Made by a program: the position numbers and the translations under genes. Shown in pieces: positions 1 through 64,000 of a stretch of DNA of 64,000 nt (positions are counted from its first letter, which is position 1; each line of letters opens with the position of its first letter). Source of the stretch: an uncultured bacterium. Lineage in GTDB: Bacteria > Krumholzibacteriota > Krumholzibacteriia > LZORAL124-64-63. The stretch covers positions 124,001 to 188,000 of the forward strand of contig CAIWHK010000009.1 in the NCBI GenBank assembly GCA_903912525.1, read 5' to 3'. The notes under the pieces are model-generated. The model did not search any database. It was not told the origin of the DNA and saw nothing but the letters and a program-made list of their open reading frames with translations.

Positions 1-2
1 AC

Positions 3-572
3 TGCGAACAGCACCGCGCCCTGGCCGCCGCGGCCGGCGGCGACGACAGCATCCGCGTGCCCCCCGCGCAGGACGCCCCCGCCACCTCGCCCGAGGGCCG
101 CCTCTACCACCGCGGCCACACCTGGGTCGAGGCCCGCCACGACGGCACCTACGACGTCGGCGTCGACGACCTGCTCCGCTCCTGCGTCGGCAACCCCGAC
201 CGCGTGACGGTGCCCGGCGTCGGCACCCGCCTGATGGCCGGCACGCCGGTGGCCGACCTGCAGCGCGGCCGCGTCCACGCCCGCGTCGCGACGCCCATCT
301 CCGGCACCGTCGTGGCTGTCGGCGACTACGAGGGCGGCCGCCTCTACCGCCTGCGCCCGGACGACGGCAAGGCCCGGCTGGACCAGTTGCTGCGCGCCAC
401 CGAGGCCCGGGTCTGGATGCTGCGCGAGCTGGAACTGCTGCAGGCCCGGCTGACCCTGCCGGGCGAGGCCCTGGCGCTGGCCGACGGCGGCGAACTGGTC
501 GGCGACCTCATGGGCGCCTACCCGGACGCCGACTGGGACGCCATCCTGGCCGACCTCTGCCTCGAGCCGTAG
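3..572 (+). CDS. GcvH-like (biotinyl/lipoyl-fold) protein, 5' end outside window
   Basis: The frame is open to the left edge, so the start lies outside the window; an internal GTG at 57 is unlikely to be the true start. The segment from YHRGHTWVEA to PISGTVVAVG follows the glycine-cleavage H-protein pattern: an HxWV entry strand, a VPGVG turn, and the (A/T)P(I/V)SG hairpin after the lipoyl loop. At the position of the lipoyl lysine in GcvH (ESVKA) this protein has arginine (QRGRV), so it is probably not lipoylated. A C-terminal helical extension of about 70 residues follows. The first visible residues are CEQHRALAA, so the missing part may contain cysteines. It converges on the response-regulator operon. 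A role in glycine cleavage is not supported; it may be a carrier-fold relative with another function. Confidence 0.7.
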   Translation, partial: CEQHRALAAAAGGDDSIRVPPAQDAPATSPEGRLYHRGHTWVEARHDGTYDVGVDDLLRSCVGNPDRVTVPGVGTRLMAGTPVADLQRGRVHARVATPISGTVVAVGDYEGGRLYRLRPDDGKARLDQLLRATEARVWMLRELELLQARLTLPGEALALADGGELVGDLMGAYPDADWDAILADLCLEP

Positions 573-590
573 GACTCGCGCAAGGCCATC

Positions 591-630
591 GAAAGGGCCC
601 GGCGTCCATTGCGACACCGGGCCCTTCGTC
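591..630. terminator. Bidirectional hairpin terminator between convergent genes
   Basis: A perfect 10-bp inverted repeat (AAGGGCCCGG at 593-602, CCGGGCCCTT at 617-626) with a 14-nt loop lies between the two converging stop codons. There is only a short T-rich flank, so termination in either direction is inferred from structure and position. Confidence 0.6.
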
Positions 631-668
631 GTGTGCCTGTACATGTGCCTGCCGCGCGGCGCGCCCGC

Positions 669-2027
669 CTAACGCGGGATGTTGTGCCGCCGCACCATGG
701 CGTACAGCGTCGAGCGGTCGACGCCCAGGATCTCCGAAGCCAGCTTGATGTTGCCGCCCGTGCGGTCGAGCACCGACTCGACGGCGTGCTTCTCGATCTC
801 GGCCAGCGACATCCCGTCCGGCGCGTTCCACTTCGAGCCGCCGCGGGGCGACTGCATCAGGAAGTCGAAGTCGGCCACGTCCAGCGTCTCGCCGCGGGCC
901 GTGACGATGGCCCGTTCGACCGTGTTCTCCAGCTCGCGCACGTTGCCGGGCCAGTCGTGGTCCATCAGCAGCTTCAGCGCCGCCTTCGTGACGTCGCGCA
1001 CGGGCTTGCCGGCCTCGAGCGCCAGACGCTCGATGAAGTGGTTGACCAGCAGCGGGATGTCCTCGCGCCGCTCGCACAGGCTCGGCAGGCGGATGTTGAT
1101 CACGTTCAGGCGATAGAACAGGTCCTCGCGGAAGTCGCCCTTCTCGACGGCCTCCTGCAGGTTGCGGTTGGTGGCGGCGATGATGCGCGCCTCCATCGGG
1201 ATCTCCTCGGTGCCGCCCAGCCGGAAGAACCGGCGCTCCTGCAGCACCCGCAGCAGGTCCATCTGCAGCTTGGGCGAGATGTCGCCGATCTCGTCCAGGA
1301 AGATCGAGCCGCCGCCCGCCACCTCGAACTTGCCGCGCTTGCGCGCGACGGCCCCGGTGAAGGCGCCCTTCTCGTGGCCGAACAGCTCGGATTCCAGCAG
1401 CGTCTCGGCCAGCGCCGCGCAGGAGACGCCCACGAACGGCCGGGAAGCCCGCCCGCCCGCCTCGTGCAGCGCCCGGGCCACCAACTCCTTGCCCGTGCCG
1501 CTGGCGCCCTGGATCAGCACCGTGCTGCGCTGGCTGGCCACTTCCTTGATCAGGTCGAAGATCGCGTGCATCGCCGCGTTCTTGCTCACGATGTCCTGGA
1601 ACGAGTAGTGCCGGGTCAGCTTCTGCCTGAGGTACTGGTTCTCGCGCTGCAGGTTCTTCACCTCGATCGTCCGCTTGACGAACAGCGAGATCTCCTCGGG
1701 GTTGCAGGGCTTGACCATGTACTCCTGCGCGCCCTCCTTCAGGGCGTTGATCGCGGTGTCCACGGTCGCATAGGCGGTGATGATGACCACCGTCGCCTCG
1801 GGCTGCAGCTTGCGGATCTCGATCATGGTCTCGATGCCGCCGATGCCGGGCGGCATCTTCAGGTCCAGGAAGTAGATGTCGTAGGGCGCGCCGCGCGCCA
1901 TCTCGACCGCCTCACGGCCCGACGCCGCCCCGTCGACGACGTAACCGTCCTCGCGCAACCAGGCCGCCAGCGACTCGCGCATGGCCACCTCGTCGTCCAC
2001 CACCAGGATCCTCCACGTGTTGTTCAT
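669..2027 (-). CDS. NtrC-family sigma-54-dependent response regulator
   Basis: A 452-residue activator with the standard three parts. The N-terminal receiver runs from about residue 5 to 120 (VVDDE acidic pocket, FLDLKMP phospho-acceptor Asp, ITAY, VKP lysine). The central AAA+ domain has a GASGTGKE Walker A and the [15 protein letters not shown] loop that contacts sigma-54. A Fis-type helix-turn-helix lies at the C-terminus ([19 protein letters not shown]). I chose the ATG at 2027 because AAGGGGA sits just upstream; a longer in-frame start at 2051 has no such site. It is the last gene of the operon with the haem-motif kinase and archaemetzincin, 37 nt after the latter. It should activate sigma-54 promoters in response to the kinase; targets are not visible. 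Confidence 0.95.
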
Positions 2028-2064
2028 GATCGTTCCCCTTCTTGCCGCCACTCGGGACGACCGC

Positions 2065-2607
2065 CTACCCGGCCAGCGCCTCCAGGCGATCCGCCAGGTG
2101 CCGCGCGCAGGCGCCGCACAGGGCGTCGCGCTTGATGTCGATGTTCGTCACGTTTATCGAGAGCGCCATGGCGCACTGCTTGTCCGCGCAGTGCACCAGC
2201 CCGAATGTGTGCCCCAGTTCGTGCACGATCTCCTTGCGCGCCCGCTCGAGCATCAGCTCGCGGCGCGCCGGCATCCCGTAGAACTCCTGCCTCAGCCGCG
2301 CCAGCGACAGCAGCGCCGCCGGTCCGTCCACCTGGGCCTGCCCGAAGATGAACGTCAGCATCGGGATGAAAATGTCCTTGTCCGTCACCACCAGCAGCCT
2401 ATCCGTCTCCACCGGATGCACCGCCAGCGCCGCCTTCAGCAGCGCCGTCGCGTCGTACTGCGACCGGTGCGTGTCGTACCCGTCGGCCGGCATCGCCAGG
2501 TCCGGCAGCCGGCGCACCTCGCACTCGTAGTGACGCGCCACGAACGACTCCAGCGCGTCCATGTCCGCGCCCGCCACACCCTCGACCGGCAGCAGGCCGA
2601 TCAGCAT
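2065..2607 (-). CDS. amzA: Archaemetzincin-type zinc metalloprotease
   Basis: A 180-residue protein with the archaemetzincin signature [12 protein letters not shown], followed by a cysteine-rich tail ([11 protein letters not shown], then CGACAR). In this family the three histidines of HExxHxxGxxH bind the catalytic zinc and the cysteines bind a second, structural zinc. The length matches bacterial and archaeal members and there is no signal peptide, so it should be cytoplasmic. Its ATG overlaps the end of the kinase gene (stop at 2601-2603), so the two are translationally coupled, and the response regulator follows 37 nt later. A protease between a sensor kinase and its regulator suggests a role in the same pathway, but its substrate is unknown. 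Confidence 0.92.
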
Positions 2608-4193
2608 GGCCCGGCATCCACGCCGCCCACCGGCAGCGTGACGATGAACGTCGTCCCGCTCCCCATGACGGTCTCGACGTCGATCTGCCCATTGTGCGCC
2701 TTGATGATCCCGTACACGACCGCCAGGCCCAGGCCCGTGCCCTGGCCCTCCTTCTTGGTGCTGAAGAACGGGTCGTAGATGCGCGCCAGGTGCTCGGGCG
2801 CGATGCCGGTGCCGGTGTCGGACACTTCCAGGATGACGTTGCCGGCCGCCTGGTCGTGTCGCGTGCGGATGGTGACGCTGCCCTGCGCCATCGCCTCGGC
2901 GGCGTTGAGCACCAGGTTGATGACGATCTGCTGCATCTGCGACCCATCACAGGTCAGCGGCGGCAGGTGCTCGTCCAGTTCCAGCAGCGGCGTCACTGTA
3001 CCGAGCTCCAGCCGGTGGTTGATGACCGACAGCGTCCGCCGGATGATCTCGTTCAGGTCGTGCGGCGCGTGCGACGGGTCCGAGCGCCGCGCGAAGACCA
3101 GCAGGTCGCGCACGATGCGCGCGCACCGCTCCGTCTCGTTGACGACGTGCCCCAGGTAGGTGCGGAAGTCGCCCATGCGCTCGGGCGGCACTTCGCCGCC
3201 GGCGGTCAGCCGCTGCATCAGCTTGCCGAAGTTGATGACGCCGGCCAGCGGGTTGTTGATCTCGTGCGCCACGCTGGCCGCCAGCTGGCCCAGCGAGGCC
3301 AGGCGGTCGCTCTGGATCAGCTTCTTCTCCGCCTCGCGCAGCCGCTGGGTGCGCTCTTCGACCCGCCGCTCCAGCGTCTCGTTGAACTCGCGCAATTGGT
3401 CCGTCGAGGCGCTCAGGAGGTCCTGCATGGTGCGGAACGAGTTGGCCAGGTCGCCCAGCTCGTCGTCGGCCGAGATCTCGATCGGCTTGTCCAGCTCGCC
3501 CAGCCCCATCGTCTTGGTCGCGGCGATCAGCTTGCGCACCGGCTGCTGCACGAACCGGCGGGCGAACACGATGACGAAGAAGAACACGACCAGGATCGAC
3601 AGCAGCGACATCAGCGCCGACCGCAACGCCAGCTCGCGCATCTGGCCGTCGACCCGCGCCAGCGGCATCGTCACGTCGACCACGCCCAGCACGTGCACCG
3701 ACGCCGGGTGCGCGTGGCAGGCCGCCGTGCTGCACGAAGGTTCGTTGTAGATGGGCGTGATCAGTCCCAGCACACGCTGGTTGTGCTCGCGCTTGTAGAT
3801 CCGCGTCCGCGACGGCATGTCCACGTGCACCAGCGGCTGTCCGGCGGCGTGGCAGAGGTTGCACGCCTCGGCGTTGATGTCCACCACCTTGCCCTCGTCG
3901 CCCGCCGTCGAGAACGTGACGCGACCGGCCTTGTTGAACATGCGGACCTTGTCGATGGTCGGCTGCCGGGCCACGTTCTCCATCATCTGGTAGGCGTACT
4001 CGCGCCGGTCCTCGAGCATCGCGTTCCAGGTCGTGGCGACCATGGTCTGCGACGCGAGTTCGGCGCTGAGGGTCATCTCGTGGAGCAGCTGGCGGCGTTG
4101 GGCACGGATCTCGGTGAACGCGAAGAGGCCCTCGACGATGATGATGATCAGGGTCAGGTAGAGCACCAGTTTTCGGGCGATACCTCGTGGCAC
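2601..4193 (-). CDS. Membrane sensor histidine kinase with c-type haem motifs in its sensor domain
   Basis: A 530-residue kinase. A first membrane helix ([17 protein letters not shown], near residue 10) is followed by a periplasmic domain of about 170 residues, a second helix ([15 protein letters not shown]), a HAMP segment, a coiled coil, HisKA ([10 protein letters not shown] with phospho-acceptor His), and an HATPase_c domain with N, G1 (DTGTGI) and G2 (GTGLGL) boxes. The periplasmic part carries CNLCH, a canonical CxxCH haem-c motif, and CSTAACH, a CX4CH variant. This suggests covalent haem and sensing of redox state or a gas. I prefer the GTG at 4193: GGGAGG lies 6 nt upstream and the protein then begins directly with the basic residues before the helix. 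A longer ATG start at 4241 is possible. It is the first gene of the three-gene operon. Confidence 0.92.
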
Positions 4194-4291
4194 CTTCGGC
4201 CTCCCGGGAACACGTCGCGCCGGCGGATCGCGCCCGTCCACTGCCCTGCCATCGTTGGGAAATCAGGGCGGCGTGGCGTAGCAAGGCCCTA

Positions 4292-4322
4292 CATACGTTA
4301 AACTTTTGACAACCAAAGTCAA
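4292..4322 (-). promoter_or_regulatory. Possible promoter/operator of the sensor-kinase operon
   Basis: On the minus strand TTGACT is followed after 16 bp by TAACGT, a weak sigma-70-like pair. The -35 element is one arm of a TTGAC-N7-GTCAA inverted repeat at 4306-4322, which could be an operator. The evidence is sequence resemblance only. Confidence 0.3.
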
Positions 4323-4457
4323 GGGAATCCCCAGCCAAATAACTGGTAATACAGGACTTATGCGGTTTTTAATTCAGGTGAGATCCGTTGAACATTGAAC
4401 GCTCCCGGCATCGGGGCGGGGCCCTGGTCGCGCCCATCGACATAAGGACTGCGGCGC

Positions 4458-4475
4458 ACTTGCGCCGGCGCAACT
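4458..4475. repeat. Dispersed 18-bp palindrome, copy a (17/18)
   Basis: ACTTGCGCCGGCGCAACT, one base off the perfect palindrome found elsewhere in the window. It lies in the gap upstream of the sensor-kinase operon. Confidence 0.8.
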
Positions 4476-4506
4476 CCCGCCGCGCATCGCCCGCACCTTC
4501 ACGTCG

Positions 4507-4545
4507 AAGGCCCCCGGACCGCAGATCCGGGGGCCTTCCTTTTGA
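4507..4545. terminator. Strong hairpin terminator
   Basis: A perfect 12-bp inverted repeat (AAGGCCCCCGGA and TCCGGGGGCCTT, loop 7 nt) is followed on the plus strand by CCTTTTG. It lies about 80 bp past the stop of the minus-strand cytochrome gene and most likely ends that transcript, although the better T-tract is on the plus strand. Confidence 0.65.
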
Positions 4546-4617
4546 GCGGCGGTCGCCCCTCGCCGCTCGGGGTGCCGTGAGTCGACCCCAGTGAACCAGC
4601 GATTAGTGCACCTGCGA

Positions 4618-7263
4618 CTAGTGCACCAGCGACATCCGCTGCGTCAGCACCTTCCCGTCCGACTGCAGCCGCACGAAGTAGGTGCCCGAGGCCAGCGCGC
4701 CGCCCTGCGCGTCGCGACCATCCCAGCCCGCCACGTGCTGGCCGGCCGGCAGCGTCCCGTCGACCAGCACGCGCACGCGGTGGCCGCGGATGTCGTAGAC
4801 CGCCACCTGCACCGGCTGCTGGGCCGGCAGCGCGAAGCGCACCATGGTCCGCGACGCGAACGGGTTCGGCGACGGCTCGCCCAGCGCCAGGCTGAAGCGC
4901 GGCTCGTTCGGCGTCGCCGACGTCACGTCGACCGTCGTCGTGGCCTCGGCCATCAGCACCGGCGTCGCGCGCCCGTGCGACGCCCAGGCGTCGTACAGCT
5001 GCTGGCCGATCGTGTTGGTGTGGTTCTCGTCGCGCAGGAACTCGATGTATTCCCGGCTCGTGGTCTGGTAGTACAGGCGCACGTGCACGGTCTTCGCCGC
5101 GTTCGGCAGCGTGTACGCGGCATCGTCCCAGTACTGGCCGTCAGCGTAGACCTTGCCCACGGGCGGCGACTGGATCGCCTCGAAGTTCGCGTTGGTGAAG
5201 CCGCGCGGCGGGATGCGGTTGTCCAGGTACACGGTGTCGTTCAGCACGAAGTGGAACGACGGCCCCGCCGGCATCCCCAGCGCCGCGGCCAGGCCCGGGC
5301 TCAGCCCGCCCTCGATCTGGTAGATGGCCGCCTGCGCGTCGTGCGTCAGGTCGCCGGTGGCCGCGTCGTAGTGGCCCGACTCGAACACCAGGTTGTCGTC
5401 CTGGTCGAACGCCTGCACGTTCACCCACATGCGCCGCCCCTCGGGATAGCCCGAGATCAGCTTGTGCGGCGTCTGGTTGGTGACGCGCACGGTCAGGCCG
5501 TCGTACGTCGGGGTCAGGTCGAGCGTCGCGGCCTTCTGCAGCGTGGCCGTGGCCCGAACCTTCGCTGCCTGCAGCGCGGCCACGTCGACCTCGCCCGGGA
5601 AGAAGTCGGGCAGGATGTCCAGGATGAACGTGTTGCCGCCGGTCAGGTCGTGCAGCGGCAGGTCCGAACGCACCGGCGATCCGGGCTGGTTGCTGCCCGC
5701 GCCCGTCACGTTGCGCATGTGGCAGTCCTGGCACGACGACACGTTGCCGCCGTACGCCGCGATGTAGACCGGCCCCTGCGCGAAATCGCTGGCCGACCAC
5801 TCGCTGAAGGTGCGCTCCACCGGCGCCATGTTGCGCAGGCCCTGGTCGGGATGCTGCGCGTCGAAGCCGTTGGGCGCGTACTTGCCCGGCGAAACCTGCA
5901 CGAACACGGGATTGCTCACGTCGTGGCACGTGCCGCACAGGTTGGACGACGAATGCAGCGGCGAGGCCAGGGAATTGTGCCCGGCCACCATCGCGTCGCT
6001 GTAGGGGCCGCGCTTGTCCGCGCCCGGGTCGTTGATGAACTGGCCGTTGCCGTACTGCAGCGGCAGCGGCGAGATGCCCGCCAGCACCGCCACGTCCGCA
6101 GCCGGGCTCACGCCGGCGACGTACTGCCGATCGACGATGCGATGGCAGAAGTCGCACTGGATGCCCTGCCGGTCCTTGGCCGTCAGCATGGCGCCGCTGG
6201 TGTCGACCGAGCGCCCCTCCTGCCAACCGCCCGGCGTGTGGCAACGCAGGCACAGGTCGCCCACCGAGGGCGCGTCCTGCTCGGCCACCGTCACGCAGGC
6301 GGTAAACAGCGGGTCGCGCATCGCCTGCGCCATCATGCCGCCGCGCCAGGTCTGCCAGGGCTCGATCGCCGTGTCGTAGTTGCCGTGGCAGGTCGCGCAG
6401 CCCGCGGGATCGGCCAGCGTCGCGCCCTCCAGCGGCTGCGTGCCGGCCAGGTCCAAGTCGCGCAGGGTCGTCGGCACCTTGCCGTTGCCGGCGCGCGTCA
6501 CGGTGAACGAACTGTTGCTCGCATCCTGCCCCGGGTTGCCGGCGCCGTCGGTGGCCGTCACGCGGATCCGCGTATCCGGGCCCGGGCGGTTCGGCACGTA
6601 CCACGCGTACGAGCCGGTGTTGGCGATGTCGCGCGCCACCGGCTTCCACGTCGTCCCGCCGTTGTCCGACTGGAACACCGAGACGAACGGCACGCCGCTG
6701 ATGTCCGTCGCGCTGTACTGCACGGTCACGGTCGTGTTCGCGGCAAGCGTCTCGCCGCCGTTCGGCGAGATCACGGCGATCGCCGGCGGCGTCGTGTCGG
6801 TCGCCAGCGTCGGCGTCAGGTTCGGCAGGATGTCCGCCAGCGTCACGGCGGACACGCTGCCGACGTTGCCCGAAGTCAGGCCCGGGAACGTCGGCGTGTT
6901 CTCGTACGTCGCCGTGTCGGTGACTTCCACCAGGTTGCTGTACCCGTCGCCGTCGCTGTCCTCGTTCTGGATGAAACGGATCAGCGCCTGCCGCCCCGCA
7001 TCGTTGTTGGCGTACGACCCGAGCAGGTTGCCGATGCGCACGCCGTACGGATTCTTCAGGCCCGCGCCCGTGAACGCGTAGTGGCACACCCCGCAGTGGC
7101 CGGGAAGGCTGTTCACGTTGTCCAGCGTCGAGCCGACGGCCGCCGGGTAGACGTTGAAGAACGAGGTGCGGATCGTCGGGCGGGCCTGGGCCGACAGGGC
7201 GCACAGCGACACGACCATCAGCAGGCACAGGGCCGACAACCGGTGGCGGGCGGACCGGGACAT
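4618..7263 (-). CDS. Secreted six-haem cytochrome c-like protein with Ig-like segment and FlgD-type C-terminal domain
   Basis: An 881-residue protein. It has a signal peptide (RHRLSALCLLMVVSLCALSAQA), an N-terminal CGVCH, an Ig-like segment (near residues 180-260, PPAIAVISPNGGE onward), and then five more CxxCH motifs (CATCH, CLRCH, CDFCH, CGTCH, CQDCH). The C-terminus has PSPNPFASRT then VAVYDIRGHRVR and SGTYFVRLQSDG, the FlgD/T9SS-like sorting domain common in FCB-group bacteria. It is probably exported and cell-surface bound, carrying electrons or acting on an external substrate; the enzyme activity cannot be named. The start at 7263 is preceded by GGAGGT. It lies upstream of the haem-motif kinase operon on the same strand, so a functional link through extracellular electron transfer or haem redox sensing is possible. 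Confidence 0.88.
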   Translation of the reverse strand: MSRSARHRLSALCLLMVVSLCALSAQARPTIRTSFFNVYPAAVGSTLDNVNSLPGHCGVCHYAFTGAGLKNPYGVRIGNLLGSYANNDAGRQALIRFIQNEDSDGDGYSNLVEVTDTATYENTPTFPGLTSGNVGSVSAVTLADILPNLTPTLATDTTPPAIAVISPNGGETLAANTTVTVQYSATDISGVPFVSVFQSDNGGTTWKPVARDIANTGSYAWYVPNRPGPDTRIRVTATDGAGNPGQDASNSSFTVTRAGNGKVPTTLRDLDLAGTQPLEGATLADPAGCATCHGNYDTAIEPWQTWRGGMMAQAMRDPLFTACVTVAEQDAPSVGDLCLRCHTPGGWQEGRSVDTSGAMLTAKDRQGIQCDFCHRIVDRQYVAGVSPAADVAVLAGISPLPLQYGNGQFINDPGADKRGPYSDAMVAGHNSLASPLHSSSNLCGTCHDVSNPVFVQVSPGKYAPNGFDAQHPDQGLRNMAPVERTFSEWSASDFAQGPVYIAAYGGNVSSCQDCHMRNVTGAGSNQPGSPVRSDLPLHDLTGGNTFILDILPDFFPGEVDVAALQAAKVRATATLQKAATLDLTPTYDGLTVRVTNQTPHKLISGYPEGRRMWVNVQAFDQDDNLVFESGHYDAATGDLTHDAQAAIYQIEGGLSPGLAAALGMPAGPSFHFVLNDTVYLDNRIPPRGFTNANFEAIQSPPVGKVYADGQYWDDAAYTLPNAAKTVHVRLYYQTTSREYIEFLRDENHTNTIGQQLYDAWASHGRATPVLMAEATTTVDVTSATPNEPRFSLALGEPSPNPFASRTMVRFALPAQQPVQVAVYDIRGHRVRVLVDGTLPAGQHVAGWDGRDAQGGALASGTYFVRLQSDGKVLTQRMSLVH

Positions 7264-7572
7264 GGGGGACCTCCGGGCAGGGACGGGACATGCTGTTCCG
7301 GGCGTGGAACCACGCATTCCCGACAATATTGGCCCCAAATGAATGTGGCTGTCCAACCGATTGTTGGACTATTAACATCAGCGCAATTGATTGATAATGA
7401 GAACTATCTTGCGATATTGGCGGAAAACCCGGACACCTTCGGGATAACTCCACCCAATGGGCCCACCAACGCGAACGCCCATGCAACCTTCCGCGCCCGC
7501 CGTCCGTATTTCACGATCCAACCCGTCCCCGTTCCCGGCGCCCACCGTCGCGACCCTGGAGGCCCCTGCCCG
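7264..7572. promoter_or_regulatory. Divergent promoter region, cytochrome / MacA-like operon
   Basis: A 309-bp gap between divergent genes with an AT-rich core (about 7315-7420) in a GC-rich neighbourhood. A GATAAT hexamer at 7393-7398 could serve as a plus-strand -10 element. The stretch beginning GATAATGAGAACTATC (7393-7411) matches about 13 of 19 positions of a Fur box by eye, a weak hint only. Confidence 0.4.
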
Positions 7573-8887
7573 ATGAAGAAGAAACCCCTGCTGATCGGCG
7601 CCGCCATCCTGGTGGTGGCCGCCGGAGCCGTCGCCGTCGTGGCCGCCCGTTCCCATCGGGAGAAGCCGCTCGAGGTGCAGACCGCCCAGGTCTCGCGGCA
7701 GAAGATCGTCCAGAAGGTCGACGCCACGGGGAAGATCCAGCCCAAGACCCAGGTCAAGATCAGCGCCGACGTCAGCGCCAAGATCACGAAGCTGGCCGTC
7801 GTCGAGGGCCAGTGGGTCGAGAAGGGCGCGTTCCTGCTCGAACTCGACCGGCAGCGCTACCTCGCCATCGTCGAGAGCGCCGAGGCCAACGTCCGCTCGG
7901 CCGAGGCCGACGCGGCCCTCGTGCACGAGAACCTGGTCCGCTCCGACCGCGAGAACAAGCGGTCGAAGGAACTGGTCGCGCAGAACCTCGAGTCGCAGTC
8001 GTCGGCCGAGGACAAGCAGGCCGCCTACCAGGTCGAGGTCGCCCGCTACGACTCGGCGAAGAACCAGGTCGAGCGGGCGCGCGCCGCGCTCAAGCAGGCG
8101 CGCGACGACCTCTCCAAGACCACCATCTACGCCCCCATGTCGGGCACCATCAGCGACCTGAACAAGGAAGAGGGCGAGATCGCCATCGGCTCGCAGTTCC
8201 AGCCGGACGTCATCCTGGTCATCGCCGACCTCTCGCAGATGGAGGCGCAGGTCAACGTCGACGAGAACGACATCGTCTCCATCGCCGTCGGGCAGGAAGC
8301 CGAGATCGAGGTCGACGCGCTGCCCGACCAGGTGCTCAAGGGCACCGTCAGCGAGATCGCGAACTCGGCCAACGTCGCGGGCGCCGGCTCGTCGGACCAG
8401 AAGACCGAGTTCGAGATCAAGATCGCCATCACGACCCCTCCGGCGACGCTGCGGCCGGGCATGACCGCGACCGCGGGCATCTTCACGAAGACCAACGACA
8501 GCGCGATGAGCGTGCCCATCCAGTGCGTGGCCGTGCGGACGCCGGACCAGCTCGCGGGCAAGGGCGGGAAGCCGGGCAAGGGCCAAGACGGCAAGGGTCC
8601 CGGCAAGGGCGACAAGCCGAAGGACGCCGCCGCCGCCCCCGCCGGCGAATACACGGCCGACAAGGACGGCTTCGTCGAGATCGTCTTCTGCCTCGAGGGC
8701 ACGAAGGCCGTGGCGCGCCAGGTCAAGACCGGCATCCAGAGCGACGAGCTGATCGAGGTGCTCTCGGGGCTGAACGAAGGCGACACCGTCGTCACCGGCA
8801 GCTACCGCGCCATCTCCAAGGACCTGGTCAATGGCGCCGTCGTGAAGGTCAACAACGACATCAAGCCCGAGAAGACGGAGCAGGCGC

Positions 8888-8901
<14 letters not shown>
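7573..8901 (+). CDS. Periplasmic adaptor (membrane-fusion) protein of a MacAB-type exporter
   Basis: A 442-residue protein with an N-terminal anchor ([20 protein letters not shown]), a beta-barrel/lipoyl half-motif ([20 protein letters not shown]), a long alpha-helical hairpin (residues about 100-190), the returning lipoyl half ([20 protein letters not shown]), and membrane-proximal beta domains. An unusual Gly/Lys-rich insert ([20 protein letters not shown], residues about 330-355) is probably a disordered loop. The open frame extends far upstream, but the ATG at 7573 begins the anchor and has GGAGG about 11 nt before it. Its stop overlaps the start of the ATPase gene. With the downstream ATPase and two FtsX-like permeases it should form a tripartite efflux or lipoprotein/peptide export system. 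Confidence 0.92.
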
Positions 8902-9619
<718 letters not shown>

Positions 9620-9648
9620 CGAACAACACGCCGAAGGGAGGGAACGCC

Positions 9649-10908
9649 ATGGCGGCGAAGAAGCGGATGAACAAGGGCTGGAAGATCGACCTCGAGGAGT
9701 CGCTGCGCATCGCCATGAGCGCGCTGCGGGCCAACAAGGCGCGCGGCGTCCTGACCACGCTCGGCATCGTCATCGGCATCGTGGCCGTCATCCTCACCAT
9801 GACCGCGGCCAACGGCCTGCAGTCGACGTTCCGCCAGAGCTTCTCCGCGGTCGGCTCGGACGTGATCTACGTGTCGCGGTTCCCGTGGGTGATGCGCGAC
9901 GACTTCTTCGTGTACCGCAACCGCCCGCGCCTCGACATGCGCAGCGCCATCGACCTGGAGCGCCGCCTGCGCGGCCGCGCCATCGTCAACCCCACCCTCG
10001 GCGGTCGCCAGGACCTGAAGTTCCGCTCCGAGATCATGGAGGGCATCTCCATCGTCGGCACGACCGAGAAGCAGACCATCGTCGCCAGCGCCCAGCCCGA
10101 GTTCGGGCGCTTCATCACCGAATTCGACGTCACCTACAAGAAGAACGTGTGCGTCATCGGCACCGAGGTGCGCGACGCCCTGTTCGGCACCGCCAATCCG
10201 CTGAACCAGGAGATCAAGGTCGGCCGCGTCGACTTCCGCGTCATCGGCGTGATGGAGAAGCAGGGCGGCAGCTTCATGGGCGGCCCCAACTTCGACCGGC
10301 AGGTGTTCGTCCCCATCAGCACCTATGTGAAGGTGTTCGGCGGCGAGCGGAACCGCGACGTCAACCTGGCCGTCAAGGCGCCGTCTCAAGAAGCGCTTAG
10401 CGACGTCGAGTTCACGGTCGTCGGCGAGATGCGCAAGATCCGCCAGTTGCGCCCCTCCGAGCCGGACAACTTCTCGATCAACAAGCTGGACACCCTGGTC
10501 GGCACGTTCAACAACGTGATGGGTGTGGTGCTGCTGGTCGGGTTGCTGATCACCAGCGTCTCGCTGTTCGTCGGCGGGGTCGGCGTGATGAACGTGATGT
10601 TCGTGTCGGTCACCGAGCGCACGCGCGAGATCGGCATCCGCAAGGCCATCGGCGCCAAGCCGCACAGCATCATGTTCCAGTTCCTGTTCGAGGCGGCGGC
10701 CATCGGCCTGGTGGGCGGGCTGGCCGGGATCGCCATCGCCTCGGTGCTGACGGCCGTGATCAACGCCCTGGTGATGCCGGCCAGCGTGTCGGTGGGCATC
10801 CTGGTCACCGCTGTCGTGGTCTCGATCGCCGTCGGCGTCGTCGCCGGCTTCGTGCCCGCCTGGAAGGGCGCGCGACTGAACCCCATCGACGCCCTTCGTT
10901 ACGAGTAG
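9649..10908 (+). CDS. MacB/FtsX-family ABC transporter permease (first of two)
   Basis: 419 residues. One N-terminal membrane helix (ARGVLTTLGIVIGIVAVILTM) is followed by a large periplasmic MacB_PCD domain (about residues 50-250) and three C-terminal helices of the FtsX domain, with the conserved segment ERTREIGIRKAIGA between them. A strong GGGAGGG ribosome-binding site precedes the ATG. It is separated by 29 nt from the ATPase and 11 nt from a second permease. Two different half-permeases sharing one ATPase suggest a heterodimer. Confidence 0.95.
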   Translation: MAAKKRMNKGWKIDLEESLRIAMSALRANKARGVLTTLGIVIGIVAVILTMTAANGLQSTFRQSFSAVGSDVIYVSRFPWVMRDDFFVYRNRPRLDMRSAIDLERRLRGRAIVNPTLGGRQDLKFRSEIMEGISIVGTTEKQTIVASAQPEFGRFITEFDVTYKKNVCVIGTEVRDALFGTANPLNQEIKVGRVDFRVIGVMEKQGGSFMGGPNFDRQVFVPISTYVKVFGGERNRDVNLAVKAPSQEALSDVEFTVVGEMRKIRQLRPSEPDNFSINKLDTLVGTFNNVMGVVLLVGLLITSVSLFVGGVGVMNVMFVSVTERTREIGIRKAIGAKPHSIMFQFLFEAAAIGLVGGLAGIAIASVLTAVINALVMPASVSVGILVTAVVVSIAVGVVAGFVPAWKGARLNPIDALRYE

Positions 10909-10919
10909 GAGTACGGGAC

Positions 10920-12164
10920 GTGCGTTTCCTCGAACTGCTGTCCATGTCGACGGGCGCGCTGCTGAGCAGCAAGCTGCGCTCGGTGCTGACCCTGGTCGGC
11001 ATCGTGGCCGGCGTGGCGTCGATCATCGCGGTCATGACCGCGATCGCCGTGGTGCAGTCGACCATGGAAAAGGAAATGAGCGTCCTGGGCACGCAGGTCT
11101 TCCAGGTGCAGAAGTGGCCGGCCGGCTTCAACTCGCACGGCCAGCGCCGCCGCGCCATGAAGCGCCCGCCGCTGACGATGGAGGACGCCGACGCCATCCG
11201 CGACCAGGTGGCCAGCGTCGACCTGGTGGGCTCGGAGCTGTGGGAGTTCGGCTACAAGGTCGAGTACGGCGGCGAGGCCACCAACCCGAACATCTCGATC
11301 TGCGGCGGCACGCCCGAGTACCCCACCAACAACACCCATGTCGTGGGCCTGGGGCGGAACATCTCGGCGATGGACGTCAAGGGGCACCGCAACGTGGCCG
11401 TCATCGGCTACGCCATCGCGCAGAAGCTGTTCCCGTTCACCGATCCCGTCGGCCGCACGGTGCGCCTGGACGGCCGCAAGTACGAGGTGATCGGCGTCTT
11501 CGACGAGAAGAAGTCGGCGTTCGGCTCGGGCTACGACACCTACGTGCTCATCCCCGTGACGGCGTTCCTGGACACCTACGGCCTGACCGGCCGCGACGGC
11601 TTCCAGCGCTCGGTCAACATCACCGTGCGCGCGAAGACCCCCGCGCTGGTCGACGACGCCATCGAGGAGACCACGCAGGTCCTGCGCCGTGTGCGCGGCG
11701 TCAAGCCGGGCCAGGAGAACAATTTCGAGTTCTTCAACAGCGCCAGCCTGATCACGCAGTTCAACACCATGACGGCGAAGGTCAAGGTGGCGGCCTTCCT
11801 GATCGGCATCGTGGCGCTGGTGGTGGCGGGCATCGGCATCATGAACATCATGCTGGTCTCGGTGACCGAGCGCACCAAGGAGATCGGCATCCGCAAGTCA
11901 CTGGGCGCCAACCCGACGGACATCCTCACGCAGTTCCTGCTGGAGGCCGTCATCCTGTGCAACCTGGGAGGCGTGGTCGGCATCCTGGTGGGCTTCGGGC
12001 TGGGCAACGTGGTCACCTTCTTCACCTCGTTCGAGGCGAAGGTGCCGCTGGAGTGGGCCGTGATCGGGCTCGTGTTCTGCTCGACGGTCGGCGTCGTGTT
12101 CGGGCTGCTGCCCGCGATCCGGGCGTCGCGATTGCATCCGATCGATGCGTTGCGGTACGAGTAG
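10920..12164 (+). CDS. MacB/FtsX-family ABC transporter permease (second of two)
   Basis: 414 residues with the same plan as its upstream neighbour: N-terminal helix (LRSVLTLVGIVAGVASIIAVM), MacB_PCD periplasmic domain, and FtsX domain with ERTKEIGIRKSLGA. It starts at GTG 10920 with AGGAG nearby. The periplasmic domain differs clearly from the first permease, so this is an old paralogue rather than a recent duplicate. It is the last gene of the export operon and is followed by a hairpin terminator. Confidence 0.95.
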   Translation: MRFLELLSMSTGALLSSKLRSVLTLVGIVAGVASIIAVMTAIAVVQSTMEKEMSVLGTQVFQVQKWPAGFNSHGQRRRAMKRPPLTMEDADAIRDQVASVDLVGSELWEFGYKVEYGGEATNPNISICGGTPEYPTNNTHVVGLGRNISAMDVKGHRNVAVIGYAIAQKLFPFTDPVGRTVRLDGRKYEVIGVFDEKKSAFGSGYDTYVLIPVTAFLDTYGLTGRDGFQRSVNITVRAKTPALVDDAIEETTQVLRRVRGVKPGQENNFEFFNSASLITQFNTMTAKVKVAAFLIGIVALVVAGIGIMNIMLVSVTERTKEIGIRKSLGANPTDILTQFLLEAVILCNLGGVVGILVGFGLGNVVTFFTSFEAKVPLEWAVIGLVFCSTVGVVFGLLPAIRASRLHPIDALRYE

Positions 12165-12202
12165 AGCAAGCCCGCCCGCCACAGGCCGGACTTCATGAAC
12201 AT

Positions 12203-12244
12203 AGGGCCGGTCGCGCCATTGTCGGCACGACCGGCCCTTCTTTG
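12203..12244 (+). terminator. Rho-independent terminator of the exporter operon
   Basis: A perfect 11-bp inverted repeat (AGGGCCGGTCG at 12203-12213, CGACCGGCCCT at 12228-12238) is followed by TCTTTG, 39 bp after the last permease stop. Confidence 0.8.
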
Positions 12245-12346
12245 CCCGGCTCATCCTTGCCCGGCGATCCATCGCCCGGGCCAGGTTCACCGGCAGCGCC
12301 GCCACGCTCCGGCCTCCCGGTTTGCGGGAAACCCTGGCGACGCCTC

Positions 12347-12919
12347 CTACAGGTCGTTGGGGATGAGGACGGTGTCGATCACGTGAATGACGCCGTTGCT
12401 CGCCCCGACATCCGCCTTGATCACCTTTGCGCCGCCCACCTTCACGCCGTCGGTGGCGTCGATCGCCAGCGACGTGCCGTTCAGGGACTTCGCGGTCTTG
12501 AGCTTCACGACCGCGGCGGCGCGCACGTCACCGGCCACGACGTGGTGCAGCAGCACCTTCTTCAGCTTCTCGGGATTGGCCAGCAGGCCCTCGACCGTGC
12601 CCTTCGGCAGCTTCGCGAAGGCCTCGTCGGTCGGCGCGAAGACCGTGAACGGGCCCTTCTCCGTCAGCGTGGCCTGCAGGCCGGCGGCCTTCACGGCGGC
12701 CGTCAGCGTCTTGAACCCGGCGGCCTCGGCCAGCGGGAAGATCGCCTGCGTCGCCGGCGTGGTCGCCGCCGCCGCGGTGGCCTTGGCGTCGGCCTTGTGG
12801 GCGTCGGCCTTGTGGGCTTCGTCGCTGCCGCAGGTGCCGCAATGGGCGTTCGCGCGGCTGGGGTTCAGGCTCAGGGCGACCAGCGCGGCCGCCACCAGGA
12901 TGCTTGCGTGCTTCAGCAT
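12347..12919 (-). CDS. Secreted fasciclin-domain (FAS1) protein
   Basis: 190 residues. A signal peptide ([25 protein letters not shown]) is followed by a short Cys/His-rich linker ([20 protein letters not shown]) and one FAS1 domain ([33 protein letters not shown], and [10 protein letters not shown] at the end). FAS1 proteins are extracellular adhesion or matrix proteins. The ATG at 12919 is chosen because it begins the signal peptide; the frame is open further upstream into an AT-rich promoter. The Cys/His linker could bind a metal, which is an inference. Confidence 0.93.
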
Positions 12920-12986
12920 TTCTATCCGTCCTTTGGTTGGTGTGGTGTTCACCACCAGGGTCGATCGTCGTGGTGTTGACCCGGAC

Positions 12987-13015
12987 AGGATACAATAATG
13001 TACAAATAACGTCAA
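12987..13015 (-). promoter_or_regulatory. Sigma-70-type promoter of the fasciclin gene
   Basis: On the minus strand TTGACG (13010-13015) and TATCCT (12987-12992) are separated by exactly 17 bp, within a very AT-rich stretch (about 12985-13050) that stands out from the GC-rich surroundings. It lies about 70 bp upstream of the start codon. Confidence 0.65.
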
Positions 13016-13153
13016 GTATAAATATATACAATTCCTATACAAAATGATCGAGCGGGCGCCGTGTGGGCGCAATTGCTTATTTATCAACCAATTAACGAAG
13101 GGTGGCTAGCGCGACCCCAGGAGCCGCCGTCAATCGCCGCTTCCTTTGGACCA

Positions 13154-14167
13154 TCAAAAGACCAAGGCGTTCACCACGTCCCAGGCCGGCTTGGGGCTCC
13201 CATCCACATACCTGACCCCCGTATGGTTCAGCGGAGCCAGCGCCCCCGTGAACAACGTCACGTCGTGCATCAGCGACATCGAGACGAACCCGGGGGATGC
13301 GCCGTTCATCAGGGCGGGAATGCGGGTCCAGAAATCCGCCTGCGTGGCCCGCGACGCATCGTCGGAGCCCGACCAGCCCACCTCGGAGAAGCCCAGTTCC
13401 TGGGTGGGGAGCAGCAACCTCACGGAGGAGTAGTACTCGGCGGGCATCAGCGAGGCCTGGCCGAACAGGTCCGGATAGGTGGTGAAGGCGAAGACCTGCG
13501 GGCCACCGGTCGCGAGATCCCGGAACGTTATGAGCGCCGAGAAGTCCTGGGGAGGCAGGATCATCCGGTCCCATTGGAAGCTCACCGTGCAGCGCTGCGA
13601 CGGGTACTGCGCGTGCACGGCGGCGACGGTCTCCTGGAAGAGCGAGACGTACAGGGGGAACTCCGTGGCGTCGGCCGCGAGGAAGTTGACCTCCGTGCCC
13701 AGCCCCAGCAGGTCCGGCGCCAGGGCCGCCAGCGCGAGCGCCTTCGCCTTGAACGCCTCCCGCACCGTCGCGTCGCCGAAGCTGGTCCCGGTGACCGATG
13801 GCGGGATGGCCGGAGCGTTCCGGTCTGTCGAGATCTCGATGGGGCTGAGGTAGAGATGGAACGCGAGGCTGCGCGCAGCCGCCTTCGCCATCAGGATGGA
13901 CACGAAGCTCTCGGGCACTTCGTCCACCCATTCCTCGATGAAGACGACGTGGCTCCCGATCGCGGCCGCCTTGGTGAAGTAGTCCTCGAGGTCCTGGTCG
14001 GTGAAGTCGGGAAAATGCGCCGGCGAGACGGCCGACCCCAGGAGCGTGTCCTTGGCCCGCCCGGTCGGGTCCGGCGGCGGCGTCGATCCGCCACCGCCGC
14101 AGGAGCCGACGGCAAGGCCCAGGACCAGCAGCAGCGCCAGGTAACGGGCGGGGCGGTTCACCCTCAT
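13154..14167 (-). CDS. Lipoprotein with a glycoside-hydrolase-like (TIM-barrel) domain
   Basis: 337 residues. A lipobox (LGLAVGSC) puts the mature N-terminus at a cysteine, followed by a Gly/Pro-rich tether. The rest reads as an (alpha/beta)8 barrel. LGLGTEVNFL and LGFSEVGWSG occupy the positions expected for the two catalytic glutamates (strands 4 and 7) of clan GH-A hydrolases such as GH53. Family assignment and substrate are uncertain. The start at 14167 has GGAAGGAAAG upstream. No obvious carbohydrate operon surrounds it. Confidence 0.7.
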   Translation of the reverse strand: MRVNRPARYLALLLVLGLAVGSCGGGGSTPPPDPTGRAKDTLLGSAVSPAHFPDFTDQDLEDYFTKAAAIGSHVVFIEEWVDEVPESFVSILMAKAAARSLAFHLYLSPIEISTDRNAPAIPPSVTGTSFGDATVREAFKAKALALAALAPDLLGLGTEVNFLAADATEFPLYVSLFQETVAAVHAQYPSQRCTVSFQWDRMILPPQDFSALITFRDLATGGPQVFAFTTYPDLFGQASLMPAEYYSSVRLLLPTQELGFSEVGWSGSDDASRATQADFWTRIPALMNGASPGFVSMSLMHDVTLFTGALAPLNHTGVRYVDGSPKPAWDVVNALVF

Positions 14168-14220
14168 GCCGTTCTTTCCTTCCGGTTCCACCAGTCGCAC
14201 GTCCTCACAGGTGGCGGCGA

Positions 14221-16851
14221 CTACTTCGCCAGTGTCAGGCGCCGCGACTCGTCCAGGGTCGCAGTCCGCAGCCTGTACAGGTACACGCCGGTGGCCGCGC
14301 TGCGGCCGTCATCGCCGCGCCCGTCCCAGACCACGTCGTGTGAGCCCGCGGCCAGCGCTTCGCCGTCGACCAGGCGGCGCACGAGGCGCCCGCGCAGGTC
14401 ATGGATCGCCAGGCTGACGGCCTCGCCCTTCGCGAGCGTGAAGGAAATCGTCGTCGACGGGTTGAACGGGTTCGGCACGTTCTGGCGCAACACCGCCGCG
14501 CTTGCCGGCAGTTCGTCACCGACTCCCGACGCGATCGCCACGCCCAGCACGGCGGTGCCCACACGGTATGAGTCCAGCGGCGTGCCCGCGGTCTCGAGCC
14601 CGGACCAGGCGACATGGCTGATGCCGTTGGCGCGACAGAGCAGCGCCGCCGTGGCGTCGCCCTGCGCCCCCGAATGGATGGCGACCCCGGACGGATCTCG
14701 CACCACGCCGGCCGGCGTCACGCGCGCGCCGTAGATGTCGGTGCGCTCGTCGAAGAACGCGTCCTGGTTGCGCTGGTCGTCCCAGACGACGACGAAGTCC
14801 GTCCCGTCCCAGCCCACCGTCGGGCACAGCTGCCGGCCGGCCGCCGCGGCAATCGTGAAGTCGCCGGTCAGGAAGTTGCCGGCCGCGTCCATGAGGCGCC
14901 CGACGATGTCGTTGTTGGCGTTGGCCAGCGAGTTGCTGCGCCAGGCGAACAGGTACGCCGATCCGGAAAAGGCCACGTCCGGGGTCCCGGCGCCGCCGGA
15001 GGTGGTCGCCGGGTTGAGCGCCGGCGTGAACGTGCCGTCCGGCGACACGAAGTTGTAGATCGCGTCCGACGCCGAGTTGTTGTGCGACCACTGGCTGTGG
15101 TAGGTGACCACCCAGCGCGTGCCGTCGCTGCGCACGCGCGGTCCCGCGTTCACGTAGCCGCCGCCCAGCTGCGTCGTCGCGTTACGGAACGCGCCCGTGC
15201 CGCCGTCGATGATGCGCATCCAGGTGTAGATGAACTGCGGGGAAGGGTCGAATCGCGCCGCCGCGACCAGGAAGTCGCCGCCGAGCGCCTCGACGTCGGG
15301 CCCGAAGCCGGTCATCACGTCGAGGGGCTGCGCATCGACGAAGGTACCGTCACCCAGCAGCCGGCGCGCCTTGACCGCCGTGGGCGTCAAGCCGCTGGCG
15401 CCCTGGTCCCAGGTGACCAGGAACTGCGCGCCGTTCCAGGCGACGCGGGCCCGCCCGATCACGGGCGCCGAGGCGACCTCGACCGGGGCCACCGCCAATG
15501 CCTGCCCATCGGCGCCCAGCAGCTGCAACAGGACATGGTCGTCGTTGGCGTGCTCGCTCACGTAGACGATGGCGACGCTGCCGTCCGGGCCGGCAGCCAG
15601 GTCGGGCTCGCGCTGGTTGCGCGTGCCGGTCGAGGCGCAGCGTTCGGCGCCCGCCACGTTGGCCGCGCTGATCGGCAGTACGAAGACGTTGGCATCGGCG
15701 CCGAGGGCCACGCGCAGGTCGTACCACGCCAGGTGCACGCCGCCGCCCGAACGCGCGACCAGTTGCGGGGCATACGCCTGGTTGACCGTGCCGCCGATCG
15801 TGATCGGCAGCAGCACGCCGCCGGCCGGGTCCAGCAGCGCGCCGGCCGCGCTCACGCGCAGCGAACGCCACTGGTCGGCTGCGCCCCAGGCCAGCCACCA
15901 GTTGCTGCCGTCATGGGCCAGCGTCTGGTCCACGTAGATCGAGTAGCCGGGCACGAGCAGCGTACCGGCGGGGGTCAGCAGCGTTCCGGTCGCCGACAGG
16001 CGCGAGCCGACCAGGTTCACGAAGTCGGCCACCCAGGTGACGTAGTACTCGCTGCCGTTGCCGGCGATGTCGATACTCGGCACCGTGAACGACGCGCCCA
16101 CCGGCTGCCCGGTCGTGGCGATGCGCCGCGCCTTCGTCAGTGCGCTGTTGTTCCATTCCGGCCCGGCCACCAGGTATTCGCCGGGACCGACGACCGTCAC
16201 GGTCTGGCCGTAGACCCAGTCCATCAGCATGACGGGCGCCGCGTCCAGGAACTGGCCGTTCGCACCGATGCGCTGGCCCGCGAGATAGGTGCCGTAACCG
16301 TCCGAGTGGTACAGGCAGCGGGTCACCAGCCATTGGCCGGCCTGTCCCGACAACTGCAGGCCGATGGTGTCGGGCGTGAAGGCGCCCGCCGGCAACGTCA
16401 GCGGCGTCGCGTCCAGCACTTGGCCGGCCGCGCTCACGCGCACCGCGCGCACGCGCGTGCCGTAGTAGCCGTCGACCGGTTCCTGCGACTGGTACAGCAC
16501 CAGCCACGCCGTGCCGCTCCAGGCCACGCGGGGCCGGTCCTGCAGGCCCATGCCGCCGGCGATCAGGAAGGGCGCCGCGTCCAGCGGCTGTCCCGCGGCA
16601 TCGAGGCGAATGCCGAAGATGTCGCCGCCGCTCTGGTTCGTGCCGCCGCCAACGGCCTGCCCGCGATAGTCCGACCAGACCACCAGGCAGGCATCGCCCC
16701 CACGGGCGAGCGCGTGGTCCTGCTGGGACCCGGTCGCGGCGGCCACGGTGGCGTCACCCGGCAGCAGCCCCCGCGGCGTCAGGACGGGCGCCTGGGCGCC
16801 GGCGGATTGGCTGATCAACAGGAACAGGACGGCAAGGAGCGTGGACCGCAT
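14221..16851 (-). CDS. Large secreted repeat protein with FlgD-type C-terminal sorting domain
   Basis: 876 residues. A signal peptide (MRSTLLAVLFLLISQSAGAQA) is followed by many repeats of 45-60 residues, each with a WxDxR-type motif (VVWSDYRGQ, VVWDDQRNQ) then a segment like DIYGARVTPAG. A C-terminal FlgD/T9SS-like domain has NPFNPSTTISF, IHDLRGRLVRR and GVYLYRLRT. The repeats probably form a beta-propeller or beta-solenoid. No catalytic motif is evident. The start is set by GGGGGAG 8 nt upstream of 16851. A CRP-like operator lies about 100 bp upstream. The same repeat family occurs in two proteins at 50-54 kb that lack the sorting domain. Confidence 0.82.
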   Translation of the reverse strand: MRSTLLAVLFLLISQSAGAQAPVLTPRGLLPGDATVAAATGSQQDHALARGGDACLVVWSDYRGQAVGGGTNQSGGDIFGIRLDAAGQPLDAAPFLIAGGMGLQDRPRVAWSGTAWLVLYQSQEPVDGYYGTRVRAVRVSAAGQVLDATPLTLPAGAFTPDTIGLQLSGQAGQWLVTRCLYHSDGYGTYLAGQRIGANGQFLDAAPVMLMDWVYGQTVTVVGPGEYLVAGPEWNNSALTKARRIATTGQPVGASFTVPSIDIAGNGSEYYVTWVADFVNLVGSRLSATGTLLTPAGTLLVPGYSIYVDQTLAHDGSNWWLAWGAADQWRSLRVSAAGALLDPAGGVLLPITIGGTVNQAYAPQLVARSGGGVHLAWYDLRVALGADANVFVLPISAANVAGAERCASTGTRNQREPDLAAGPDGSVAIVYVSEHANDDHVLLQLLGADGQALAVAPVEVASAPVIGRARVAWNGAQFLVTWDQGASGLTPTAVKARRLLGDGTFVDAQPLDVMTGFGPDVEALGGDFLVAAARFDPSPQFIYTWMRIIDGGTGAFRNATTQLGGGYVNAGPRVRSDGTRWVVTYHSQWSHNNSASDAIYNFVSPDGTFTPALNPATTSGGAGTPDVAFSGSAYLFAWRSNSLANANNDIVGRLMDAAGNFLTGDFTIAAAAGRQLCPTVGWDGTDFVVVWDDQRNQDAFFDERTDIYGARVTPAGVVRDPSGVAIHSGAQGDATAALLCRANGISHVAWSGLETAGTPLDSYRVGTAVLGVAIASGVGDELPASAAVLRQNVPNPFNPSTTISFTLAKGEAVSLAIHDLRGRLVRRLVDGEALAAGSHDVVWDGRGDDGRSAATGVYLYRLRTATLDESRRLTLAK

Positions 16852-16949
16852 CGCTGGACTCCCCCAAGTTCGCGAACGCGAGAGGATTGCCCGCGCAGAG
16901 GCGCAGGCAGGCATTCCGAAACAAGCTAGCCGGACGAATAGGCACTGTC

Positions 16950-16965
16950 TGTGATCATGATCACA
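16950..16965. promoter_or_regulatory. CRP/FNR-family operator (TGTGA-N6-TCACA)
   Basis: TGTGATCATGATCACA is a perfect 16-bp palindrome and an exact match to the half-sites of the CRP consensus. It is about 100 bp upstream of the minus-strand repeat-protein gene and about 390 bp upstream of the S9 peptidase gene, so it more likely controls the former. The cognate regulator is not in the window. Confidence 0.6.
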
Positions 16966-17151
16966 CAGAATCGAATCCGGCGCCAAAGTGGCCGGGGGGA
17001 TTCCCCGGCGTTGGCCAGATGACGGACTACAACTGAAGCGCGATGCCGCCCTCTCGGGTATTTCGTGAACATACCCGCATACCGGCCGCATAGCGACGAT
17101 GCTGCACCATTCGACAGGTCGGCAGGTGCAACGTGGTACCAATGTAGAAGA

Positions 17152-17169
17152 ACTTGCGCCGGCGCAAGT
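17152..17169. repeat. Dispersed 18-bp palindrome, copy b (perfect)
   Basis: A perfect ACTTGCGCCGGCGCAAGT, in the divergent intergenic region 184 bp before the S9 peptidase start. Confidence 0.85.
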
Positions 17170-17353
17170 GGATCCATGCACCTGCCCCAGCCATTCCCTT
17201 TCGGCCAGGTCGGCGCGTCCGGGGGCACCGCCTGGCCCGCCCCCGGCCAGGCACCGTTCAACGGCCTGACCCCGCTGGCAACAAAGCCGCCGTCGGTGGT
17301 ATGGTGCCGGCGCGCGACCCGGCGCTATCCCTGTCCCCCCGAAGGAGCCCCCC

Positions 17354-19309
<1,956 letters not shown>

Positions 19310-19447
19310 GCCGGGGCGGCGACCGGCAGCAGCCCGGCCCGCAGATCCGGGGGCCGGACGAGAATCACGATGATTTCCGTGTTCGTTTGCCGCTCCACGG
19401 ACGTTTGAGGAAGGACAACCCCTTCCCCTGCTTCCGGAGGAGTCCCC

Positions 19448-21937
19448 ATGCAAACCAGAACCACCCCGCCGGCCTGGAGGCCTGGGCTTCGCCTGGGCTC
19501 GTTGTTCCTGGCGACCCTTCTGGCCGCGCCGCTGCCGGCGCGGGCCCTCATCAACTACAACTGGGCCTCCGCCGTCAGCGGTTCAACCGCCGACCCCGCC
19601 CGCTGGAGTCCCTTCGGCGTGCCCGGCGTGGTGGACAACCAGTACTACGGCGTTTCGGGAACCTACACGGTCACCTATCCGGCTGCGGCGCCCACCACGG
19701 CGATGATCGCCTTCGGCGGTGGCAACGTGACCTTCAACGTCGACAGCGCGCACACGACGAAGGAACTGCTGATCGGCGCCTCGAGCGGCAGCCCGACCCT
19801 GACCATGGCCTACGGCCAGATGAATGCCGACTACCTGAGCCTGGGCTACTCGGGAAGTCTCACGCGCCTGACACTCACGGGCAGCAGCCTGACGGGGCCG
19901 TCCACCCTGCACACCTACTCGATGAACAACCGCTACTACGGGAGCGCGGGCGGCGACATCATCGGCCACGGCGCCGGGATCACCTATCTCGACGTGTTCG
20001 GTGGCGCGCGGTACCTGGCCGAGCGCACGCAGCCCGGGTCCTGGCCCGTGCGGATCGCGGCCGAGCCCGGCACCATCGCCACCGTCAGCATCGCCGGGCG
20101 CAACTCGATCCCGATCCGGTACAGCGGGCTCAGCGTCACCGGCAGCAATGTCGGCGACGGGCTGGTCGTGGCCCAGAGCGGCACGGCGAACCTGTTCGCC
20201 TACAACGGCGGCTTCGTCAATGTCGAGGGCGGCATGTCCGTCGCCCAGCTCCAGAACTCGGCGGGCTACGTCACCGTTGGTCCTGTCGCGACGTTCGGGA
20301 CCTCCTCGATCCGCGTGAGCGGGAACCTGGGCCTCGGCTACAACAGCTACGGCGCGTTGACGGCCGGGCACGGCGAGTTGACGGTCAAGAGCCGCGCCTA
20401 CGTAGCCGTCGGCGGCAGATGCGATGTCGGCGACCCCGACAACGACGCCGGAACCTTCCTGCGCGTGGCGGAGGGTGGCCTGTTCCGCGTCAACGGCGGC
20501 ATCAAGTTCTGGCCCACCACCGGCCCGGCGCTGGACCTGCGCGGCGGGCAGGCGCACGTCCGCGGCGGGGCGTTCCTGTGGCCGGCGGGCAAGTATCTGT
20601 CGATCTCGAGCCAGGTCGGCAACCCGGAGCTGTACCTCAGCAGCGGCGCCGCCAGCACCGGACCCAACGCGCCCGCCTTGAACGCGCAGCTTTTCGTCGG
20701 CCGCGGCGGCGCCGGCACGCTGCGCGTGGCCCAGCCGGGGACAAGCTTCATCATGGGCCCGGGCTCGACCATCGTGGGCGATTCGCTCGGCAGCGTCGGC
20801 ACGGTGGTGGTCGACTCGCTGGCCACGCTGGCGAGCGGCCCGGTCAACCTGGGCGTCAGCGGCAACGGGTTCCTCAACGTCCTGCACGGCGCAACGGCGG
20901 ATCTCGGAACGATGGCGGTCGGCATCGCCTCGACCGGCCTCGGCCAAGCGGTCGTTCGCGGAGAAGGCTCGTTCCTGCAGGTCCGCGACAACTTCTGGAT
21001 CGGTGGCGGCTTCGGCGGCAGCGGCAGTTCGGCATCGGTCGAAGCCGACTCCGGCGCGACCATCAAGGTCCTGCACACCGGCGGCGTCAATCCGGCCCTG
21101 ACCACCATCTTCGAATACGGGGTGCTGGCCGTATCCTCGGGCGGGCTCTTCACCACCTCGGGCACGATCTCCAACTCGGGCGACATCTTCCTGTCCGCCG
21201 GCACCATCGAGGCGCTCAACCTGAGCCAGCCCTCGATCGGATCGTTGAACGGCTGGGGTCGCCTGACGGGCGCGCTCCAGAACAGCGGCCGGGTTTCGCC
21301 GTCGTCCAGCCTCGGCAATTTCGGACGCATCCGGGTGGACGGCAGCCTCACGCAGTTTTCCGGTGGTCGCTACCGCGCGGACCTTGGCGGCAGCGCCACC
21401 CTCCAGTGCGACACCCTGGACATCAGCGGCGCGGTCGCCCTGAACGGCACGCTGGAGCTTGCCACCTCGGGCGGATTCACCACATCCCCGGGCGATGTGT
21501 ACACCGTGCTCACGGGCACGGCCGTCACCGGCACATTCAGTTCGGTGACGTGGAACGGCGGCCCGCTGCCGAGCTACGTGAAGGTGCTCTACGACCCGAC
21601 GTCGGTGCGGGTGCTCATTCCCGACATCTCAACGGGCGTCGATGACGTCGTTCGCAGCCTCGCCGACCTTCGCTTCGCGCCGGCGAACAACGGTAGCGAC
21701 CGGTTGGCCTTCGCGCTGGACCTGCCGCAGACGGCCGATGTGCGGGTGAAGATCTACGACCTGCGCGGCCGCGTGGTGGCGACGCTGCCCGGCGGCGAAC
21801 TGGGCCAGGGTCCGCACCATCTGCTGGCCGACACCGAGGGGCGCGCGCTGCCAAGCGGCGTCTACTTCGCGCGCGCGGAATTCCGCGCCGGCGGCCAGAC
21901 GGTCATCCGTACGGCGCGTGCGCTGATCGTCCGCTGA
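19448..21937 (+). CDS. Secreted beta-helix (autotransporter-passenger-like) protein with FlgD-type C-terminal domain
   Basis: 829 residues. A signal peptide (LGSLFLATLLAAPLPARA) is followed by Gly/Ser/Thr-rich strands typical of right-handed beta-helices (repeated phrases such as LGVSGNGFLNVLHGATADLG). Near residues 670-700 there is a PEP-CTERM/autotransporter-like turn (GGRYRADLGGSATLQCDTLD). The C-terminus ends with DVRVKIYDLRGRVVATL and GVYFARAEF, a FlgD/T9SS-like sorting domain; the PNPF motif seen in its relatives is absent. There is no beta-barrel, so it is not a classical autotransporter. A GGAGGAG ribosome-binding site precedes the ATG. Function unknown, probably a surface structural or adhesive protein. 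Confidence 0.82.
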   Translation: MQTRTTPPAWRPGLRLGSLFLATLLAAPLPARALINYNWASAVSGSTADPARWSPFGVPGVVDNQYYGVSGTYTVTYPAAAPTTAMIAFGGGNVTFNVDSAHTTKELLIGASSGSPTLTMAYGQMNADYLSLGYSGSLTRLTLTGSSLTGPSTLHTYSMNNRYYGSAGGDIIGHGAGITYLDVFGGARYLAERTQPGSWPVRIAAEPGTIATVSIAGRNSIPIRYSGLSVTGSNVGDGLVVAQSGTANLFAYNGGFVNVEGGMSVAQLQNSAGYVTVGPVATFGTSSIRVSGNLGLGYNSYGALTAGHGELTVKSRAYVAVGGRCDVGDPDNDAGTFLRVAEGGLFRVNGGIKFWPTTGPALDLRGGQAHVRGGAFLWPAGKYLSISSQVGNPELYLSSGAASTGPNAPALNAQLFVGRGGAGTLRVAQPGTSFIMGPGSTIVGDSLGSVGTVVVDSLATLASGPVNLGVSGNGFLNVLHGATADLGTMAVGIASTGLGQAVVRGEGSFLQVRDNFWIGGGFGGSGSSASVEADSGATIKVLHTGGVNPALTTIFEYGVLAVSSGGLFTTSGTISNSGDIFLSAGTIEALNLSQPSIGSLNGWGRLTGALQNSGRVSPSSSLGNFGRIRVDGSLTQFSGGRYRADLGGSATLQCDTLDISGAVALNGTLELATSGGFTTSPGDVYTVLTGTAVTGTFSSVTWNGGPLPSYVKVLYDPTSVRVLIPDISTGVDDVVRSLADLRFAPANNGSDRLAFALDLPQTADVRVKIYDLRGRVVATLPGGELGQGPHHLLADTEGRALPSGVYFARAEFRAGGQTVIRTARALIVR

Positions 21938-21961
21938 TCGCGGGACAAGAGCGGTGGGGGA

Positions 21962-22011
21962 TGATCTGGGGGGCGGCGCCCGGCGAACGGGGGTCGCCGC
22001 TCCCCGGATCA
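21962..22011. terminator. Bidirectional terminator between convergent genes
   Basis: A long imperfect hairpin (TGATCTGGGGGGCGGCG at 21962-21978 pairing with CGCCGCTCCCCGGATCA at 21995-22011) lies between the convergent stops of the beta-helix gene and the serine-hydrolase gene. Confidence 0.6.
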
Positions 22012-22067
22012 GAGTGGCCTGAGGATAGTCGGTGAGCAACTGCAGCGTCGCACCCGCCCGCCCCTCG

Positions 22068-23198
22068 CTACTCCCTGCTCGCCGCGGCCAGCCGCGTCGC
22101 CAGGCGCGCGGCCAGCACGCGCCCCCGCGCGGCGTCATGGCTGAGGACGCAACCGGAGATGGTCGCATCCAGGCCCGGCACCTGGAAGGCGAAGGTGTTC
22201 CAGAATCCGGTATGCCCGTACGCGAACTGGCCGTCAAGGTCGGTCGCCATCAGGCCAAGGCGATAGTCGGCCGACCCGCCTCCGGTCATGGCCGCCAGCG
22301 ACGCTTCTTCCCGCAGCACCCTTCCCTCCAGCAGCAGGCGCATGAACAGGCCGAGGTCGCGGGCATCGCAGACCAGGCCGCCGCCCCCGTACAGGTCGAA
22401 CGACGGGTTCCAGTCCGTGACGTCGTGGTCGCCGAGGTACTGGTGCGCGCGCGGTCCGGCCGCCGCGGGCGCGGGTTCGGCGACCTCCCACCAGGTGTGG
22501 TCCAGCCCGAGGCGCGCGAATCCCAGGTTCTCGCGCACGGCCGCGGCCAGCGTCTTTCCGGTCACGCCCTCGATGATGCTCCCCAGCAGCACGTAGCCCG
22601 TGTCGGAGTAGTGGTAGGGAGCGGGCGACGGCCCCAGCGGCTCGAACAGTTCGGCGCAACGCGCCACCTGCTCCTGCCGCGTCCAGGCGTGCGACGGATC
22701 GGCGATGATGCGCTCGCCGTAGCGATCATCCCCGGAATGGTCGGCCAGGCCGGCGGTGTGGCTCAACACCTGCCGAACCGTTATCGCCTGCAGGTCGTAG
22801 CCGTCGGCCGTGAGCAGGGACGCCAGGTCGGGCGCCAGCAGGCCCGCCAGGTTCGCGTCGAGGTCGAGCCGGCCGTCCTCGGCAAGGCGCAGCACGGTGG
22901 CCGCGACGTAGGTCTTGGTGTTGCTGGCGATGCGGAACGTGTGCGCGGGCGTCAGCGGCACAGTGGACCCGCGCGCCTCGGTCCCCGCGGCGCCCGACCA
23001 CTCCAGCCCCAGCGGCGGGCACGACACCCAGGCGGACACGCCGGGGGCCTGGGGGTTCTCCGCAAGGAAGCCCGTGATGATCGCCTGCAGGTCGGCGGTG
23101 AGCGCGGCCTGGTGCTCGCCGGCGGCCCGCGCCGTCAGCGGGGCGGCCGCCAGGGCCAGCCCGAGCGCGCACAGGACGATGGTCAGCCGATGTCGCAT
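22068..23198 (-). CDS. Secreted serine hydrolase of the beta-lactamase class C / DD-peptidase family
   Basis: 376 residues. A signal peptide (LTIVLCALGLALAAAPLTARA) leads to a class-C beta-lactamase-like fold. The SxxK motif is SNTK (near residue 95), the YxN-type motif is YSDTGY (near 200), and the KTG-like triad is HTG (near 337). The changes YSN to YSD and KTG to HTG fit esterase- or peptidase-type family members better than true beta-lactamases. The start has GGAGGAGA upstream. It is the last ordinary gene before the left boundary of the biosynthetic island; there is no sign it belongs to the cluster, though self-resistance cannot be excluded. Confidence 0.88.
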   Translation of the reverse strand: MRHRLTIVLCALGLALAAAPLTARAAGEHQAALTADLQAIITGFLAENPQAPGVSAWVSCPPLGLEWSGAAGTEARGSTVPLTPAHTFRIASNTKTYVAATVLRLAEDGRLDLDANLAGLLAPDLASLLTADGYDLQAITVRQVLSHTAGLADHSGDDRYGERIIADPSHAWTRQEQVARCAELFEPLGPSPAPYHYSDTGYVLLGSIIEGVTGKTLAAAVRENLGFARLGLDHTWWEVAEPAPAAAGPRAHQYLGDHDVTDWNPSFDLYGGGGLVCDARDLGLFMRLLLEGRVLREEASLAAMTGGGSADYRLGLMATDLDGQFAYGHTGFWNTFAFQVPGLDATISGCVLSHDAARGRVLAARLATRLAAASRE

Positions 23199-23325
23199 GC
23201 GGTCTCTCCTCCACCCGGTGCTTCCAGCCCCGGACCAGTTGTGGTGCCCATGCCGACGGCGATGATACCCTGAGCGCGGGGAATTTCAAGCCGCCGCCGC
23301 CCTCGCGGACAGTGGCAACCTGCAT

Positions 23326-23601
23326 CCTCCAGCGGTCTCGTGCGTCTTGTTTCTTCGGTGCCGTAAACGCCATTTTCCGTCATGCCCGAGCCCCGCCCAG
23401 GACGCCCCCGTGCTCAGTATCCAAGGACTGACCAAGATCTACCCGGGGCCGGTGTCCGCCCTCAACGGCGTCGACCTCGAGGTGCCGGCGGGGATGTTCG
23501 GCCTGCTCGGCCCCAACGGGGCGGGCAAGTCGACGTTGATGAAGATCCTGGCCGGGCTGCTGCAGCCCACCAGTGGCACCGTGACGCTGGACGGTATGGA
23601 T
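23326..23601. repeat. Left copy of the 276-bp direct repeat bounding the biosynthetic island
   Basis: This stretch matches 42805-43081 with roughly ten mismatches and one 1-bp gap by eye. It covers the leader and first 64 codons of the ABC ATPase gene that is complete on the right side of the island. Similarity stops sharply after 23601 (right copy 43081). Confidence 0.9.
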
Positions 23602-23655
23602 ACCGCCAAATCGCCCACTCGCATGGGCACGACACAACCGTATCGGGATGGCTGA
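23410..23655 (+). pseudogene. Truncated ABC ATPase (5' fragment only)
   Basis: The frame reads as the N-terminus of the ABC ATPase at 42890, including the Walker A segment LLGPNGAGKSTLMKILAG, then leaves homology after TLDGMD and stops 17 codons later. It lacks the Q-loop, signature motif, Walker B and switch His, so it cannot be active. The ribosome-binding site is also damaged (GGAGG in the intact copy is GGACG here). It is the left duplicate created at the island boundary. Confidence 0.88.
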
Positions 23656-23767
23656 CGCCCGTGATAGGATCCGGCCCGGGTCCGGTCGACCGCGACCCAG
23701 CCCCGCGGCGCCCATTTGACACCTGATCGCTGCGAACGCGGCGTATTCCCTTGACGCGGCAGGCCCT

Positions 23768-24634
23768 GTGACGAGCCAGGATCCATCAGCAGCAGCCCCG
23801 GATGACCTGTTCCCCGGACGGGTCTGCATCTATTCGCTCGTCGTGCCCCCGGGCTGCCGCGACCTCGCCCTCGGCAGGGCCACCGCTGCACAGGTGCTGT
23901 CCCCCGCCGAGTTGGAGCGGTTCGACCGCTACCAGGTGCAGCATCGGCGCAACGACCTGGTCCTGTCGCGCGTCATGCTCCGGTTGGTCCTCAGCCGGCT
24001 CGGGCTGGACGGCGCCGACGACTTCGAACTCACCGTCGACGCCAATGGCAAGCCCCACGCGGCGTCACGGACCGGAAGCCCGATCCTGTACCTCAACACC
24101 TCCGACACGGCCGGGATGATCACCTGGGCCTTCAGTCGCCAGGGTCCACTGGGTTGTGACGTGGAATGGATCGGCCAGGACAAGGATGCGATTGCCGACA
24201 GCCACTTCGCGCCGCCTGAGCTTGCCGGCTATCGGGCGCTCTCCGGAGTGAACCGGACGCGGCGTTTCTACGAGCTGTGGACCCTCAAGGAGGCCCTCCT
24301 CAAGGCCGACGGCAGGGGCCTCGGCATTCCCTTGGATTCGTTCAGCTTCCACCTGGCGGGCCCGGGCCCTGACCGGCCGCCCACCGTCGAGATCCTGGAT
24401 CCCCTGACAGGACCGGCCCCAGGCCCCTGGCGGTTCCATAGTTTTCGCCCCGGTGCCACCCACCAGGCGGCCGTGGCCGTCCGGGCGCCGGGTGAGGTGA
24501 CATTCCAAACCTGCCTGCTGCGCCCGAAAAGAATCTGTCCGACTTTCACCCCCCCGTGGGAGTTCGTGATCGCGCGCGATCACCCGTTCGCGAGCACCGA
24601 ACCGGAGACTGTCCTGTTCAGCCCCGAAAGGTGA
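23768..24634 (+). CDS. Sfp-type 4'-phosphopantetheinyl transferase
   Basis: 288 residues with the family motifs in order: GKPHAA-type motif 1 (NGKPHAASR), LGCDVEWIG with the Mg-binding Asp/Glu pair, and FYELWTLKEALLKADGRGL, the W-x-x-KEA-xxK-xxG-xGL motif. It transfers phosphopantetheine from CoA to carrier domains, here presumably the ACP and PCPs of the downstream megasynthases. The GTG start at 23768 has only a weak AGG upstream. It is the first intact gene after the left repeat and the only carrier-activating enzyme in the window. Confidence 0.95.
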   Translation: MTSQDPSAAAPDDLFPGRVCIYSLVVPPGCRDLALGRATAAQVLSPAELERFDRYQVQHRRNDLVLSRVMLRLVLSRLGLDGADDFELTVDANGKPHAASRTGSPILYLNTSDTAGMITWAFSRQGPLGCDVEWIGQDKDAIADSHFAPPELAGYRALSGVNRTRRFYELWTLKEALLKADGRGLGIPLDSFSFHLAGPGPDRPPTVEILDPLTGPAPGPWRFHSFRPGATHQAAVAVRAPGEVTFQTCLLRPKRICPTFTPPWEFVIARDHPFASTEPETVLFSPER

Positions 24635-24833
24635 CGAGGGGCGCGATGGAATCGCTCCATTTTGTGGTTTGCCCAACTGGACGCGCGGGTTCACTATCCC
24701 ACGGGGACTCCGCTGCCACGATTCCATTCAAGCGGCCTTCCGGCGGCCCGATACCATGGCACGCAGCACTGCGCGGAGTTGTCCAGCCTGACCAATCCGT
24801 ACACGCACAGGACGCTTGCGAGGAGCATCCCTG

Positions 24834-25808
24834 TTGAACATCGCGAGCTTCTTGAACGAACTCCGAAACCAGGGCATTGAACTGCGCCCGGCGGGCGCGG
24901 ACCGCCTGGTGTGCGATGCGCCCAGAGGCCTGTTGACCGCTGAAATCCGCGCGACCATCCGAGCTCACAAGGCGGACATCCTGTCCTTCCTCAAGCCCGT
25001 CGACAACGACGACTGGTCGCCCCTGGTCGCCATCCAGGCCCAGGGCAGCCGACCGCCGTTCTTCTGCGTCCATGGCGTCGGCGGCAACGTCCTGAACTAC
25101 TCCGTCTTCACCGCGTACCTCGGCCCCGACCAGCCCATCTACGGCCTGCAATCCATCGGCCTGGACGGGCTCACGCCTCCCTTGACGGATGTCGTGGCCA
25201 TGGCTTCGCAATACGTCAGGCAAGTCAGGACCGTCCGACCCAGGGGTCCCTACTATCTGGGCGGAGGCTCGATGGGCGGCGTGGTCGCCTTTGAAATGGC
25301 GCGGCAACTGAAAGCCGAAGGTGAAGAGATCGGCCTGCTCGTCCTTCTGGACACCATCGGTTCGAACATCGTCCGCAACGGCAGGATGCCGGCCGAGAAG
25401 GCGCTCGGCTGGCGGGGCCGGTTGGCGCGCATGCGCCACGGAAATCCCTGGTCCGTGGTCAAGGCGAAGGTCATCCACATCTGGAACAGGTCCCGCCGGT
25501 TCCGGGCCTGCCGCGATTGCCTGCGCAACAACCGGCCGATCCCCGTCGAAGACCGGTTCTGGTTCATCGAACAGTCGAACTACACGGCCATGTACAGCTA
25601 CGTGCACGAGAAATATGACGGGGAGATCGTGCTGATCAGGGGCGACCTGACCGAGGACGGCACCTGCCTTTCCGACCCCCTGCGCGGCTGGACGGGGCTG
25701 GCGAACGAGATCCGGGTCTGCCCGATTGTCGGTGAACACGAGACGCTGATCGAACAGCCCGAGCTCGGTGAAGTCCTGGCGAAGTGCCTCCGCGAAGCCA
25801 CGCGCTAG
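24834..25808 (+). CDS. Discrete thioesterase with N-terminal TubC-type docking domain
   Basis: 324 residues in two parts. Residues about 1-55 (SFLNELRNQGIELRPAG, APRGLLTAEIRATIRAHK, ADILSFLK) match the TubC_N beta-hairpin docking domain that normally begins NRPS proteins and receives an upstream partner. The rest is an alpha/beta-hydrolase thioesterase: HGVGGN oxyanion region, GGGSMGGV nucleophile elbow (Ser near 145), LLDTI, and the His in VGEHETL (near 302). I chose TTG 24834 because GAGGAG lies 8 nt before it; an in-frame TTG at 24816 would place that site inside the gene. A thioesterase with its own docking domain suggests it binds the last NRPS protein in trans and releases the product. 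Type II editing is the alternative. Confidence 0.88.
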   Translation: MNIASFLNELRNQGIELRPAGADRLVCDAPRGLLTAEIRATIRAHKADILSFLKPVDNDDWSPLVAIQAQGSRPPFFCVHGVGGNVLNYSVFTAYLGPDQPIYGLQSIGLDGLTPPLTDVVAMASQYVRQVRTVRPRGPYYLGGGSMGGVVAFEMARQLKAEGEEIGLLVLLDTIGSNIVRNGRMPAEKALGWRGRLARMRHGNPWSVVKAKVIHIWNRSRRFRACRDCLRNNRPIPVEDRFWFIEQSNYTAMYSYVHEKYDGEIVLIRGDLTEDGTCLSDPLRGWTGLANEIRVCPIVGEHETLIEQPELGEVLAKCLREATR

Positions 25809-25849
25809 CCGGAGCAATCTGTACTACCACCCGGGGAACGCGAAGGCCG

Positions 25850-26752
25850 ATGTCGTCAACCGACCTCACCATCTCGCCGTTGGATGCGGGCGCTTTTACC
25901 GCCGACCGCATCTGCCGGACGCGGCACGACTGCCACATGCATCCCCTGTTCGAGCTTGCGGCCCTGAACGAGTTGGCGCGCAACCTGGCCAGGGTCGACA
26001 AGTGCCGCTTCGTCCGTCCGGGCACGACACAAGCCTCGGAGTTCTCGACCGCCGGTGAAAGCCCCGATGGCCGCGACATCGACGATGTCTTTGCGCGCAT
26101 GGAAGAGCCGGGCTCCTGGATCGCCCTCTACAACATCGAGAACGATCCGACCTATCGGCGCTTCCTCCAGGAGCTCACCGGCAATGTCCGCGCCCTGGTC
26201 GAGCCCAGCCAGCCGGGCGTGTTCAACGTGCAGGGGTTCATCTTCATCTCGGCGCCGCCCTCGGTGACGCCGTTCCACATCGACCGCGAGAACAATTTCT
26301 GGCTGCAGGTCCGCGGCCGGAAGGTGATCACCCTGTGGGACCACGAGGACCGCCTGGCCGTGCCGCAGGTCGGCGTGGAGGAATTCATCGTCGAGCACAA
26401 CCTGCGGCACGTGCGTCTGGACGACGCCGTCGCCGCCCGCGGCACCTGCTACGACGTCGGCCCCGGGGACGGCCTCTATTTCCCCAGCACCACGCCCCAC
26501 ATGACCCGCTCGGAAAGGACCTGGTGCACCCCCGGGGACGGCATTTCCATTTCCATCGGCGTGGTCTTCTACACGGAAACGACCCGGCGCCATGCCAGGA
26601 TCCACGCCTGCAACGCGTTGCTGCGGCGCGCGGGGCTCGCTCCCCGGCACCCCGGCCACTCACGCCTGGACGGTGCCAAGGCCGCCCTGGGCCTGGCTGC
26701 CGTCGTCGTAAAGAAGCGATTCCGCGGTTGGGACTCGCCCCATGGGTTTTGA
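25850..26752 (+). CDS. JmjC/cupin-like Fe(II)/2-oxoglutarate oxygenase
   Basis: 300 residues. The double-stranded beta-helix carries an HxD metal motif (TPFHIDREN, near residue 142) followed by FWLQVRGRKVITLWD, and a distal His (TTPHMTRSE, near 214). This is the pattern of cupin_8/JmjC hydroxylases. In a peptide cluster it would most simply hydroxylate an amino-acid side chain, either free or PCP-bound. The ATG at 25850 has GAAGG just upstream; the frame is open further back, overlapping the thioesterase gene. The C-terminal 60 residues are basic and outside the core fold. Substrate unknown. Confidence 0.8.
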   Translation: MSSTDLTISPLDAGAFTADRICRTRHDCHMHPLFELAALNELARNLARVDKCRFVRPGTTQASEFSTAGESPDGRDIDDVFARMEEPGSWIALYNIENDPTYRRFLQELTGNVRALVEPSQPGVFNVQGFIFISAPPSVTPFHIDRENNFWLQVRGRKVITLWDHEDRLAVPQVGVEEFIVEHNLRHVRLDDAVAARGTCYDVGPGDGLYFPSTTPHMTRSERTWCTPGDGISISIGVVFYTETTRRHARIHACNALLRRAGLAPRHPGHSRLDGAKAALGLAAVVVKKRFRGWDSPHGF

Positions 26753-26775
26753 TATAAAGCTATATTTTTCAATTG

Positions 26776-26858
26776 ATTAGCCCACTGACGAGAAGAGGCG
26801 TCAATCTGTCGGGCATGGCAGGCGCATGGGGTCCCCGGCCGCCACAATGTGGGCTAAT
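26776..26858. promoter_or_regulatory. Long-range inverted repeat in the oxygenase-PKS gap
   Basis: ATTAGCCCAC (26776-26785) and its exact complement GTGGGCTAAT (26849-26858) are 63 bp apart, between the oxygenase gene and the PKS promoter. It could fold in the oxygenase transcript as a terminator or attenuator, or bind a regulator. No T-tract follows. Confidence 0.35.
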
Positions 26859-26899
26859 TTTCGTCCGCGAAACGCCGATAATCCGGGCCGGTACTGTCA

Positions 26900-26957
26900 T
26901 TGGCCAAACTGCGTCCGCTGCTATACATGAGTAGGTGGCACCGTGCATTTATATGCA
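26900..26957 (+). promoter_or_regulatory. Putative promoter and operator of the PKS-NRPS operon
   Basis: TTGGCC (26900-26905) and TATACA (26922-26927) are separated by 16 bp. A perfect inverted repeat TGCAT-TTAT-ATGCA (26944-26957) lies just after the expected start point, where a repressor could act. The PKS start codon is about 75 bp further on. Confidence 0.4.
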
Positions 26958-27001
26958 GTTATGGTGGCCGTGCGGACCGCCCACGGTGAAGGAGCATCCC
27001 A

Positions 27002-30000
27002 GTGCAATCCGACAAGCTCGCTGGCCATCAAGCTCAGGGCGACGGACCGGACGACACGGGGGCCGTGGCCATCATCGGGATGGCCGGACGGTTTCCCGGT
27101 GCGCGGAACCTGACCGAGTTCTGGGACAACCTCCGCGCGGGTCGCGAGTCCATCACGTACTTCACGCCTGGGCAGCTGGCGCGGGCGCTCGACCCGTCGC
27201 TCGTGGCGCATCCGGATTACGTTCCGGCCCACGGCATCCTCCTGGACGTCGACCTGTTCGACGCGGCGTTCTTCGGCATCACGCCCCTCGAAGCGCAGGT
27301 GATGGACCCGCAGCAGCGGATCTTCCTCGAGCTCGGTTGGGAAGCGCTGGAAAATGCCGGCTACGATCCCGCCGTCTTCACTGGTCGCATCGGCACCTTC
27401 GCGGGCATGAACAACCACGCCTACTATCTGGAAAACGTGCTGCGCAGGCCGGACCTCGTGCAGAAGGTCGGCGCGTTCCAGGCCATGCTGGCGAACGAGA
27501 AGGATTTCCTCGCCACGCGCCTTTCCTACAAGCTGGGCCTGACCGGCCCCAGCGAGAACATCTACACGGCGTGTTCCACGTCGCTGGTCACCATCGTGCG
27601 CGGCGTGCAGAGCCTGCTCGGCTTCGAGTGCGACATGGCCCTGGCCGGTGGAATCTCGGTGCAGGTCCCGCAGAATGCCGGCTACCTCTACCAGGAAGGA
27701 AGCATGCTGTCGCCCGACGGCCACTGCCGTCCTTTCGACGCGGCCGGCCAGGGGACGACCTTCAACGATGGCGCCGGCATCGTCGTGTTGCGGCGTCTCG
27801 AGGACGCGCTGGCCGATGGCGACCGCATCATCGCCTTGATCCGCGGGACGGGCCTCAACAACGACGGGGCCGGCAAGGTCAGTTTCACCGCACCGAGCGT
27901 GCAGGGCCAGGCCGACGCGGTCCGGATGGCGATCGCCATGGCGGGCATCGACCCGGCCTCGATTTCGTTCGTCGAGACGCACGGGACCGGGACGCCGCTC
28001 GGCGATCCCATCGAGGTGGCGGCGCTGGGCCTGGCCTTCGACCTGCCGGCCGGCCGGAAGACGTGCATCCTGGGTTCGGTCAAGAGCAACATCGGCCACA
28101 CGGTCCACGCAGCCGGCGTAGCCGGGGTCATCAAGACGGCGCTGTCGCTCGCGCACCGGCAGATCCCGCCGACGCTCTTTTTCGAGAAGCCGAACCCCAA
28201 GATCGATTTCGACCAGAACCCGTTCCACGTGAACAACCGGCTGATCGACTGGCCCGCGGGCGACACGCCGCGCCGGGCAGGAGTCAGCTCCTTCGGCGTG
28301 GGCGGCACGAACGCCCATGTCGTGATGGAGGAAGCGGCGAAGCAGGGTGTGGGCAGTTCGGGTCGCCGGTACCACCTCATGCCCCTGTCGGCGCGCACGG
28401 AAGCGGCGCTCGACATTGCGGCCACCAACCTGGCAGGCCATCTGGAGAACAACGGCGCGGGCGGCCTCGCCGACGCCGCGGCCACGCTGCAGACCGGGCG
28501 TCGTCATTTCAACCACCGCTGCTTCGGCGTGTTCGGCGATGCGGCGACGGCGGCGGCGGCGCTGCGCGAGAACAAGCCGCGGACGATCATCCGCGCGCAG
28601 GTGTCGACCCGCGACCCCGGCATCGTGTTCATGTTTCCCGGCCAGGGTTCGCAGCACGCGGGCATGGGCCGCGGCCTCTACGAAACCGAGCCGGTGTACC
28701 GCCAGGTGGTGGACGAGGGCGCCGAGCGGCTGATCCCGGAACTCGGGCTGGACCTGCGCGAGCTGCTGCACCCGGCGCCTGGAGATCAGGAGCGCGCCGA
28801 CACGGCCCTCAAGGAGACGCGCCTGACGCAGCCGGCGCTGTTCCTCGTCGAGTACGCCCTGGGCCGGTTGTGGCAGAGCGTCGGCGTCGAACCGGCGGCC
28901 ATGATCGGGCACAGCATCGGCGAGTTCGCGGCCGCCTGCCTGAGCGGCGTGTTCTCGTTCCCCGATGCGCTGCGACTGGTGGCCGCGCGCGGCCGGTTGA
29001 TGCAGGGCATGCCGCCCGGGGACATGCTGAGCGTCCGCCTGGACGCCGACTCGCTGGTCGCCCGGCTGCCGCAGGGCGTCGAACTGGCGGCCGACAACGC
29101 GCCCCAGCTGTGCGTCGTCGCCGGCGAGGCCGCGGCGATCGCGGACTTCGCCGCGCAACTGACCGCCGACGGCGTCCTGTGCAAGCTCGTGCGGACCTCG
29201 CACGCGTTCCACTCCGTCATGATGGAACCGGTCGTGGCGGCCTTCGCCGACCTCGTCCGGTCCGTGGCGCTGTCCGCGCCGAAGATCCCCTTCGTCTCCT
29301 GCGCCAGCGGCGACTGGGTCACCGCCGCTCAGGCCGTGGACCCGCAGTACTGGAGTCGCCACCTGCGTGAGCCGGTGCTCTTCCGCCGGGGCCTGGCGCG
29401 CCTCCTGTCCGACGCGGACAAGGTCTTCCTCGAAGTCGGCCCCGGCACGGCGGCCGTCACGCTGGCGCGGCAGCAGCTGACCGGCAAGGACACGCGCCGG
29501 GCGATCCCCACGTTGTGCGCGCCGGGCGAGGCCGCCGACGACGACCAGGCGCGGCTGACCGCCGTGGGCCAGCTCTGGCTGGCCGGCAAGGACATCGCGT
29601 GGGGCGCCCTGTATTCCGGCGAGAGGCGCGCCCGGACGGCGCTGCCGACGTATCCGTTCGAGCGCAAGCGATTCTGGGCCGATGTCGACGACACGGCGTT
29701 CCCGTCTCTCGAAGCCGTGGGCCCGACCCGGCCCGCCATGGATGTTCCTGAAGCCGTTGCGCAGCAGGATTGCGTCAGGGAGGAAACGAACAACATGCAA
29801 TCGTTGTTGGACATGGTCATCGCGAAGCTCAAGGCCATCCTCGAGGAGACCAGCGGCATCGAACTGGCGGACGCCGACCAGGATGCCACCTTCATGGAGC
29901 TCGGTTTCGACTCCCTGTTCCTCACGCAAGCGGCCATCGCCATCAGCAACGAGTTCAAGGTGCCGCTGGCTTTCCGGCAGCTCATCGAGGACTTCCCGAC

Positions 30001-31915
30001 CGTGGCGACCCTCGGGGAGCACCTGGCCGGCATCGTCAACCCGGCCGACTTCCAGGCGGCGGCCCAGGCTTCGGCTCCCACCGGCGGTGGCGGTGCGGCG
30101 CCGGCGTTGCAGGTGGGATTCTCCGCCTTCACCCATGCCGGCGGCGGCTCGCCCGTGACGGCGAACGGTGTGGACCTGCAGGCCCTCATCAACCAGCAAC
30201 TGGACATCATGGCCCGGCAACTGGCGCTGGTCAGCGGCGGACAGGCGCCGGCCGGCGCGGCGATGCCCGTCCCGCGCGCGCCGGTGGCGGCACCGACGGC
30301 AGCGTCGACGGCCGCTCCCGCGGCAACGCCCGAGGAGACGGACAAGCCTGCCAAGCCCTTCGGGGCGCAGGCACGCATCATCACGCACAGGTCCGAGGAG
30401 CTCACCGCGCACCAGCAGGCGGCGCTGAAGAAACTCTTCGACACCTACATTGCCCGCACCCGGGCGTCGAAAGCGTTCACGGCCGAGAACCGGGACCTTG
30501 TGGCCGATCCCCGCGTGGTCTCGGGCTTCCGGCCCCTGTTCAAGGAAGTCGTCTACCCGATCGTCGTGAACCGGTCCAAGGGTGCCTACATGTGGGACCT
30601 CGACGGCAACCGGTACGTCGACATGCTGAACGGCTTCGGCTCGAACTTCTTCGGCTACTCGCCCGACTTCATCAACGAAGCGGTGTCCGAGCAGTTGAGG
30701 AACGGCATCGAGATCGGGCCGCAGCACCCATTGGTGGCCGACGTGTCGGCCCTCATGCGCGAGTTCACCGGGCTCGACCGCTTCGGCTATTGCAACACCG
30801 GTTCGGAAGCGGTGCTGGGCTGCGTGCGCATGGCCCGGACCGTCACCGGGCGCAAGCTCGTGGCGACGTTCACCGGCGACTACCACGGCATCTTCGACGA
30901 GGTAATCGTGCGGGGCACGCCGTCGCTGCGGTCCCTGCCCGCCGCGCCCGGGATCATGGCCAGCGCCGTGGCCAACATCCTGGTGCTGGACTACGACTCG
31001 CCGGAATCGCTGCGGATCCTGAAGGAACGGTCCGGTGAACTGGCCGCCATCCTGGTCGAACCGGTCCAAAGCCGGCACCCCGACCTGCAACCCGGCGAGT
31101 TCCTGAAAAAATTGCGCGCGCTCGCGACCGAGTGCGGCGCGGCCCTCATCATCGATGAGGTCATCACCGGCTTCCGCATCCACCCGGGAGGGGCCCAGGC
31201 GTACTTCGGCGTGGAGGCCGACATCGCCAGCTACGGCAAGGTCGCCGGCGGCGGGTACCCGATCGGCATCGTCGGCGGGAAGAAGCGGTTCATGGACGCC
31301 CTCGACGGCGGCTCCTGGCAGTACGGCGACGAGTCGTTCCCGGAGATCGGCGTGACGTACTTCGCCGGCACTTTCGTCCGGCATCCGCTGGCCCTCGCGG
31401 CGTCGAAGGCCGCCCTGACCTACCTCAAGCAGGCGGGTCCCGAGCTGCAGAAGCAGGTCAACCTGAAGGCCGAGAAGTTCGCCCGCGCGTTGAACGCGCT
31501 GTTCCGCGAGAACGGGACGCCGTTCCACTGCCAGCAGTTCGGTTCGCTCATGAAGCTCGACCAGACCGAGGAGCACCCGTTCCACGAGCTGTTCTACTAC
31601 CACCTGCGCGCGCGCGGCGTTCACATCTGGTTCGGGTTCCCGATCTTCCTGACGATGGCCCACACCGACGCCGACCTTGAGTTCGTGCTGCAGGCCTTCC
31701 GCGACAGCGTCGCCGACATGCAGGCCGGCGGCTTCTTCCCCGCGGGCGGCAGCGCGCCCGTGGTCGCTCCCGAAGTGGAAACCACCGTGGCCAGCGCCCC
31801 GCCCGTGGCCGGGGCCCGCCTGGGCCGCACGCCCGAGGGCGACCCGGCCTGGTTCGTGGAAGACCCCGAACGCCCGGGCAAGTACGTCCAGATCGGGGCC
31901 GACCAGCATGACTGA
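27002..31915 (+). CDS. PKS-aminotransferase hybrid (KS-AT-ACP-AMT)
   Basis: 1637 residues. KS (about 20-440) has active Cys in YTACSTSL (near 190), HGTGTPLGDP and VKSNIGHT. AT (about 540-840) has FPGQGSQ, GHSIGE and HAFH, the pattern of malonyl-CoA-specific domains. ACP (about 935-1010) has GFDSLF. After a Gly/Ala/Pro linker comes a class-III PLP aminotransferase (about 1150-1590) with the Lys in SYGKVAGGG (near 1410), followed by an NRPS-type tail (WFVEDPERPGKY). There is no loading domain, KR, DH or ER. As in mycosubtilin/iturin synthases, the AMT should convert the beta-keto intermediate into a beta-amino acyl chain. The GTG start has AAGGAG 7 nt upstream. The stop overlaps the NRPS start (ATGACTGA). 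Confidence 0.95.
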   Translation: MQSDKLAGHQAQGDGPDDTGAVAIIGMAGRFPGARNLTEFWDNLRAGRESITYFTPGQLARALDPSLVAHPDYVPAHGILLDVDLFDAAFFGITPLEAQVMDPQQRIFLELGWEALENAGYDPAVFTGRIGTFAGMNNHAYYLENVLRRPDLVQKVGAFQAMLANEKDFLATRLSYKLGLTGPSENIYTACSTSLVTIVRGVQSLLGFECDMALAGGISVQVPQNAGYLYQEGSMLSPDGHCRPFDAAGQGTTFNDGAGIVVLRRLEDALADGDRIIALIRGTGLNNDGAGKVSFTAPSVQGQADAVRMAIAMAGIDPASISFVETHGTGTPLGDPIEVAALGLAFDLPAGRKTCILGSVKSNIGHTVHAAGVAGVIKTALSLAHRQIPPTLFFEKPNPKIDFDQNPFHVNNRLIDWPAGDTPRRAGVSSFGVGGTNAHVVMEEAAKQGVGSSGRRYHLMPLSARTEAALDIAATNLAGHLENNGAGGLADAAATLQTGRRHFNHRCFGVFGDAATAAAALRENKPRTIIRAQVSTRDPGIVFMFPGQGSQHAGMGRGLYETEPVYRQVVDEGAERLIPELGLDLRELLHPAPGDQERADTALKETRLTQPALFLVEYALGRLWQSVGVEPAAMIGHSIGEFAAACLSGVFSFPDALRLVAARGRLMQGMPPGDMLSVRLDADSLVARLPQGVELAADNAPQLCVVAGEAAAIADFAAQLTADGVLCKLVRTSHAFHSVMMEPVVAAFADLVRSVALSAPKIPFVSCASGDWVTAAQAVDPQYWSRHLREPVLFRRGLARLLSDADKVFLEVGPGTAAVTLARQQLTGKDTRRAIPTLCAPGEAADDDQARLTAVGQLWLAGKDIAWGALYSGERRARTALPTYPFERKRFWADVDDTAFPSLEAVGPTRPAMDVPEAVAQQDCVREETNNMQSLLDMVIAKLKAILEETSGIELADADQDATFMELGFDSLFLTQAAIAISNEFKVPLAFRQLIEDFPTVATLGEHLAGIVNPADFQAAAQASAPTGGGGAAPALQVGFSAFTHAGGGSPVTANGVDLQALINQQLDIMARQLALVSGGQAPAGAAMPVPRAPVAAPTAASTAAPAATPEETDKPAKPFGAQARIITHRSEELTAHQQAALKKLFDTYIARTRASKAFTAENRDLVADPRVVSGFRPLFKEVVYPIVVNRSKGAYMWDLDGNRYVDMLNGFGSNFFGYSPDFINEAVSEQLRNGIEIGPQHPLVADVSALMREFTGLDRFGYCNTGSEAVLGCVRMARTVTGRKLVATFTGDYHGIFDEVIVRGTPSLRSLPAAPGIMASAVANILVLDYDSPESLRILKERSGELAAILVEPVQSRHPDLQPGEFLKKLRALATECGAALIIDEVITGFRIHPGGAQAYFGVEADIASYGKVAGGGYPIGIVGGKKRFMDALDGGSWQYGDESFPEIGVTYFAGTFVRHPLALAASKAALTYLKQAGPELQKQVNLKAEKFARALNALFRENGTPFHCQQFGSLMKLDQTEEHPFHELFYYHLRARGVHIWFGFPIFLTMAHTDADLEFVLQAFRDSVADMQAGGFFPAGGSAPVVAPEVETTVASAPPVAGARLGRTPEGDPAWFVEDPERPGKYVQIGADQHD

Positions 31916-34900
31916 GCGGGACCGGGTGAACCACCTTCAGGTCGAGATGGTCGATTTCGATCCCTTTGCCGGAGGCGACCTCGACCGCATCGTGCCGACG
32001 ACCGGTCCCCAGCAGGAGATCTGGACCTCGGTCCAGCTGGGCGCTGACGGCAACTGCGCCTTCAACGAGTCGGTCGCGGTCACGTTGCGGGGCGCACTCG
32101 ACCAGGATGCGCTGGCCCTCGCCTTCAATGATGTCGTGGCCCGGCACGAGGCCCTGCGGGCGACGTGCACCACCGACGGCAAGTCGCTTTGCATCGTGCG
32201 CTCGCTGAACGTGATGCTGCCGCTGCTGGATCTCTCGGCCGAAGGGCGCGAGGCGGCGGCGCACCGTTATGCTGACATCCTCGAGGGCGCCTCCACGACG
32301 CCGTTCGATCTCGAGCATGGGCCGCTGATCCGGGCGACGTTGGTGCGCCTGGCCGCGGACCACCACGTCCTGGTGATGACCGGCCACCACATCGTGTGTG
32401 ACGGCTGGTCCACCGGCGTCATCCTCGAGGATATGGGCAAGTGCTACACGGCCCGGAAGCGCAACATCGCCGCAGGGCTGCGCCCGGCCGACGCGTTCAG
32501 CGACTACGCGCTCGCCATGGCCGAGCGAAGCCGGGACGGGCAGGACGCGAAGGACGCCGCCTACTGGCTGGGCGTCTTCGGCACGCCGCCTGAACCGCTC
32601 GAACTGCCCGCCGATCGCCAGCGCCCCGCGCTGCGGACATTCGCCGCCGATCGATACGACTACGCGCTGGATGCCCCGCTGGTGGCTTCGCTCAAGAAGC
32701 TGGCCGGCAAGAGCGGCGTCACGTTCCTGTCGATCATGGTCTCGGGCCTGGGTTCCTTCCTCAGCCGGATCTCCGGCCAGCGCGACCTCGTGATCGGCGT
32801 GCCGGCCGCCGGCCAGTTCTCGAGCGGCAAGCACGGCCTGGTCGGTCACTGCGTGAGCCTGATGCCGATCCGGCTCAGGATCGACCCGGAACTCGATGTC
32901 ACGGGCACCCTCAAGGCCCAGCGACCGGTGCTGCTGGATGCCTTCGAGCACCAGGTCTTCACCTACGGCAGCCTGCTGCAGCAGCTGCCGCTGGCGCGCG
33001 ATCCCAGCCGGCCGCCGCTGGTGGCCGTCGTCTTCAATATCGACACGGGCATCGGCGCGCTGGGCTTCGACGGCCTCGAGGCCACGGTGACGACGCCGCC
33101 CCGCCGGTTCGAGAATTTCGAGCTCTTCATCAACGCCACCGACAACGGTGGCCGCCTCGAGCTGGAGTGCACGTACAACACCGACCTGTTCAGCCGTGAG
33201 TGGATGGAGCGCCAGCTGGCCGCGTTCACGGTGATGCTCGAGGACATGTGCCGGCAGCCCGAGGCGAAGCTGGCGAGCCTGTCCGTCCTGCCGCAGGACC
33301 AGGTCGCTGCGCTGGCGGCCATCAACGACACGGCACGCGCCTGCGCGCCGGCCCGCGGCGTCGCCGGCCTGTTCGAGGACCAGGCGCGTCTTTCACCGGG
33401 GGCCGTGGCCGTCCAGTACGGTGCCGATTCGCTGACCTACGGCGAGCTGAACCGGCGCGCCAATCGCCTGGCCCGGCGCCTCGCCGAGGCCGGGGTGGGA
33501 CCGGACAGCCTCGTGGGAATCCACCTCGCGCGCGGCCTTGACCTGCCGACGGGCCTGCTGGCGGTCATGAAGACCGGCGCGGCCTATGTGCCGCTGGACC
33601 CCGAGTTTCCCGCCGCGCGGCTCGAGTACATGGTCGCCGATGCGCGCCTGGCGCTGGTCCTGACCACGACGGCGCTGGCCGGCTCGCTGCCCGGGCAGGC
33701 CGCGCAGATCATCGTCGATGCGCCGGCCGCGGACGACGGCGCGGACGTCGCCGATCCCACGGCGCCCATCGATCCCGATGCCGTGGTGTACATCATCTAC
33801 ACGTCGGGCTCGACCGGGCAACCCAAGGGCGTCCAGGTGACGCACCAGGGCCTGGCCAATTTCCTGCTCAGCATGCGCGAGCAGCCCGGGCTCACGGCCG
33901 GCGACACGCTCCTGGCCGTGACGACGCTGTCGTTCGACATCGCGACGCTGGAACTCTACCTGCCGCTCATCACCGGGGCGAAGGTCGTCATCGCCGACCG
34001 CGAGACCGCTGCCGACGGTCAGCAACTGATGTCCCTTCTGGATAGTTGCGGAGCCACGGTCATGCAGGCCACGCCGGCCACCTGGCACATGCTGGTGGCT
34101 GCCGGATGGAACGGCAATGGCCGCCTGAAGGTCCTGTGCGGCGGTGAGGCGCTGCCGCGTTCGCTCGCGGACGACCTGCTGGCGCGCGCCGGCGAGGTGT
34201 GGAACATGTACGGGCCCACCGAAACGACGGTGTGGTCCACCTGCGCGCGGATCACCGGGGGGCAGGGCGAGATCACCATCGGTGCGCCCATCGCCAACAC
34301 GACGGTCCACGTGCTCGACGAGAACCGGCAACCGGTGCCCCTCGGGGTACCCGGCGAGCTCTACATCGGCGGCATGGGCCTGGCCCGCGGCTACCTGAAC
34401 CGCCCGGACCTGACGGAGCGCCAGTTCGTGCTGGTGCCTGACGCCGCCGGCGGGACGCGGCGGCTCTACCGGACCGGCGACCGCGTGCGCATCGGCGTCG
34501 ACCGCCGGCTCACGTATCTCAACCGGCTCGACAACCAGGTCAAGGTGCGCGGTTTCCGCATCGAGCTGGGCGAGATCGAGACGGCCCTGGCTTCGCACCC
34601 GGACGTGGGCAACTGCGTGGTCATCGCCCGCGCCGGCGACGGCGGCGACACGCGGCTCATCGCCTACATCGTACCGCAGGCCGCCGGGACGTTCGACGTC
34701 AAGGCCCTCCGCGCGCACCTGCGCGGCACCCTGCCGGAATACATGGTGCCGCAGCACTTCGTGAAGATGACGGGCCTGCCGCTGACGCCGGCCGGCAAGG
34801 TCGACCGGCGCGCGCTGCCCGACCCCGACGGGGGCGATGCCGACGCGGGCGCCGGCGAGTACATCGCGCCGGCCACCGACAATGAGATCGCCATCGCCGC

Positions 34901-37900
34901 TATCTGGGCCAAGGCCCTCGGCCGCGAGCGGATCGGCACGATCGACAACTTCTTCGACCTGGGCGGCCATTCCCTGCTGGCGACGCAGATCCTGGCCCAG
35001 GTGAAGAAGAAGCTCGGCCTCGTCGTGTCGCTGCGGCAGTTCTTCGAGCATCCCACGGTCGCCGGCCTGGCCGGGCTGGCAACGCCGCGCGCCGAACGCG
35101 CTCCCGAGGGGATCGCAATCCCGCGGCGCGGTGACCAGGCCTCGGCCCGGCTGTCGCTGCAGCAGCAGCGCCTGTGGTACATCGAGGAACTCGAGCCCGG
35201 CTCGACGGTCTACAACCTGCCGGCCGCCTTCCGCCTGCACGGCGCACTGGACCGTGCCCGCTTCCAGGCGAGCCTCGACACGATCTTCGCGCGACATGAG
35301 GCCCTGCGCACCGCGATCGTCAACGGCGATCAAGGAGCGCGCCAGTGGATGACGCCGGACCTGCGCTTCACGCTGCCGGTCGTCGACTTGTCCGGGCTCG
35401 GGAAGGACGAACGCGAGGAGCGGCTCGCGAGGTCCATGGAAGCGGAGACCGGGACGTGCCAGAAGCTTTCCAGCCCGACGCTGTTCCGCGCCACCCTGTT
35501 CATCTTGGGCCCCGACGAGCACGTGTTCTTCTTCATGCCCCATCACGCCGTGTGGGACGGCTGGTCGTTCGATATCTTCCTGCGCGACCTGCGGGAGACC
35601 TACGAGGCCCTGGGGACCGGCGCGCGGCCGAACCTGCCCGAGCTTCCGGTGCAATACGCCGACTACGCCGAGTGGCAGCGTGACTGGGCGCAGTCCGGAG
35701 GCCTGGCCGCGCAGATCGACTACTGGAAGGACAAGCTGAAGGGCACGCTGCCGGTCCTGCACCTTCCGGCGGACCGGCCCCGACCCCCGGTGATGGTCTA
35801 TAACCACGCCGGCAGCGAGGAGGTCTTCCTGCCGCGTGAACTGGTCGACAAGCTGACCGAGGTGGCCCGTCGGCAGGACGCCACGCTGTTCATGATTCTG
35901 CTGGCCGCCTACAACGTCCTGCTGCACAAGTATGCCGGCGACCAGCGCGACATCCTCGTGGGCATCCCCATTTCGGGCCGCAACCACGCCGAGACCGCGG
36001 ACCTGATCGGCTTCTTCGTGAACACGCTGGTGATCCGCACGAACGTCGAACCGGACCTCCCGTTCGGCGATCTCCTGCGGCAGACGCGCGAAAACTGCCT
36101 GGAGGCCTACAACCACCAGGACGCACCCTTCGAGCGACTGATCGAAGTCCTGAACCCGGTCCGCGACCGGAGCCGGTCTTCGGTCTTCCAGGTGATGTTC
36201 GCCTACCAGGATGTGCGCAATCGCATCCCCAGGATGGCCGACCTGCGCCTGGAGCAGATCAACGTCGCCCGCGCGGGAGTCCAGACCGACATCGATTTCT
36301 GGGTCCGGTTGTCCGACGCGGGCCTGGCCGGCGGCTTCGAGTACAACGCCGACCTGTTCACGCCCCAGACGATCCGGCGGATGCTCGGGCACTACCTGCA
36401 GATCCTGGAGGGGATCGTGGCCGACGTCGCGAGCCCGGTCCGGGACGTCAGTGTGCTCACCGCGGACGACCGCGCCCTGCTGTCGGGAACGTGGAGCGCG
36501 TCCCGGGTGACCGTAGGCACGGCGCCGTCGCTGCACGCCATGGTGGAGAGGCAGGTCGCCGCTTCGCCGTCGGCCATCGCCCTGCGCTGCGGCGGCCAGG
36601 TCTTCACGTACCGGGAACTGGACCGACGCGCGAACGTCCTGGCGAACCACTTCCGGCAACACGGCGCCGGGCCGGGCACGCTGGTGGGCATCCACCTCGA
36701 GCGCACCGGCGATATGTTCGCTGCCGTGCTGGCCGTGCTCAAGACGGGCGCGGCGTACGTGCCCATGGATCCCGACTACCCGGCGGAGCGGCTCGCGATG
36801 ATGGTCCAGGATGCGGCCCCCTGCCTGGTGGTCACCGAGCGGGCCCTGGCCGCCGTGTTCCCCGCGGCCGGCGCCCCGCTGCTGTGCCTGGACGACCTGG
36901 CCCGCGAGCGCGACGACGCCTCGCCCCCGGGCGTTGCGACGTCTCCCGAGGACCCGGCGTACGTCATCTTCACCTCGGGTTCCACCGGTCGCCCCAAGGG
37001 CGTGCAGGTTCCGCATCGCGCCGTCACGAATTTCCTGCTGAGCATGCAGCAGGAACCGGGGCTCACCGCCGGCGACGTGCTGCTGGCCGTGACGACGCTG
37101 TCTTTCGACATCTCGGTGCTGGAGATCTTCCTGCCACTGGTCACCGGGGCGACCGTCGTCGCCGCGGATCGGGAGACCATCGCCGATGCCGGCAGGCTCG
37201 CCGCGCTGATCCGCAACTGCGGGGCCACCGTCATGCAGGCCACGCCGACGACCTGGCGGATGCTGCTGGCGGCGGGCTGGTCGGGTTCACCGACCCTGAA
37301 GATCCTCTGCGGCGGCGAGGCGTTCCCCCGGGACCTGGCCGCCAACCTCGTGGACAAATGCGCTTCCCTGTGGAACATGTACGGCCCCACGGAAACGACC
37401 GTCTGGTCGACGTGCGCGCAGGTGACCGACACGAGCCGCGCACCCCTGATCGGGCGCCCGATCGCAGGCACGACGGTCCATGTGGTGGACGAGGACCTGG
37501 AACTGGTGCCGCCGGGCGTGGCGGGTGAACTGCTCATCGGTGGCACCGGCGTGACGCTGGGATACCTGGGACAACCGGAGCTGACGCGGGAACGCTTCCT
37601 GCCGGATCGGTTCGCGCCGCGAAACGGCGAAAGCGAGCCTGGCCTGCTTTACCGCACCGGCGACCTCGTCCGCTTCCAGGCCGACGGCAGCCTGGAATAC
37701 CTGTCGCGCACCGACGACCAGGTGAAGGTGCGTGGATTCCGGATCGAGCTCGGCGAGATCGAGGCGACCCTGTCGCAGCATTCACATGTGGGACGGGCGG
37801 TCGTGACTTGCTACGAGGCGCGACCCGGCGACACACGCCTGGTGGCATACATCCTGCCGAAGGGAAGACCCGGCCCGGCGGCCGCGGAACTGCGCGAGCA

Positions 37901-38339
37901 CCTCCGCGCCACGCTGCCCGAGTACATGGTGCCCCAGCATTTCGTCGAGATCGGGGAGATCCCGCTGACGCCCGCCGGCAAGATCGACCGGCGACGCCTG
38001 CCGCCGCCCGAACTGAACGCCTCACGCATACAGGGTCAATTCCAGACGCCGGGGACCGAAACCGAAAGGCTACTGCACGGGATCTGGAGCCGGATCCTCC
38101 AGTCGGACGCCATCGACATCAACGACAGCTTCTTCGACATCGGTGGTCACTCCCTGCTGGCGGTGGAGGCGTTCAGTGGCATCAGGGCCGCCTTCGGCAT
38201 CGAGTTGCCGCTGGCAACGCTTTTCGATGCGCCGACCATCCACACGCTGGGACGACGCATCGACGCCGCGGTCTACGCCGCCGGCTCGCCCGGCAGCGTC
38301 CGCCAGGGAGACGACGACCGGGAAGAGGTGATCTTCTGA
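31908..38339 (+). CDS. Two-module NRPS (C-A-PCP-C-A-PCP) with acidic C-terminal docking tail
   Basis: 2143 residues. C1 has HHIVCDG (near 160), A1 YTSGSTGQPKG (near 628), PCP1 GGHSLL (near 1019), C2 HHAVWDG (near 1211), A2 FTSGSTGRPKG (near 1685) and PCP2 GGHSLL (near 2078). Both C domains keep the HHxxxDG catalytic motif. Lining up with GrsA-Phe, both A domains give the same ten-residue code DILQCGMVWK, closest to the known glycine code DILQLGLIWK. No epimerase, methyltransferase, reductase or thioesterase is present. The protein ends in GDDDREEVIF, a short acidic tail like those that bind TubC-type docking domains, and such a domain is fused to the thioesterase at 24834. The ATG at 31908 overlaps the PKS stop, so the proteins are made together. 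Confidence 0.95.
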   Translation: MTERDRVNHLQVEMVDFDPFAGGDLDRIVPTTGPQQEIWTSVQLGADGNCAFNESVAVTLRGALDQDALALAFNDVVARHEALRATCTTDGKSLCIVRSLNVMLPLLDLSAEGREAAAHRYADILEGASTTPFDLEHGPLIRATLVRLAADHHVLVMTGHHIVCDGWSTGVILEDMGKCYTARKRNIAAGLRPADAFSDYALAMAERSRDGQDAKDAAYWLGVFGTPPEPLELPADRQRPALRTFAADRYDYALDAPLVASLKKLAGKSGVTFLSIMVSGLGSFLSRISGQRDLVIGVPAAGQFSSGKHGLVGHCVSLMPIRLRIDPELDVTGTLKAQRPVLLDAFEHQVFTYGSLLQQLPLARDPSRPPLVAVVFNIDTGIGALGFDGLEATVTTPPRRFENFELFINATDNGGRLELECTYNTDLFSREWMERQLAAFTVMLEDMCRQPEAKLASLSVLPQDQVAALAAINDTARACAPARGVAGLFEDQARLSPGAVAVQYGADSLTYGELNRRANRLARRLAEAGVGPDSLVGIHLARGLDLPTGLLAVMKTGAAYVPLDPEFPAARLEYMVADARLALVLTTTALAGSLPGQAAQIIVDAPAADDGADVADPTAPIDPDAVVYIIYTSGSTGQPKGVQVTHQGLANFLLSMREQPGLTAGDTLLAVTTLSFDIATLELYLPLITGAKVVIADRETAADGQQLMSLLDSCGATVMQATPATWHMLVAAGWNGNGRLKVLCGGEALPRSLADDLLARAGEVWNMYGPTETTVWSTCARITGGQGEITIGAPIANTTVHVLDENRQPVPLGVPGELYIGGMGLARGYLNRPDLTERQFVLVPDAAGGTRRLYRTGDRVRIGVDRRLTYLNRLDNQVKVRGFRIELGEIETALASHPDVGNCVVIARAGDGGDTRLIAYIVPQAAGTFDVKALRAHLRGTLPEYMVPQHFVKMTGLPLTPAGKVDRRALPDPDGGDADAGAGEYIAPATDNEIAIAAIWAKALGRERIGTIDNFFDLGGHSLLATQILAQVKKKLGLVVSLRQFFEHPTVAGLAGLATPRAERAPEGIAIPRRGDQASARLSLQQQRLWYIEELEPGSTVYNLPAAFRLHGALDRARFQASLDTIFARHEALRTAIVNGDQGARQWMTPDLRFTLPVVDLSGLGKDEREERLARSMEAETGTCQKLSSPTLFRATLFILGPDEHVFFFMPHHAVWDGWSFDIFLRDLRETYEALGTGARPNLPELPVQYADYAEWQRDWAQSGGLAAQIDYWKDKLKGTLPVLHLPADRPRPPVMVYNHAGSEEVFLPRELVDKLTEVARRQDATLFMILLAAYNVLLHKYAGDQRDILVGIPISGRNHAETADLIGFFVNTLVIRTNVEPDLPFGDLLRQTRENCLEAYNHQDAPFERLIEVLNPVRDRSRSSVFQVMFAYQDVRNRIPRMADLRLEQINVARAGVQTDIDFWVRLSDAGLAGGFEYNADLFTPQTIRRMLGHYLQILEGIVADVASPVRDVSVLTADDRALLSGTWSASRVTVGTAPSLHAMVERQVAASPSAIALRCGGQVFTYRELDRRANVLANHFRQHGAGPGTLVGIHLERTGDMFAAVLAVLKTGAAYVPMDPDYPAERLAMMVQDAAPCLVVTERALAAVFPAAGAPLLCLDDLARERDDASPPGVATSPEDPAYVIFTSGSTGRPKGVQVPHRAVTNFLLSMQQEPGLTAGDVLLAVTTLSFDISVLEIFLPLVTGATVVAADRETIADAGRLAALIRNCGATVMQATPTTWRMLLAAGWSGSPTLKILCGGEAFPRDLAANLVDKCASLWNMYGPTETTVWSTCAQVTDTSRAPLIGRPIAGTTVHVVDEDLELVPPGVAGELLIGGTGVTLGYLGQPELTRERFLPDRFAPRNGESEPGLLYRTGDLVRFQADGSLEYLSRTDDQVKVRGFRIELGEIEATLSQHSHVGRAVVTCYEARPGDTRLVAYILPKGRPGPAAAELREHLRATLPEYMVPQHFVEIGEIPLTPAGKIDRRRLPPPELNASRIQGQFQTPGTETERLLHGIWSRILQSDAIDINDSFFDIGGHSLLAVEAFSGIRAAFGIELPLATLFDAPTIHTLGRRIDAAVYAAGSPGSVRQGDDDREEVIF

Positions 38340-38350
38340 ACGGGGTACCG

Positions 38351-39895
38351 GTGCCGCGGCGTGCCGGGAGCCTGGTGCCCGGGGTGCTGGTCGGCATCTG
38401 GCTCATCAGCCAGGTCCTCTGGGCCTTCCCGAAGGAAATCGCCGACGACTGGATGGGGTGGCGCCAGGCTGACACCCAGACCATCGCGCGCAACTTCCTC
38501 GCGCCCGGCGCGAACATCCTGTACCCCCGGGTCAACTGGGGCGGCGACGGGCCCGGCTACGTCGAGACGGAATTCCAGCTGTACACGTGGCTGACGGCCG
38601 GCGTGATGCGCGTCGTGGGATTGTCCGAACTCCCGGGATTGCTCCTGTCGCTGCTCGCGATGGCCGGCGCCGGGCTCGTGCTGCGCCGCATGCTTGCCAC
38701 GCGTTTCGGCGCGGGACCGGCGTTGTTCGGCCTGGCGGTCTTCCTGGGGCTGCGGGGCCCGGTCTTCCTGTCGTCGACGGTCCAGCCCGACGCACTGTGC
38801 TTCCTGTTCTATTGCGTGTCGATCGCCGCGCTGCTGGCCTGGATCGAGCGGCCGGCCGCAAAGTCGCTTGTGCTCATGGCCGTCGCCACGACCCTGGCCG
38901 CCCTGGTCAAGGCCACTTCGCTGCACGTCGGCATCTTTCAGTTCCTGGCGGTCCTGCTGGTCGCCCCGCGGCTCCTGCGACGCCCGGGACTGTGGCTGGC
39001 CTGGGTCGGGATCCTGGCCGTCGTGGGCCTCTACATGGTCCACGCGCACCGGTTCTTCATGGATTACGGCAACACGTTCGGGATCATCGCCGGCGGCGAC
39101 AGCAAGTTCGCCACCGTGAAAACGCTGCTGGATCCGGGCAACTACCCGTCACTGGTGCGGCTCTCGGTCGTCTGGGGCTTCGGTGCGCTGGGTGCCGCCG
39201 CCGCGGTGTATCTGGCGGTGGCGCGGCGGCTCGACCGCGTGGTGATCGCTGCGGGCCTCGCGAACTTCGTGTACCTGCTGGTGGCGTTCCGGTACACCCG
39301 CAGCGAATGGAACGGACCCCACTACCATCTCTTCACGGCGGCCCTCGGGACGTGGCTCGCCACCGCGGCGTTTGCGCTCCTGCAGGGCCGCCTGCCGGGA
39401 CAAGGACGCGCCCGGATCTGGGTGCCCGTGGCCTGCAGCGTCCTTTGCGCGACGATGTACGGCGCCCAGTTGGCGCGGCGCCACGCGCCGAACCTGGTCC
39501 TCTGGGAGAAGAACCCGGCCGTGGCCATGGGCAAAGCCCTGCGGACCCTCGCCGCCCCGGGCTCGCTGGTGGTGGTCCGGAGTTCGGCCGACGCGCGCGA
39601 CCGCGCGTTCGGCACCGTGAACAACTTCGAGGACCCCCGCGTGTTCTACCTGGCCGATGTCCACGGTTGGGTGCTCCCGGCCGACGAGGCGCGGCTGGAC
39701 GTCATCCAGCTGGCCGCCGACCGCGGCGCCGCTTTCTACGTCGATCCGTACCGCAGGCACGACGGCGGGGAACTGGACCGGTGGCTCGCGGACCATGCCG
39801 ACATCGCCATCGATCGCGGGGAACTGGGGCGGATCTTCCGCCTTCGGCACCCCGGCGCGCCGGGCGCCGCACCCCTCACTGAACCAGGCGGTTGA
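38351..39895 (+). CDS. ArnT/GT39-like polytopic membrane glycosyltransferase
   Basis: About 514 residues. A first membrane helix (LVPGVLVGIWLISQVLW) is followed by the loop WMGWRQADTQTIARNFL, where GT-C enzymes of the ArnT/PMT type carry their acidic sugar-phosphate-binding residues. Some ten further hydrophobic segments and a C-terminal periplasmic domain follow. Such enzymes transfer a sugar from a polyprenyl-phosphate carrier on the outer face of the inner membrane. The start is uncertain: I took GTG 38351, but CTG 38336 lies well spaced after GGAAGAGG inside the NRPS end. The gene lies 11 nt after the NRPS and 6 nt before the methyltransferase gene, so a role in modifying the product is likely but unproven. 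Confidence 0.75.
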   Translation: MPRRAGSLVPGVLVGIWLISQVLWAFPKEIADDWMGWRQADTQTIARNFLAPGANILYPRVNWGGDGPGYVETEFQLYTWLTAGVMRVVGLSELPGLLLSLLAMAGAGLVLRRMLATRFGAGPALFGLAVFLGLRGPVFLSSTVQPDALCFLFYCVSIAALLAWIERPAAKSLVLMAVATTLAALVKATSLHVGIFQFLAVLLVAPRLLRRPGLWLAWVGILAVVGLYMVHAHRFFMDYGNTFGIIAGGDSKFATVKTLLDPGNYPSLVRLSVVWGFGALGAAAAVYLAVARRLDRVVIAAGLANFVYLLVAFRYTRSEWNGPHYHLFTAALGTWLATAAFALLQGRLPGQGRARIWVPVACSVLCATMYGAQLARRHAPNLVLWEKNPAVAMGKALRTLAAPGSLVVVRSSADARDRAFGTVNNFEDPRVFYLADVHGWVLPADEARLDVIQLAADRGAAFYVDPYRRHDGGELDRWLADHADIAIDRGELGRIFRLRHPGAPGAAPLTEPGG

Positions 39896-39901
39896 CAGAC
39901 G

Positions 39902-40720
39902 ATGAGCCCGTATGTGCCCCACAAGGTCCTGTCGATGATCCGCAGCGCGCGGCGGGTTCCTGCGTTCGAGGCGTTCCTGCGCGCGCGCTACGAGCAGGAA
40001 TTCGCGACGACGCGCGACGCCAACCTCTTCCGCGGGATCTTCGGTTCCGCGGCGGAGGCGGCCGCGTCGGCGCCGACCGGTTGCACCGTCGGTTACGACC
40101 ATCCGGACCCGGCCAGCCTCTACCGCGAGCGCCTCGTGCAGGTGTATCCCACGGACTATCCCGTCCTGTACTGGCTGGCGAGGATCCTCGGTGAGGTCCG
40201 GACGGTGTTCGACCTTGGCGGCCACGTGGGCGTGGCGCGCTATGCCTACGAGCGCTACCTGGATTTCCCGGCGGACCTGCGCTGGCAGGTCTGCGACGTG
40301 CCGGCGGTGGTCGAGGCGGGCGCGAAGCTGGCCCTGGAGAAAGGCTGCCGCGGGTTGACGTTCACCGCCGACCGCGGCGCGGCCTCGGGAGCGGATCTCT
40401 ACCACGCGGCGGGAGTGCTGCAATATCTGGAAGAGCCGCTCGCGGACCTTCTGGCCGCGCTGGAGAAGAAGCCGCGCCACGTCCTGATCAACCTGTGCGC
40501 GTTCACCGATCGCGAGCCGTTCGTCACGCTTCAGAACATCGGCGCCGCCTATTGCCCGTACGTCATCCATCGCAAGGCGGACGTCTTCGGGGGCATGGAG
40601 AAGCTGGGCTACCGCCTGGTGGACGAATGGACGAATCCCGGCAAGTCCTGCACGCTGCCGCTGGACGACGAGCGCTCGCTGCCGCACTACACTGGCGCGT
40701 GCTTCGTGCGGGTCGATTGA
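39902..40720 (+). CDS. TIGR04325-type putative methyltransferase
   Basis: 272 residues. The pattern resembles the TIGR04325 (LIC12133-like) putative methyltransferases: an N-terminal helical part, then a SAM-binding motif I (VFDLGGHVGVARYAY), an acidic loop (CDVPAVVEAG), a motif-IV-like AAGVLQYLEEP, and LINLCAF. This family is usually found in surface-polysaccharide and secondary-metabolite loci, and its substrate is not established. It follows the glycosyltransferase gene by 6 nt and is the last plus-strand gene of the cluster. It converges on the A-PCP gene with only 7 bp between stops. Confidence 0.78.
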   Translation: MSPYVPHKVLSMIRSARRVPAFEAFLRARYEQEFATTRDANLFRGIFGSAAEAAASAPTGCTVGYDHPDPASLYRERLVQVYPTDYPVLYWLARILGEVRTVFDLGGHVGVARYAYERYLDFPADLRWQVCDVPAVVEAGAKLALEKGCRGLTFTADRGAASGADLYHAAGVLQYLEEPLADLLAALEKKPRHVLINLCAFTDREPFVTLQNIGAAYCPYVIHRKADVFGGMEKLGYRLVDEWTNPGKSCTLPLDDERSLPHYTGACFVRVD

Positions 40721-40727
40721 GCGGGTT

Positions 40728-42620
40728 CTAGCCGCGCCGGTTGCGTTGCCGGGCCAGGCGCTGCCGGGCCGCCCGGTCCTCCGCGCTCAGGCCCGCCTGC
40801 GGCGCGGGCGTCCCTGGGCCGGCCAGGAATTCCGCGAAATCGCGGATGGTCGGGTACTGGTAGACATGGACGACCGACAGCGGGCGCGGGGTCGTCGCCA
40901 CGGCCTTGTTGATCTCGCTGATCAGCTCAATGCTCAGCAGCGAAGTCCCGCCGATGTCGAAGAAGTTCATGTCGATGCCGATCGCCTCGGTGCGCAGGAT
41001 CGCCGCCCAGATTGCGTGCAGCATCTTCTGCGTGTCCGTGCCCGGCGCCAGCAGCGCCACCGCCGGCCGGTCGCGGCCGGGGGCAGGCAGGCGCGCGCGA
41101 TCCAGTTTCCCGTTCACCGTCAGCGGCAGTTCCGGCAGGAACAGGATCTCCGAAGGGATCATGTAGCTGCCCAGGTGCCGGCCGAGGAATTCCTGCACCG
41201 CCGCGGCGGTCAACGACGGGTCGTCGGGTACCACGTAGGCGACCAGGCCGACGGTCCGCTCCTGCTGCTTGTCCGCGACCACGACCGCGTCGCGGATCGT
41301 CGGGTGCCGCAGCAGGATCGCGTTGATCTCCCCCAACTCGATCCGGAAGCCCCTGATCTTCACCTGGTCGTCGCGACGGCCGCTGAACTCGACGACGCCC
41401 CCGGGCAGGAAGCGGCCGTAGTCACCGGTCCGGTAGAGCACGGTGGAGCCCGGGGTCGCGAACGCCGGCGTGATGAACTTCTCGCGCGTCAATGCCTCCT
41501 GGTTCCAGTACCCGGTCGCCAGCCCGGCGCCCCCGCACAGGATTTCCCCGACCTCGCCGGCAGCCACGGGCTGCAGTTGGTCCGACACGATGTACACCTG
41601 CGTGCCGGCGATCGGCTTGCCGATGGGAATGGACACCAGGTCGGCCGCAAGTTCGCGGGGCAGGCGATGGCAACACGTGAAGGTCGTGTTCTCGGTGGGG
41701 CCGTAGCCGTTGATGATCTGCACGCCCGGCAGCAGCGCCAGCGCCTTGCGGACGTGGGGCACCGACAGCGTCTCGCCCCCGATCAGGAGCTCGTCCAGGT
41801 CGCCGAGCGCCTCGGGTTTCACCGTCACGATCGTGTTGAACAGGGTCGAGGTCAGCCAGGCCGTGGTCACGCCGCCGTCGCGGATGCAGGTCATCAGGTC
41901 GGCGGGATCCGGCAGGCTGCCGCCCGGGTAGAGGACGCAGGTGCCGCCATGCAGCAGCGGTCCCCAGATCTCGAAGGTCGCGGCGTCGAACGACAGCGAC
42001 GCCAGCTGCAGGAAGCGCCTGTCCGCGCCGAAGCGCGCGTACTCCTGGCCGAACACCAGCCGCGCGATGGCCCGGTGCGGAACGGCCACGCCCTTGGGAC
42101 TGCCCGTGGTGCCGGAGGTGAAGAGGATGTAGGCCAGGTCCTCGGGGCCCGTTTCATCGGGCCCGGCGTAGTCGTGATGCGGCTGCGGCGCGTCTCGGGC
42201 TGCGAGCAGGTCGCCGGTGATCATGATCCGCAGCCCGGACGGCGCCAGCGCGCCGGCCAACTCGTGCGTAGCCAGGGCGCGCGTGGTCAGGACGGCAAAC
42301 GGCGTGCACTCCTGCAGCAGCAGCGCCACCCGTGGGCCGGGATACGCGGTGTCGATGGGAACGTAGGCGCCACCCGCCTTCAGGATGCCCAGGAATGCGA
42401 CGATGGTCTCGAGGCTGCGATCGGCGAAGACCGCGACCCGGTCTCCCCGCATCAGGCCCTCGCGACGAAGGATGCCGGCCAGGTGGTCCGCGCTGTCGTT
42501 CAGTTCACTGTAGGTGAGGCGTTCGGAGCCGAAGACCAGGGCCGGGCTGAGCGGGTTCCGGCGGGCGACCTCGGCGAAGATCCCGTGAATGGGCAGGCCT
42601 CGGGAAGACGATTCGGGCAT
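40728..42620 (-). CDS. A-PCP didomain (valine-like adenylation domain plus carrier protein)
   Basis: 630 residues. The adenylation domain (about 15-510) has LTYSELN, ILFTSGTTGSPKG, GYGPTENTT, YRTGD and NGKLDR. Alignment with GrsA-Phe gives DAFWLGGTFK, one residue from the classical valine code DAFWIGGTFK. The PCP (about 525-600) has FFDIGGTSLLS. A basic, probably helical tail follows (LSAEDRAARQRLARQRNRRG). With no condensation domain it must deliver its aminoacyl group to another protein, either to the KS of the loading-free PKS or to the oxygenase for modification. The ATG at 42620 has GGAGG about 10 nt upstream; the frame is open a little further. It faces the main operon and needs its own promoter. 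Confidence 0.92.
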   Translation of the reverse strand: MPESSSRGLPIHGIFAEVARRNPLSPALVFGSERLTYSELNDSADHLAGILRREGLMRGDRVAVFADRSLETIVAFLGILKAGGAYVPIDTAYPGPRVALLLQECTPFAVLTTRALATHELAGALAPSGLRIMITGDLLAARDAPQPHHDYAGPDETGPEDLAYILFTSGTTGSPKGVAVPHRAIARLVFGQEYARFGADRRFLQLASLSFDAATFEIWGPLLHGGTCVLYPGGSLPDPADLMTCIRDGGVTTAWLTSTLFNTIVTVKPEALGDLDELLIGGETLSVPHVRKALALLPGVQIINGYGPTENTTFTCCHRLPRELAADLVSIPIGKPIAGTQVYIVSDQLQPVAAGEVGEILCGGAGLATGYWNQEALTREKFITPAFATPGSTVLYRTGDYGRFLPGGVVEFSGRRDDQVKIRGFRIELGEINAILLRHPTIRDAVVVADKQQERTVGLVAYVVPDDPSLTAAAVQEFLGRHLGSYMIPSEILFLPELPLTVNGKLDRARLPAPGRDRPAVALLAPGTDTQKMLHAIWAAILRTEAIGIDMNFFDIGGTSLLSIELISEINKAVATTPRPLSVVHVYQYPTIRDFAEFLAGPGTPAPQAGLSAEDRAARQRLARQRNRRG

Positions 42621-42746
42621 GTCGTCGCTCGCCTCCGGTTTCGTGGTCACCAATCCCGGGTACCCGACCCCTTCGGTACATGATCGGCAGGCACCGCCGG
42701 GGATTGACCCTGGAGTCGGTATTCAAGCCGAGACGGCGCCGATCCG

Positions 42747-42785
42747 CTACTTCTTAGATGACTTGTTCGGCGTCTTTGTGATTCA
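42747..42785 (-). pseudogene. Remnant of the xanthine-dehydrogenase 3' end (about 12 codons)
   Basis: The minus strand reads ITKTPNKSSKK and stop, almost the same as the last codons of the Mo-subunit gene ending at 59943 (ITKTPNKSCKK) and of the fragment at 47654 (ITKTPNKSRKK). About 32 of 37 bp match by eye. It sits just outside the right direct repeat, between the A-PCP gene and the ABC ATPase gene. Confidence 0.65.
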
Positions 42786-42804
42786 CCGCTTCGTACCGCT
42801 GCAA

Positions 42805-43081
42805 CCTCCAGCGGTCACGTGCGTCTTGTTTCTTCGGTGCCGCAAACGCCATTCCTCTGTCATGCCCGAGCCCCGCCCAGGAGGCCCCCGTGCTCAGTAT
42901 CCAAGGACTGACCAAGATCTACCCGGGTCCGGTCTCCGCCCTCAACGGCGTCGACCTCGAGGTGCCGGCGGGGATGTTCGGCCTGCTCGGCCCCAACGGG
43001 GCGGGCAAGTCGACGTTGATGAAGATCCTGGCCGGGCTGCTGCAGCCCACCACCGGCACCGTGACGCTGGACGGTATGGAT
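42805..43081. repeat. Right copy of the direct repeat bounding the biosynthetic island
   Basis: The intact counterpart of 23326-23601. It covers the leader and the first 64 codons of the complete ABC ATPase gene. The distance between the two copies is about 19.5 kb. Confidence 0.9.
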
Positions 43082-43810
43082 GTCCTGCGCGATCCCGAGT
43101 CGCTCTGGCCGCGGCTGGGATACCTGCCGCAGGAATTCGGCTTCTACCCGCACCTGTCGGGCGAGGCGATGCTCGACCACCTGCTGGTGCTCAAGGGCGT
43201 CGAGGCGCCCGGCGGCCGCAAGGCACTGGTCAAGGAACTGCTCGAGCGCGTGAACCTCACCTTTGCCGCGAAGCGCGCCGTGAAGGGCTACTCGGGCGGC
43301 ATGCGGCAGCGCCTGGGCATCGCGCAGGCGATCGCCGGCGACCCGCGCCTGATCATCGTCGACGAGCCGACCGCCGGGCTCGACCCCGAGGAACGGCTCC
43401 GCTTCTACCACCTGCTGTCCGAGCTGGCGACCGACCGCATCGTGCTCTTGTCCACCCACATCGTCGAGGATGTCGCGGTCCTCTGCCCGCGCTTTGCCGT
43501 GATCCGGGGCGGGCGCCTGCTGGCGCTGACCACGCCGACCGAGGCCCGCGCGGCCATCGACGGCCACATCTTCGAGGGCACCGTCGACGTGGCGGACCTG
43601 CCGCGCCTGCGCGCCGAGCGCACCGTGACCCAGGCATTATTGGTCGAGGGCCGCAACCGCGCCCGCGTCTACGAGCCTGCCGGCGCGCCTCCGTCCGGGT
43701 TCACGCCGGCGCCGGTGACGCTTGAGGACGCCTACCTGGTGCTGATGCGCCTGGGTACGCTGCCGGGACACGAACTGCAGGCCCCGGCCGGCCAGGGAAG
43801 CGGGCTGTGA
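42890..43810 (+). CDS. ABC transporter ATP-binding protein
   Basis: 306 residues with Walker A GPNGAGKST, Q-loop LPQEFGFY, signature YSGGMRQR, Walker B LIIVDEPTAGLD and switch His (LLSTHIVED), then a C-terminal extension of about 90 residues. The GTG start has GGAGG 5 nt upstream. Its TGA overlaps the ATG of the permease/peptidase fusion, so the two form one transporter. Its first 64 codons are duplicated at the left end of the biosynthetic island. Confidence 0.96.
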   Translation: MLSIQGLTKIYPGPVSALNGVDLEVPAGMFGLLGPNGAGKSTLMKILAGLLQPTTGTVTLDGMDVLRDPESLWPRLGYLPQEFGFYPHLSGEAMLDHLLVLKGVEAPGGRKALVKELLERVNLTFAAKRAVKGYSGGMRQRLGIAQAIAGDPRLIIVDEPTAGLDPEERLRFYHLLSELATDRIVLLSTHIVEDVAVLCPRFAVIRGGRLLALTTPTEARAAIDGHIFEGTVDVADLPRLRAERTVTQALLVEGRNRARVYEPAGAPPSGFTPAPVTLEDAYLVLMRLGTLPGHELQAPAGQGSGL

Positions 43811-46800
43811 TGGGCGCGCGCCGCCTGTTCGCGTGCTTCGGCGTGGAGTTCCTGCACTCCTTCAGGCGCCCCCTGTTCATCGCGCTGATGTTCTTCCTGG
43901 CGCTGACCGCCTTCGGGCTTTCCAGCGGCAAGATGCAGATCGGCTCGGGCGACAGCAGCGTCGGCGGGACAAAGGCGTGGATCACGTCCGAGTTCGCGCA
44001 GACGCAGACAACGACCTACCTGACGCTGCTCTATTACGCCTTCTTCATCGCCGCGTCGGCGGGCCTGACCCTGCTGCGCGACCGCGAGGTGAAGGTCGAC
44101 GTCATCCTGCACGCGACGCCGGTCACGCCGGGCGAGTACGTCTGGGGACGCTTCCTGGCTGTCGTGGGCGGCTTCGTCGTCGTGATGGTGTTCCAGGCGG
44201 CGGCGATGGCGTTCTTCAACCACGTCGTGCCCAACGCGGCGGCCACCGAGATCCGCGGCCCGTTCGCGCCGGCCAACTACCTGATGCCCATCTTCATGAT
44301 CGGCCTGCCGTTCATCGTCTTCTACGCCGGCGTGTCGATGTACCTGGGCGAACGCACGCGCAGCGCGGTGATGGTGTTCGTGCTGCCGGTGGCGACGATG
44401 ATCCTGTGCGGATTCTGGCTGTGGACCTGGGCGCCGTCGTGGCTGAGCCTGGGCCTGAACCGCGCGCTGCAGGTGCTGGACCCGTCTGGCTATCGTTGGC
44501 TGAACGAGACGCACCTGAAGGTCGACCGCGGCGTCGACTTCTACAACAGCGCCCATGTGCCGTACGACGGCCTGTTCTGGCTCAACCGGTTCTGGCTCAT
44601 GGCCGTCGGGCTGGGCGCCGTGGCCCTCACGCAACTCTCGGTGGCCCGCTCACTGCGCGGCCGCGCGAAGGTGAAGGCGCAGCACGCGAGCGCCGCCACG
44701 GAGACGGTCGCGACGGCGCCCGGCGAAGCTGCCGCCGCGCTGCGCAGCCTGGGCATGACGAGCGGCGTCCCCACGTTCCTGACCGCCATGCTGGCGACGG
44801 CGAGCGCGGAATCGCGCGAACTGCGACGACAGGCCGGGCTCTACATCTTCATCCCGCTGATCCTGATGCAGGGTCTGGTCAACACGTTCACCGCCATGGG
44901 CGCCTTCGACACGCCCATCCTGCTGACGTCCGGCCTGGCCGCCGCCGGGGTGGCCAACCAGACGAGCCTCATGGTCTGCCTGCTGCTGATGTTCTACACA
45001 GTCGAGTCGCTGGAGCGCGAGCGCGCCAGCGGCATCGCGCCGATCCTCTACGCCACGCCTCTGCGCACGGCCGCCTTCCTGGCCGGCAAGGCGCTGGCCA
45101 ACGCGGCGGTCGCGGGCCTGATCCTGGCGACCTCGCTGCTGGCCTGCTTCATCGCCGTGCTGGCGCAGCGCCAGGCGCCGTTCTCGCTGGCGCCGTTCCT
45201 GATGGTCTGGGGCCTGCTGCTGACGCCCACGTTCCTGGCCTGGATCGCGTTCGTGACCGCGACGTTCGCGGTGACCGGCAACCGGTACGGCGCCTACGCG
45301 GTCTCGCTGGGGATCCTGATCCTGACCGGCTTCAAGTCGCTGACCGGCCACCTCAACTGGGCCGGCAACTGGCCGCTGTGGAACGCCATCCGCTGGAGCG
45401 ACCTCGGCTTCCTCGAGACCGATCGCCTGGCCCTGGTGCTCAACCGGGTGATGGTGCTCGGGCTGGCGGTCTTCTTCGCCGCGCTGGCGGTGCGCCTCTT
45501 TGCGCGGCGCGGGCCCGACGCGGTGCGCACGCTGCACGGCCTGTCGCCGCGCCGGCTGTCGGCTTCCTGCGCGCGGATGCTGCCGTACGCAATCGTGCCG
45601 GCGGCGGCGTGCATCGCGCTCGTCGTGATGGTCAACCAGGGCCTCGACGGCGGCGTCGCGCGCAAGGCCCAGAAGGACTACTGGGCGAAGAACCTGAAGA
45701 CCTGGTTCGACGCGCCGGCGCCCGACATCGCGCGTCTGGACGTCAACGTGAAGCTGGATCCCCGGCGGCACGGACTGGCCAGCCAGGGGACGATGACCCT
45801 GGTCAACCCGCTGGATGAACCGCTGGCCCGTTTCCCGGTGACCGGCGGCCTGCACTGGGAGCACCTGGCCTGGACGCTGAACGGCCAACCGTACAAACCC
45901 GAGGACAGCCAGCACCTCTATGTATTCACACCGCCGCAGCCGCTCGCCCCGGGCGACAGCGTCGTCATCGGCTGGACCTTCGACGGCCGCTTCCCCGGCG
46001 GCGTCACGCGAAGCGGCGAGGCGACCGACGAGTTCGTGCTGCCGTCGGGCATCGTGCTGACCGGATTTTCGCCGTCGTTCATCCCGGTGCTGGGCTTCAT
46101 GGAGAAGGTGGGCGAGACCGAGAAAAACACCACCGAGGCGCGGCGGTACCCGCGCGACTACTACCTGGGCGTCACGCGCGGCGGCTACGGGGCCACCGCC
46201 TGGTTCCCGGCCCGCATCGCCGTCACCGGGCCCGAAGGCTACGCCTTCAACGCGCCCGGCGTCTGCACCAGCAACACCGTCACGGGCGGCCAGCGCACGC
46301 AGGTGTGGGAGACCGACCACCCGGTGAAGATCGTGAACATCGTCGGCGGGCGCTGGGAGAAGAAGCAGGGCGAAGCGTCAACCATCTACTACCACAAGGG
46401 CCACGCCTACAACGTGGACGAGATGTCGGCGACCCTGGACGCCGCACGCCGTTGGTACTCCGAGTGGTTCCTGCCGTACCCGTGGCGTGAACTGCGCATC
46501 TCGGAGTTCCCCGGGCTGGCGAACTATGCGCAGGGCTTCGGCACCAACATCACCTTCAGCGAGAGCATCGGGTTCCTGACGCGCGACACCGCCGAGTCGG
46601 ACGCCGCCTTCCTGGTGACCGCGCATGAAACGGCCCACCAGTGGTGGGGCAACATCCTGACCCCGGCCAACGGGCCCAACGGCGACTTCCTCTCCGAGGG
46701 CGCCGCGCACTTCTCGACGATGCTGCTGTTCGAGCAGGTCAAGGGGCCGCGCGGACGCATGGAGTTCGCCAAGGGCATCGAGAACCGCTACAACAACGCG

Positions 46801-47406
46801 CGCCGCCCCGACGACGAGCGTCCGATGTACGACGTCGACGGCAAGGGCCGCTACGACACCAGCGTGCTGTACGATCGCGGCGGCTGGGTCTTCTGGATGC
46901 TTTACGACTTCCTGGGCCGCGACCAGGCACAGGCCGGCTACCGTGACTTCTTCCAGAAGTGGAGCACCGGCCGCGACCACCCGGCGCTGCAGGACTTCGT
47001 CGCCGCGATGCGCCCGTACGCGGCCGATCCGGTCGCCTACGACGCGTTCACGCGGCAGTGGTTCGAGGAGAAGGCGATGCCGCAGTACCGGCTGTCCGGA
47101 GCGCGGAAATCGGGTGCGGGTAGCGCGTGGGAGGTCACCGCGACGGTGACGAACACCGGGACCGGCACCATGCCGGTCGAGGTCGCGGCCACGGCCGGCG
47201 AGCGTTGGCGGAAGGTGAAAGAAACCGGAGCTACGACGTACGAGCAGGACCCTGCCTATCGCGACGCGCGCACCAACGTCGTGCTGGCTGCGGGAGAGAG
47301 CCGCGAGGTCAGCGTGCGCTGCGAATTTGAGCCGGAGCAGTTGGTGGTCGATCCCGATGTGCGTGTGCTGCAGTTGAAGCGGAAGTTGGCGGTGGCGCGG
47401 CTTTAG
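43810..47406 (+). CDS. ABC-2-type permease fused to an M1-family aminopeptidase
   Basis: 1198 residues. The N-terminal half has two ABC-2-like membrane blocks of about six helices each (residues about 15-285 and 340-590). After a final helix (near 610) the C-terminal half is an M1 metallopeptidase with HETAHQWWG (near 939) and the third zinc ligand in LSEGAAHF; an AQGFGTNITFSE segment stands near the substrate-binding GxMEN position. This fusion is a known arrangement in several phyla, paired with an ABC ATPase as here. The peptidase should lie on the periplasmic side, suggesting coupled transport and trimming of peptides. I use the ATG at 43810 (TGATG overlap); a GTG three bases earlier is possible. 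Confidence 0.92.
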   Translation: MGARRLFACFGVEFLHSFRRPLFIALMFFLALTAFGLSSGKMQIGSGDSSVGGTKAWITSEFAQTQTTTYLTLLYYAFFIAASAGLTLLRDREVKVDVILHATPVTPGEYVWGRFLAVVGGFVVVMVFQAAAMAFFNHVVPNAAATEIRGPFAPANYLMPIFMIGLPFIVFYAGVSMYLGERTRSAVMVFVLPVATMILCGFWLWTWAPSWLSLGLNRALQVLDPSGYRWLNETHLKVDRGVDFYNSAHVPYDGLFWLNRFWLMAVGLGAVALTQLSVARSLRGRAKVKAQHASAATETVATAPGEAAAALRSLGMTSGVPTFLTAMLATASAESRELRRQAGLYIFIPLILMQGLVNTFTAMGAFDTPILLTSGLAAAGVANQTSLMVCLLLMFYTVESLERERASGIAPILYATPLRTAAFLAGKALANAAVAGLILATSLLACFIAVLAQRQAPFSLAPFLMVWGLLLTPTFLAWIAFVTATFAVTGNRYGAYAVSLGILILTGFKSLTGHLNWAGNWPLWNAIRWSDLGFLETDRLALVLNRVMVLGLAVFFAALAVRLFARRGPDAVRTLHGLSPRRLSASCARMLPYAIVPAAACIALVVMVNQGLDGGVARKAQKDYWAKNLKTWFDAPAPDIARLDVNVKLDPRRHGLASQGTMTLVNPLDEPLARFPVTGGLHWEHLAWTLNGQPYKPEDSQHLYVFTPPQPLAPGDSVVIGWTFDGRFPGGVTRSGEATDEFVLPSGIVLTGFSPSFIPVLGFMEKVGETEKNTTEARRYPRDYYLGVTRGGYGATAWFPARIAVTGPEGYAFNAPGVCTSNTVTGGQRTQVWETDHPVKIVNIVGGRWEKKQGEASTIYYHKGHAYNVDEMSATLDAARRWYSEWFLPYPWRELRISEFPGLANYAQGFGTNITFSESIGFLTRDTAESDAAFLVTAHETAHQWWGNILTPANGPNGDFLSEGAAHFSTMLLFEQVKGPRGRMEFAKGIENRYNNARRPDDERPMYDVDGKGRYDTSVLYDRGGWVFWMLYDFLGRDQAQAGYRDFFQKWSTGRDHPALQDFVAAMRPYAADPVAYDAFTRQWFEEKAMPQYRLSGARKSGAGSAWEVTATVTNTGTGTMPVEVAATAGERWRKVKETGATTYEQDPAYRDARTNVVLAAGESREVSVRCEFEPEQLVVDPDVRVLQLKRKLAVARL

Positions 47407-47461
47407 CGAATAGCGAATAACCACCGCTGGCCGACATGCGAATAGGCACGATAGCCGCCCC

Positions 47462-47565
47462 CCTGCCCCGCGGCCTGGTCCATCTCCGGCCAGTCCGCGG
47501 TTTCGGGCGTCTGGTCGAACCGGAACTCACCTTTCGGCGACCATCGCGCCGACAGCAGCGCGCCC
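47462..47565 (-). mobile_element. IS91-type element, fragment C (3' end only)
   Basis: About 100 bp resembling the transposase 3' end of copies A (from about 48035) and B (from about 56945), for example TGGTCCATCTC, CCAGTCCG and CTGGTCGAA in the same order. Similarity ends directly at palindrome copy c. No coding capacity remains. Confidence 0.65.
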
Positions 47566-47583
47566 ACTTGCGCCGGCGCAAGT
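47566..47583. repeat. Dispersed 18-bp palindrome, copy c (perfect)
   Basis: A perfect ACTTGCGCCGGCGCAAGT between IS91 fragment C on its left and a duplicated xdh 3' end on its right. Confidence 0.9.
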
Positions 47584-47653
47584 CATGCCCAGAAGGCGAA
47601 TGCCCCACCGCCATCCCAGGCAGCGGGGCCTCGCCTCTTCGATCCGCCTCAGT

Positions 47654-47931
47654 TTACTTCTTGCGGGACTTATTCGGCGTCTTGGTGATCCAGTTGTCGA
47701 TCGGCGCCGCCTGATTCATCGCCCGCCACACGTCCTCCGACCGCATCGGCATGTGCGTCAGCTCGATGCCCAGGGCGTGCTTCAACGCGTTACCGATCGC
47801 CGGCGCCACCGAGATCATCGGGTGCTCGCCCACGCCGCGCGCGCCGAACGGGCCGTCCAGTTGCGGCGTCTCGACCGCGACGTTCTCGATCACATCGGGC
47901 AGGTCGCGCGCGGTCGGAATCTTTTTGTCGG
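47654..47931 (-). pseudogene. 3' fragment of a xanthine-dehydrogenase Mo-subunit gene
   Basis: About 92 codons matching the C-terminus of the complete gene at 59943-62354, including GARGVGEHPMI with the catalytic Glu and the ending NWITKTPNKSRKK. It differs at about eight positions over 79 residues, so the duplication is not recent. Similarity also extends into the downstream hairpin region and palindrome. On the other side it breaks off at 47931, next to IS91 copy A. Confidence 0.88.
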
Positions 47932-47939
47932 AGGACAGG

Positions 47940-48929
47940 CGCGGACAGACGCCTCCATCCGCCGCGCTGTGGCGCTCGCGGCGCGATCATCGGTTCACCT
48001 GACTTGTGGGACTGCTCCCAACCGCCGTCCCGTTCCGCCGTCTGATCCATCTCCGATCAGTCCGTGGTCGCGGGCGATTGGTCGAACCCGAACTCCAGTT
48101 GCGGCGGCGAGCGCGCCGGCATTACCGCGGGCGACTGCGCGGGCTCGCCGATGTGATCGAGGATCCGCTCGATCACCGGCGCGTCGAGCACGAACGCGAT
48201 GATGCGCCTCGGCTCGCCGCACTTCGGGCCTTTCAGGGGAAGGCATTCGTAGATGCGCGCCAGGAGCAGCGCCCAGCAGCGCGCCAGCTTGCGGCGGAAG
48301 TCCTGTCTGGGCTCGGCTTCGTCAAGATCGGCGGAGGGCGCGGGCAGCCCCATCTGTTCGCACGCCTTTACGAGTAGCTGAAGCGTCGCGCCCGCCGGGC
48401 CGGCTGAAGACGTGACCGCCGCATGCAGGGATGCGTTCGGCGCCACCACCCCGCAGAACCGGTGCTTGTGCAGGCGGGGCGGGGTAACCAACTGGGACAG
48501 CAGGTCGAGCAGTTCTTCGGGGGTCAGCAGCAGCTCGTTGCGGCCGTCGACGGGCGGGCGACACAGGCTGTAGACCAGGGTCGTCTCGTTGAGCCGGCCG
48601 AGGCGCTCGAGGCTGAGCGGCGGCCGCGCGCAGTAGCGCACCAGCCGCTCGAGGCCGTGCCGGTCCCACCCAGAGATCGTGACCGACGCGTCGCCCGACC
48701 GGCCGCCGGCATGTTCGCTTCTGCCCAAAAGTTGGAGCGCGCCGTCATCGAGATGCCCGTGGCGGTGCAGCCAGCGCAGACCGCGAGTGCGCATCTTCGC
48801 CTGCACCGCGTCGGAATCGGTCTGATTCCGGTCCAGGGCCGGATGGAAGATCGCCTCGCCGTCAGCGCCGACGCTGAACACGCCATCGGTCACCAGCACG
48901 TGGAAGTGGCTGTTGAGATAGCTACCGAA
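47940..48929 (-). mobile_element. IS91-type element, copy A (5'-truncated)
   Basis: It shares its 3'-end sequence (starting CGCGGACAGACGC) with copy B at 56858 and runs parallel to it up to about 48929, where the 5' part is lost. Right of the break lies the unrelated lower-GC gene ending at 48935. Confidence 0.85.
48057..48929 (-). pseudogene. IS91/IS801-type transposase, C-terminal part
   Basis: The remaining 290 codons cover the transposase C-terminal region: TDGVFSVGADGEAIFHPA, RYCARPPLS around the likely catalytic Tyr, LTPEELLDLLSQLVTPPRLH, and the Cys motif PLKGPKCGEP. The N-terminal zinc-binding part is missing. A 6-bp deletion relative to copy B leaves SHFHV in place of the SHVHFHV-type HUH motif. 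It cannot encode an active transposase. Confidence 0.85.
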
Positions 48930-48934
48930 AGATC

Positions 48935-49459
48935 CTAGGGCTTGCTAGCTCCATTCATCTCCTCAAGAGACCAGACTGAACCGTCCTCCAGCATGTAAGA
49001 CCGCCACAGCCCTTCTTGAATCAATTCCACTTTGCCAAATCCAATTCGCGATCCCGAAGAAGGGGCGGACAGTCGCATTATGACAGTTCCCGCCTCTCCC
49101 GTTCCCATATCAATGTCGTCCAACCGCGGGCGTCCCTTCAAAGTGCTGAATTCTATCTCCCGTAACATGGTATCGCTTCCGTAAACTGCGCGCATAAGTA
49201 CCGACGATTTCTCGGGTAGAATGCGAGCCCACAAGCGAACGCCTCCGCCTGCGTTGTCGTCACGCTCAAATGAAAGCACATCTGCCAATTTCCCAGAAAT
49301 GCTTCCGATCTGCACACAACTTCCAGCTTCGTCCAACCCAAAAGGCGCGATGGCAGTCGCAACAATTCCCGCCATGACAGAATCAGGAACTGCGGCGTCC
49401 TGCGCATGGCATACCGCAAAGCAAAGACTGAAAAGCGCTAAGAAGTACAATCGCTTCAT
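48935..49459 (-). CDS. Secreted protein of unknown function
   Basis: 174 residues with a signal peptide (MKRLYFLALFSLCFAVCHA) and a mostly beta-strand mature part; no family is recognised. GGGAGGA lies 8 nt before the ATG, supporting a real gene. Base composition is clearly lower in GC than the core of the window, like the following genes up to 56.5 kb. Its stop is only a few bases from the broken end of IS91 copy A, so its downstream context has been rearranged. Confidence 0.7.
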   Translation of the reverse strand: MKRLYFLALFSLCFAVCHAQDAAVPDSVMAGIVATAIAPFGLDEAGSCVQIGSISGKLADVLSFERDDNAGGGVRLWARILPEKSSVLMRAVYGSDTMLREIEFSTLKGRPRLDDIDMGTGEAGTVIMRLSAPSSGSRIGFGKVELIQEGLWRSYMLEDGSVWSLEEMNGASKP

Positions 49460-50174
49460 TACTCAGATCCTCCCAGCAAACGTTAGGGATTGGCTGTAAC
49501 GGATTTCTGTTACCACCATTTCCTCACCAAATGTTCCATCGTCCTTGCGCCCGTTGCGCCTACAGCGGGGGAGCATAGCACACCCTCATGTACGGGAACA
49601 TCCCTCTCGCATCCCTGCGTTATTCCGCCCACGGGCAGCCCAGAAGCCCGTGTGCCGTTCGCCGGGGGCGACGGCGGCTTACTGCTCGCCCGCCACACCC
49701 CCACCCACGCGCCCTAGCGGCCGGACGGCGCCTTCCCGGGTGGCCGCCGGGATGTGTTGACGCCTATCCGCCTTGCCGTCCAATATGACACGGGTGCCGT
49801 ACTTTTGGACCGGCGCACGACGCATTTTTACACCGGCGCACACACACCTGACCTGACCCCATAGAACGAATCCGGACCGAACGATAGAATCGGCCTGGAC
49901 AAGGGGGTTCGAAATGCCGAGACGGAACTACACGCCCGAGTACGGGTGGTTGATCTTCCTATTCGCTGTTCGCTATGATATCCTCCACCCGCCCCAACTA
50001 TACCGGAATTGTCGCCAACAGGGGTTGGGAGAAGCACGGGTTTTGTCAGCCGCTCGTGCCCTTGTGTCCGCGACGAATCTACTTGGGCAGGACTGAGGAA
50101 GCTCTGGGTACGGGCAAGACCTGATGTCCGATTTCTTGAACCTGGGATGCCGAACATCCGGAAAGTGGTGTGCA
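49460..50174. other. 715-bp gap with a possible IS3 relic
   Basis: No convincing gene. The sequence around 49848-49950 resembles the left end of an IS3-like element: TGACCTGACCCC, then a start codon and MPRRNYTPE, the usual beginning of an IS3 OrfA. Homology is lost after a few codons. The rest shows nothing recognisable. Confidence 0.45.
49848..49950 (+). mobile_element. Possible IS3-family left-end relic
   Basis: A TGACCTGACCCC terminus-like sequence is followed about 65 bp later by ATGCCGAGACGGAAC, encoding MPRRNYTPE. The following codons do not continue an OrfA. This rests on resemblance to the usual OrfA start only. Confidence 0.3.
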
Positions 50175-52682
50175 GTGCACTTAACGAAATCCAACCATGT
50201 TGCTGCCGCTTTGTTGGTAGTGTCGATGCAACTCGGCTTCCAGTCAGCGGACGCGATGTCCATCGGCAACGCGGTCGGCACCGACGTGATTGAACACACG
50301 AACGAGAGCGTGATCCGTTCCGCATCCGGACAACAGGAAGCGAACGCACAATACAATCGCGGTCGCGCATCCTTGGCCCGATTCAGGGAATGGTACGATG
50401 GTCCGAGCAGAGCGATGCAGCAAATGCAGCTCAACCAAATGAGTCCCAAGGACCGCGCCCGGATTGCCGAGACCACCTGGCCTTGGGAGGCTCTGGCCGA
50501 AGCCGCGACGTGTTTTCGGCTTGCCGCCTCCAACGGCTCCATGGACGCGGTTGTGGAACTGGAAGCCATGTATGCCCAAGGCCTCACGGTTCAACCGCCC
50601 CCAATAAGGCCAAGCAGCATTGAAGCTGCGCGCAAATTGGGGAGTCAATGGCTGGCAGACGCCGTCGCTGCTACAGGTGGCATCGAAGCCTGGACCGCAG
50701 TGCGAGGAGTGTCGGAGGTTTGGGATTGGAATGTACGGGACGAATGCCCAAACTGGGGCGGCGTTGATCCTGGCGGATTTGTCGATGATGCAGCGACAAA
50801 GACTGTGCTGTGGAAATTCCCGGATCAGAGACTGGCTTCCACCGAATGGCGCGACAACAGGAGGTACCGCAAGTCTTCCACTTGCTGGAATGGAGCAACG
50901 GGGTGGAGAATGAGCACAGGAGACTCGGTACCGATCATCGTCAGTGAAAGCGAACTCAGGGATCGTCGAGCCCATGGTGAACATTCATTGTGGCGGATAT
51001 TCAGTCAGCTGTCGAAAGTCGAGCTCCTGGCGCGGCCAACACAGCAAGTGTTTGGCGGCCAAGTGTATTATGCCGCGATTCTCGTGGGGGAAGACGCGGA
51101 AAGCGAAGGTCTTGATGTCCTGTTCGCGTCGGATGGAAAGTTCGCCGGATTTGCGTTCACCCGCTCGCTCGATGGCGTGTTAGAGCAATACAGACAAGAA
51201 CGCGTTGCGGTGATCTACCGGAATTGGTCTGCAGAGGGGGCTATCCTGTATCCGCACGAGCAAAGCATCATCAATCGGAGCGAATACGGCAGATTTGGCC
51301 GATTGACGGCGATGGAGATAAATCCGGAATTTGCAGCAAACATCTTCGAAATGCCAGTCCCTCTTGTTCCTGATCCCGAGGCCCGGCCGGCCGAAGTTCT
51401 CGCCAATGTGCCCTTCGGCACAGCAGACGCAGGAATTAGCAGCTCCATTGTCACTACCGACCGCGGCTTTGAAGGTTTCGTTGTTTGGAATGATGGTGGC
51501 ATTTACGCCCAGAAGATTTCAGCAACGGGCGCAGGCCAGTGGAATCCCCAGGGCGTGGCTGTGTGCGCGGCTGACGGCATTGAATCAGGACCCGAGGTCG
51601 TCCAGGACGGTGCAGGCGGGGCCATCATCGCGTTTGAAGTCGGCAGCTATCCGCAGGTGAACATCTTCGCCCAGCGAATCTCTTCTGATGGAGCAACCAA
51701 TTGGGCGCGCAAAGGCGTGGCTATATGTACGGCCAGAGGCCAACAACAATTGAGTCACATCATCTCGGACGGCAACGGCGGGGCAATTGCATCGTGGGAT
51801 GACTTCAGCGATGGACATGACATCATTCATGCCCAGCGCATTTCGTCCGATGGCAAGCCCATTTGGAAGAAGAACGGCGTAGCGCTCTCCAAAGGGATTA
51901 CGGGCCATGATATCATTTCAGATGGATCCGGAGGAGCCATCATTGCCTGGATTGACGATGGCCTTTGCGTCCAGCGGATCGCGGCAAACGGCCAAGTCGA
52001 ATGGGGCACCGGTGGCGTCACCCTTTGTGCGGACCCCGCCTCGAAGGAACATCCCAAGCTTGTCTCGGATGGAGCAGGCGGCGCTATCGCTACATGGCAG
52101 GACGAACGTGGTGATGGCGTTTATGCCCAGAAGATCTCGGCCGAAGGCGCAGTGCAGTGGGCCGTCAACGGCGTGGCGCTTTGCAATTCTAACGGCAAGC
52201 AAATGGCCCCCTACATCACTCATGATGGAGCCGGGGGCGCAATAGTTGTCTGGCAGGACACGCGGAGCGGCAATTACAGTCTCGACATCTATGCTCAGCG
52301 GATCGCCGCGAATGGTGCCACTATGTGGGCCGCCGGTGGCGTGGCATTGTGTACGGCCACTAACGATCAGTTGCTGGACGCCATCACTTCCGATGGTGCT
52401 GGCGGCGTCCTCGCTGTTTGGTCGGATGATCGCGCCCACGCCTCGCATGACATCTATGTCCAAAGACTCTCAGCGAGTGGTGTTGCAATGTGGGACGCCG
52501 ACGGCGTGGCCGTCTGCAACGCCAACGCCGAAAAGGGAAGGGCCCAGATAGTGAGCGCTAACGGCAATTGCATCGTCATCTGGGACGACAAACGGAGCGG
52601 CAAGTATCGAGGCTATGCCCAGTATCTTGACGCTGATGGCAATCTGGCGCCTGCCGTTGGTGCGATGGTTGTCGAACCATGA
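50175..52682 (+). CDS. Secreted protein: helical N-terminus, LolA-like middle, WQDxR-repeat C-terminus
   Basis: About 835 residues. After a signal peptide (HVAAALLVVSMQLGFQSADA) comes a Sel1-like helical hairpin (AATCFRLAASNGSMDAVVEL), then a segment near residues 165-390 that could be an outer-membrane lipoprotein-sorting-type beta fold. About eight repeats of some 48 residues follow, each with DGAGGAI(I/V)(A/V)WQD and then IYAQRI.A.G. I favour GTG 50175 because it begins the signal peptide and GGAAAG lies 9 nt before; an ATG at 50124 is possible. The next gene carries the same repeats. There is no FlgD tail and no catalytic motif is visible. Lower GC than the core. Confidence 0.75.
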   Translation: MHLTKSNHVAAALLVVSMQLGFQSADAMSIGNAVGTDVIEHTNESVIRSASGQQEANAQYNRGRASLARFREWYDGPSRAMQQMQLNQMSPKDRARIAETTWPWEALAEAATCFRLAASNGSMDAVVELEAMYAQGLTVQPPPIRPSSIEAARKLGSQWLADAVAATGGIEAWTAVRGVSEVWDWNVRDECPNWGGVDPGGFVDDAATKTVLWKFPDQRLASTEWRDNRRYRKSSTCWNGATGWRMSTGDSVPIIVSESELRDRRAHGEHSLWRIFSQLSKVELLARPTQQVFGGQVYYAAILVGEDAESEGLDVLFASDGKFAGFAFTRSLDGVLEQYRQERVAVIYRNWSAEGAILYPHEQSIINRSEYGRFGRLTAMEINPEFAANIFEMPVPLVPDPEARPAEVLANVPFGTADAGISSSIVTTDRGFEGFVVWNDGGIYAQKISATGAGQWNPQGVAVCAADGIESGPEVVQDGAGGAIIAFEVGSYPQVNIFAQRISSDGATNWARKGVAICTARGQQQLSHIISDGNGGAIASWDDFSDGHDIIHAQRISSDGKPIWKKNGVALSKGITGHDIISDGSGGAIIAWIDDGLCVQRIAANGQVEWGTGGVTLCADPASKEHPKLVSDGAGGAIATWQDERGDGVYAQKISAEGAVQWAVNGVALCNSNGKQMAPYITHDGAGGAIVVWQDTRSGNYSLDIYAQRIAANGATMWAAGGVALCTATNDQLLDAITSDGAGGVLAVWSDDRAHASHDIYVQRLSASGVAMWDADGVAVCNANAEKGRAQIVSANGNCIVIWDDKRSGKYRGYAQYLDADGNLAPAVGAMVVEP

Positions 52683-52791
52683 GTTGTCGGAGGCATTGTT
52701 GCTCACGTGACCTGAACTGGCAAAATGCTGACCTGGCGGAAGCCGGCATGCCTGCCCGATGAACTGCTGTTGACTGTCGCGCGGAGGGATT

Positions 52792-54216
52792 ATGCGTGCA
52801 TCGAGACGGCTGCCTCTTCGACTTGTCGGGCCAATCCTTTTGTCGGTCCAGTTTTCATACCCGGCTCTTGCGGATTGGCCGGGCGATCCGCACGTCAATG
52901 TGCCGGTGAGTACCTCCGCCGGAGGTCAATACGTTCCGGCCGCTACTGGCGACGGTGCAGGTGGTGTCATCGTCGCCTGGGGGGACAAACGTAACGGCGC
53001 GAAGGACATTTTTGCCCAGTTGATTTCGGCAACGGGCGCAATTCAGTGGAGTGCCGGCGGCGTGGCTGTATGCGCCGCCGCCGGAGCGCAATTCAAACCT
53101 CAAGTCGTTTCGGACGGTGCGGGCGGGGCCATCATCGCATACTGGGTTGATGACTTTCCCGAGGTGGACATCTACGCCCAGCGAGTATCTTCGGATGGAA
53201 CTGCAAAGTGGGGAAAACTTGGTGCGGCAATTTGTGCGGCCGGCGGCCAGCAACAAGATGTTGCTCTCATCTCGGATGGCGACGGCGGCGCAATCGCTGC
53301 TTGGATGGACTTCCGCGACGGCCATTCCGTAGTTTTCGCTCAGCGCATTGGCCCTGATGGTGCATCCCGCTGGAGTCCAAACGGCGTGGCTCTTTGTCGC
53401 TCTGTCGGTAGCATGGGCGCGCCTGCCCTTGTTTCAGATGGCCGCGGCGGCGCAATCGTCACGTGGGGGGAATGGCGAAGCATCGCTCACGGGGATATCT
53501 ACGCGCAGCGTGTTTCTGCAACAGGATCACTTCTGTGGGATGTCTATGGTGTGGCTCTCTGTGACGCGCCGGGATCCCAGGACTACCCGGAGATCGTCTC
53601 AGATGGAGCAGGCGGAGCCATCGTTGCTTGGCAGGATGCGCGTGGTGATGACGTCTATTCCCAGAGGATTTCTGCCGAAGGCGCCGCGCAGTGGCCCGAC
53701 AACGGGGTGGGCGTTTGTGTTGCTCCAGGCAAGCAATGGAACCCTGAAATTGCCCCTGATGGCGAGGGAGGGGCGATAGTCGCTTGGCAGGACGCACGCA
53801 GTGGCGAGGACAACTGCGACCTTTACGCTCAGCGGATCGGGTCGGACGGTGTCGTCACGTGGGCCTCCGACGGCGCAGTCCTGTGTACGGCCGCCGGAAA
53901 ACAATGGTGCCAGGCCATCGCCTCGGACGGTGCGGGGGGCGCCATCGCTACGTGGGTGGATGTGCGCAAGGACGATTCCGACGACATCTATGCCCAACGA
54001 ATTGCGGCGAATGGTGCGGAATTGTGGGCTGCAAACGGCGTGGCCGTATGCACTGCCGACGGTCGCCAAAACGACCCATTGATTGTGGTAGACGGCGGTA
54101 GTTGCATAGTCATTTGGAATGCCGAACGAAGCGGCGAGATGCGTGGCTACACGCAAGCTCTTGATGCAGCCGGCAACCTGGGGTCAGCGATTGTCTGGAC
54201 ACTGCCCGAGCCGTGA
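52792..54216 (+). CDS. Secreted WQDxR-repeat protein
   Basis: 474 residues. A signal peptide (ASRRLPLRLVGPILLSVQFSYPALA) is followed almost entirely by about nine repeats of 47-50 residues with the pattern DGAGG(A/V)I(V/I)AW.D.R.G..DIYAQRI.A.G...W...GVA(V/L)C. The regular spacing suggests a beta-propeller or solenoid. The recurring Cys near the end of each repeat could make disulfides or bind a ligand. It is a paralogue of the C-terminal half of the upstream gene, 109 bp away. GGAGGG precedes the ATG. Function unknown. Confidence 0.78.
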   Translation: MRASRRLPLRLVGPILLSVQFSYPALADWPGDPHVNVPVSTSAGGQYVPAATGDGAGGVIVAWGDKRNGAKDIFAQLISATGAIQWSAGGVAVCAAAGAQFKPQVVSDGAGGAIIAYWVDDFPEVDIYAQRVSSDGTAKWGKLGAAICAAGGQQQDVALISDGDGGAIAAWMDFRDGHSVVFAQRIGPDGASRWSPNGVALCRSVGSMGAPALVSDGRGGAIVTWGEWRSIAHGDIYAQRVSATGSLLWDVYGVALCDAPGSQDYPEIVSDGAGGAIVAWQDARGDDVYSQRISAEGAAQWPDNGVGVCVAPGKQWNPEIAPDGEGGAIVAWQDARSGEDNCDLYAQRIGSDGVVTWASDGAVLCTAAGKQWCQAIASDGAGGAIATWVDVRKDDSDDIYAQRIAANGAELWAANGVAVCTADGRQNDPLIVVDGGSCIVIWNAERSGEMRGYTQALDAAGNLGSAIVWTLPEP

Positions 54217-54352
54217 TCGTGGATCGCCGTGCCACAAACCGACCAACCGATGATGGAATTGCTGGCCGTGCGGGCAACAGACAACCCAACCCCGACGCGA
54301 GGGTAGATCACCAGCTATCCGCGCGCAAACAATCGTGCAGGAGGAATTTGAC

Positions 54353-55057
54353 GTGACGTGTTTTCGCAGTGGCCACATCAGCGTCGCAGCGATTGTAATA
54401 GTACTGGTTGCGAGCGTATCAGGATGCACGTCCACGTCTATCAAACAAGTTAGAGAATACGAGCGCACTGGCAATATTGCGAAGCTGTCGGAGGTGACAA
54501 GAAGCCACTCGGAAGATCCGGAGATCAGGCGTGCCTCACTCGAGAGTTTGGCGAGGCTAAACTGGAAACCGACCAACGATGAACGGCTTCAGGTATACAG
54601 CTTGTTCGCGCCCCAATCGCGATGTGCGTCCGCAACCTCCCTGATGAGCATCACGAGTCCGGGCCAATTCTCAGAAATGGATGCGGCAGTTGTGAGGGCC
54701 GCCGGGTTGTTGAATGTCGACGGTAGCTGGAACAACGATGCGGCTGCCCGGACCATGTATGGTCACCTCAAAAAGCTAAACAACCATGCCGTGACAATTT
54801 CATTGTGCCAACAGATTGTGGCTCATCCGGAACTCCAAACGAAGATCCTGCTGCTTGCAATCAAGTTGGGACTGCCGGCATCCGAAAGGGATCTTGTCGG
54901 GGTGTTGTTTGTCTACGGAGACAAGATGATGGCCGAGGATTACCTGAACTGCGGATCATGGGAACTGGCGGACGGGGCACGGACCTGGGCCAGAGCAAAT
55001 GGATATGAGATTGCCACGGGCTATGGCAGCCACCGTTCGGGGTGGGGTGCGTTCTGA
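54353..55057 (+). CDS. Small helical-repeat lipoprotein of unknown function
   Basis: 234 residues. The signal sequence ends in a lipobox (LVASVSGC), followed by an alpha-helical domain resembling HEAT-type repeats (DPEIRRASLESLARLNW, and later QTKILLLAIKLGLPASE). AGGAGG lies 7 nt before GTG 54353, which I take as the start. Lower GC than the core. It converges on the next lipoprotein gene. No family recognised. Confidence 0.7.
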   Translation: MTCFRSGHISVAAIVIVLVASVSGCTSTSIKQVREYERTGNIAKLSEVTRSHSEDPEIRRASLESLARLNWKPTNDERLQVYSLFAPQSRCASATSLMSITSPGQFSEMDAAVVRAAGLLNVDGSWNNDAAARTMYGHLKKLNNHAVTISLCQQIVAHPELQTKILLLAIKLGLPASERDLVGVLFVYGDKMMAEDYLNCGSWELADGARTWARANGYEIATGYGSHRSGWGAF

Positions 55058-55092
55058 CGAAATTGACGGATCCAGGCCGTAGCCGGCGCTCA

Positions 55093-56496
55093 CTACTTCC
55101 CGCTCAACCACTTTCTCAGTGCGCCATTGGGCAATTCAGAGGCGATCGCCTGCCGGTCACCCCAGATGGCCTTCATGGTGATGTTAATGCCCGCCTCGTC
55201 ACAAATCTTCATGGCCCGTGCCGCTTCGCGCTCGTTGATCACGCGGCTGCCGCCCCAGCCGCCGTAGCCCGCGACAAGGATGCCGAGATCGGCGTAGTCG
55301 GCATTGTCCGTCACAATCCACACAGCCGCCTGCCTGGTCTCAATGTCCACTTGCGCTCGATCCAGCGCAGGCATGAGCCTGGCAAGCTCCGCCTGCTCGG
55401 GAATCCTTTGGACCGTGAAACCGTTCTCGCGTTCCGGAATGTGCCGCGGTCGATTGGCGCAGGCCGCGTCAGGGGTCACCGAGTACCAGTCATCAGACGT
55501 CAAGTTCACATGGCTGCCGGCGGTGGTGACCATGTTCTGCGTCGACGAATTGGCGGAAGCGAAGAAGCTGCCGACAGGAATGAGGACCTTCACCGGATAC
55601 GGGACCAGCTTGCGTAAGCGCACGGCAACGCGCTCGATCCCGCTGCCATGTGCCTCGATCTCGATCTTGCCTTCGTTGACCAGATCAACGATGTCGCGCC
55701 CGGTCCCCATCTCCAGGACCGCTTGGCGGGCCTGTGGCAGGTAGGGGCTGTTGGGATTCCGCGTGCAGTAGGACTTCAGCCCCTGTATCGACGGCCTGCC
55801 CATCAACTCTTTCCACTCGGTGTCGTACTTCTGCAATGCCAGCCTGCGAGAGGTGGCCTCCTGCGACCGCGGCGACGAGGGATGGCGCGAAAGAAAATCC
55901 GCATAGCCTTCCACGGTGTCATTCGTCTGGGTCACGACCCAGTCCCGTTCTCCGCACAGGTCCTCGAGACGCGCCCTCGCCTCATCGGCGTGAGGAGACT
56001 GCGGCCGGTTCTTCAGGAAGGATTCGTAGCCACTGATGAGATCGCTCTTCTTCGCCGACTCCCATGCCTCGCTGTCGTGCAGACTGATGAGTCGGGATCG
56101 GGCATCTGCGGCGTGCGTGGACGCCGGATACCGCCGTAGAAACGTTTCACAGGAATTGACGTCATCCGGATGGGCATTCACAAGCGCCCAGTCGCGATCT
56201 TCGCAGAGGACTGCCAGTCGAAGCCTGATTTCTTGCGCGCGGCTGGAATTCGGACGCTTCTTCAAGGCCGTTTCAAGTGCCGTTATCGACCCGTCCGCTG
56301 AAGCCTGTTCGAAATAGAGCCCGTCGAGTTTCTGATTCGCCTCCCTGGCCAGATCGCCTTGCGGGTATTTCCGGAGAAATTCCTCGTATGAAGCCGTCGT
56401 GTTTACTCCGCACGCGCGACGGTACATGGAGCCCATACATCCGGAAATCGCCACTATCACCAGGACGGCCATGACTATCGATGAGATTCGTTTCAC
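55093..56496 (-). CDS. TPR-like repeat lipoprotein of unknown function
   Basis: 467 residues. The lipobox is LVIVAISGC. Residues about 35-260 hold four or five degenerate repeats of some 45-50 residues of the form YE.FLR.YP.S..A.EA..RL, as in TPR/YbgF-like outer-membrane lipoproteins. The C-terminal 200 residues contain a beta-rich segment (VRLRKLVPYPVKVLIPVGSF) and ITMKAIWGDRQAIASE, without a recognised family. GTG start with AGGAG 8 nt upstream. It is the right-hand gene of the lower-GC block and ends about 360 bp before IS91 copy B. Confidence 0.75.
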   Translation of the reverse strand: MKRISSIVMAVLVIVAISGCMGSMYRRACGVNTTASYEEFLRKYPQGDLAREANQKLDGLYFEQASADGSITALETALKKRPNSSRAQEIRLRLAVLCEDRDWALVNAHPDDVNSCETFLRRYPASTHAADARSRLISLHDSEAWESAKKSDLISGYESFLKNRPQSPHADEARARLEDLCGERDWVVTQTNDTVEGYADFLSRHPSSPRSQEATSRRLALQKYDTEWKELMGRPSIQGLKSYCTRNPNSPYLPQARQAVLEMGTGRDIVDLVNEGKIEIEAHGSGIERVAVRLRKLVPYPVKVLIPVGSFFASANSSTQNMVTTAGSHVNLTSDDWYSVTPDAACANRPRHIPERENGFTVQRIPEQAELARLMPALDRAQVDIETRQAAVWIVTDNADYADLGILVAGYGGWGGSRVINEREAARAMKICDEAGINITMKAIWGDRQAIASELPNGALRKWLSGK

Positions 56497-56857
56497 AAGA
56501 ACTCTCCTTGCTCGCCGGGCACGGAACTCAAGCTGTCCGTGATTCGCAGATCAACCCTTGCCGCACAGCTGCATGTCGGACTCGCCGTGGCCGCCATAAG
56601 CCGATTGTCACCTATCGACCGGCCGAAAGTCAACCCGCCCGTCTGCACATGTCGGCACCTGACTGGGCCGCCGATGCCATGGTCTTGCGCTCGAGGAGAG
56701 GATAGTCGAAACAAACCACCATTCCCCAGCCAACCCGTCGTGTTCGCCATCTGACACCCCTCAAGTATCCCCCGCCGGCCCCCCGAAAGTCAATCACCCC
56801 ACCCCAATCCCCGTCGGCTGCCGCTATTCGCCCTGCACGGAGCCCGTTCTGCGCCGC
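56497..56857. other. 361-bp gap before IS91 copy B
   Basis: The presumed promoter region of the lipoprotein gene at 55093-56496. I see no gene or clear signal here. Confidence 0.5.
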
Positions 56858-58434
56858 CGCGGACAGACGCTTCCATCCGCCGCGCTGTGGCGCTTGCGGC
56901 ACGATCTCCGGTTCGCCTGACTTGTGGGACGACTCCCAGCCGGCGTCCTGTCCCGCCGTCTGGTCCATCTCGGGCCAGTCCGTGGTCGCGGGCGCCTGGT
57001 CGAATCCGAAGGCGAGCTACGGCGGCGATCGCGCCGGCAGCACCGCGGGCGGCTGCGTGGGCTCGCCGATGTGATCGAGAATCCGCTCGATCGTCGGCCC
57101 GTCGAGCACGAACGCGATGATGCGCATCGGCTCGCCGCACTTCGGGCATTTGAGGGGGAGGCATTCGTAGATGCGCGCCAGGAGCAGCGCCCAGCTGCGC
57201 GCCAGCTTGCGGCGGAAGTCCGGCTTGGGCTCGGCGTCGGCGGGCTTGGCGAGTCCCATCTGCTCGCGGGCCTGTTCCAGCAACTGCAGCGTCGCGCCCG
57301 CCGGTCCGGCCGACGACGTGACCGCCGCGCGCAGCGCTGCGTTGGGCGCCAGCACGCCGCAGAACCGGTGCTTGTGCAGGCGCGGCGGGGTCACCAGCTG
57401 GGACAGCAGATCGAGAAGTTCCTCGGGGGTCAGCAGCAGTTCGTTGCGGCCGTCGATGGTCGGGCGGCGCAGGCTGTAGACCAAGGTGTCGGCATTAAGG
57501 CGGCCGAGTCGCTCTTGGCTGATCGGCGGCCGTGCGCAGTAACGCACCAGCCGTTCGAGTCCGTGCCGGTCCCACCCGGGGATCGAGACCGACGCGTCGA
57601 CCGACCAGCCACCGGCGTGTTCGCTGCTGTCCAAAACGTGGAGCGCGCCGTCATCGAGATGCCCGTGGCGGTGCAGCCAACGCAGGCCGCGGGTGCGCAT
57701 CTTCGCCTGAACGGCGGCAATGTCGGACTTGTCTAGGTCCAGCGCCGGGTGGAAGACCGCCTCGCCATCGCTGCCGGCGCTGAACACGCCATCAGTCACC
57801 AGCACGTGGAAATGGACGTGACTGTTGAGATAGCTGCCGAAGCGATGAACGAACGCGACGGCCCCGAAGCGGGCATCCGGCGGGGCGCCGGGGCTGCGCT
57901 GGCGGATGGTCGTCTCGACGGCGCGCAGGAAGACGGTGAGCAGGCCGCTGATCACCTCTGGCTTGTGGCGTAGGTGCCAGCGCACGCGCTTGGGCACCGA
58001 CAGCACCCACTGGCGGTGCTGCACGCGCGGCAGGATCGCATCGACCATGTGGGCCGAGACATCGACCATGCGCCGGGTGGCGCACGACGGGCACAGGTCG
58101 CGGCCCTTGCACGAGAAGGCGACCAGGAAATCATGGCGGCAGTTGCCGCAATAGCCGCGGGCAAAACCGTGGGCCAGGATGCCGCACTTCAGTTAGTTGC
58201 GCAGCGCGGCCTCGACGTGCAGGGGCACGCCGCGGCCGTATTCGTCGCGGGCGGCCGCGCCGGCCAGCCAGGTCTCGAGGTTGGCGCGGACCACCTCGTG
58301 CAACAGCGTGGCCGCCGGGCGTCGCGGCCGGAAGGCGCGTGCGGTGGAAGCTGTCGCCGGCGGTGGACAGGTCGCAGCGGGCACGCGCGCTCCCGAACGC
58401 CTTGCGGCGGCGGGAGGTGGTGAGGCCGGCGGGG
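56858..58434 (-). mobile_element. IS91-type element, copy B (near complete)
   Basis: It begins with the same 3' end as copy A (CGCGGACAGACGC) and includes the whole transposase frame. Its transposase-5' side runs up to palindrome copy d at 58435. IS91 elements move by rolling-circle replication and lack terminal inverted repeats, so the exact outer ends are not defined here. Confidence 0.75.
57017..58384 (-). pseudogene. IS91/IS801-type Y2 transposase interrupted by a nonsense codon
   Basis: The frame encodes the whole transposase: N-terminal RPRRPAATLLHEVVRANLETW, a zinc-binding region (KCGILAHGFARGYCGNC and LCPSCATRRM), the HUH motif (SHVHFHV), RYCARPPIS, and C-terminal CPKCGEPM. One in-frame TAA at 58193-58195 lies between VEAALRN and LKCGILAHG, where relatives commonly have a tyrosine or similar residue. 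The rest is open, so a single base change probably inactivated it. A short product starting after the stop would lack part of the zinc region. Confidence 0.85.
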
Positions 58435-58452
58435 AGTTGCGCCGGCGCAAGT
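58435..58452. repeat. Dispersed 18-bp palindrome, copy d (17/18)
   Basis: AGTTGCGCCGGCGCAAGT, one base off the perfect form, at the transposase-5' side of IS91 copy B. Copy e begins 88 bp further on. Confidence 0.85.
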
Positions 58453-58522
58453 CGGACGGCCGCAGACAGACAACGCCGCGGCCATCACGTTCCTACTCGC
58501 CCTCGTTTACGAATCGCGCACC

Positions 58523-58540
58523 ACTTGCGCCGGCGCAAGT
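58523..58540. repeat. Dispersed 18-bp palindrome, copy e (perfect)
   Basis: A perfect ACTTGCGCCGGCGCAAGT, 65 bp past the Fic gene stop and 88 bp from copy d. Confidence 0.9.
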
Positions 58541-58604
58541 GCCCGGACCTTTCATGCACCAGCCCCGTCAATCCCAGGAGCAGCGGAACGCCAGAGGCCC
58601 TGTC

Positions 58605-59663
58605 TCAAGTCCTTCCATACCACGTCCCCTTGCCAACGCCGTGCCGGGCCAGGTGGTTTGCCTCGACCAGTGACGCCAGGTGCTTCTTGACGGTGTTCCG
58701 GTTCGCCCCGGTGATCTGGACGATCTCGCCGATCGTGGACCTGCCGCGTTCAGCCACGACGTCGAGAATCCTGAGCGACAGGCCGGGCAGGGCGCCCACA
58801 AGGATCTGCTCACGTTCGATCTTCGCTTCGAGGCGGCGCTTCTGCTCCCTGAGCGCGCGCAGGAACCAGCCGAGCCACGGCTGCCAATCGGGAGCCGGCG
58901 TGCGGATCGTTCGCTGAGTCTGGCGCAGCGCCAGATAGTACCCGTCCTTGTTGCCCTCGATGACGCTCTCCAGCGAGGAATACGGCACATAGGCATAGCC
59001 GCTGCGCAGGAGCAGGAGCGTGGTCAGAATACGGGACAGCCGCCCATTGCCATCCTGGAACGGGTGGATCTCCAGGAACACGACCGTGAAGATGGCGGTG
59101 ACCAGCAGTGGATGGAGCGTCTTCTCGGCAAGCGCGCCGCGGGCCCACCCGACCAGCTCGGTCATTCGTCCTGGAGTGTCGAAGGGTGTCGCCGTCTCGA
59201 AGATGACCCCCAGCTCCCTGCCGTCGGCGTCGAGCGCACTGACATGGTTGACCAGGGTCTTGTAGGCGCCGCGATGGCGTTCGTCCTTGTCGCTGAAAAC
59301 CAGCAGGTCGCGGTGCAGCTGCTTGATGTGGTTCTCGGTGAGGTCAATCGCGTCGAAATGCGCGAAGAGCGTTTCCATGACCTGCGAGTAGCCCGCGACT
59401 TCCTGCTCGTCGCGCGTGGCAAAGGCCTTGATTTCAAGATTGGCCAGCAATCGTTCCACATCGGTATCGCTCAGCTTGCTGCCTTCGATGCGCGTGGAGG
59501 ATCCGATGCTCTCGATGGTCGCCACCCGGCGCAGCGCCGTCAGGCGCTCGGGGGCCAGCGCACCAAGCGCCTTCCAGGTGCCCTTGAATTCGTCGATCTC
59601 CGCGACGAGAGCGAGAAGTTCGGGCGTGATCTGCAGGGAGTCTGTTTTGAGTGTCATACCCAT
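58605..59663 (-). CDS. Fic-domain protein (AMPylase family) with C-terminal winged helix
   Basis: About 352 residues. An N-terminal inhibitory helix motif (STRIEGSKLS, the S-x-x-x-E-G pattern) marks a self-inhibited Fic protein. The Fic core has HPFQDGNGRLSR (near residue 200), with His and Asn for nucleotidyl transfer. A C-terminal winged helix (GRSTIGEIVQITGANRNTVKKHLASLVEA) suggests DNA binding and perhaps autoregulation. Likely activity is AMP transfer to a protein Ser/Thr/Tyr. The start is uncertain: two ATGs at 59663 and 59657 have no strong ribosome-binding site, and the frame is open to 59738 across two tandem 28-bp repeats. It has no antitoxin neighbour and sits between two palindrome pairs. 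Confidence 0.88.
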   Translation of the reverse strand: MGMTLKTDSLQITPELLALVAEIDEFKGTWKALGALAPERLTALRRVATIESIGSSTRIEGSKLSDTDVERLLANLEIKAFATRDEQEVAGYSQVMETLFAHFDAIDLTENHIKQLHRDLLVFSDKDERHRGAYKTLVNHVSALDADGRELGVIFETATPFDTPGRMTELVGWARGALAEKTLHPLLVTAIFTVVFLEIHPFQDGNGRLSRILTTLLLLRSGYAYVPYSSLESVIEGNKDGYYLALRQTQRTIRTPAPDWQPWLGWFLRALREQKRRLEAKIEREQILVGALPGLSLRILDVVAERGRSTIGEIVQITGANRNTVKKHLASLVEANHLARHGVGKGTWYGRT

Positions 59664-59731
59664 AAATGTACCCACAAATAACCAGATCGACAACCAATGA
59701 ATGGTGATACCCGTAATTTTACCCAAAAATA
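59653..59731 (-). promoter_or_regulatory. Tandem 28-bp direct repeats at the Fic gene start
   Basis: 59653-59680 and 59704-59731 match at about 23 of 28 positions (shared core ATACCC-N7-TACCC), exactly 51 bp apart. The first overlaps the start codons. They could be paired operator sites for the Fic winged helix, or an old in-frame 17-codon duplication if translation starts at 59738. Confidence 0.5.
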
Positions 59732-59762
59732 TCCACAAACTGACGAGACGCGCGCCGCCCCG

Positions 59763-59780
59763 ACTTGTGCCGGCGCAAGT
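59763..59780. repeat. Dispersed 18-bp palindrome, copy f (17/18)
   Basis: ACTTGTGCCGGCGCAAGT. It begins 92 bp before copy g, a spacing like that of pair d/e (88 bp). Confidence 0.85.
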
Positions 59781-59822
59781 CCGCGAACAACCGTCATATT
59801 TGGCAACCAGTTATCCATCATG

Positions 59823-59853
59823 CTCCCCGATGTGATCGAGGATCCGCTCGATC
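59823..59853 (-). mobile_element. 31-bp IS91 transposase fragment
   Basis: This stretch repeats a piece of the transposase coding region (copy A 48144-48174, encoding IERILDHIGE on the minus strand) with one mismatch. It ends 1 bp before palindrome copy g. Confidence 0.65.
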
Positions 59854-59854
59854 C

Positions 59855-59872
59855 ACTTGCGCCGGCGCAAGT
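59855..59872. repeat. Dispersed 18-bp palindrome, copy g (perfect)
   Basis: A perfect ACTTGCGCCGGCGCAAGT, 70 bp beyond the stop of the xdh Mo-subunit gene. Copy c has the same place relative to the duplicated xdh 3' end. Confidence 0.9.
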
Positions 59873-59889
59873 CCCATACGCAAGCAAGA

Positions 59890-59918
59890 GCCCCGCCACC
59901 CTCCAAGGGCAGCGGGGC
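59890..59918 (-). terminator. Hairpin terminator of the xanthine-dehydrogenase operon
   Basis: GCCCCGC (59890-59896) and GCGGGGC (59912-59918) form a hairpin shortly after the Mo-subunit stop. A similar, slightly decayed hairpin follows the xdh fragment at 47.6 kb. The T-tract is poor. Confidence 0.5.
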
Positions 59919-59942
59919 CTCACCTCTTCGATTCGCCTCAGT

Positions 59943-62354
59943 TCACTTCTTACAAGACTTGTTCGGCGTCTTGGTAATCCAATTGTCGATCGGCGCCGCC
60001 TGGTTCATCGCCCGCCACACGTCCTCCGCCCGCATCGGCATGTGCGTCAGCTCGCACCCCACCGCCCTCAGGATCGCGTTGCCGATCGCCGGCGCCACCG
60101 AGATCATCGGGTGCTCGCCCACGCCGCGCGCGCCGAACGGGCCGTCCAGCTGCGGCGTCTCGACGGCCACGCTCTCGATCACGTCCGGCAGGTCCCGCGC
60201 GGTCGGGATCTTGTTGTCGGTGAACGACGGGTTCAGCAGGTGGCCCTGCTCGTCGTAGATGTAGCCCTCGCAGCAGGCGGTGCCCAGGCCCTGCACCATG
60301 CCGCCCACAGCCTGGCCGCGCAGGATTTCCGCGTGCACGGCCTTGCCCACGTCGAACGCCGAGCAGATCTTCAGCACGTGGTATTCGCCGCTCTCGGGAT
60401 CCACCTCGACCACCACGCCGTGCGCGCCGAACGTCCAGTCCAGCGCGCAGTTGCCCTGGCCGGTCTCCTTGTCCAGGTTCGCCAGGCCCTGCGCGATGTA
60501 GCGGCCGACGCCGATCAGCGGGCCGCCGATCGCGTTGCCGTCCGGGTAGGCGTAGCCGATCGCGAGCGCCGCGAAGGTCACGGCCCGGTCGCGGTGATGC
60601 CGGACGAAGATTTTCTCGGCGTCGTGGTCCATGTCGGCCGGCTGCGCGCGCAGCACCTGGCCCGCCACCTCGTACGCCTTGGCCAGCAGGTCGTCGCAGG
60701 CCAGGATCGCGGCGTTGCCCGCCAGCACCAGGCCCTTCGAGGCCACCGTCTGCCAGTCGTAGGGATCGCGGTCGGTGTCCTTGTCGGGGCTGATGCGGAT
60801 CTTCGCCAGGTCGAAGCCCAGCCGCTCGGCCACGACCTGCGCCAGCGACGTGTTCGCGCCCTGGCCGATCTCGGTCAGGCCCGTATTGACGACCACCGTG
60901 CCGTCCGAGTTCATCTTCAGGACGATGCTCGACGACGTGAACGGCGGCATGGCCGGCGCCTTGTGCAGCGCGGCGATGCCCTTGCCGATCTTGCGGCCGG
61001 TCGCCTTCTCGCGCGCCGCCTCTTCAGCCGACAGCGCCCCGTAGCCGATCGACTCCGCCACCACGTCCAGGCACTTCGTCGGGTTGCCCGTGTTGGGCGT
61101 GATCTTCTCGCCCGTCAGCGTCACCGAGCCGGGCTTCAGCGTGTTCAGCCTCCGGAACTCCAGCGGGTCCATGCCGATGACGTCGGCCACCAGTTCCATG
61201 TGCCGCTCGAGGCCCCAGAAGAATTCCACGTGTCCGAAGCCGCGGTACGCCGTGCCGTACGGCTTGTTCGTGTAGACGGTGTAGGCGTCCACCCAGGCGT
61301 TGGGCACCTCGTAAGGGCCCGCCGCCGAATAGCCCGACGCCCGCGTCACGTTCACCGCGTAGTCGGCGTAGGCGCCCGCGTCCCAGTACATCGTCATCTT
61401 CTGGGCGATGATCTTGCCGTCGGCCGCCACGCCCGTCTTGATGCGGTAGGTCAGCGCGCTGCGGCAGGGCAACAGGCTGAACTCTTCCTCGCGCGTGGCC
61501 TGGAACTTCACCGGTCGCCCGCCGGCCTTGCGCGACAGGCACGCCACCAACGGTTCCAGGTGGATGCCCGCCTTGCCGCCGAAGGCGCCGCCCACGTGCG
61601 GCACCATCACCCGCACCTGCGTCAGCGGCAGCCTGAATGTGTAGCAGAACAGGTTGCGCACCGCGAAAGGCGACTGGCAACTGGTCCAGATGTCGACCTC
61701 GTCGCCCATCTTCCTCTGCGCGATGGCGACGTGCGTCTCCATCGGCACGTGCTGCACGGACGGGTTCGTGTACTCGCGCTCGATCAGCCACTCGGCCTCG
61801 GCGAAGCCCTTCTCGACGTCGCCCTTCCTGAGCTTGGACTGGTTGGCGATGTTCGTGCCCGGGATCGGCGTGAACACGGCCGACACATGGTCGTACTTCC
61901 CGAGGTCCGGGTGCACCAGCGGCGCGCCCTCCTTCAGGGCGTCCATGTGGTTGAGCACCGGCGGCAGCACCTCGTAGTCGACCTCGATCAGGTCGGCGGC
62001 GCGCCGCGCGATCGCCAGCGTGTCGGCGGCCACAGCGGCCACCGCCTCGCCGAAGTGACGCACCTCGCCGCGTGCCAGCAGGTACTTGTCCACCACGTAG
62101 AGGCCGATGCGGTACTCGAGCTCGGCGCCCGTCAGCACGGCGCGCACGCCGGGCAGGGCCTCGGCTTTCGCGGTGTTGATGCCGCGGATGCGCGCCCGCG
62201 CGTGCGGGCTCTTGGTCACCTGGGCGTAGAGCATGCCGGGCAGCGTCATGTCGCTGACATAGAGCGCCTGGCCGGTCAGCTTCGCCGCGGCCTCGATGCG
62301 GTCGGGGCTGCCGCCGACGTGCTTCAGCGTGTCGGGAGTGGCGTCCTCAAGCAT
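59943..62354 (-). CDS. Xanthine-dehydrogenase-family molybdopterin-binding subunit
   Basis: 803 residues, the usual length for a separate Mo subunit. The N-terminal a/b hammerhead domain (GQALYVSDMTLPGMLYAQV, SPHARA) precedes the Mo-binding core: CQSPFAVRN, GGAFGGKAG, AYRGFG, QGANT and the catalytic Glu in GARGVGEHP. Members oxidise purines, aldehydes or related hydroxylatable substrates; the precise one cannot be told. The ATG overlaps the 2Fe-2S subunit stop (ATGCTTGA), so the three subunits are translationally coupled. Its 3' end has relatives at 47.65 and 42.75 kb. Confidence 0.95.
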   Translation of the reverse strand: MLEDATPDTLKHVGGSPDRIEAAAKLTGQALYVSDMTLPGMLYAQVTKSPHARARIRGINTAKAEALPGVRAVLTGAELEYRIGLYVVDKYLLARGEVRHFGEAVAAVAADTLAIARRAADLIEVDYEVLPPVLNHMDALKEGAPLVHPDLGKYDHVSAVFTPIPGTNIANQSKLRKGDVEKGFAEAEWLIEREYTNPSVQHVPMETHVAIAQRKMGDEVDIWTSCQSPFAVRNLFCYTFRLPLTQVRVMVPHVGGAFGGKAGIHLEPLVACLSRKAGGRPVKFQATREEEFSLLPCRSALTYRIKTGVAADGKIIAQKMTMYWDAGAYADYAVNVTRASGYSAAGPYEVPNAWVDAYTVYTNKPYGTAYRGFGHVEFFWGLERHMELVADVIGMDPLEFRRLNTLKPGSVTLTGEKITPNTGNPTKCLDVVAESIGYGALSAEEAAREKATGRKIGKGIAALHKAPAMPPFTSSSIVLKMNSDGTVVVNTGLTEIGQGANTSLAQVVAERLGFDLAKIRISPDKDTDRDPYDWQTVASKGLVLAGNAAILACDDLLAKAYEVAGQVLRAQPADMDHDAEKIFVRHHRDRAVTFAALAIGYAYPDGNAIGGPLIGVGRYIAQGLANLDKETGQGNCALDWTFGAHGVVVEVDPESGEYHVLKICSAFDVGKAVHAEILRGQAVGGMVQGLGTACCEGYIYDEQGHLLNPSFTDNKIPTARDLPDVIESVAVETPQLDGPFGARGVGEHPMISVAPAIGNAILRAVGCELTHMPMRAEDVWRAMNQAAPIDNWITKTPNKSCKK

Positions 62355-62835
62355 GCTTCAGCCCTCCCTTGCCCTCGGTCCGGCCCGATGCGTCGCGGAC
62401 CGCCTCGATGATCTGCAGGTAGCCGGTGCAGCGGCAGAAGTTGCCCTCGATGGCTTCCTTGATGTCGTCGTCGCTGGGCTTCGGCTGGCGCACCAGCAGG
62501 TCCTGCACCGACATCACCATGCCGGACGTGCAGAACCCGCACTGCACGGCATGGTTGCGGTTGAAGGCGTCCTGAATGGTCGACAGCTGGCCGTCCTTGG
62601 CCTGGCCTTCAACGGTCTCGACGCAGCGCCCATCCACTTCCGGCGCCAGCACCAGGCAGGCGTTCACCGCGTGCCCGTCCAGCAGCACGGTGCAGGCGCC
62701 GCACTCGCCGGCGCCGCAGCCTTCCTTCGAGCCGGTCAGCCCGAGGTCCTGCCTCAGGAAATGCAGCAGCGTGCGGTGGCCCGGCACGTCGCGCTCGTAG
62801 ACCTGTCCGTTGACGGTGACCGTGATCCTCATCAT
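62347..62835 (-). CDS. Xanthine-dehydrogenase-family 2Fe-2S subunit
   Basis: 162 residues with two 2Fe-2S motifs: the plant-type cluster CGAGECGACTVLLDG near residue 42 and the C-terminal pair CGFCTSGM and CRCTGYLQI. It passes electrons from the Mo centre to FAD. ATG 62835 overlaps the stop of the FAD subunit (ATGA-type overlap); a second ATG follows directly. Confidence 0.96.
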   Translation of the reverse strand: MMRITVTVNGQVYERDVPGHRTLLHFLRQDLGLTGSKEGCGAGECGACTVLLDGHAVNACLVLAPEVDGRCVETVEGQAKDGQLSTIQDAFNRNHAVQCGFCTSGMVMSVQDLLVRQPKPSDDDIKEAIEGNFCRCTGYLQIIEAVRDASGRTEGKGGLKHA

Positions 62836-63647
62836 GCCACCTCCCGCAGCAGCCGGCGGATGAAGACGCCGACCATGTGCTCGCGGTATTCCTTCGAGCA
62901 GCGCAGGTCGCTGATGGGGCTGATGGCCGCCTGCGCGGCCGCCACGACCGTCGCCGCGTCGTCGGTCTCCTTCAGCCCGGACACCAGCACCGGCGTGGGC
63001 GCCGCCGAACCGACGGCCACGCGCAGCTCGCCGTCATGCTTGTGCACGGCGACGGCAACCAGGCCCAGGTCGTGCCCGCTGATGCGCTTGAGCTTGGCGT
63101 AGCCGCCGCGCGCGCCCACCGACGAGGCCGGCACGACCACGCGGTCGAGCACCTCGCCCGGCAGCAGCACCGTGCGCTTGACGCCGGTGATGAACGTGCG
63201 CATCGGCACCTCGTGCTCGCCAGCCTGCGAGGCGATCACCGCGCGCGCGTCCAGGCACAGCAGCGCGGGCGCCATGTCGGCGCAGGGCGAGGCGTTGACG
63301 ATGTTGCCGATGACGGTGGCGCGGTTGCGGATCTGGTACGAGGCCAGGTCGTGCGCGCAGGCGACCAGCAGCGGGAAGCGGTCGCGCAGGCCGGGCATGC
63401 GCAGCAGGTCGTTGATGGTGGTGGCGGGGCGGATGACCAGGCCGTCGGTGTCACTCCACGAGAGATCGCCGTAGCCTTCCACCTGCTTGACGTCCACCAC
63501 CACGCGCGGCTTGATGCCGCCGGCGCGCAGGTTGACGATGACATCGGTGCCGCCGGCCATCAGCTTGGCCAGGCCGCCGTGGTCGGCCAGCACCCCGAGC
63601 AGTTCGGCCCGCGTTCGCGGCGCCCGGAACTCGAACTCATGGAGCAT
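62832..63647 (-). CDS. Xanthine-dehydrogenase-family FAD-binding subunit
   Basis: 271 residues. The FAD-binding motif LMAGGTDVIVNLRAG near residue 30 and the second motif TVIGNIVNASPCADMAPAL are those of CoxM/XdhB-type subunits; a CO-dehydrogenase flavoprotein C-terminal domain follows. The ATG at 63647 begins MLHEFEF and has GAGGCGAC upstream; the frame is open further back over the neighbouring gene. It overlaps the DUF2877 gene by 11 nt and the 2Fe-2S gene by 4 nt. Confidence 0.95.
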   Translation of the reverse strand: MLHEFEFRAPRTRAELLGVLADHGGLAKLMAGGTDVIVNLRAGGIKPRVVVDVKQVEGYGDLSWSDTDGLVIRPATTINDLLRMPGLRDRFPLLVACAHDLASYQIRNRATVIGNIVNASPCADMAPALLCLDARAVIASQAGEHEVPMRTFITGVKRTVLLPGEVLDRVVVPASSVGARGGYAKLKRISGHDLGLVAVAVHKHDGELRVAVGSAAPTPVLVSGLKETDDAATVVAAAQAAISPISDLRCSKEYREHMVGVFIRRLLREVA

Positions 63648-64000
63648 GTCGCCTCGTTTCCCCGGTTGCCTCGCCTCTCCAGTGGCTGCGCAGCCACAGG
63701 CCGTAGAGCAGGCCGGTGGCGGTGTCCATCCCCGAGCTGTGGCCCAGTCCGCAGAGCGCCTCGAGCGCGGCCGTCGCGCGGCTCTCGCCGTCGCCGTCGT
63801 CCCGGGCCAGCGCCGCGACCAGCGCCTGGATCTCACCGGTGAACGCGCCCGCGATGGCGCCCTCGAGATACGTCGCGCCGACGGTCGTCGTCGCCCCCAG
63901 CCTTTCGGCCAGCAGCCGCCCAAGGGCCAGCACAAAGCGGCGGTCACCGTCGCCGGCCCGGCTCGCACAGCGCAGCGCGGCCAGGAACCCGCACAGGAAA
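63637..64000 (-). CDS. DUF2877-type protein, 5' end outside window
   Basis: The frame is open to the right edge, so only the C-terminal 120 residues are seen. The segment LEGAIAGAFTGEIQALVAAL and the ending LCGLGHSSGMDTATGLLYGL match the C-terminus of the DUF2877 (AllH/YlbF-like) family, associated with purine/allantoin breakdown and often encoded beside xanthine-dehydrogenase subunits. It overlaps the FAD-subunit start by 11 nt, so it is the first visible gene of this operon. This context supports a purine-catabolic role for the operon. Confidence 0.75.
   Translation of the reverse strand, partial: FLCGFLAALRCASRAGDGDRRFVLALGRLLAERLGATTTVGATYLEGAIAGAFTGEIQALVAALARDDGDGESRATAALEALCGLGHSSGMDTATGLLYGLWLRSHWRGEATGETRRHAP

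Follow-up and report, generated by a model that had tools for sequence, protein, structure and literature searches.

The release step sets the shape of a product, linear or cyclic, and it is hard to engineer because most thioesterases (TEs) are built into their synthases; a natural TE that attached by way of a ten-residue tail would serve directly as an interchangeable part for release. According to the account given in a 2021 review, Kosol et al. (2019) surveyed more than 1400 pairs of a short linear motif (SLiM) and a beta-hairpin docking domain (betaHD) and found betaHDs in front of TE, MT and thioester reductase domains, the pairs at TE junctions being counted by bioinformatics (PMC9113145). 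On that account, the betaHD-TE architecture is already catalogued and a TubC_N domain before a TE has precedent. A literature search, with most subscription journals outside its coverage, returned no experimental or biochemical study of a betaHD-TE. For the Kj12 system, an NMR study names the contacts R24, Y27 and E28, and the short Kj12B/C peptide binds with a Kd of 15 uM (PMC6195595); in PcdC/PcdK, the betaHD is essential and the SLiM is dispensable in vivo (PMC13324335).

The window analysed here, a whole stretch of DNA of 64,000 nt, contains a free-standing TE that begins with a docking domain and an NRPS that lacks a TE. The best explanation, and quite probably the correct one, is that the betaHD-TE docks on the NRPS tail and thereby guides release in trans; the basis for this reading is the domain identities, the catalytic triad, the lack of a TE in cis, the class of the tail, the uniqueness of the partners in the genome, their conservation in a sister species and the recurrence of the architecture elsewhere. 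The features concerned are the following.

24834 to 25808, + strand: TubC_N-thioesterase, stand-alone, 324 aa (Pfam TubC_N and Thioesterase; AlphaFold mean pLDDT 84)
24840 to 24995, + strand: beta-hairpin docking domain (TubC_N), residues 3-54 (PF18563, AlphaFold model)
25041 to 25805, + strand: TE domain, type I-like, residues about 70-324 (PF00975, aligned triad)
31908 to 38339, + strand: NRPS C-A-T-C-A-T, 2143 aa, without TE (Pfam, motifs)
38307 to 38336, + strand: short linear motif GDDDREEVIF, predicted docking tail (tail profile score)

The TE gene starts at a TTG at 24834, with GAGGAG upstream, and stops at 25808; the mechanical open reading frame begins at 24816, and the TTG, which was also the start chosen in the sequence-only reading, was judged better. 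That reading had placed a TubC_N domain at the start of the thioesterase, and the assignment passed the HMM test: PF18563 covers residues 3-54 with 54.2 bits versus a cut-off of 26 (E 1.6e-14, Pfam), and the predicted fold agrees. In particular, AlphaFold2, given a 35-sequence alignment, predicts the elements H3-12, E16-19, E25-28, H36-44 and H46-53, residues 1-50 having block pLDDT values of 85-96, and this H E E H H order is the one described for the betaHD class (PMC9113145, PMC6195595); the N-terminus of the TE protein is predicted to have the expected betaHD fold. By sequence, its closest solved domains are EpoB, AerJ, Bamb_5915 (6cgo) and Kj12B. Strand beta2 carries R24, C27 and D28 (at 24903, 24912 and 24915), and the hairpin turn has one extra residue, as a result of which the docking register may differ.

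The Thioesterase family PF00975 covers residues 75-205 of the same protein with 81.3 bits in the Pfam search, and the catalytic triad is intact by alignment (S146 at 25269, D173 at 25350 and H302 at 25737). In both sequence and fold, this half matches the NRPS termination TEs NRPS4 7crn, AB3403, EntF and NocB, with NRPS4 7crn the best structural match of the TubC_N-thioesterase, and its nearest relatives are C-terminal TEs fused to NRPSs. Among 49 TE relatives found, one (L002) is free-standing and the others follow a carrier domain within a longer open reading frame. The window's enzyme is thus an alpha/beta-hydrolase TE with a Ser-Asp-His triad, closest to cis TEs, as type I NRPS TEs are; it is, however, a separate 324-aa protein and not a C-terminal fusion to the last PCP.

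The NRPS has two condensation, two AMP-binding and two PP-binding domains by Pfam, which finds no thioesterase domain in 31908-38339, and its PCP serines are residues 1022 and 2082; the earlier description of an NRPS without a thioesterase, ending in GDDDREEVIF, is confirmed by these domains and by the translated C-terminus. The ending QGDDDREEVIF belongs to the 61-residue stretch that follows the second PCP serine, and its DREEVIF, lying after PCP2, is an acidic C-terminal motif with a large hydrophobic end behind a carrier protein, as a SLiM tail should be. A profile of seven positions, trained on 61 tails just upstream of TubC_N proteins (the window and its sister were excluded, and a few clearly misassigned tails were kept), scores it at 12.8 bits, where the leave-one-out median of the training tails is 13.8. 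As a null, 242 predicted C-termini were taken from this genome, out of 20 stretches totalling about 0.38 Mb and the window; their mean is -11.4 and their maximum 4.8, none reaching 12.8, and 0.1% of shuffles of the last ten NRPS residues score as high as the real tail. Moreover, the tails upstream of TubC_N in our survey are strikingly alike (DREEIEL, YEEGEL, EREVFEL, EREEFVF and EREEFIF), and the NRPS tail is nearly identical to EREEFIF and EREEFVF, which come from pairs in the Pseudomonadota search. These comparisons support the assignment of the tail to the class that pairs with TubC_N.

The genome, 98% complete, was searched for possible partners of either protein. It yielded a single TubC_N match and a single above-cut-off TE, the two condensation domains that it found both lie in this NRPS, and no competing TubC_N or TE above cut-off was found elsewhere in the 4.29 Mb assembly; the enzyme that had been called the sole thioesterase of the cluster is the sole PF00975 match above cut-off assembly-wide. 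From these single-match counts, the genome's only docking domain found sits on its only such TE, and the single NRPS that has condensation domains is without a TE. Neither Pfam on the cluster nor the genome TE search found a termination reductase or a second TE for the NRPS. The genome is therefore a clean test case, with a single tail, docking domain and thioesterase and no competitors found.

TubC_N is rare in the phylum, occurring in 3 of 80 genomes, two of which carry this cluster and the sister's version of it. In the sister species, the whole cluster is present, with a TE that is 84% identical and retains the docking domain, and an NRPS that is 91% identical with an unchanged tail. The last ten NRPS codons differ between the sisters by a single silent change, too few changes for purifying selection on the tail to be shown, and the linker at about residues 55-69 of the TE protein differs at six codons with an amino-acid change and at two silently. 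The TE is missing from two further genomes of the genus, so the cluster is probably accessory.

Further, TubC_N proteins were surveyed at the phylum level in acidobacterium, cyanobacterium and Xenorhabdus searches, together with other genomes, and for each one the C-terminal residues encoded by the immediately preceding gene were read. The sequence-only reading had proposed a search for other TubC_N-thioesterase architectures, and three turned up, all confirmed by Pfam: L173 and L175 in the Acidobacteriota search and L179 in the Cyanobacteria search. Upstream of each lies a TE-less synthase whose last domain is a PCP or ACP, followed by such a tail (EREELEI, PQVEIEI and DFVEGEL); the window's TE gene, unlike these three, is not adjacent to its NRPS gene. 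In the TE-domain tree, the TubC_N-TEs occupy three positions, and their grouping as one clade is rejected (p-AU 0.009), with several long branches and small sampling leaving the number of origin events uncertain.

Other observations from the survey concern the enzymes themselves. The nucleophilic Ser is replaced by Cys in L173:2970-4097 (GGYCAGG) and L175:7717-8715 (GGFCVGG). Two proteins from the Cyanobacteria search, L177 and L178, join TubC_N to a thioester reductase-like domain (NAD_binding_4) and lie directly downstream of genes ending in EREELEI and EREEIEI, which looks like docked reductive release. TubC_N is also fused to a luciferase-like monooxygenase in L180:5404-6678 and to a methyltransferase in L181:5051-6424, which would make both docked tailoring enzymes.

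The survey also yielded 105 non-redundant adjacent tail/betaHD pairs (loci L065-L272), across which betaHD columns were scanned blind for covariation with tail positions. The top-ranked combination was 27/-2, followed by 24/-1, and 28/-3 and 28/-5 ranked high as well; these positions match the Kj12 NMR contacts, so the interface was recovered from sequence alone. The resulting rules pair Y or F at 27 with Gly at -2, Cys at 27 with an aliphatic residue at -2, and R or K at 24 with Glu at -1. Arg at -5 occurs in 36 of 49 pairs with D, E, N, S or T at 28 and in 0 of 35 with R or K there, an association (Fisher 5e-13) whose figure is inflated by related sequences; a rule joining an acid or small polar residue at 28 to Arg at -5 may usefully extend the published recognition rules. 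The window's pair has two of the four strongly co-varying contacts, C27 with V(-2) and D28 with R(-5), and misses two, as R24, found elsewhere mostly with Glu, faces I(-1) and D28 faces E(-3). Its affinity may therefore be modest, or its register different. The pair scores -2.1, compared with a mean of -3.4 for random pairings and a median of 2.4 for true pairs, and 36% of other tails score equally well with this docking domain; since the score failed to single out the window's pair, no specificity is claimed. The contact data support a fit to this class of interaction, not tight or exclusive binding. A broader scenario, possible although on balance doubtful, is that fused TEs repeatedly became docked free TEs by gaining a betaHD, and that this lineage uses a partly private code, with a hydrophobic residue at -1 facing R24, that keeps it apart from other SLiM-betaHD pairs.

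The NRPS and TE are accompanied in the cluster by the following genes, and an ABC transporter is also among the surroundings.

23768 to 24634, + strand: 4'-phosphopantetheinyl transferase (Pfam ACPS)
25784 to 26752, + strand: cupin/JmjC-like protein, possible tailoring hydroxylase (weak Pfam Cupin_8/JmjC_2, below cut-off)
27002 to 31915, + strand: PKS module KS-AT-ACP-aminotransferase, 1637 aa, upstream subunit (Pfam)
40728 to 42653, - strand: stand-alone A-T, probable loading module, basic tail (Pfam)

Directly after the NRPS stop lies a PMT_2 membrane glycosyltransferase-like (mannosyltransferase-like) gene (38340-39895), and 39902-40720 encodes a 272-aa protein with no Pfam match that is 94% identical in the sister cluster. 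A large protein at 43807-47406 combines ABC-2 membrane domains with a peptidase M1 domain, beside an ABC ATPase gene. Read by eye, the signature residues are DILQLGMVW(K) in both NRPS A domains, which we take to be glycine-like, and DAFWLGGTF(K) in the A-T, presumably valine-like. These tentative assignments suggest a product order of Val, one malonate unit with beta-amination, Gly and Gly.

In the proposed mechanism, for which we infer the physical binding, its need for release and the release chemistry, PCP2 would present the finished chain, with no release domain in cis. The NRPS tail, through its REEVIF core, would align along strand beta2 of the betaHD and extend its sheet by a third strand, and the short linker would let the tethered TE reach PCP2; Ser146 would then take the chain from PCP2, and release would follow by hydrolysis or cyclisation. 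The split NRPS/TE termination module put forward in the sequence-only reading agrees at the sequence level with the TubC_N assignment, the class of the tail, the lack of competitors found and the recurrence of the architecture.

A serious alternative inside the same trans-docking picture, though an unlikely one, is that the betaHD brings in the TE chiefly by holding the globular part of PCP2 while the acidic tail contributes little. The PcdC/PcdK precedent and the imperfect match between tail and beta2 speak for it; against it, the tail fits the SLiM class strongly and is kept in the sister, which a dispensable tail need not be. The same imperfect match, with two of four contact rules satisfied, could mean that the acidic C-terminus arose by chance and that the docking domain is a relic. 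However, such a coincidence is scarcely credible when no C-terminus in the null scores as high and the domain is intact by Pfam and predicted fold and retained in the sister.

The TE could also act in another role or on another protein. As a separate protein, it resembles type II TEs, and it might be an editing enzyme that clears misprimed carrier proteins, with docking providing proximity and the product exiting otherwise; this is quite improbable, as its nearest matches in sequence and structure are C-terminal type I NRPS TEs and the cluster and genome searches turned up neither a further TE nor a termination reductase for the NRPS. The PKS and the stand-alone A-T both have carrier domains and might be received by the docking domain in place of the NRPS, yet their tails score -23 and -16 on the docking-tail profile, the A-T tail is not a SLiM of the NRPS-tail class, and the PKS ends in an aminotransferase and not a carrier; docking to either tail is extremely unlikely and was dropped on these scores. 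Docking on the NRPS tail accordingly stays the preferred reading.

The C-terminal TEs of EntF, NRPS4 7crn and AB3403 have the same fold and triad as the window's TE, but they are fused in cis to a PCP, whereas this one is free and bears a docking domain instead. The Kj12B/Kj12C rhabdopeptide pair (6EWV) has the fold that is predicted for the window's betaHD, and the covariation at betaHD positions 24, 27 and 28 is as expected from its NMR structure; in contrast, that pair joins NRPS modules at a C domain, and not all of its salt bridges are reproduced here. In the enacyloxin system (Bamb_5917 PCP-SLiM and Bamb_5915 betaHD-C), a SLiM and a betaHD guide chain release in trans, as proposed here, with a condensation domain as the releasing enzyme where the window has a hydrolase-fold TE. 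The TE-junction pairs of Kosol et al. (2019), as the review presents them, have a betaHD at the TE N-terminus and a partner with a short C-terminal motif, as in the window. The docking system and the pairing type have thus already been described in outline, and the window is a good uncharacterised example of them, not a new principle.
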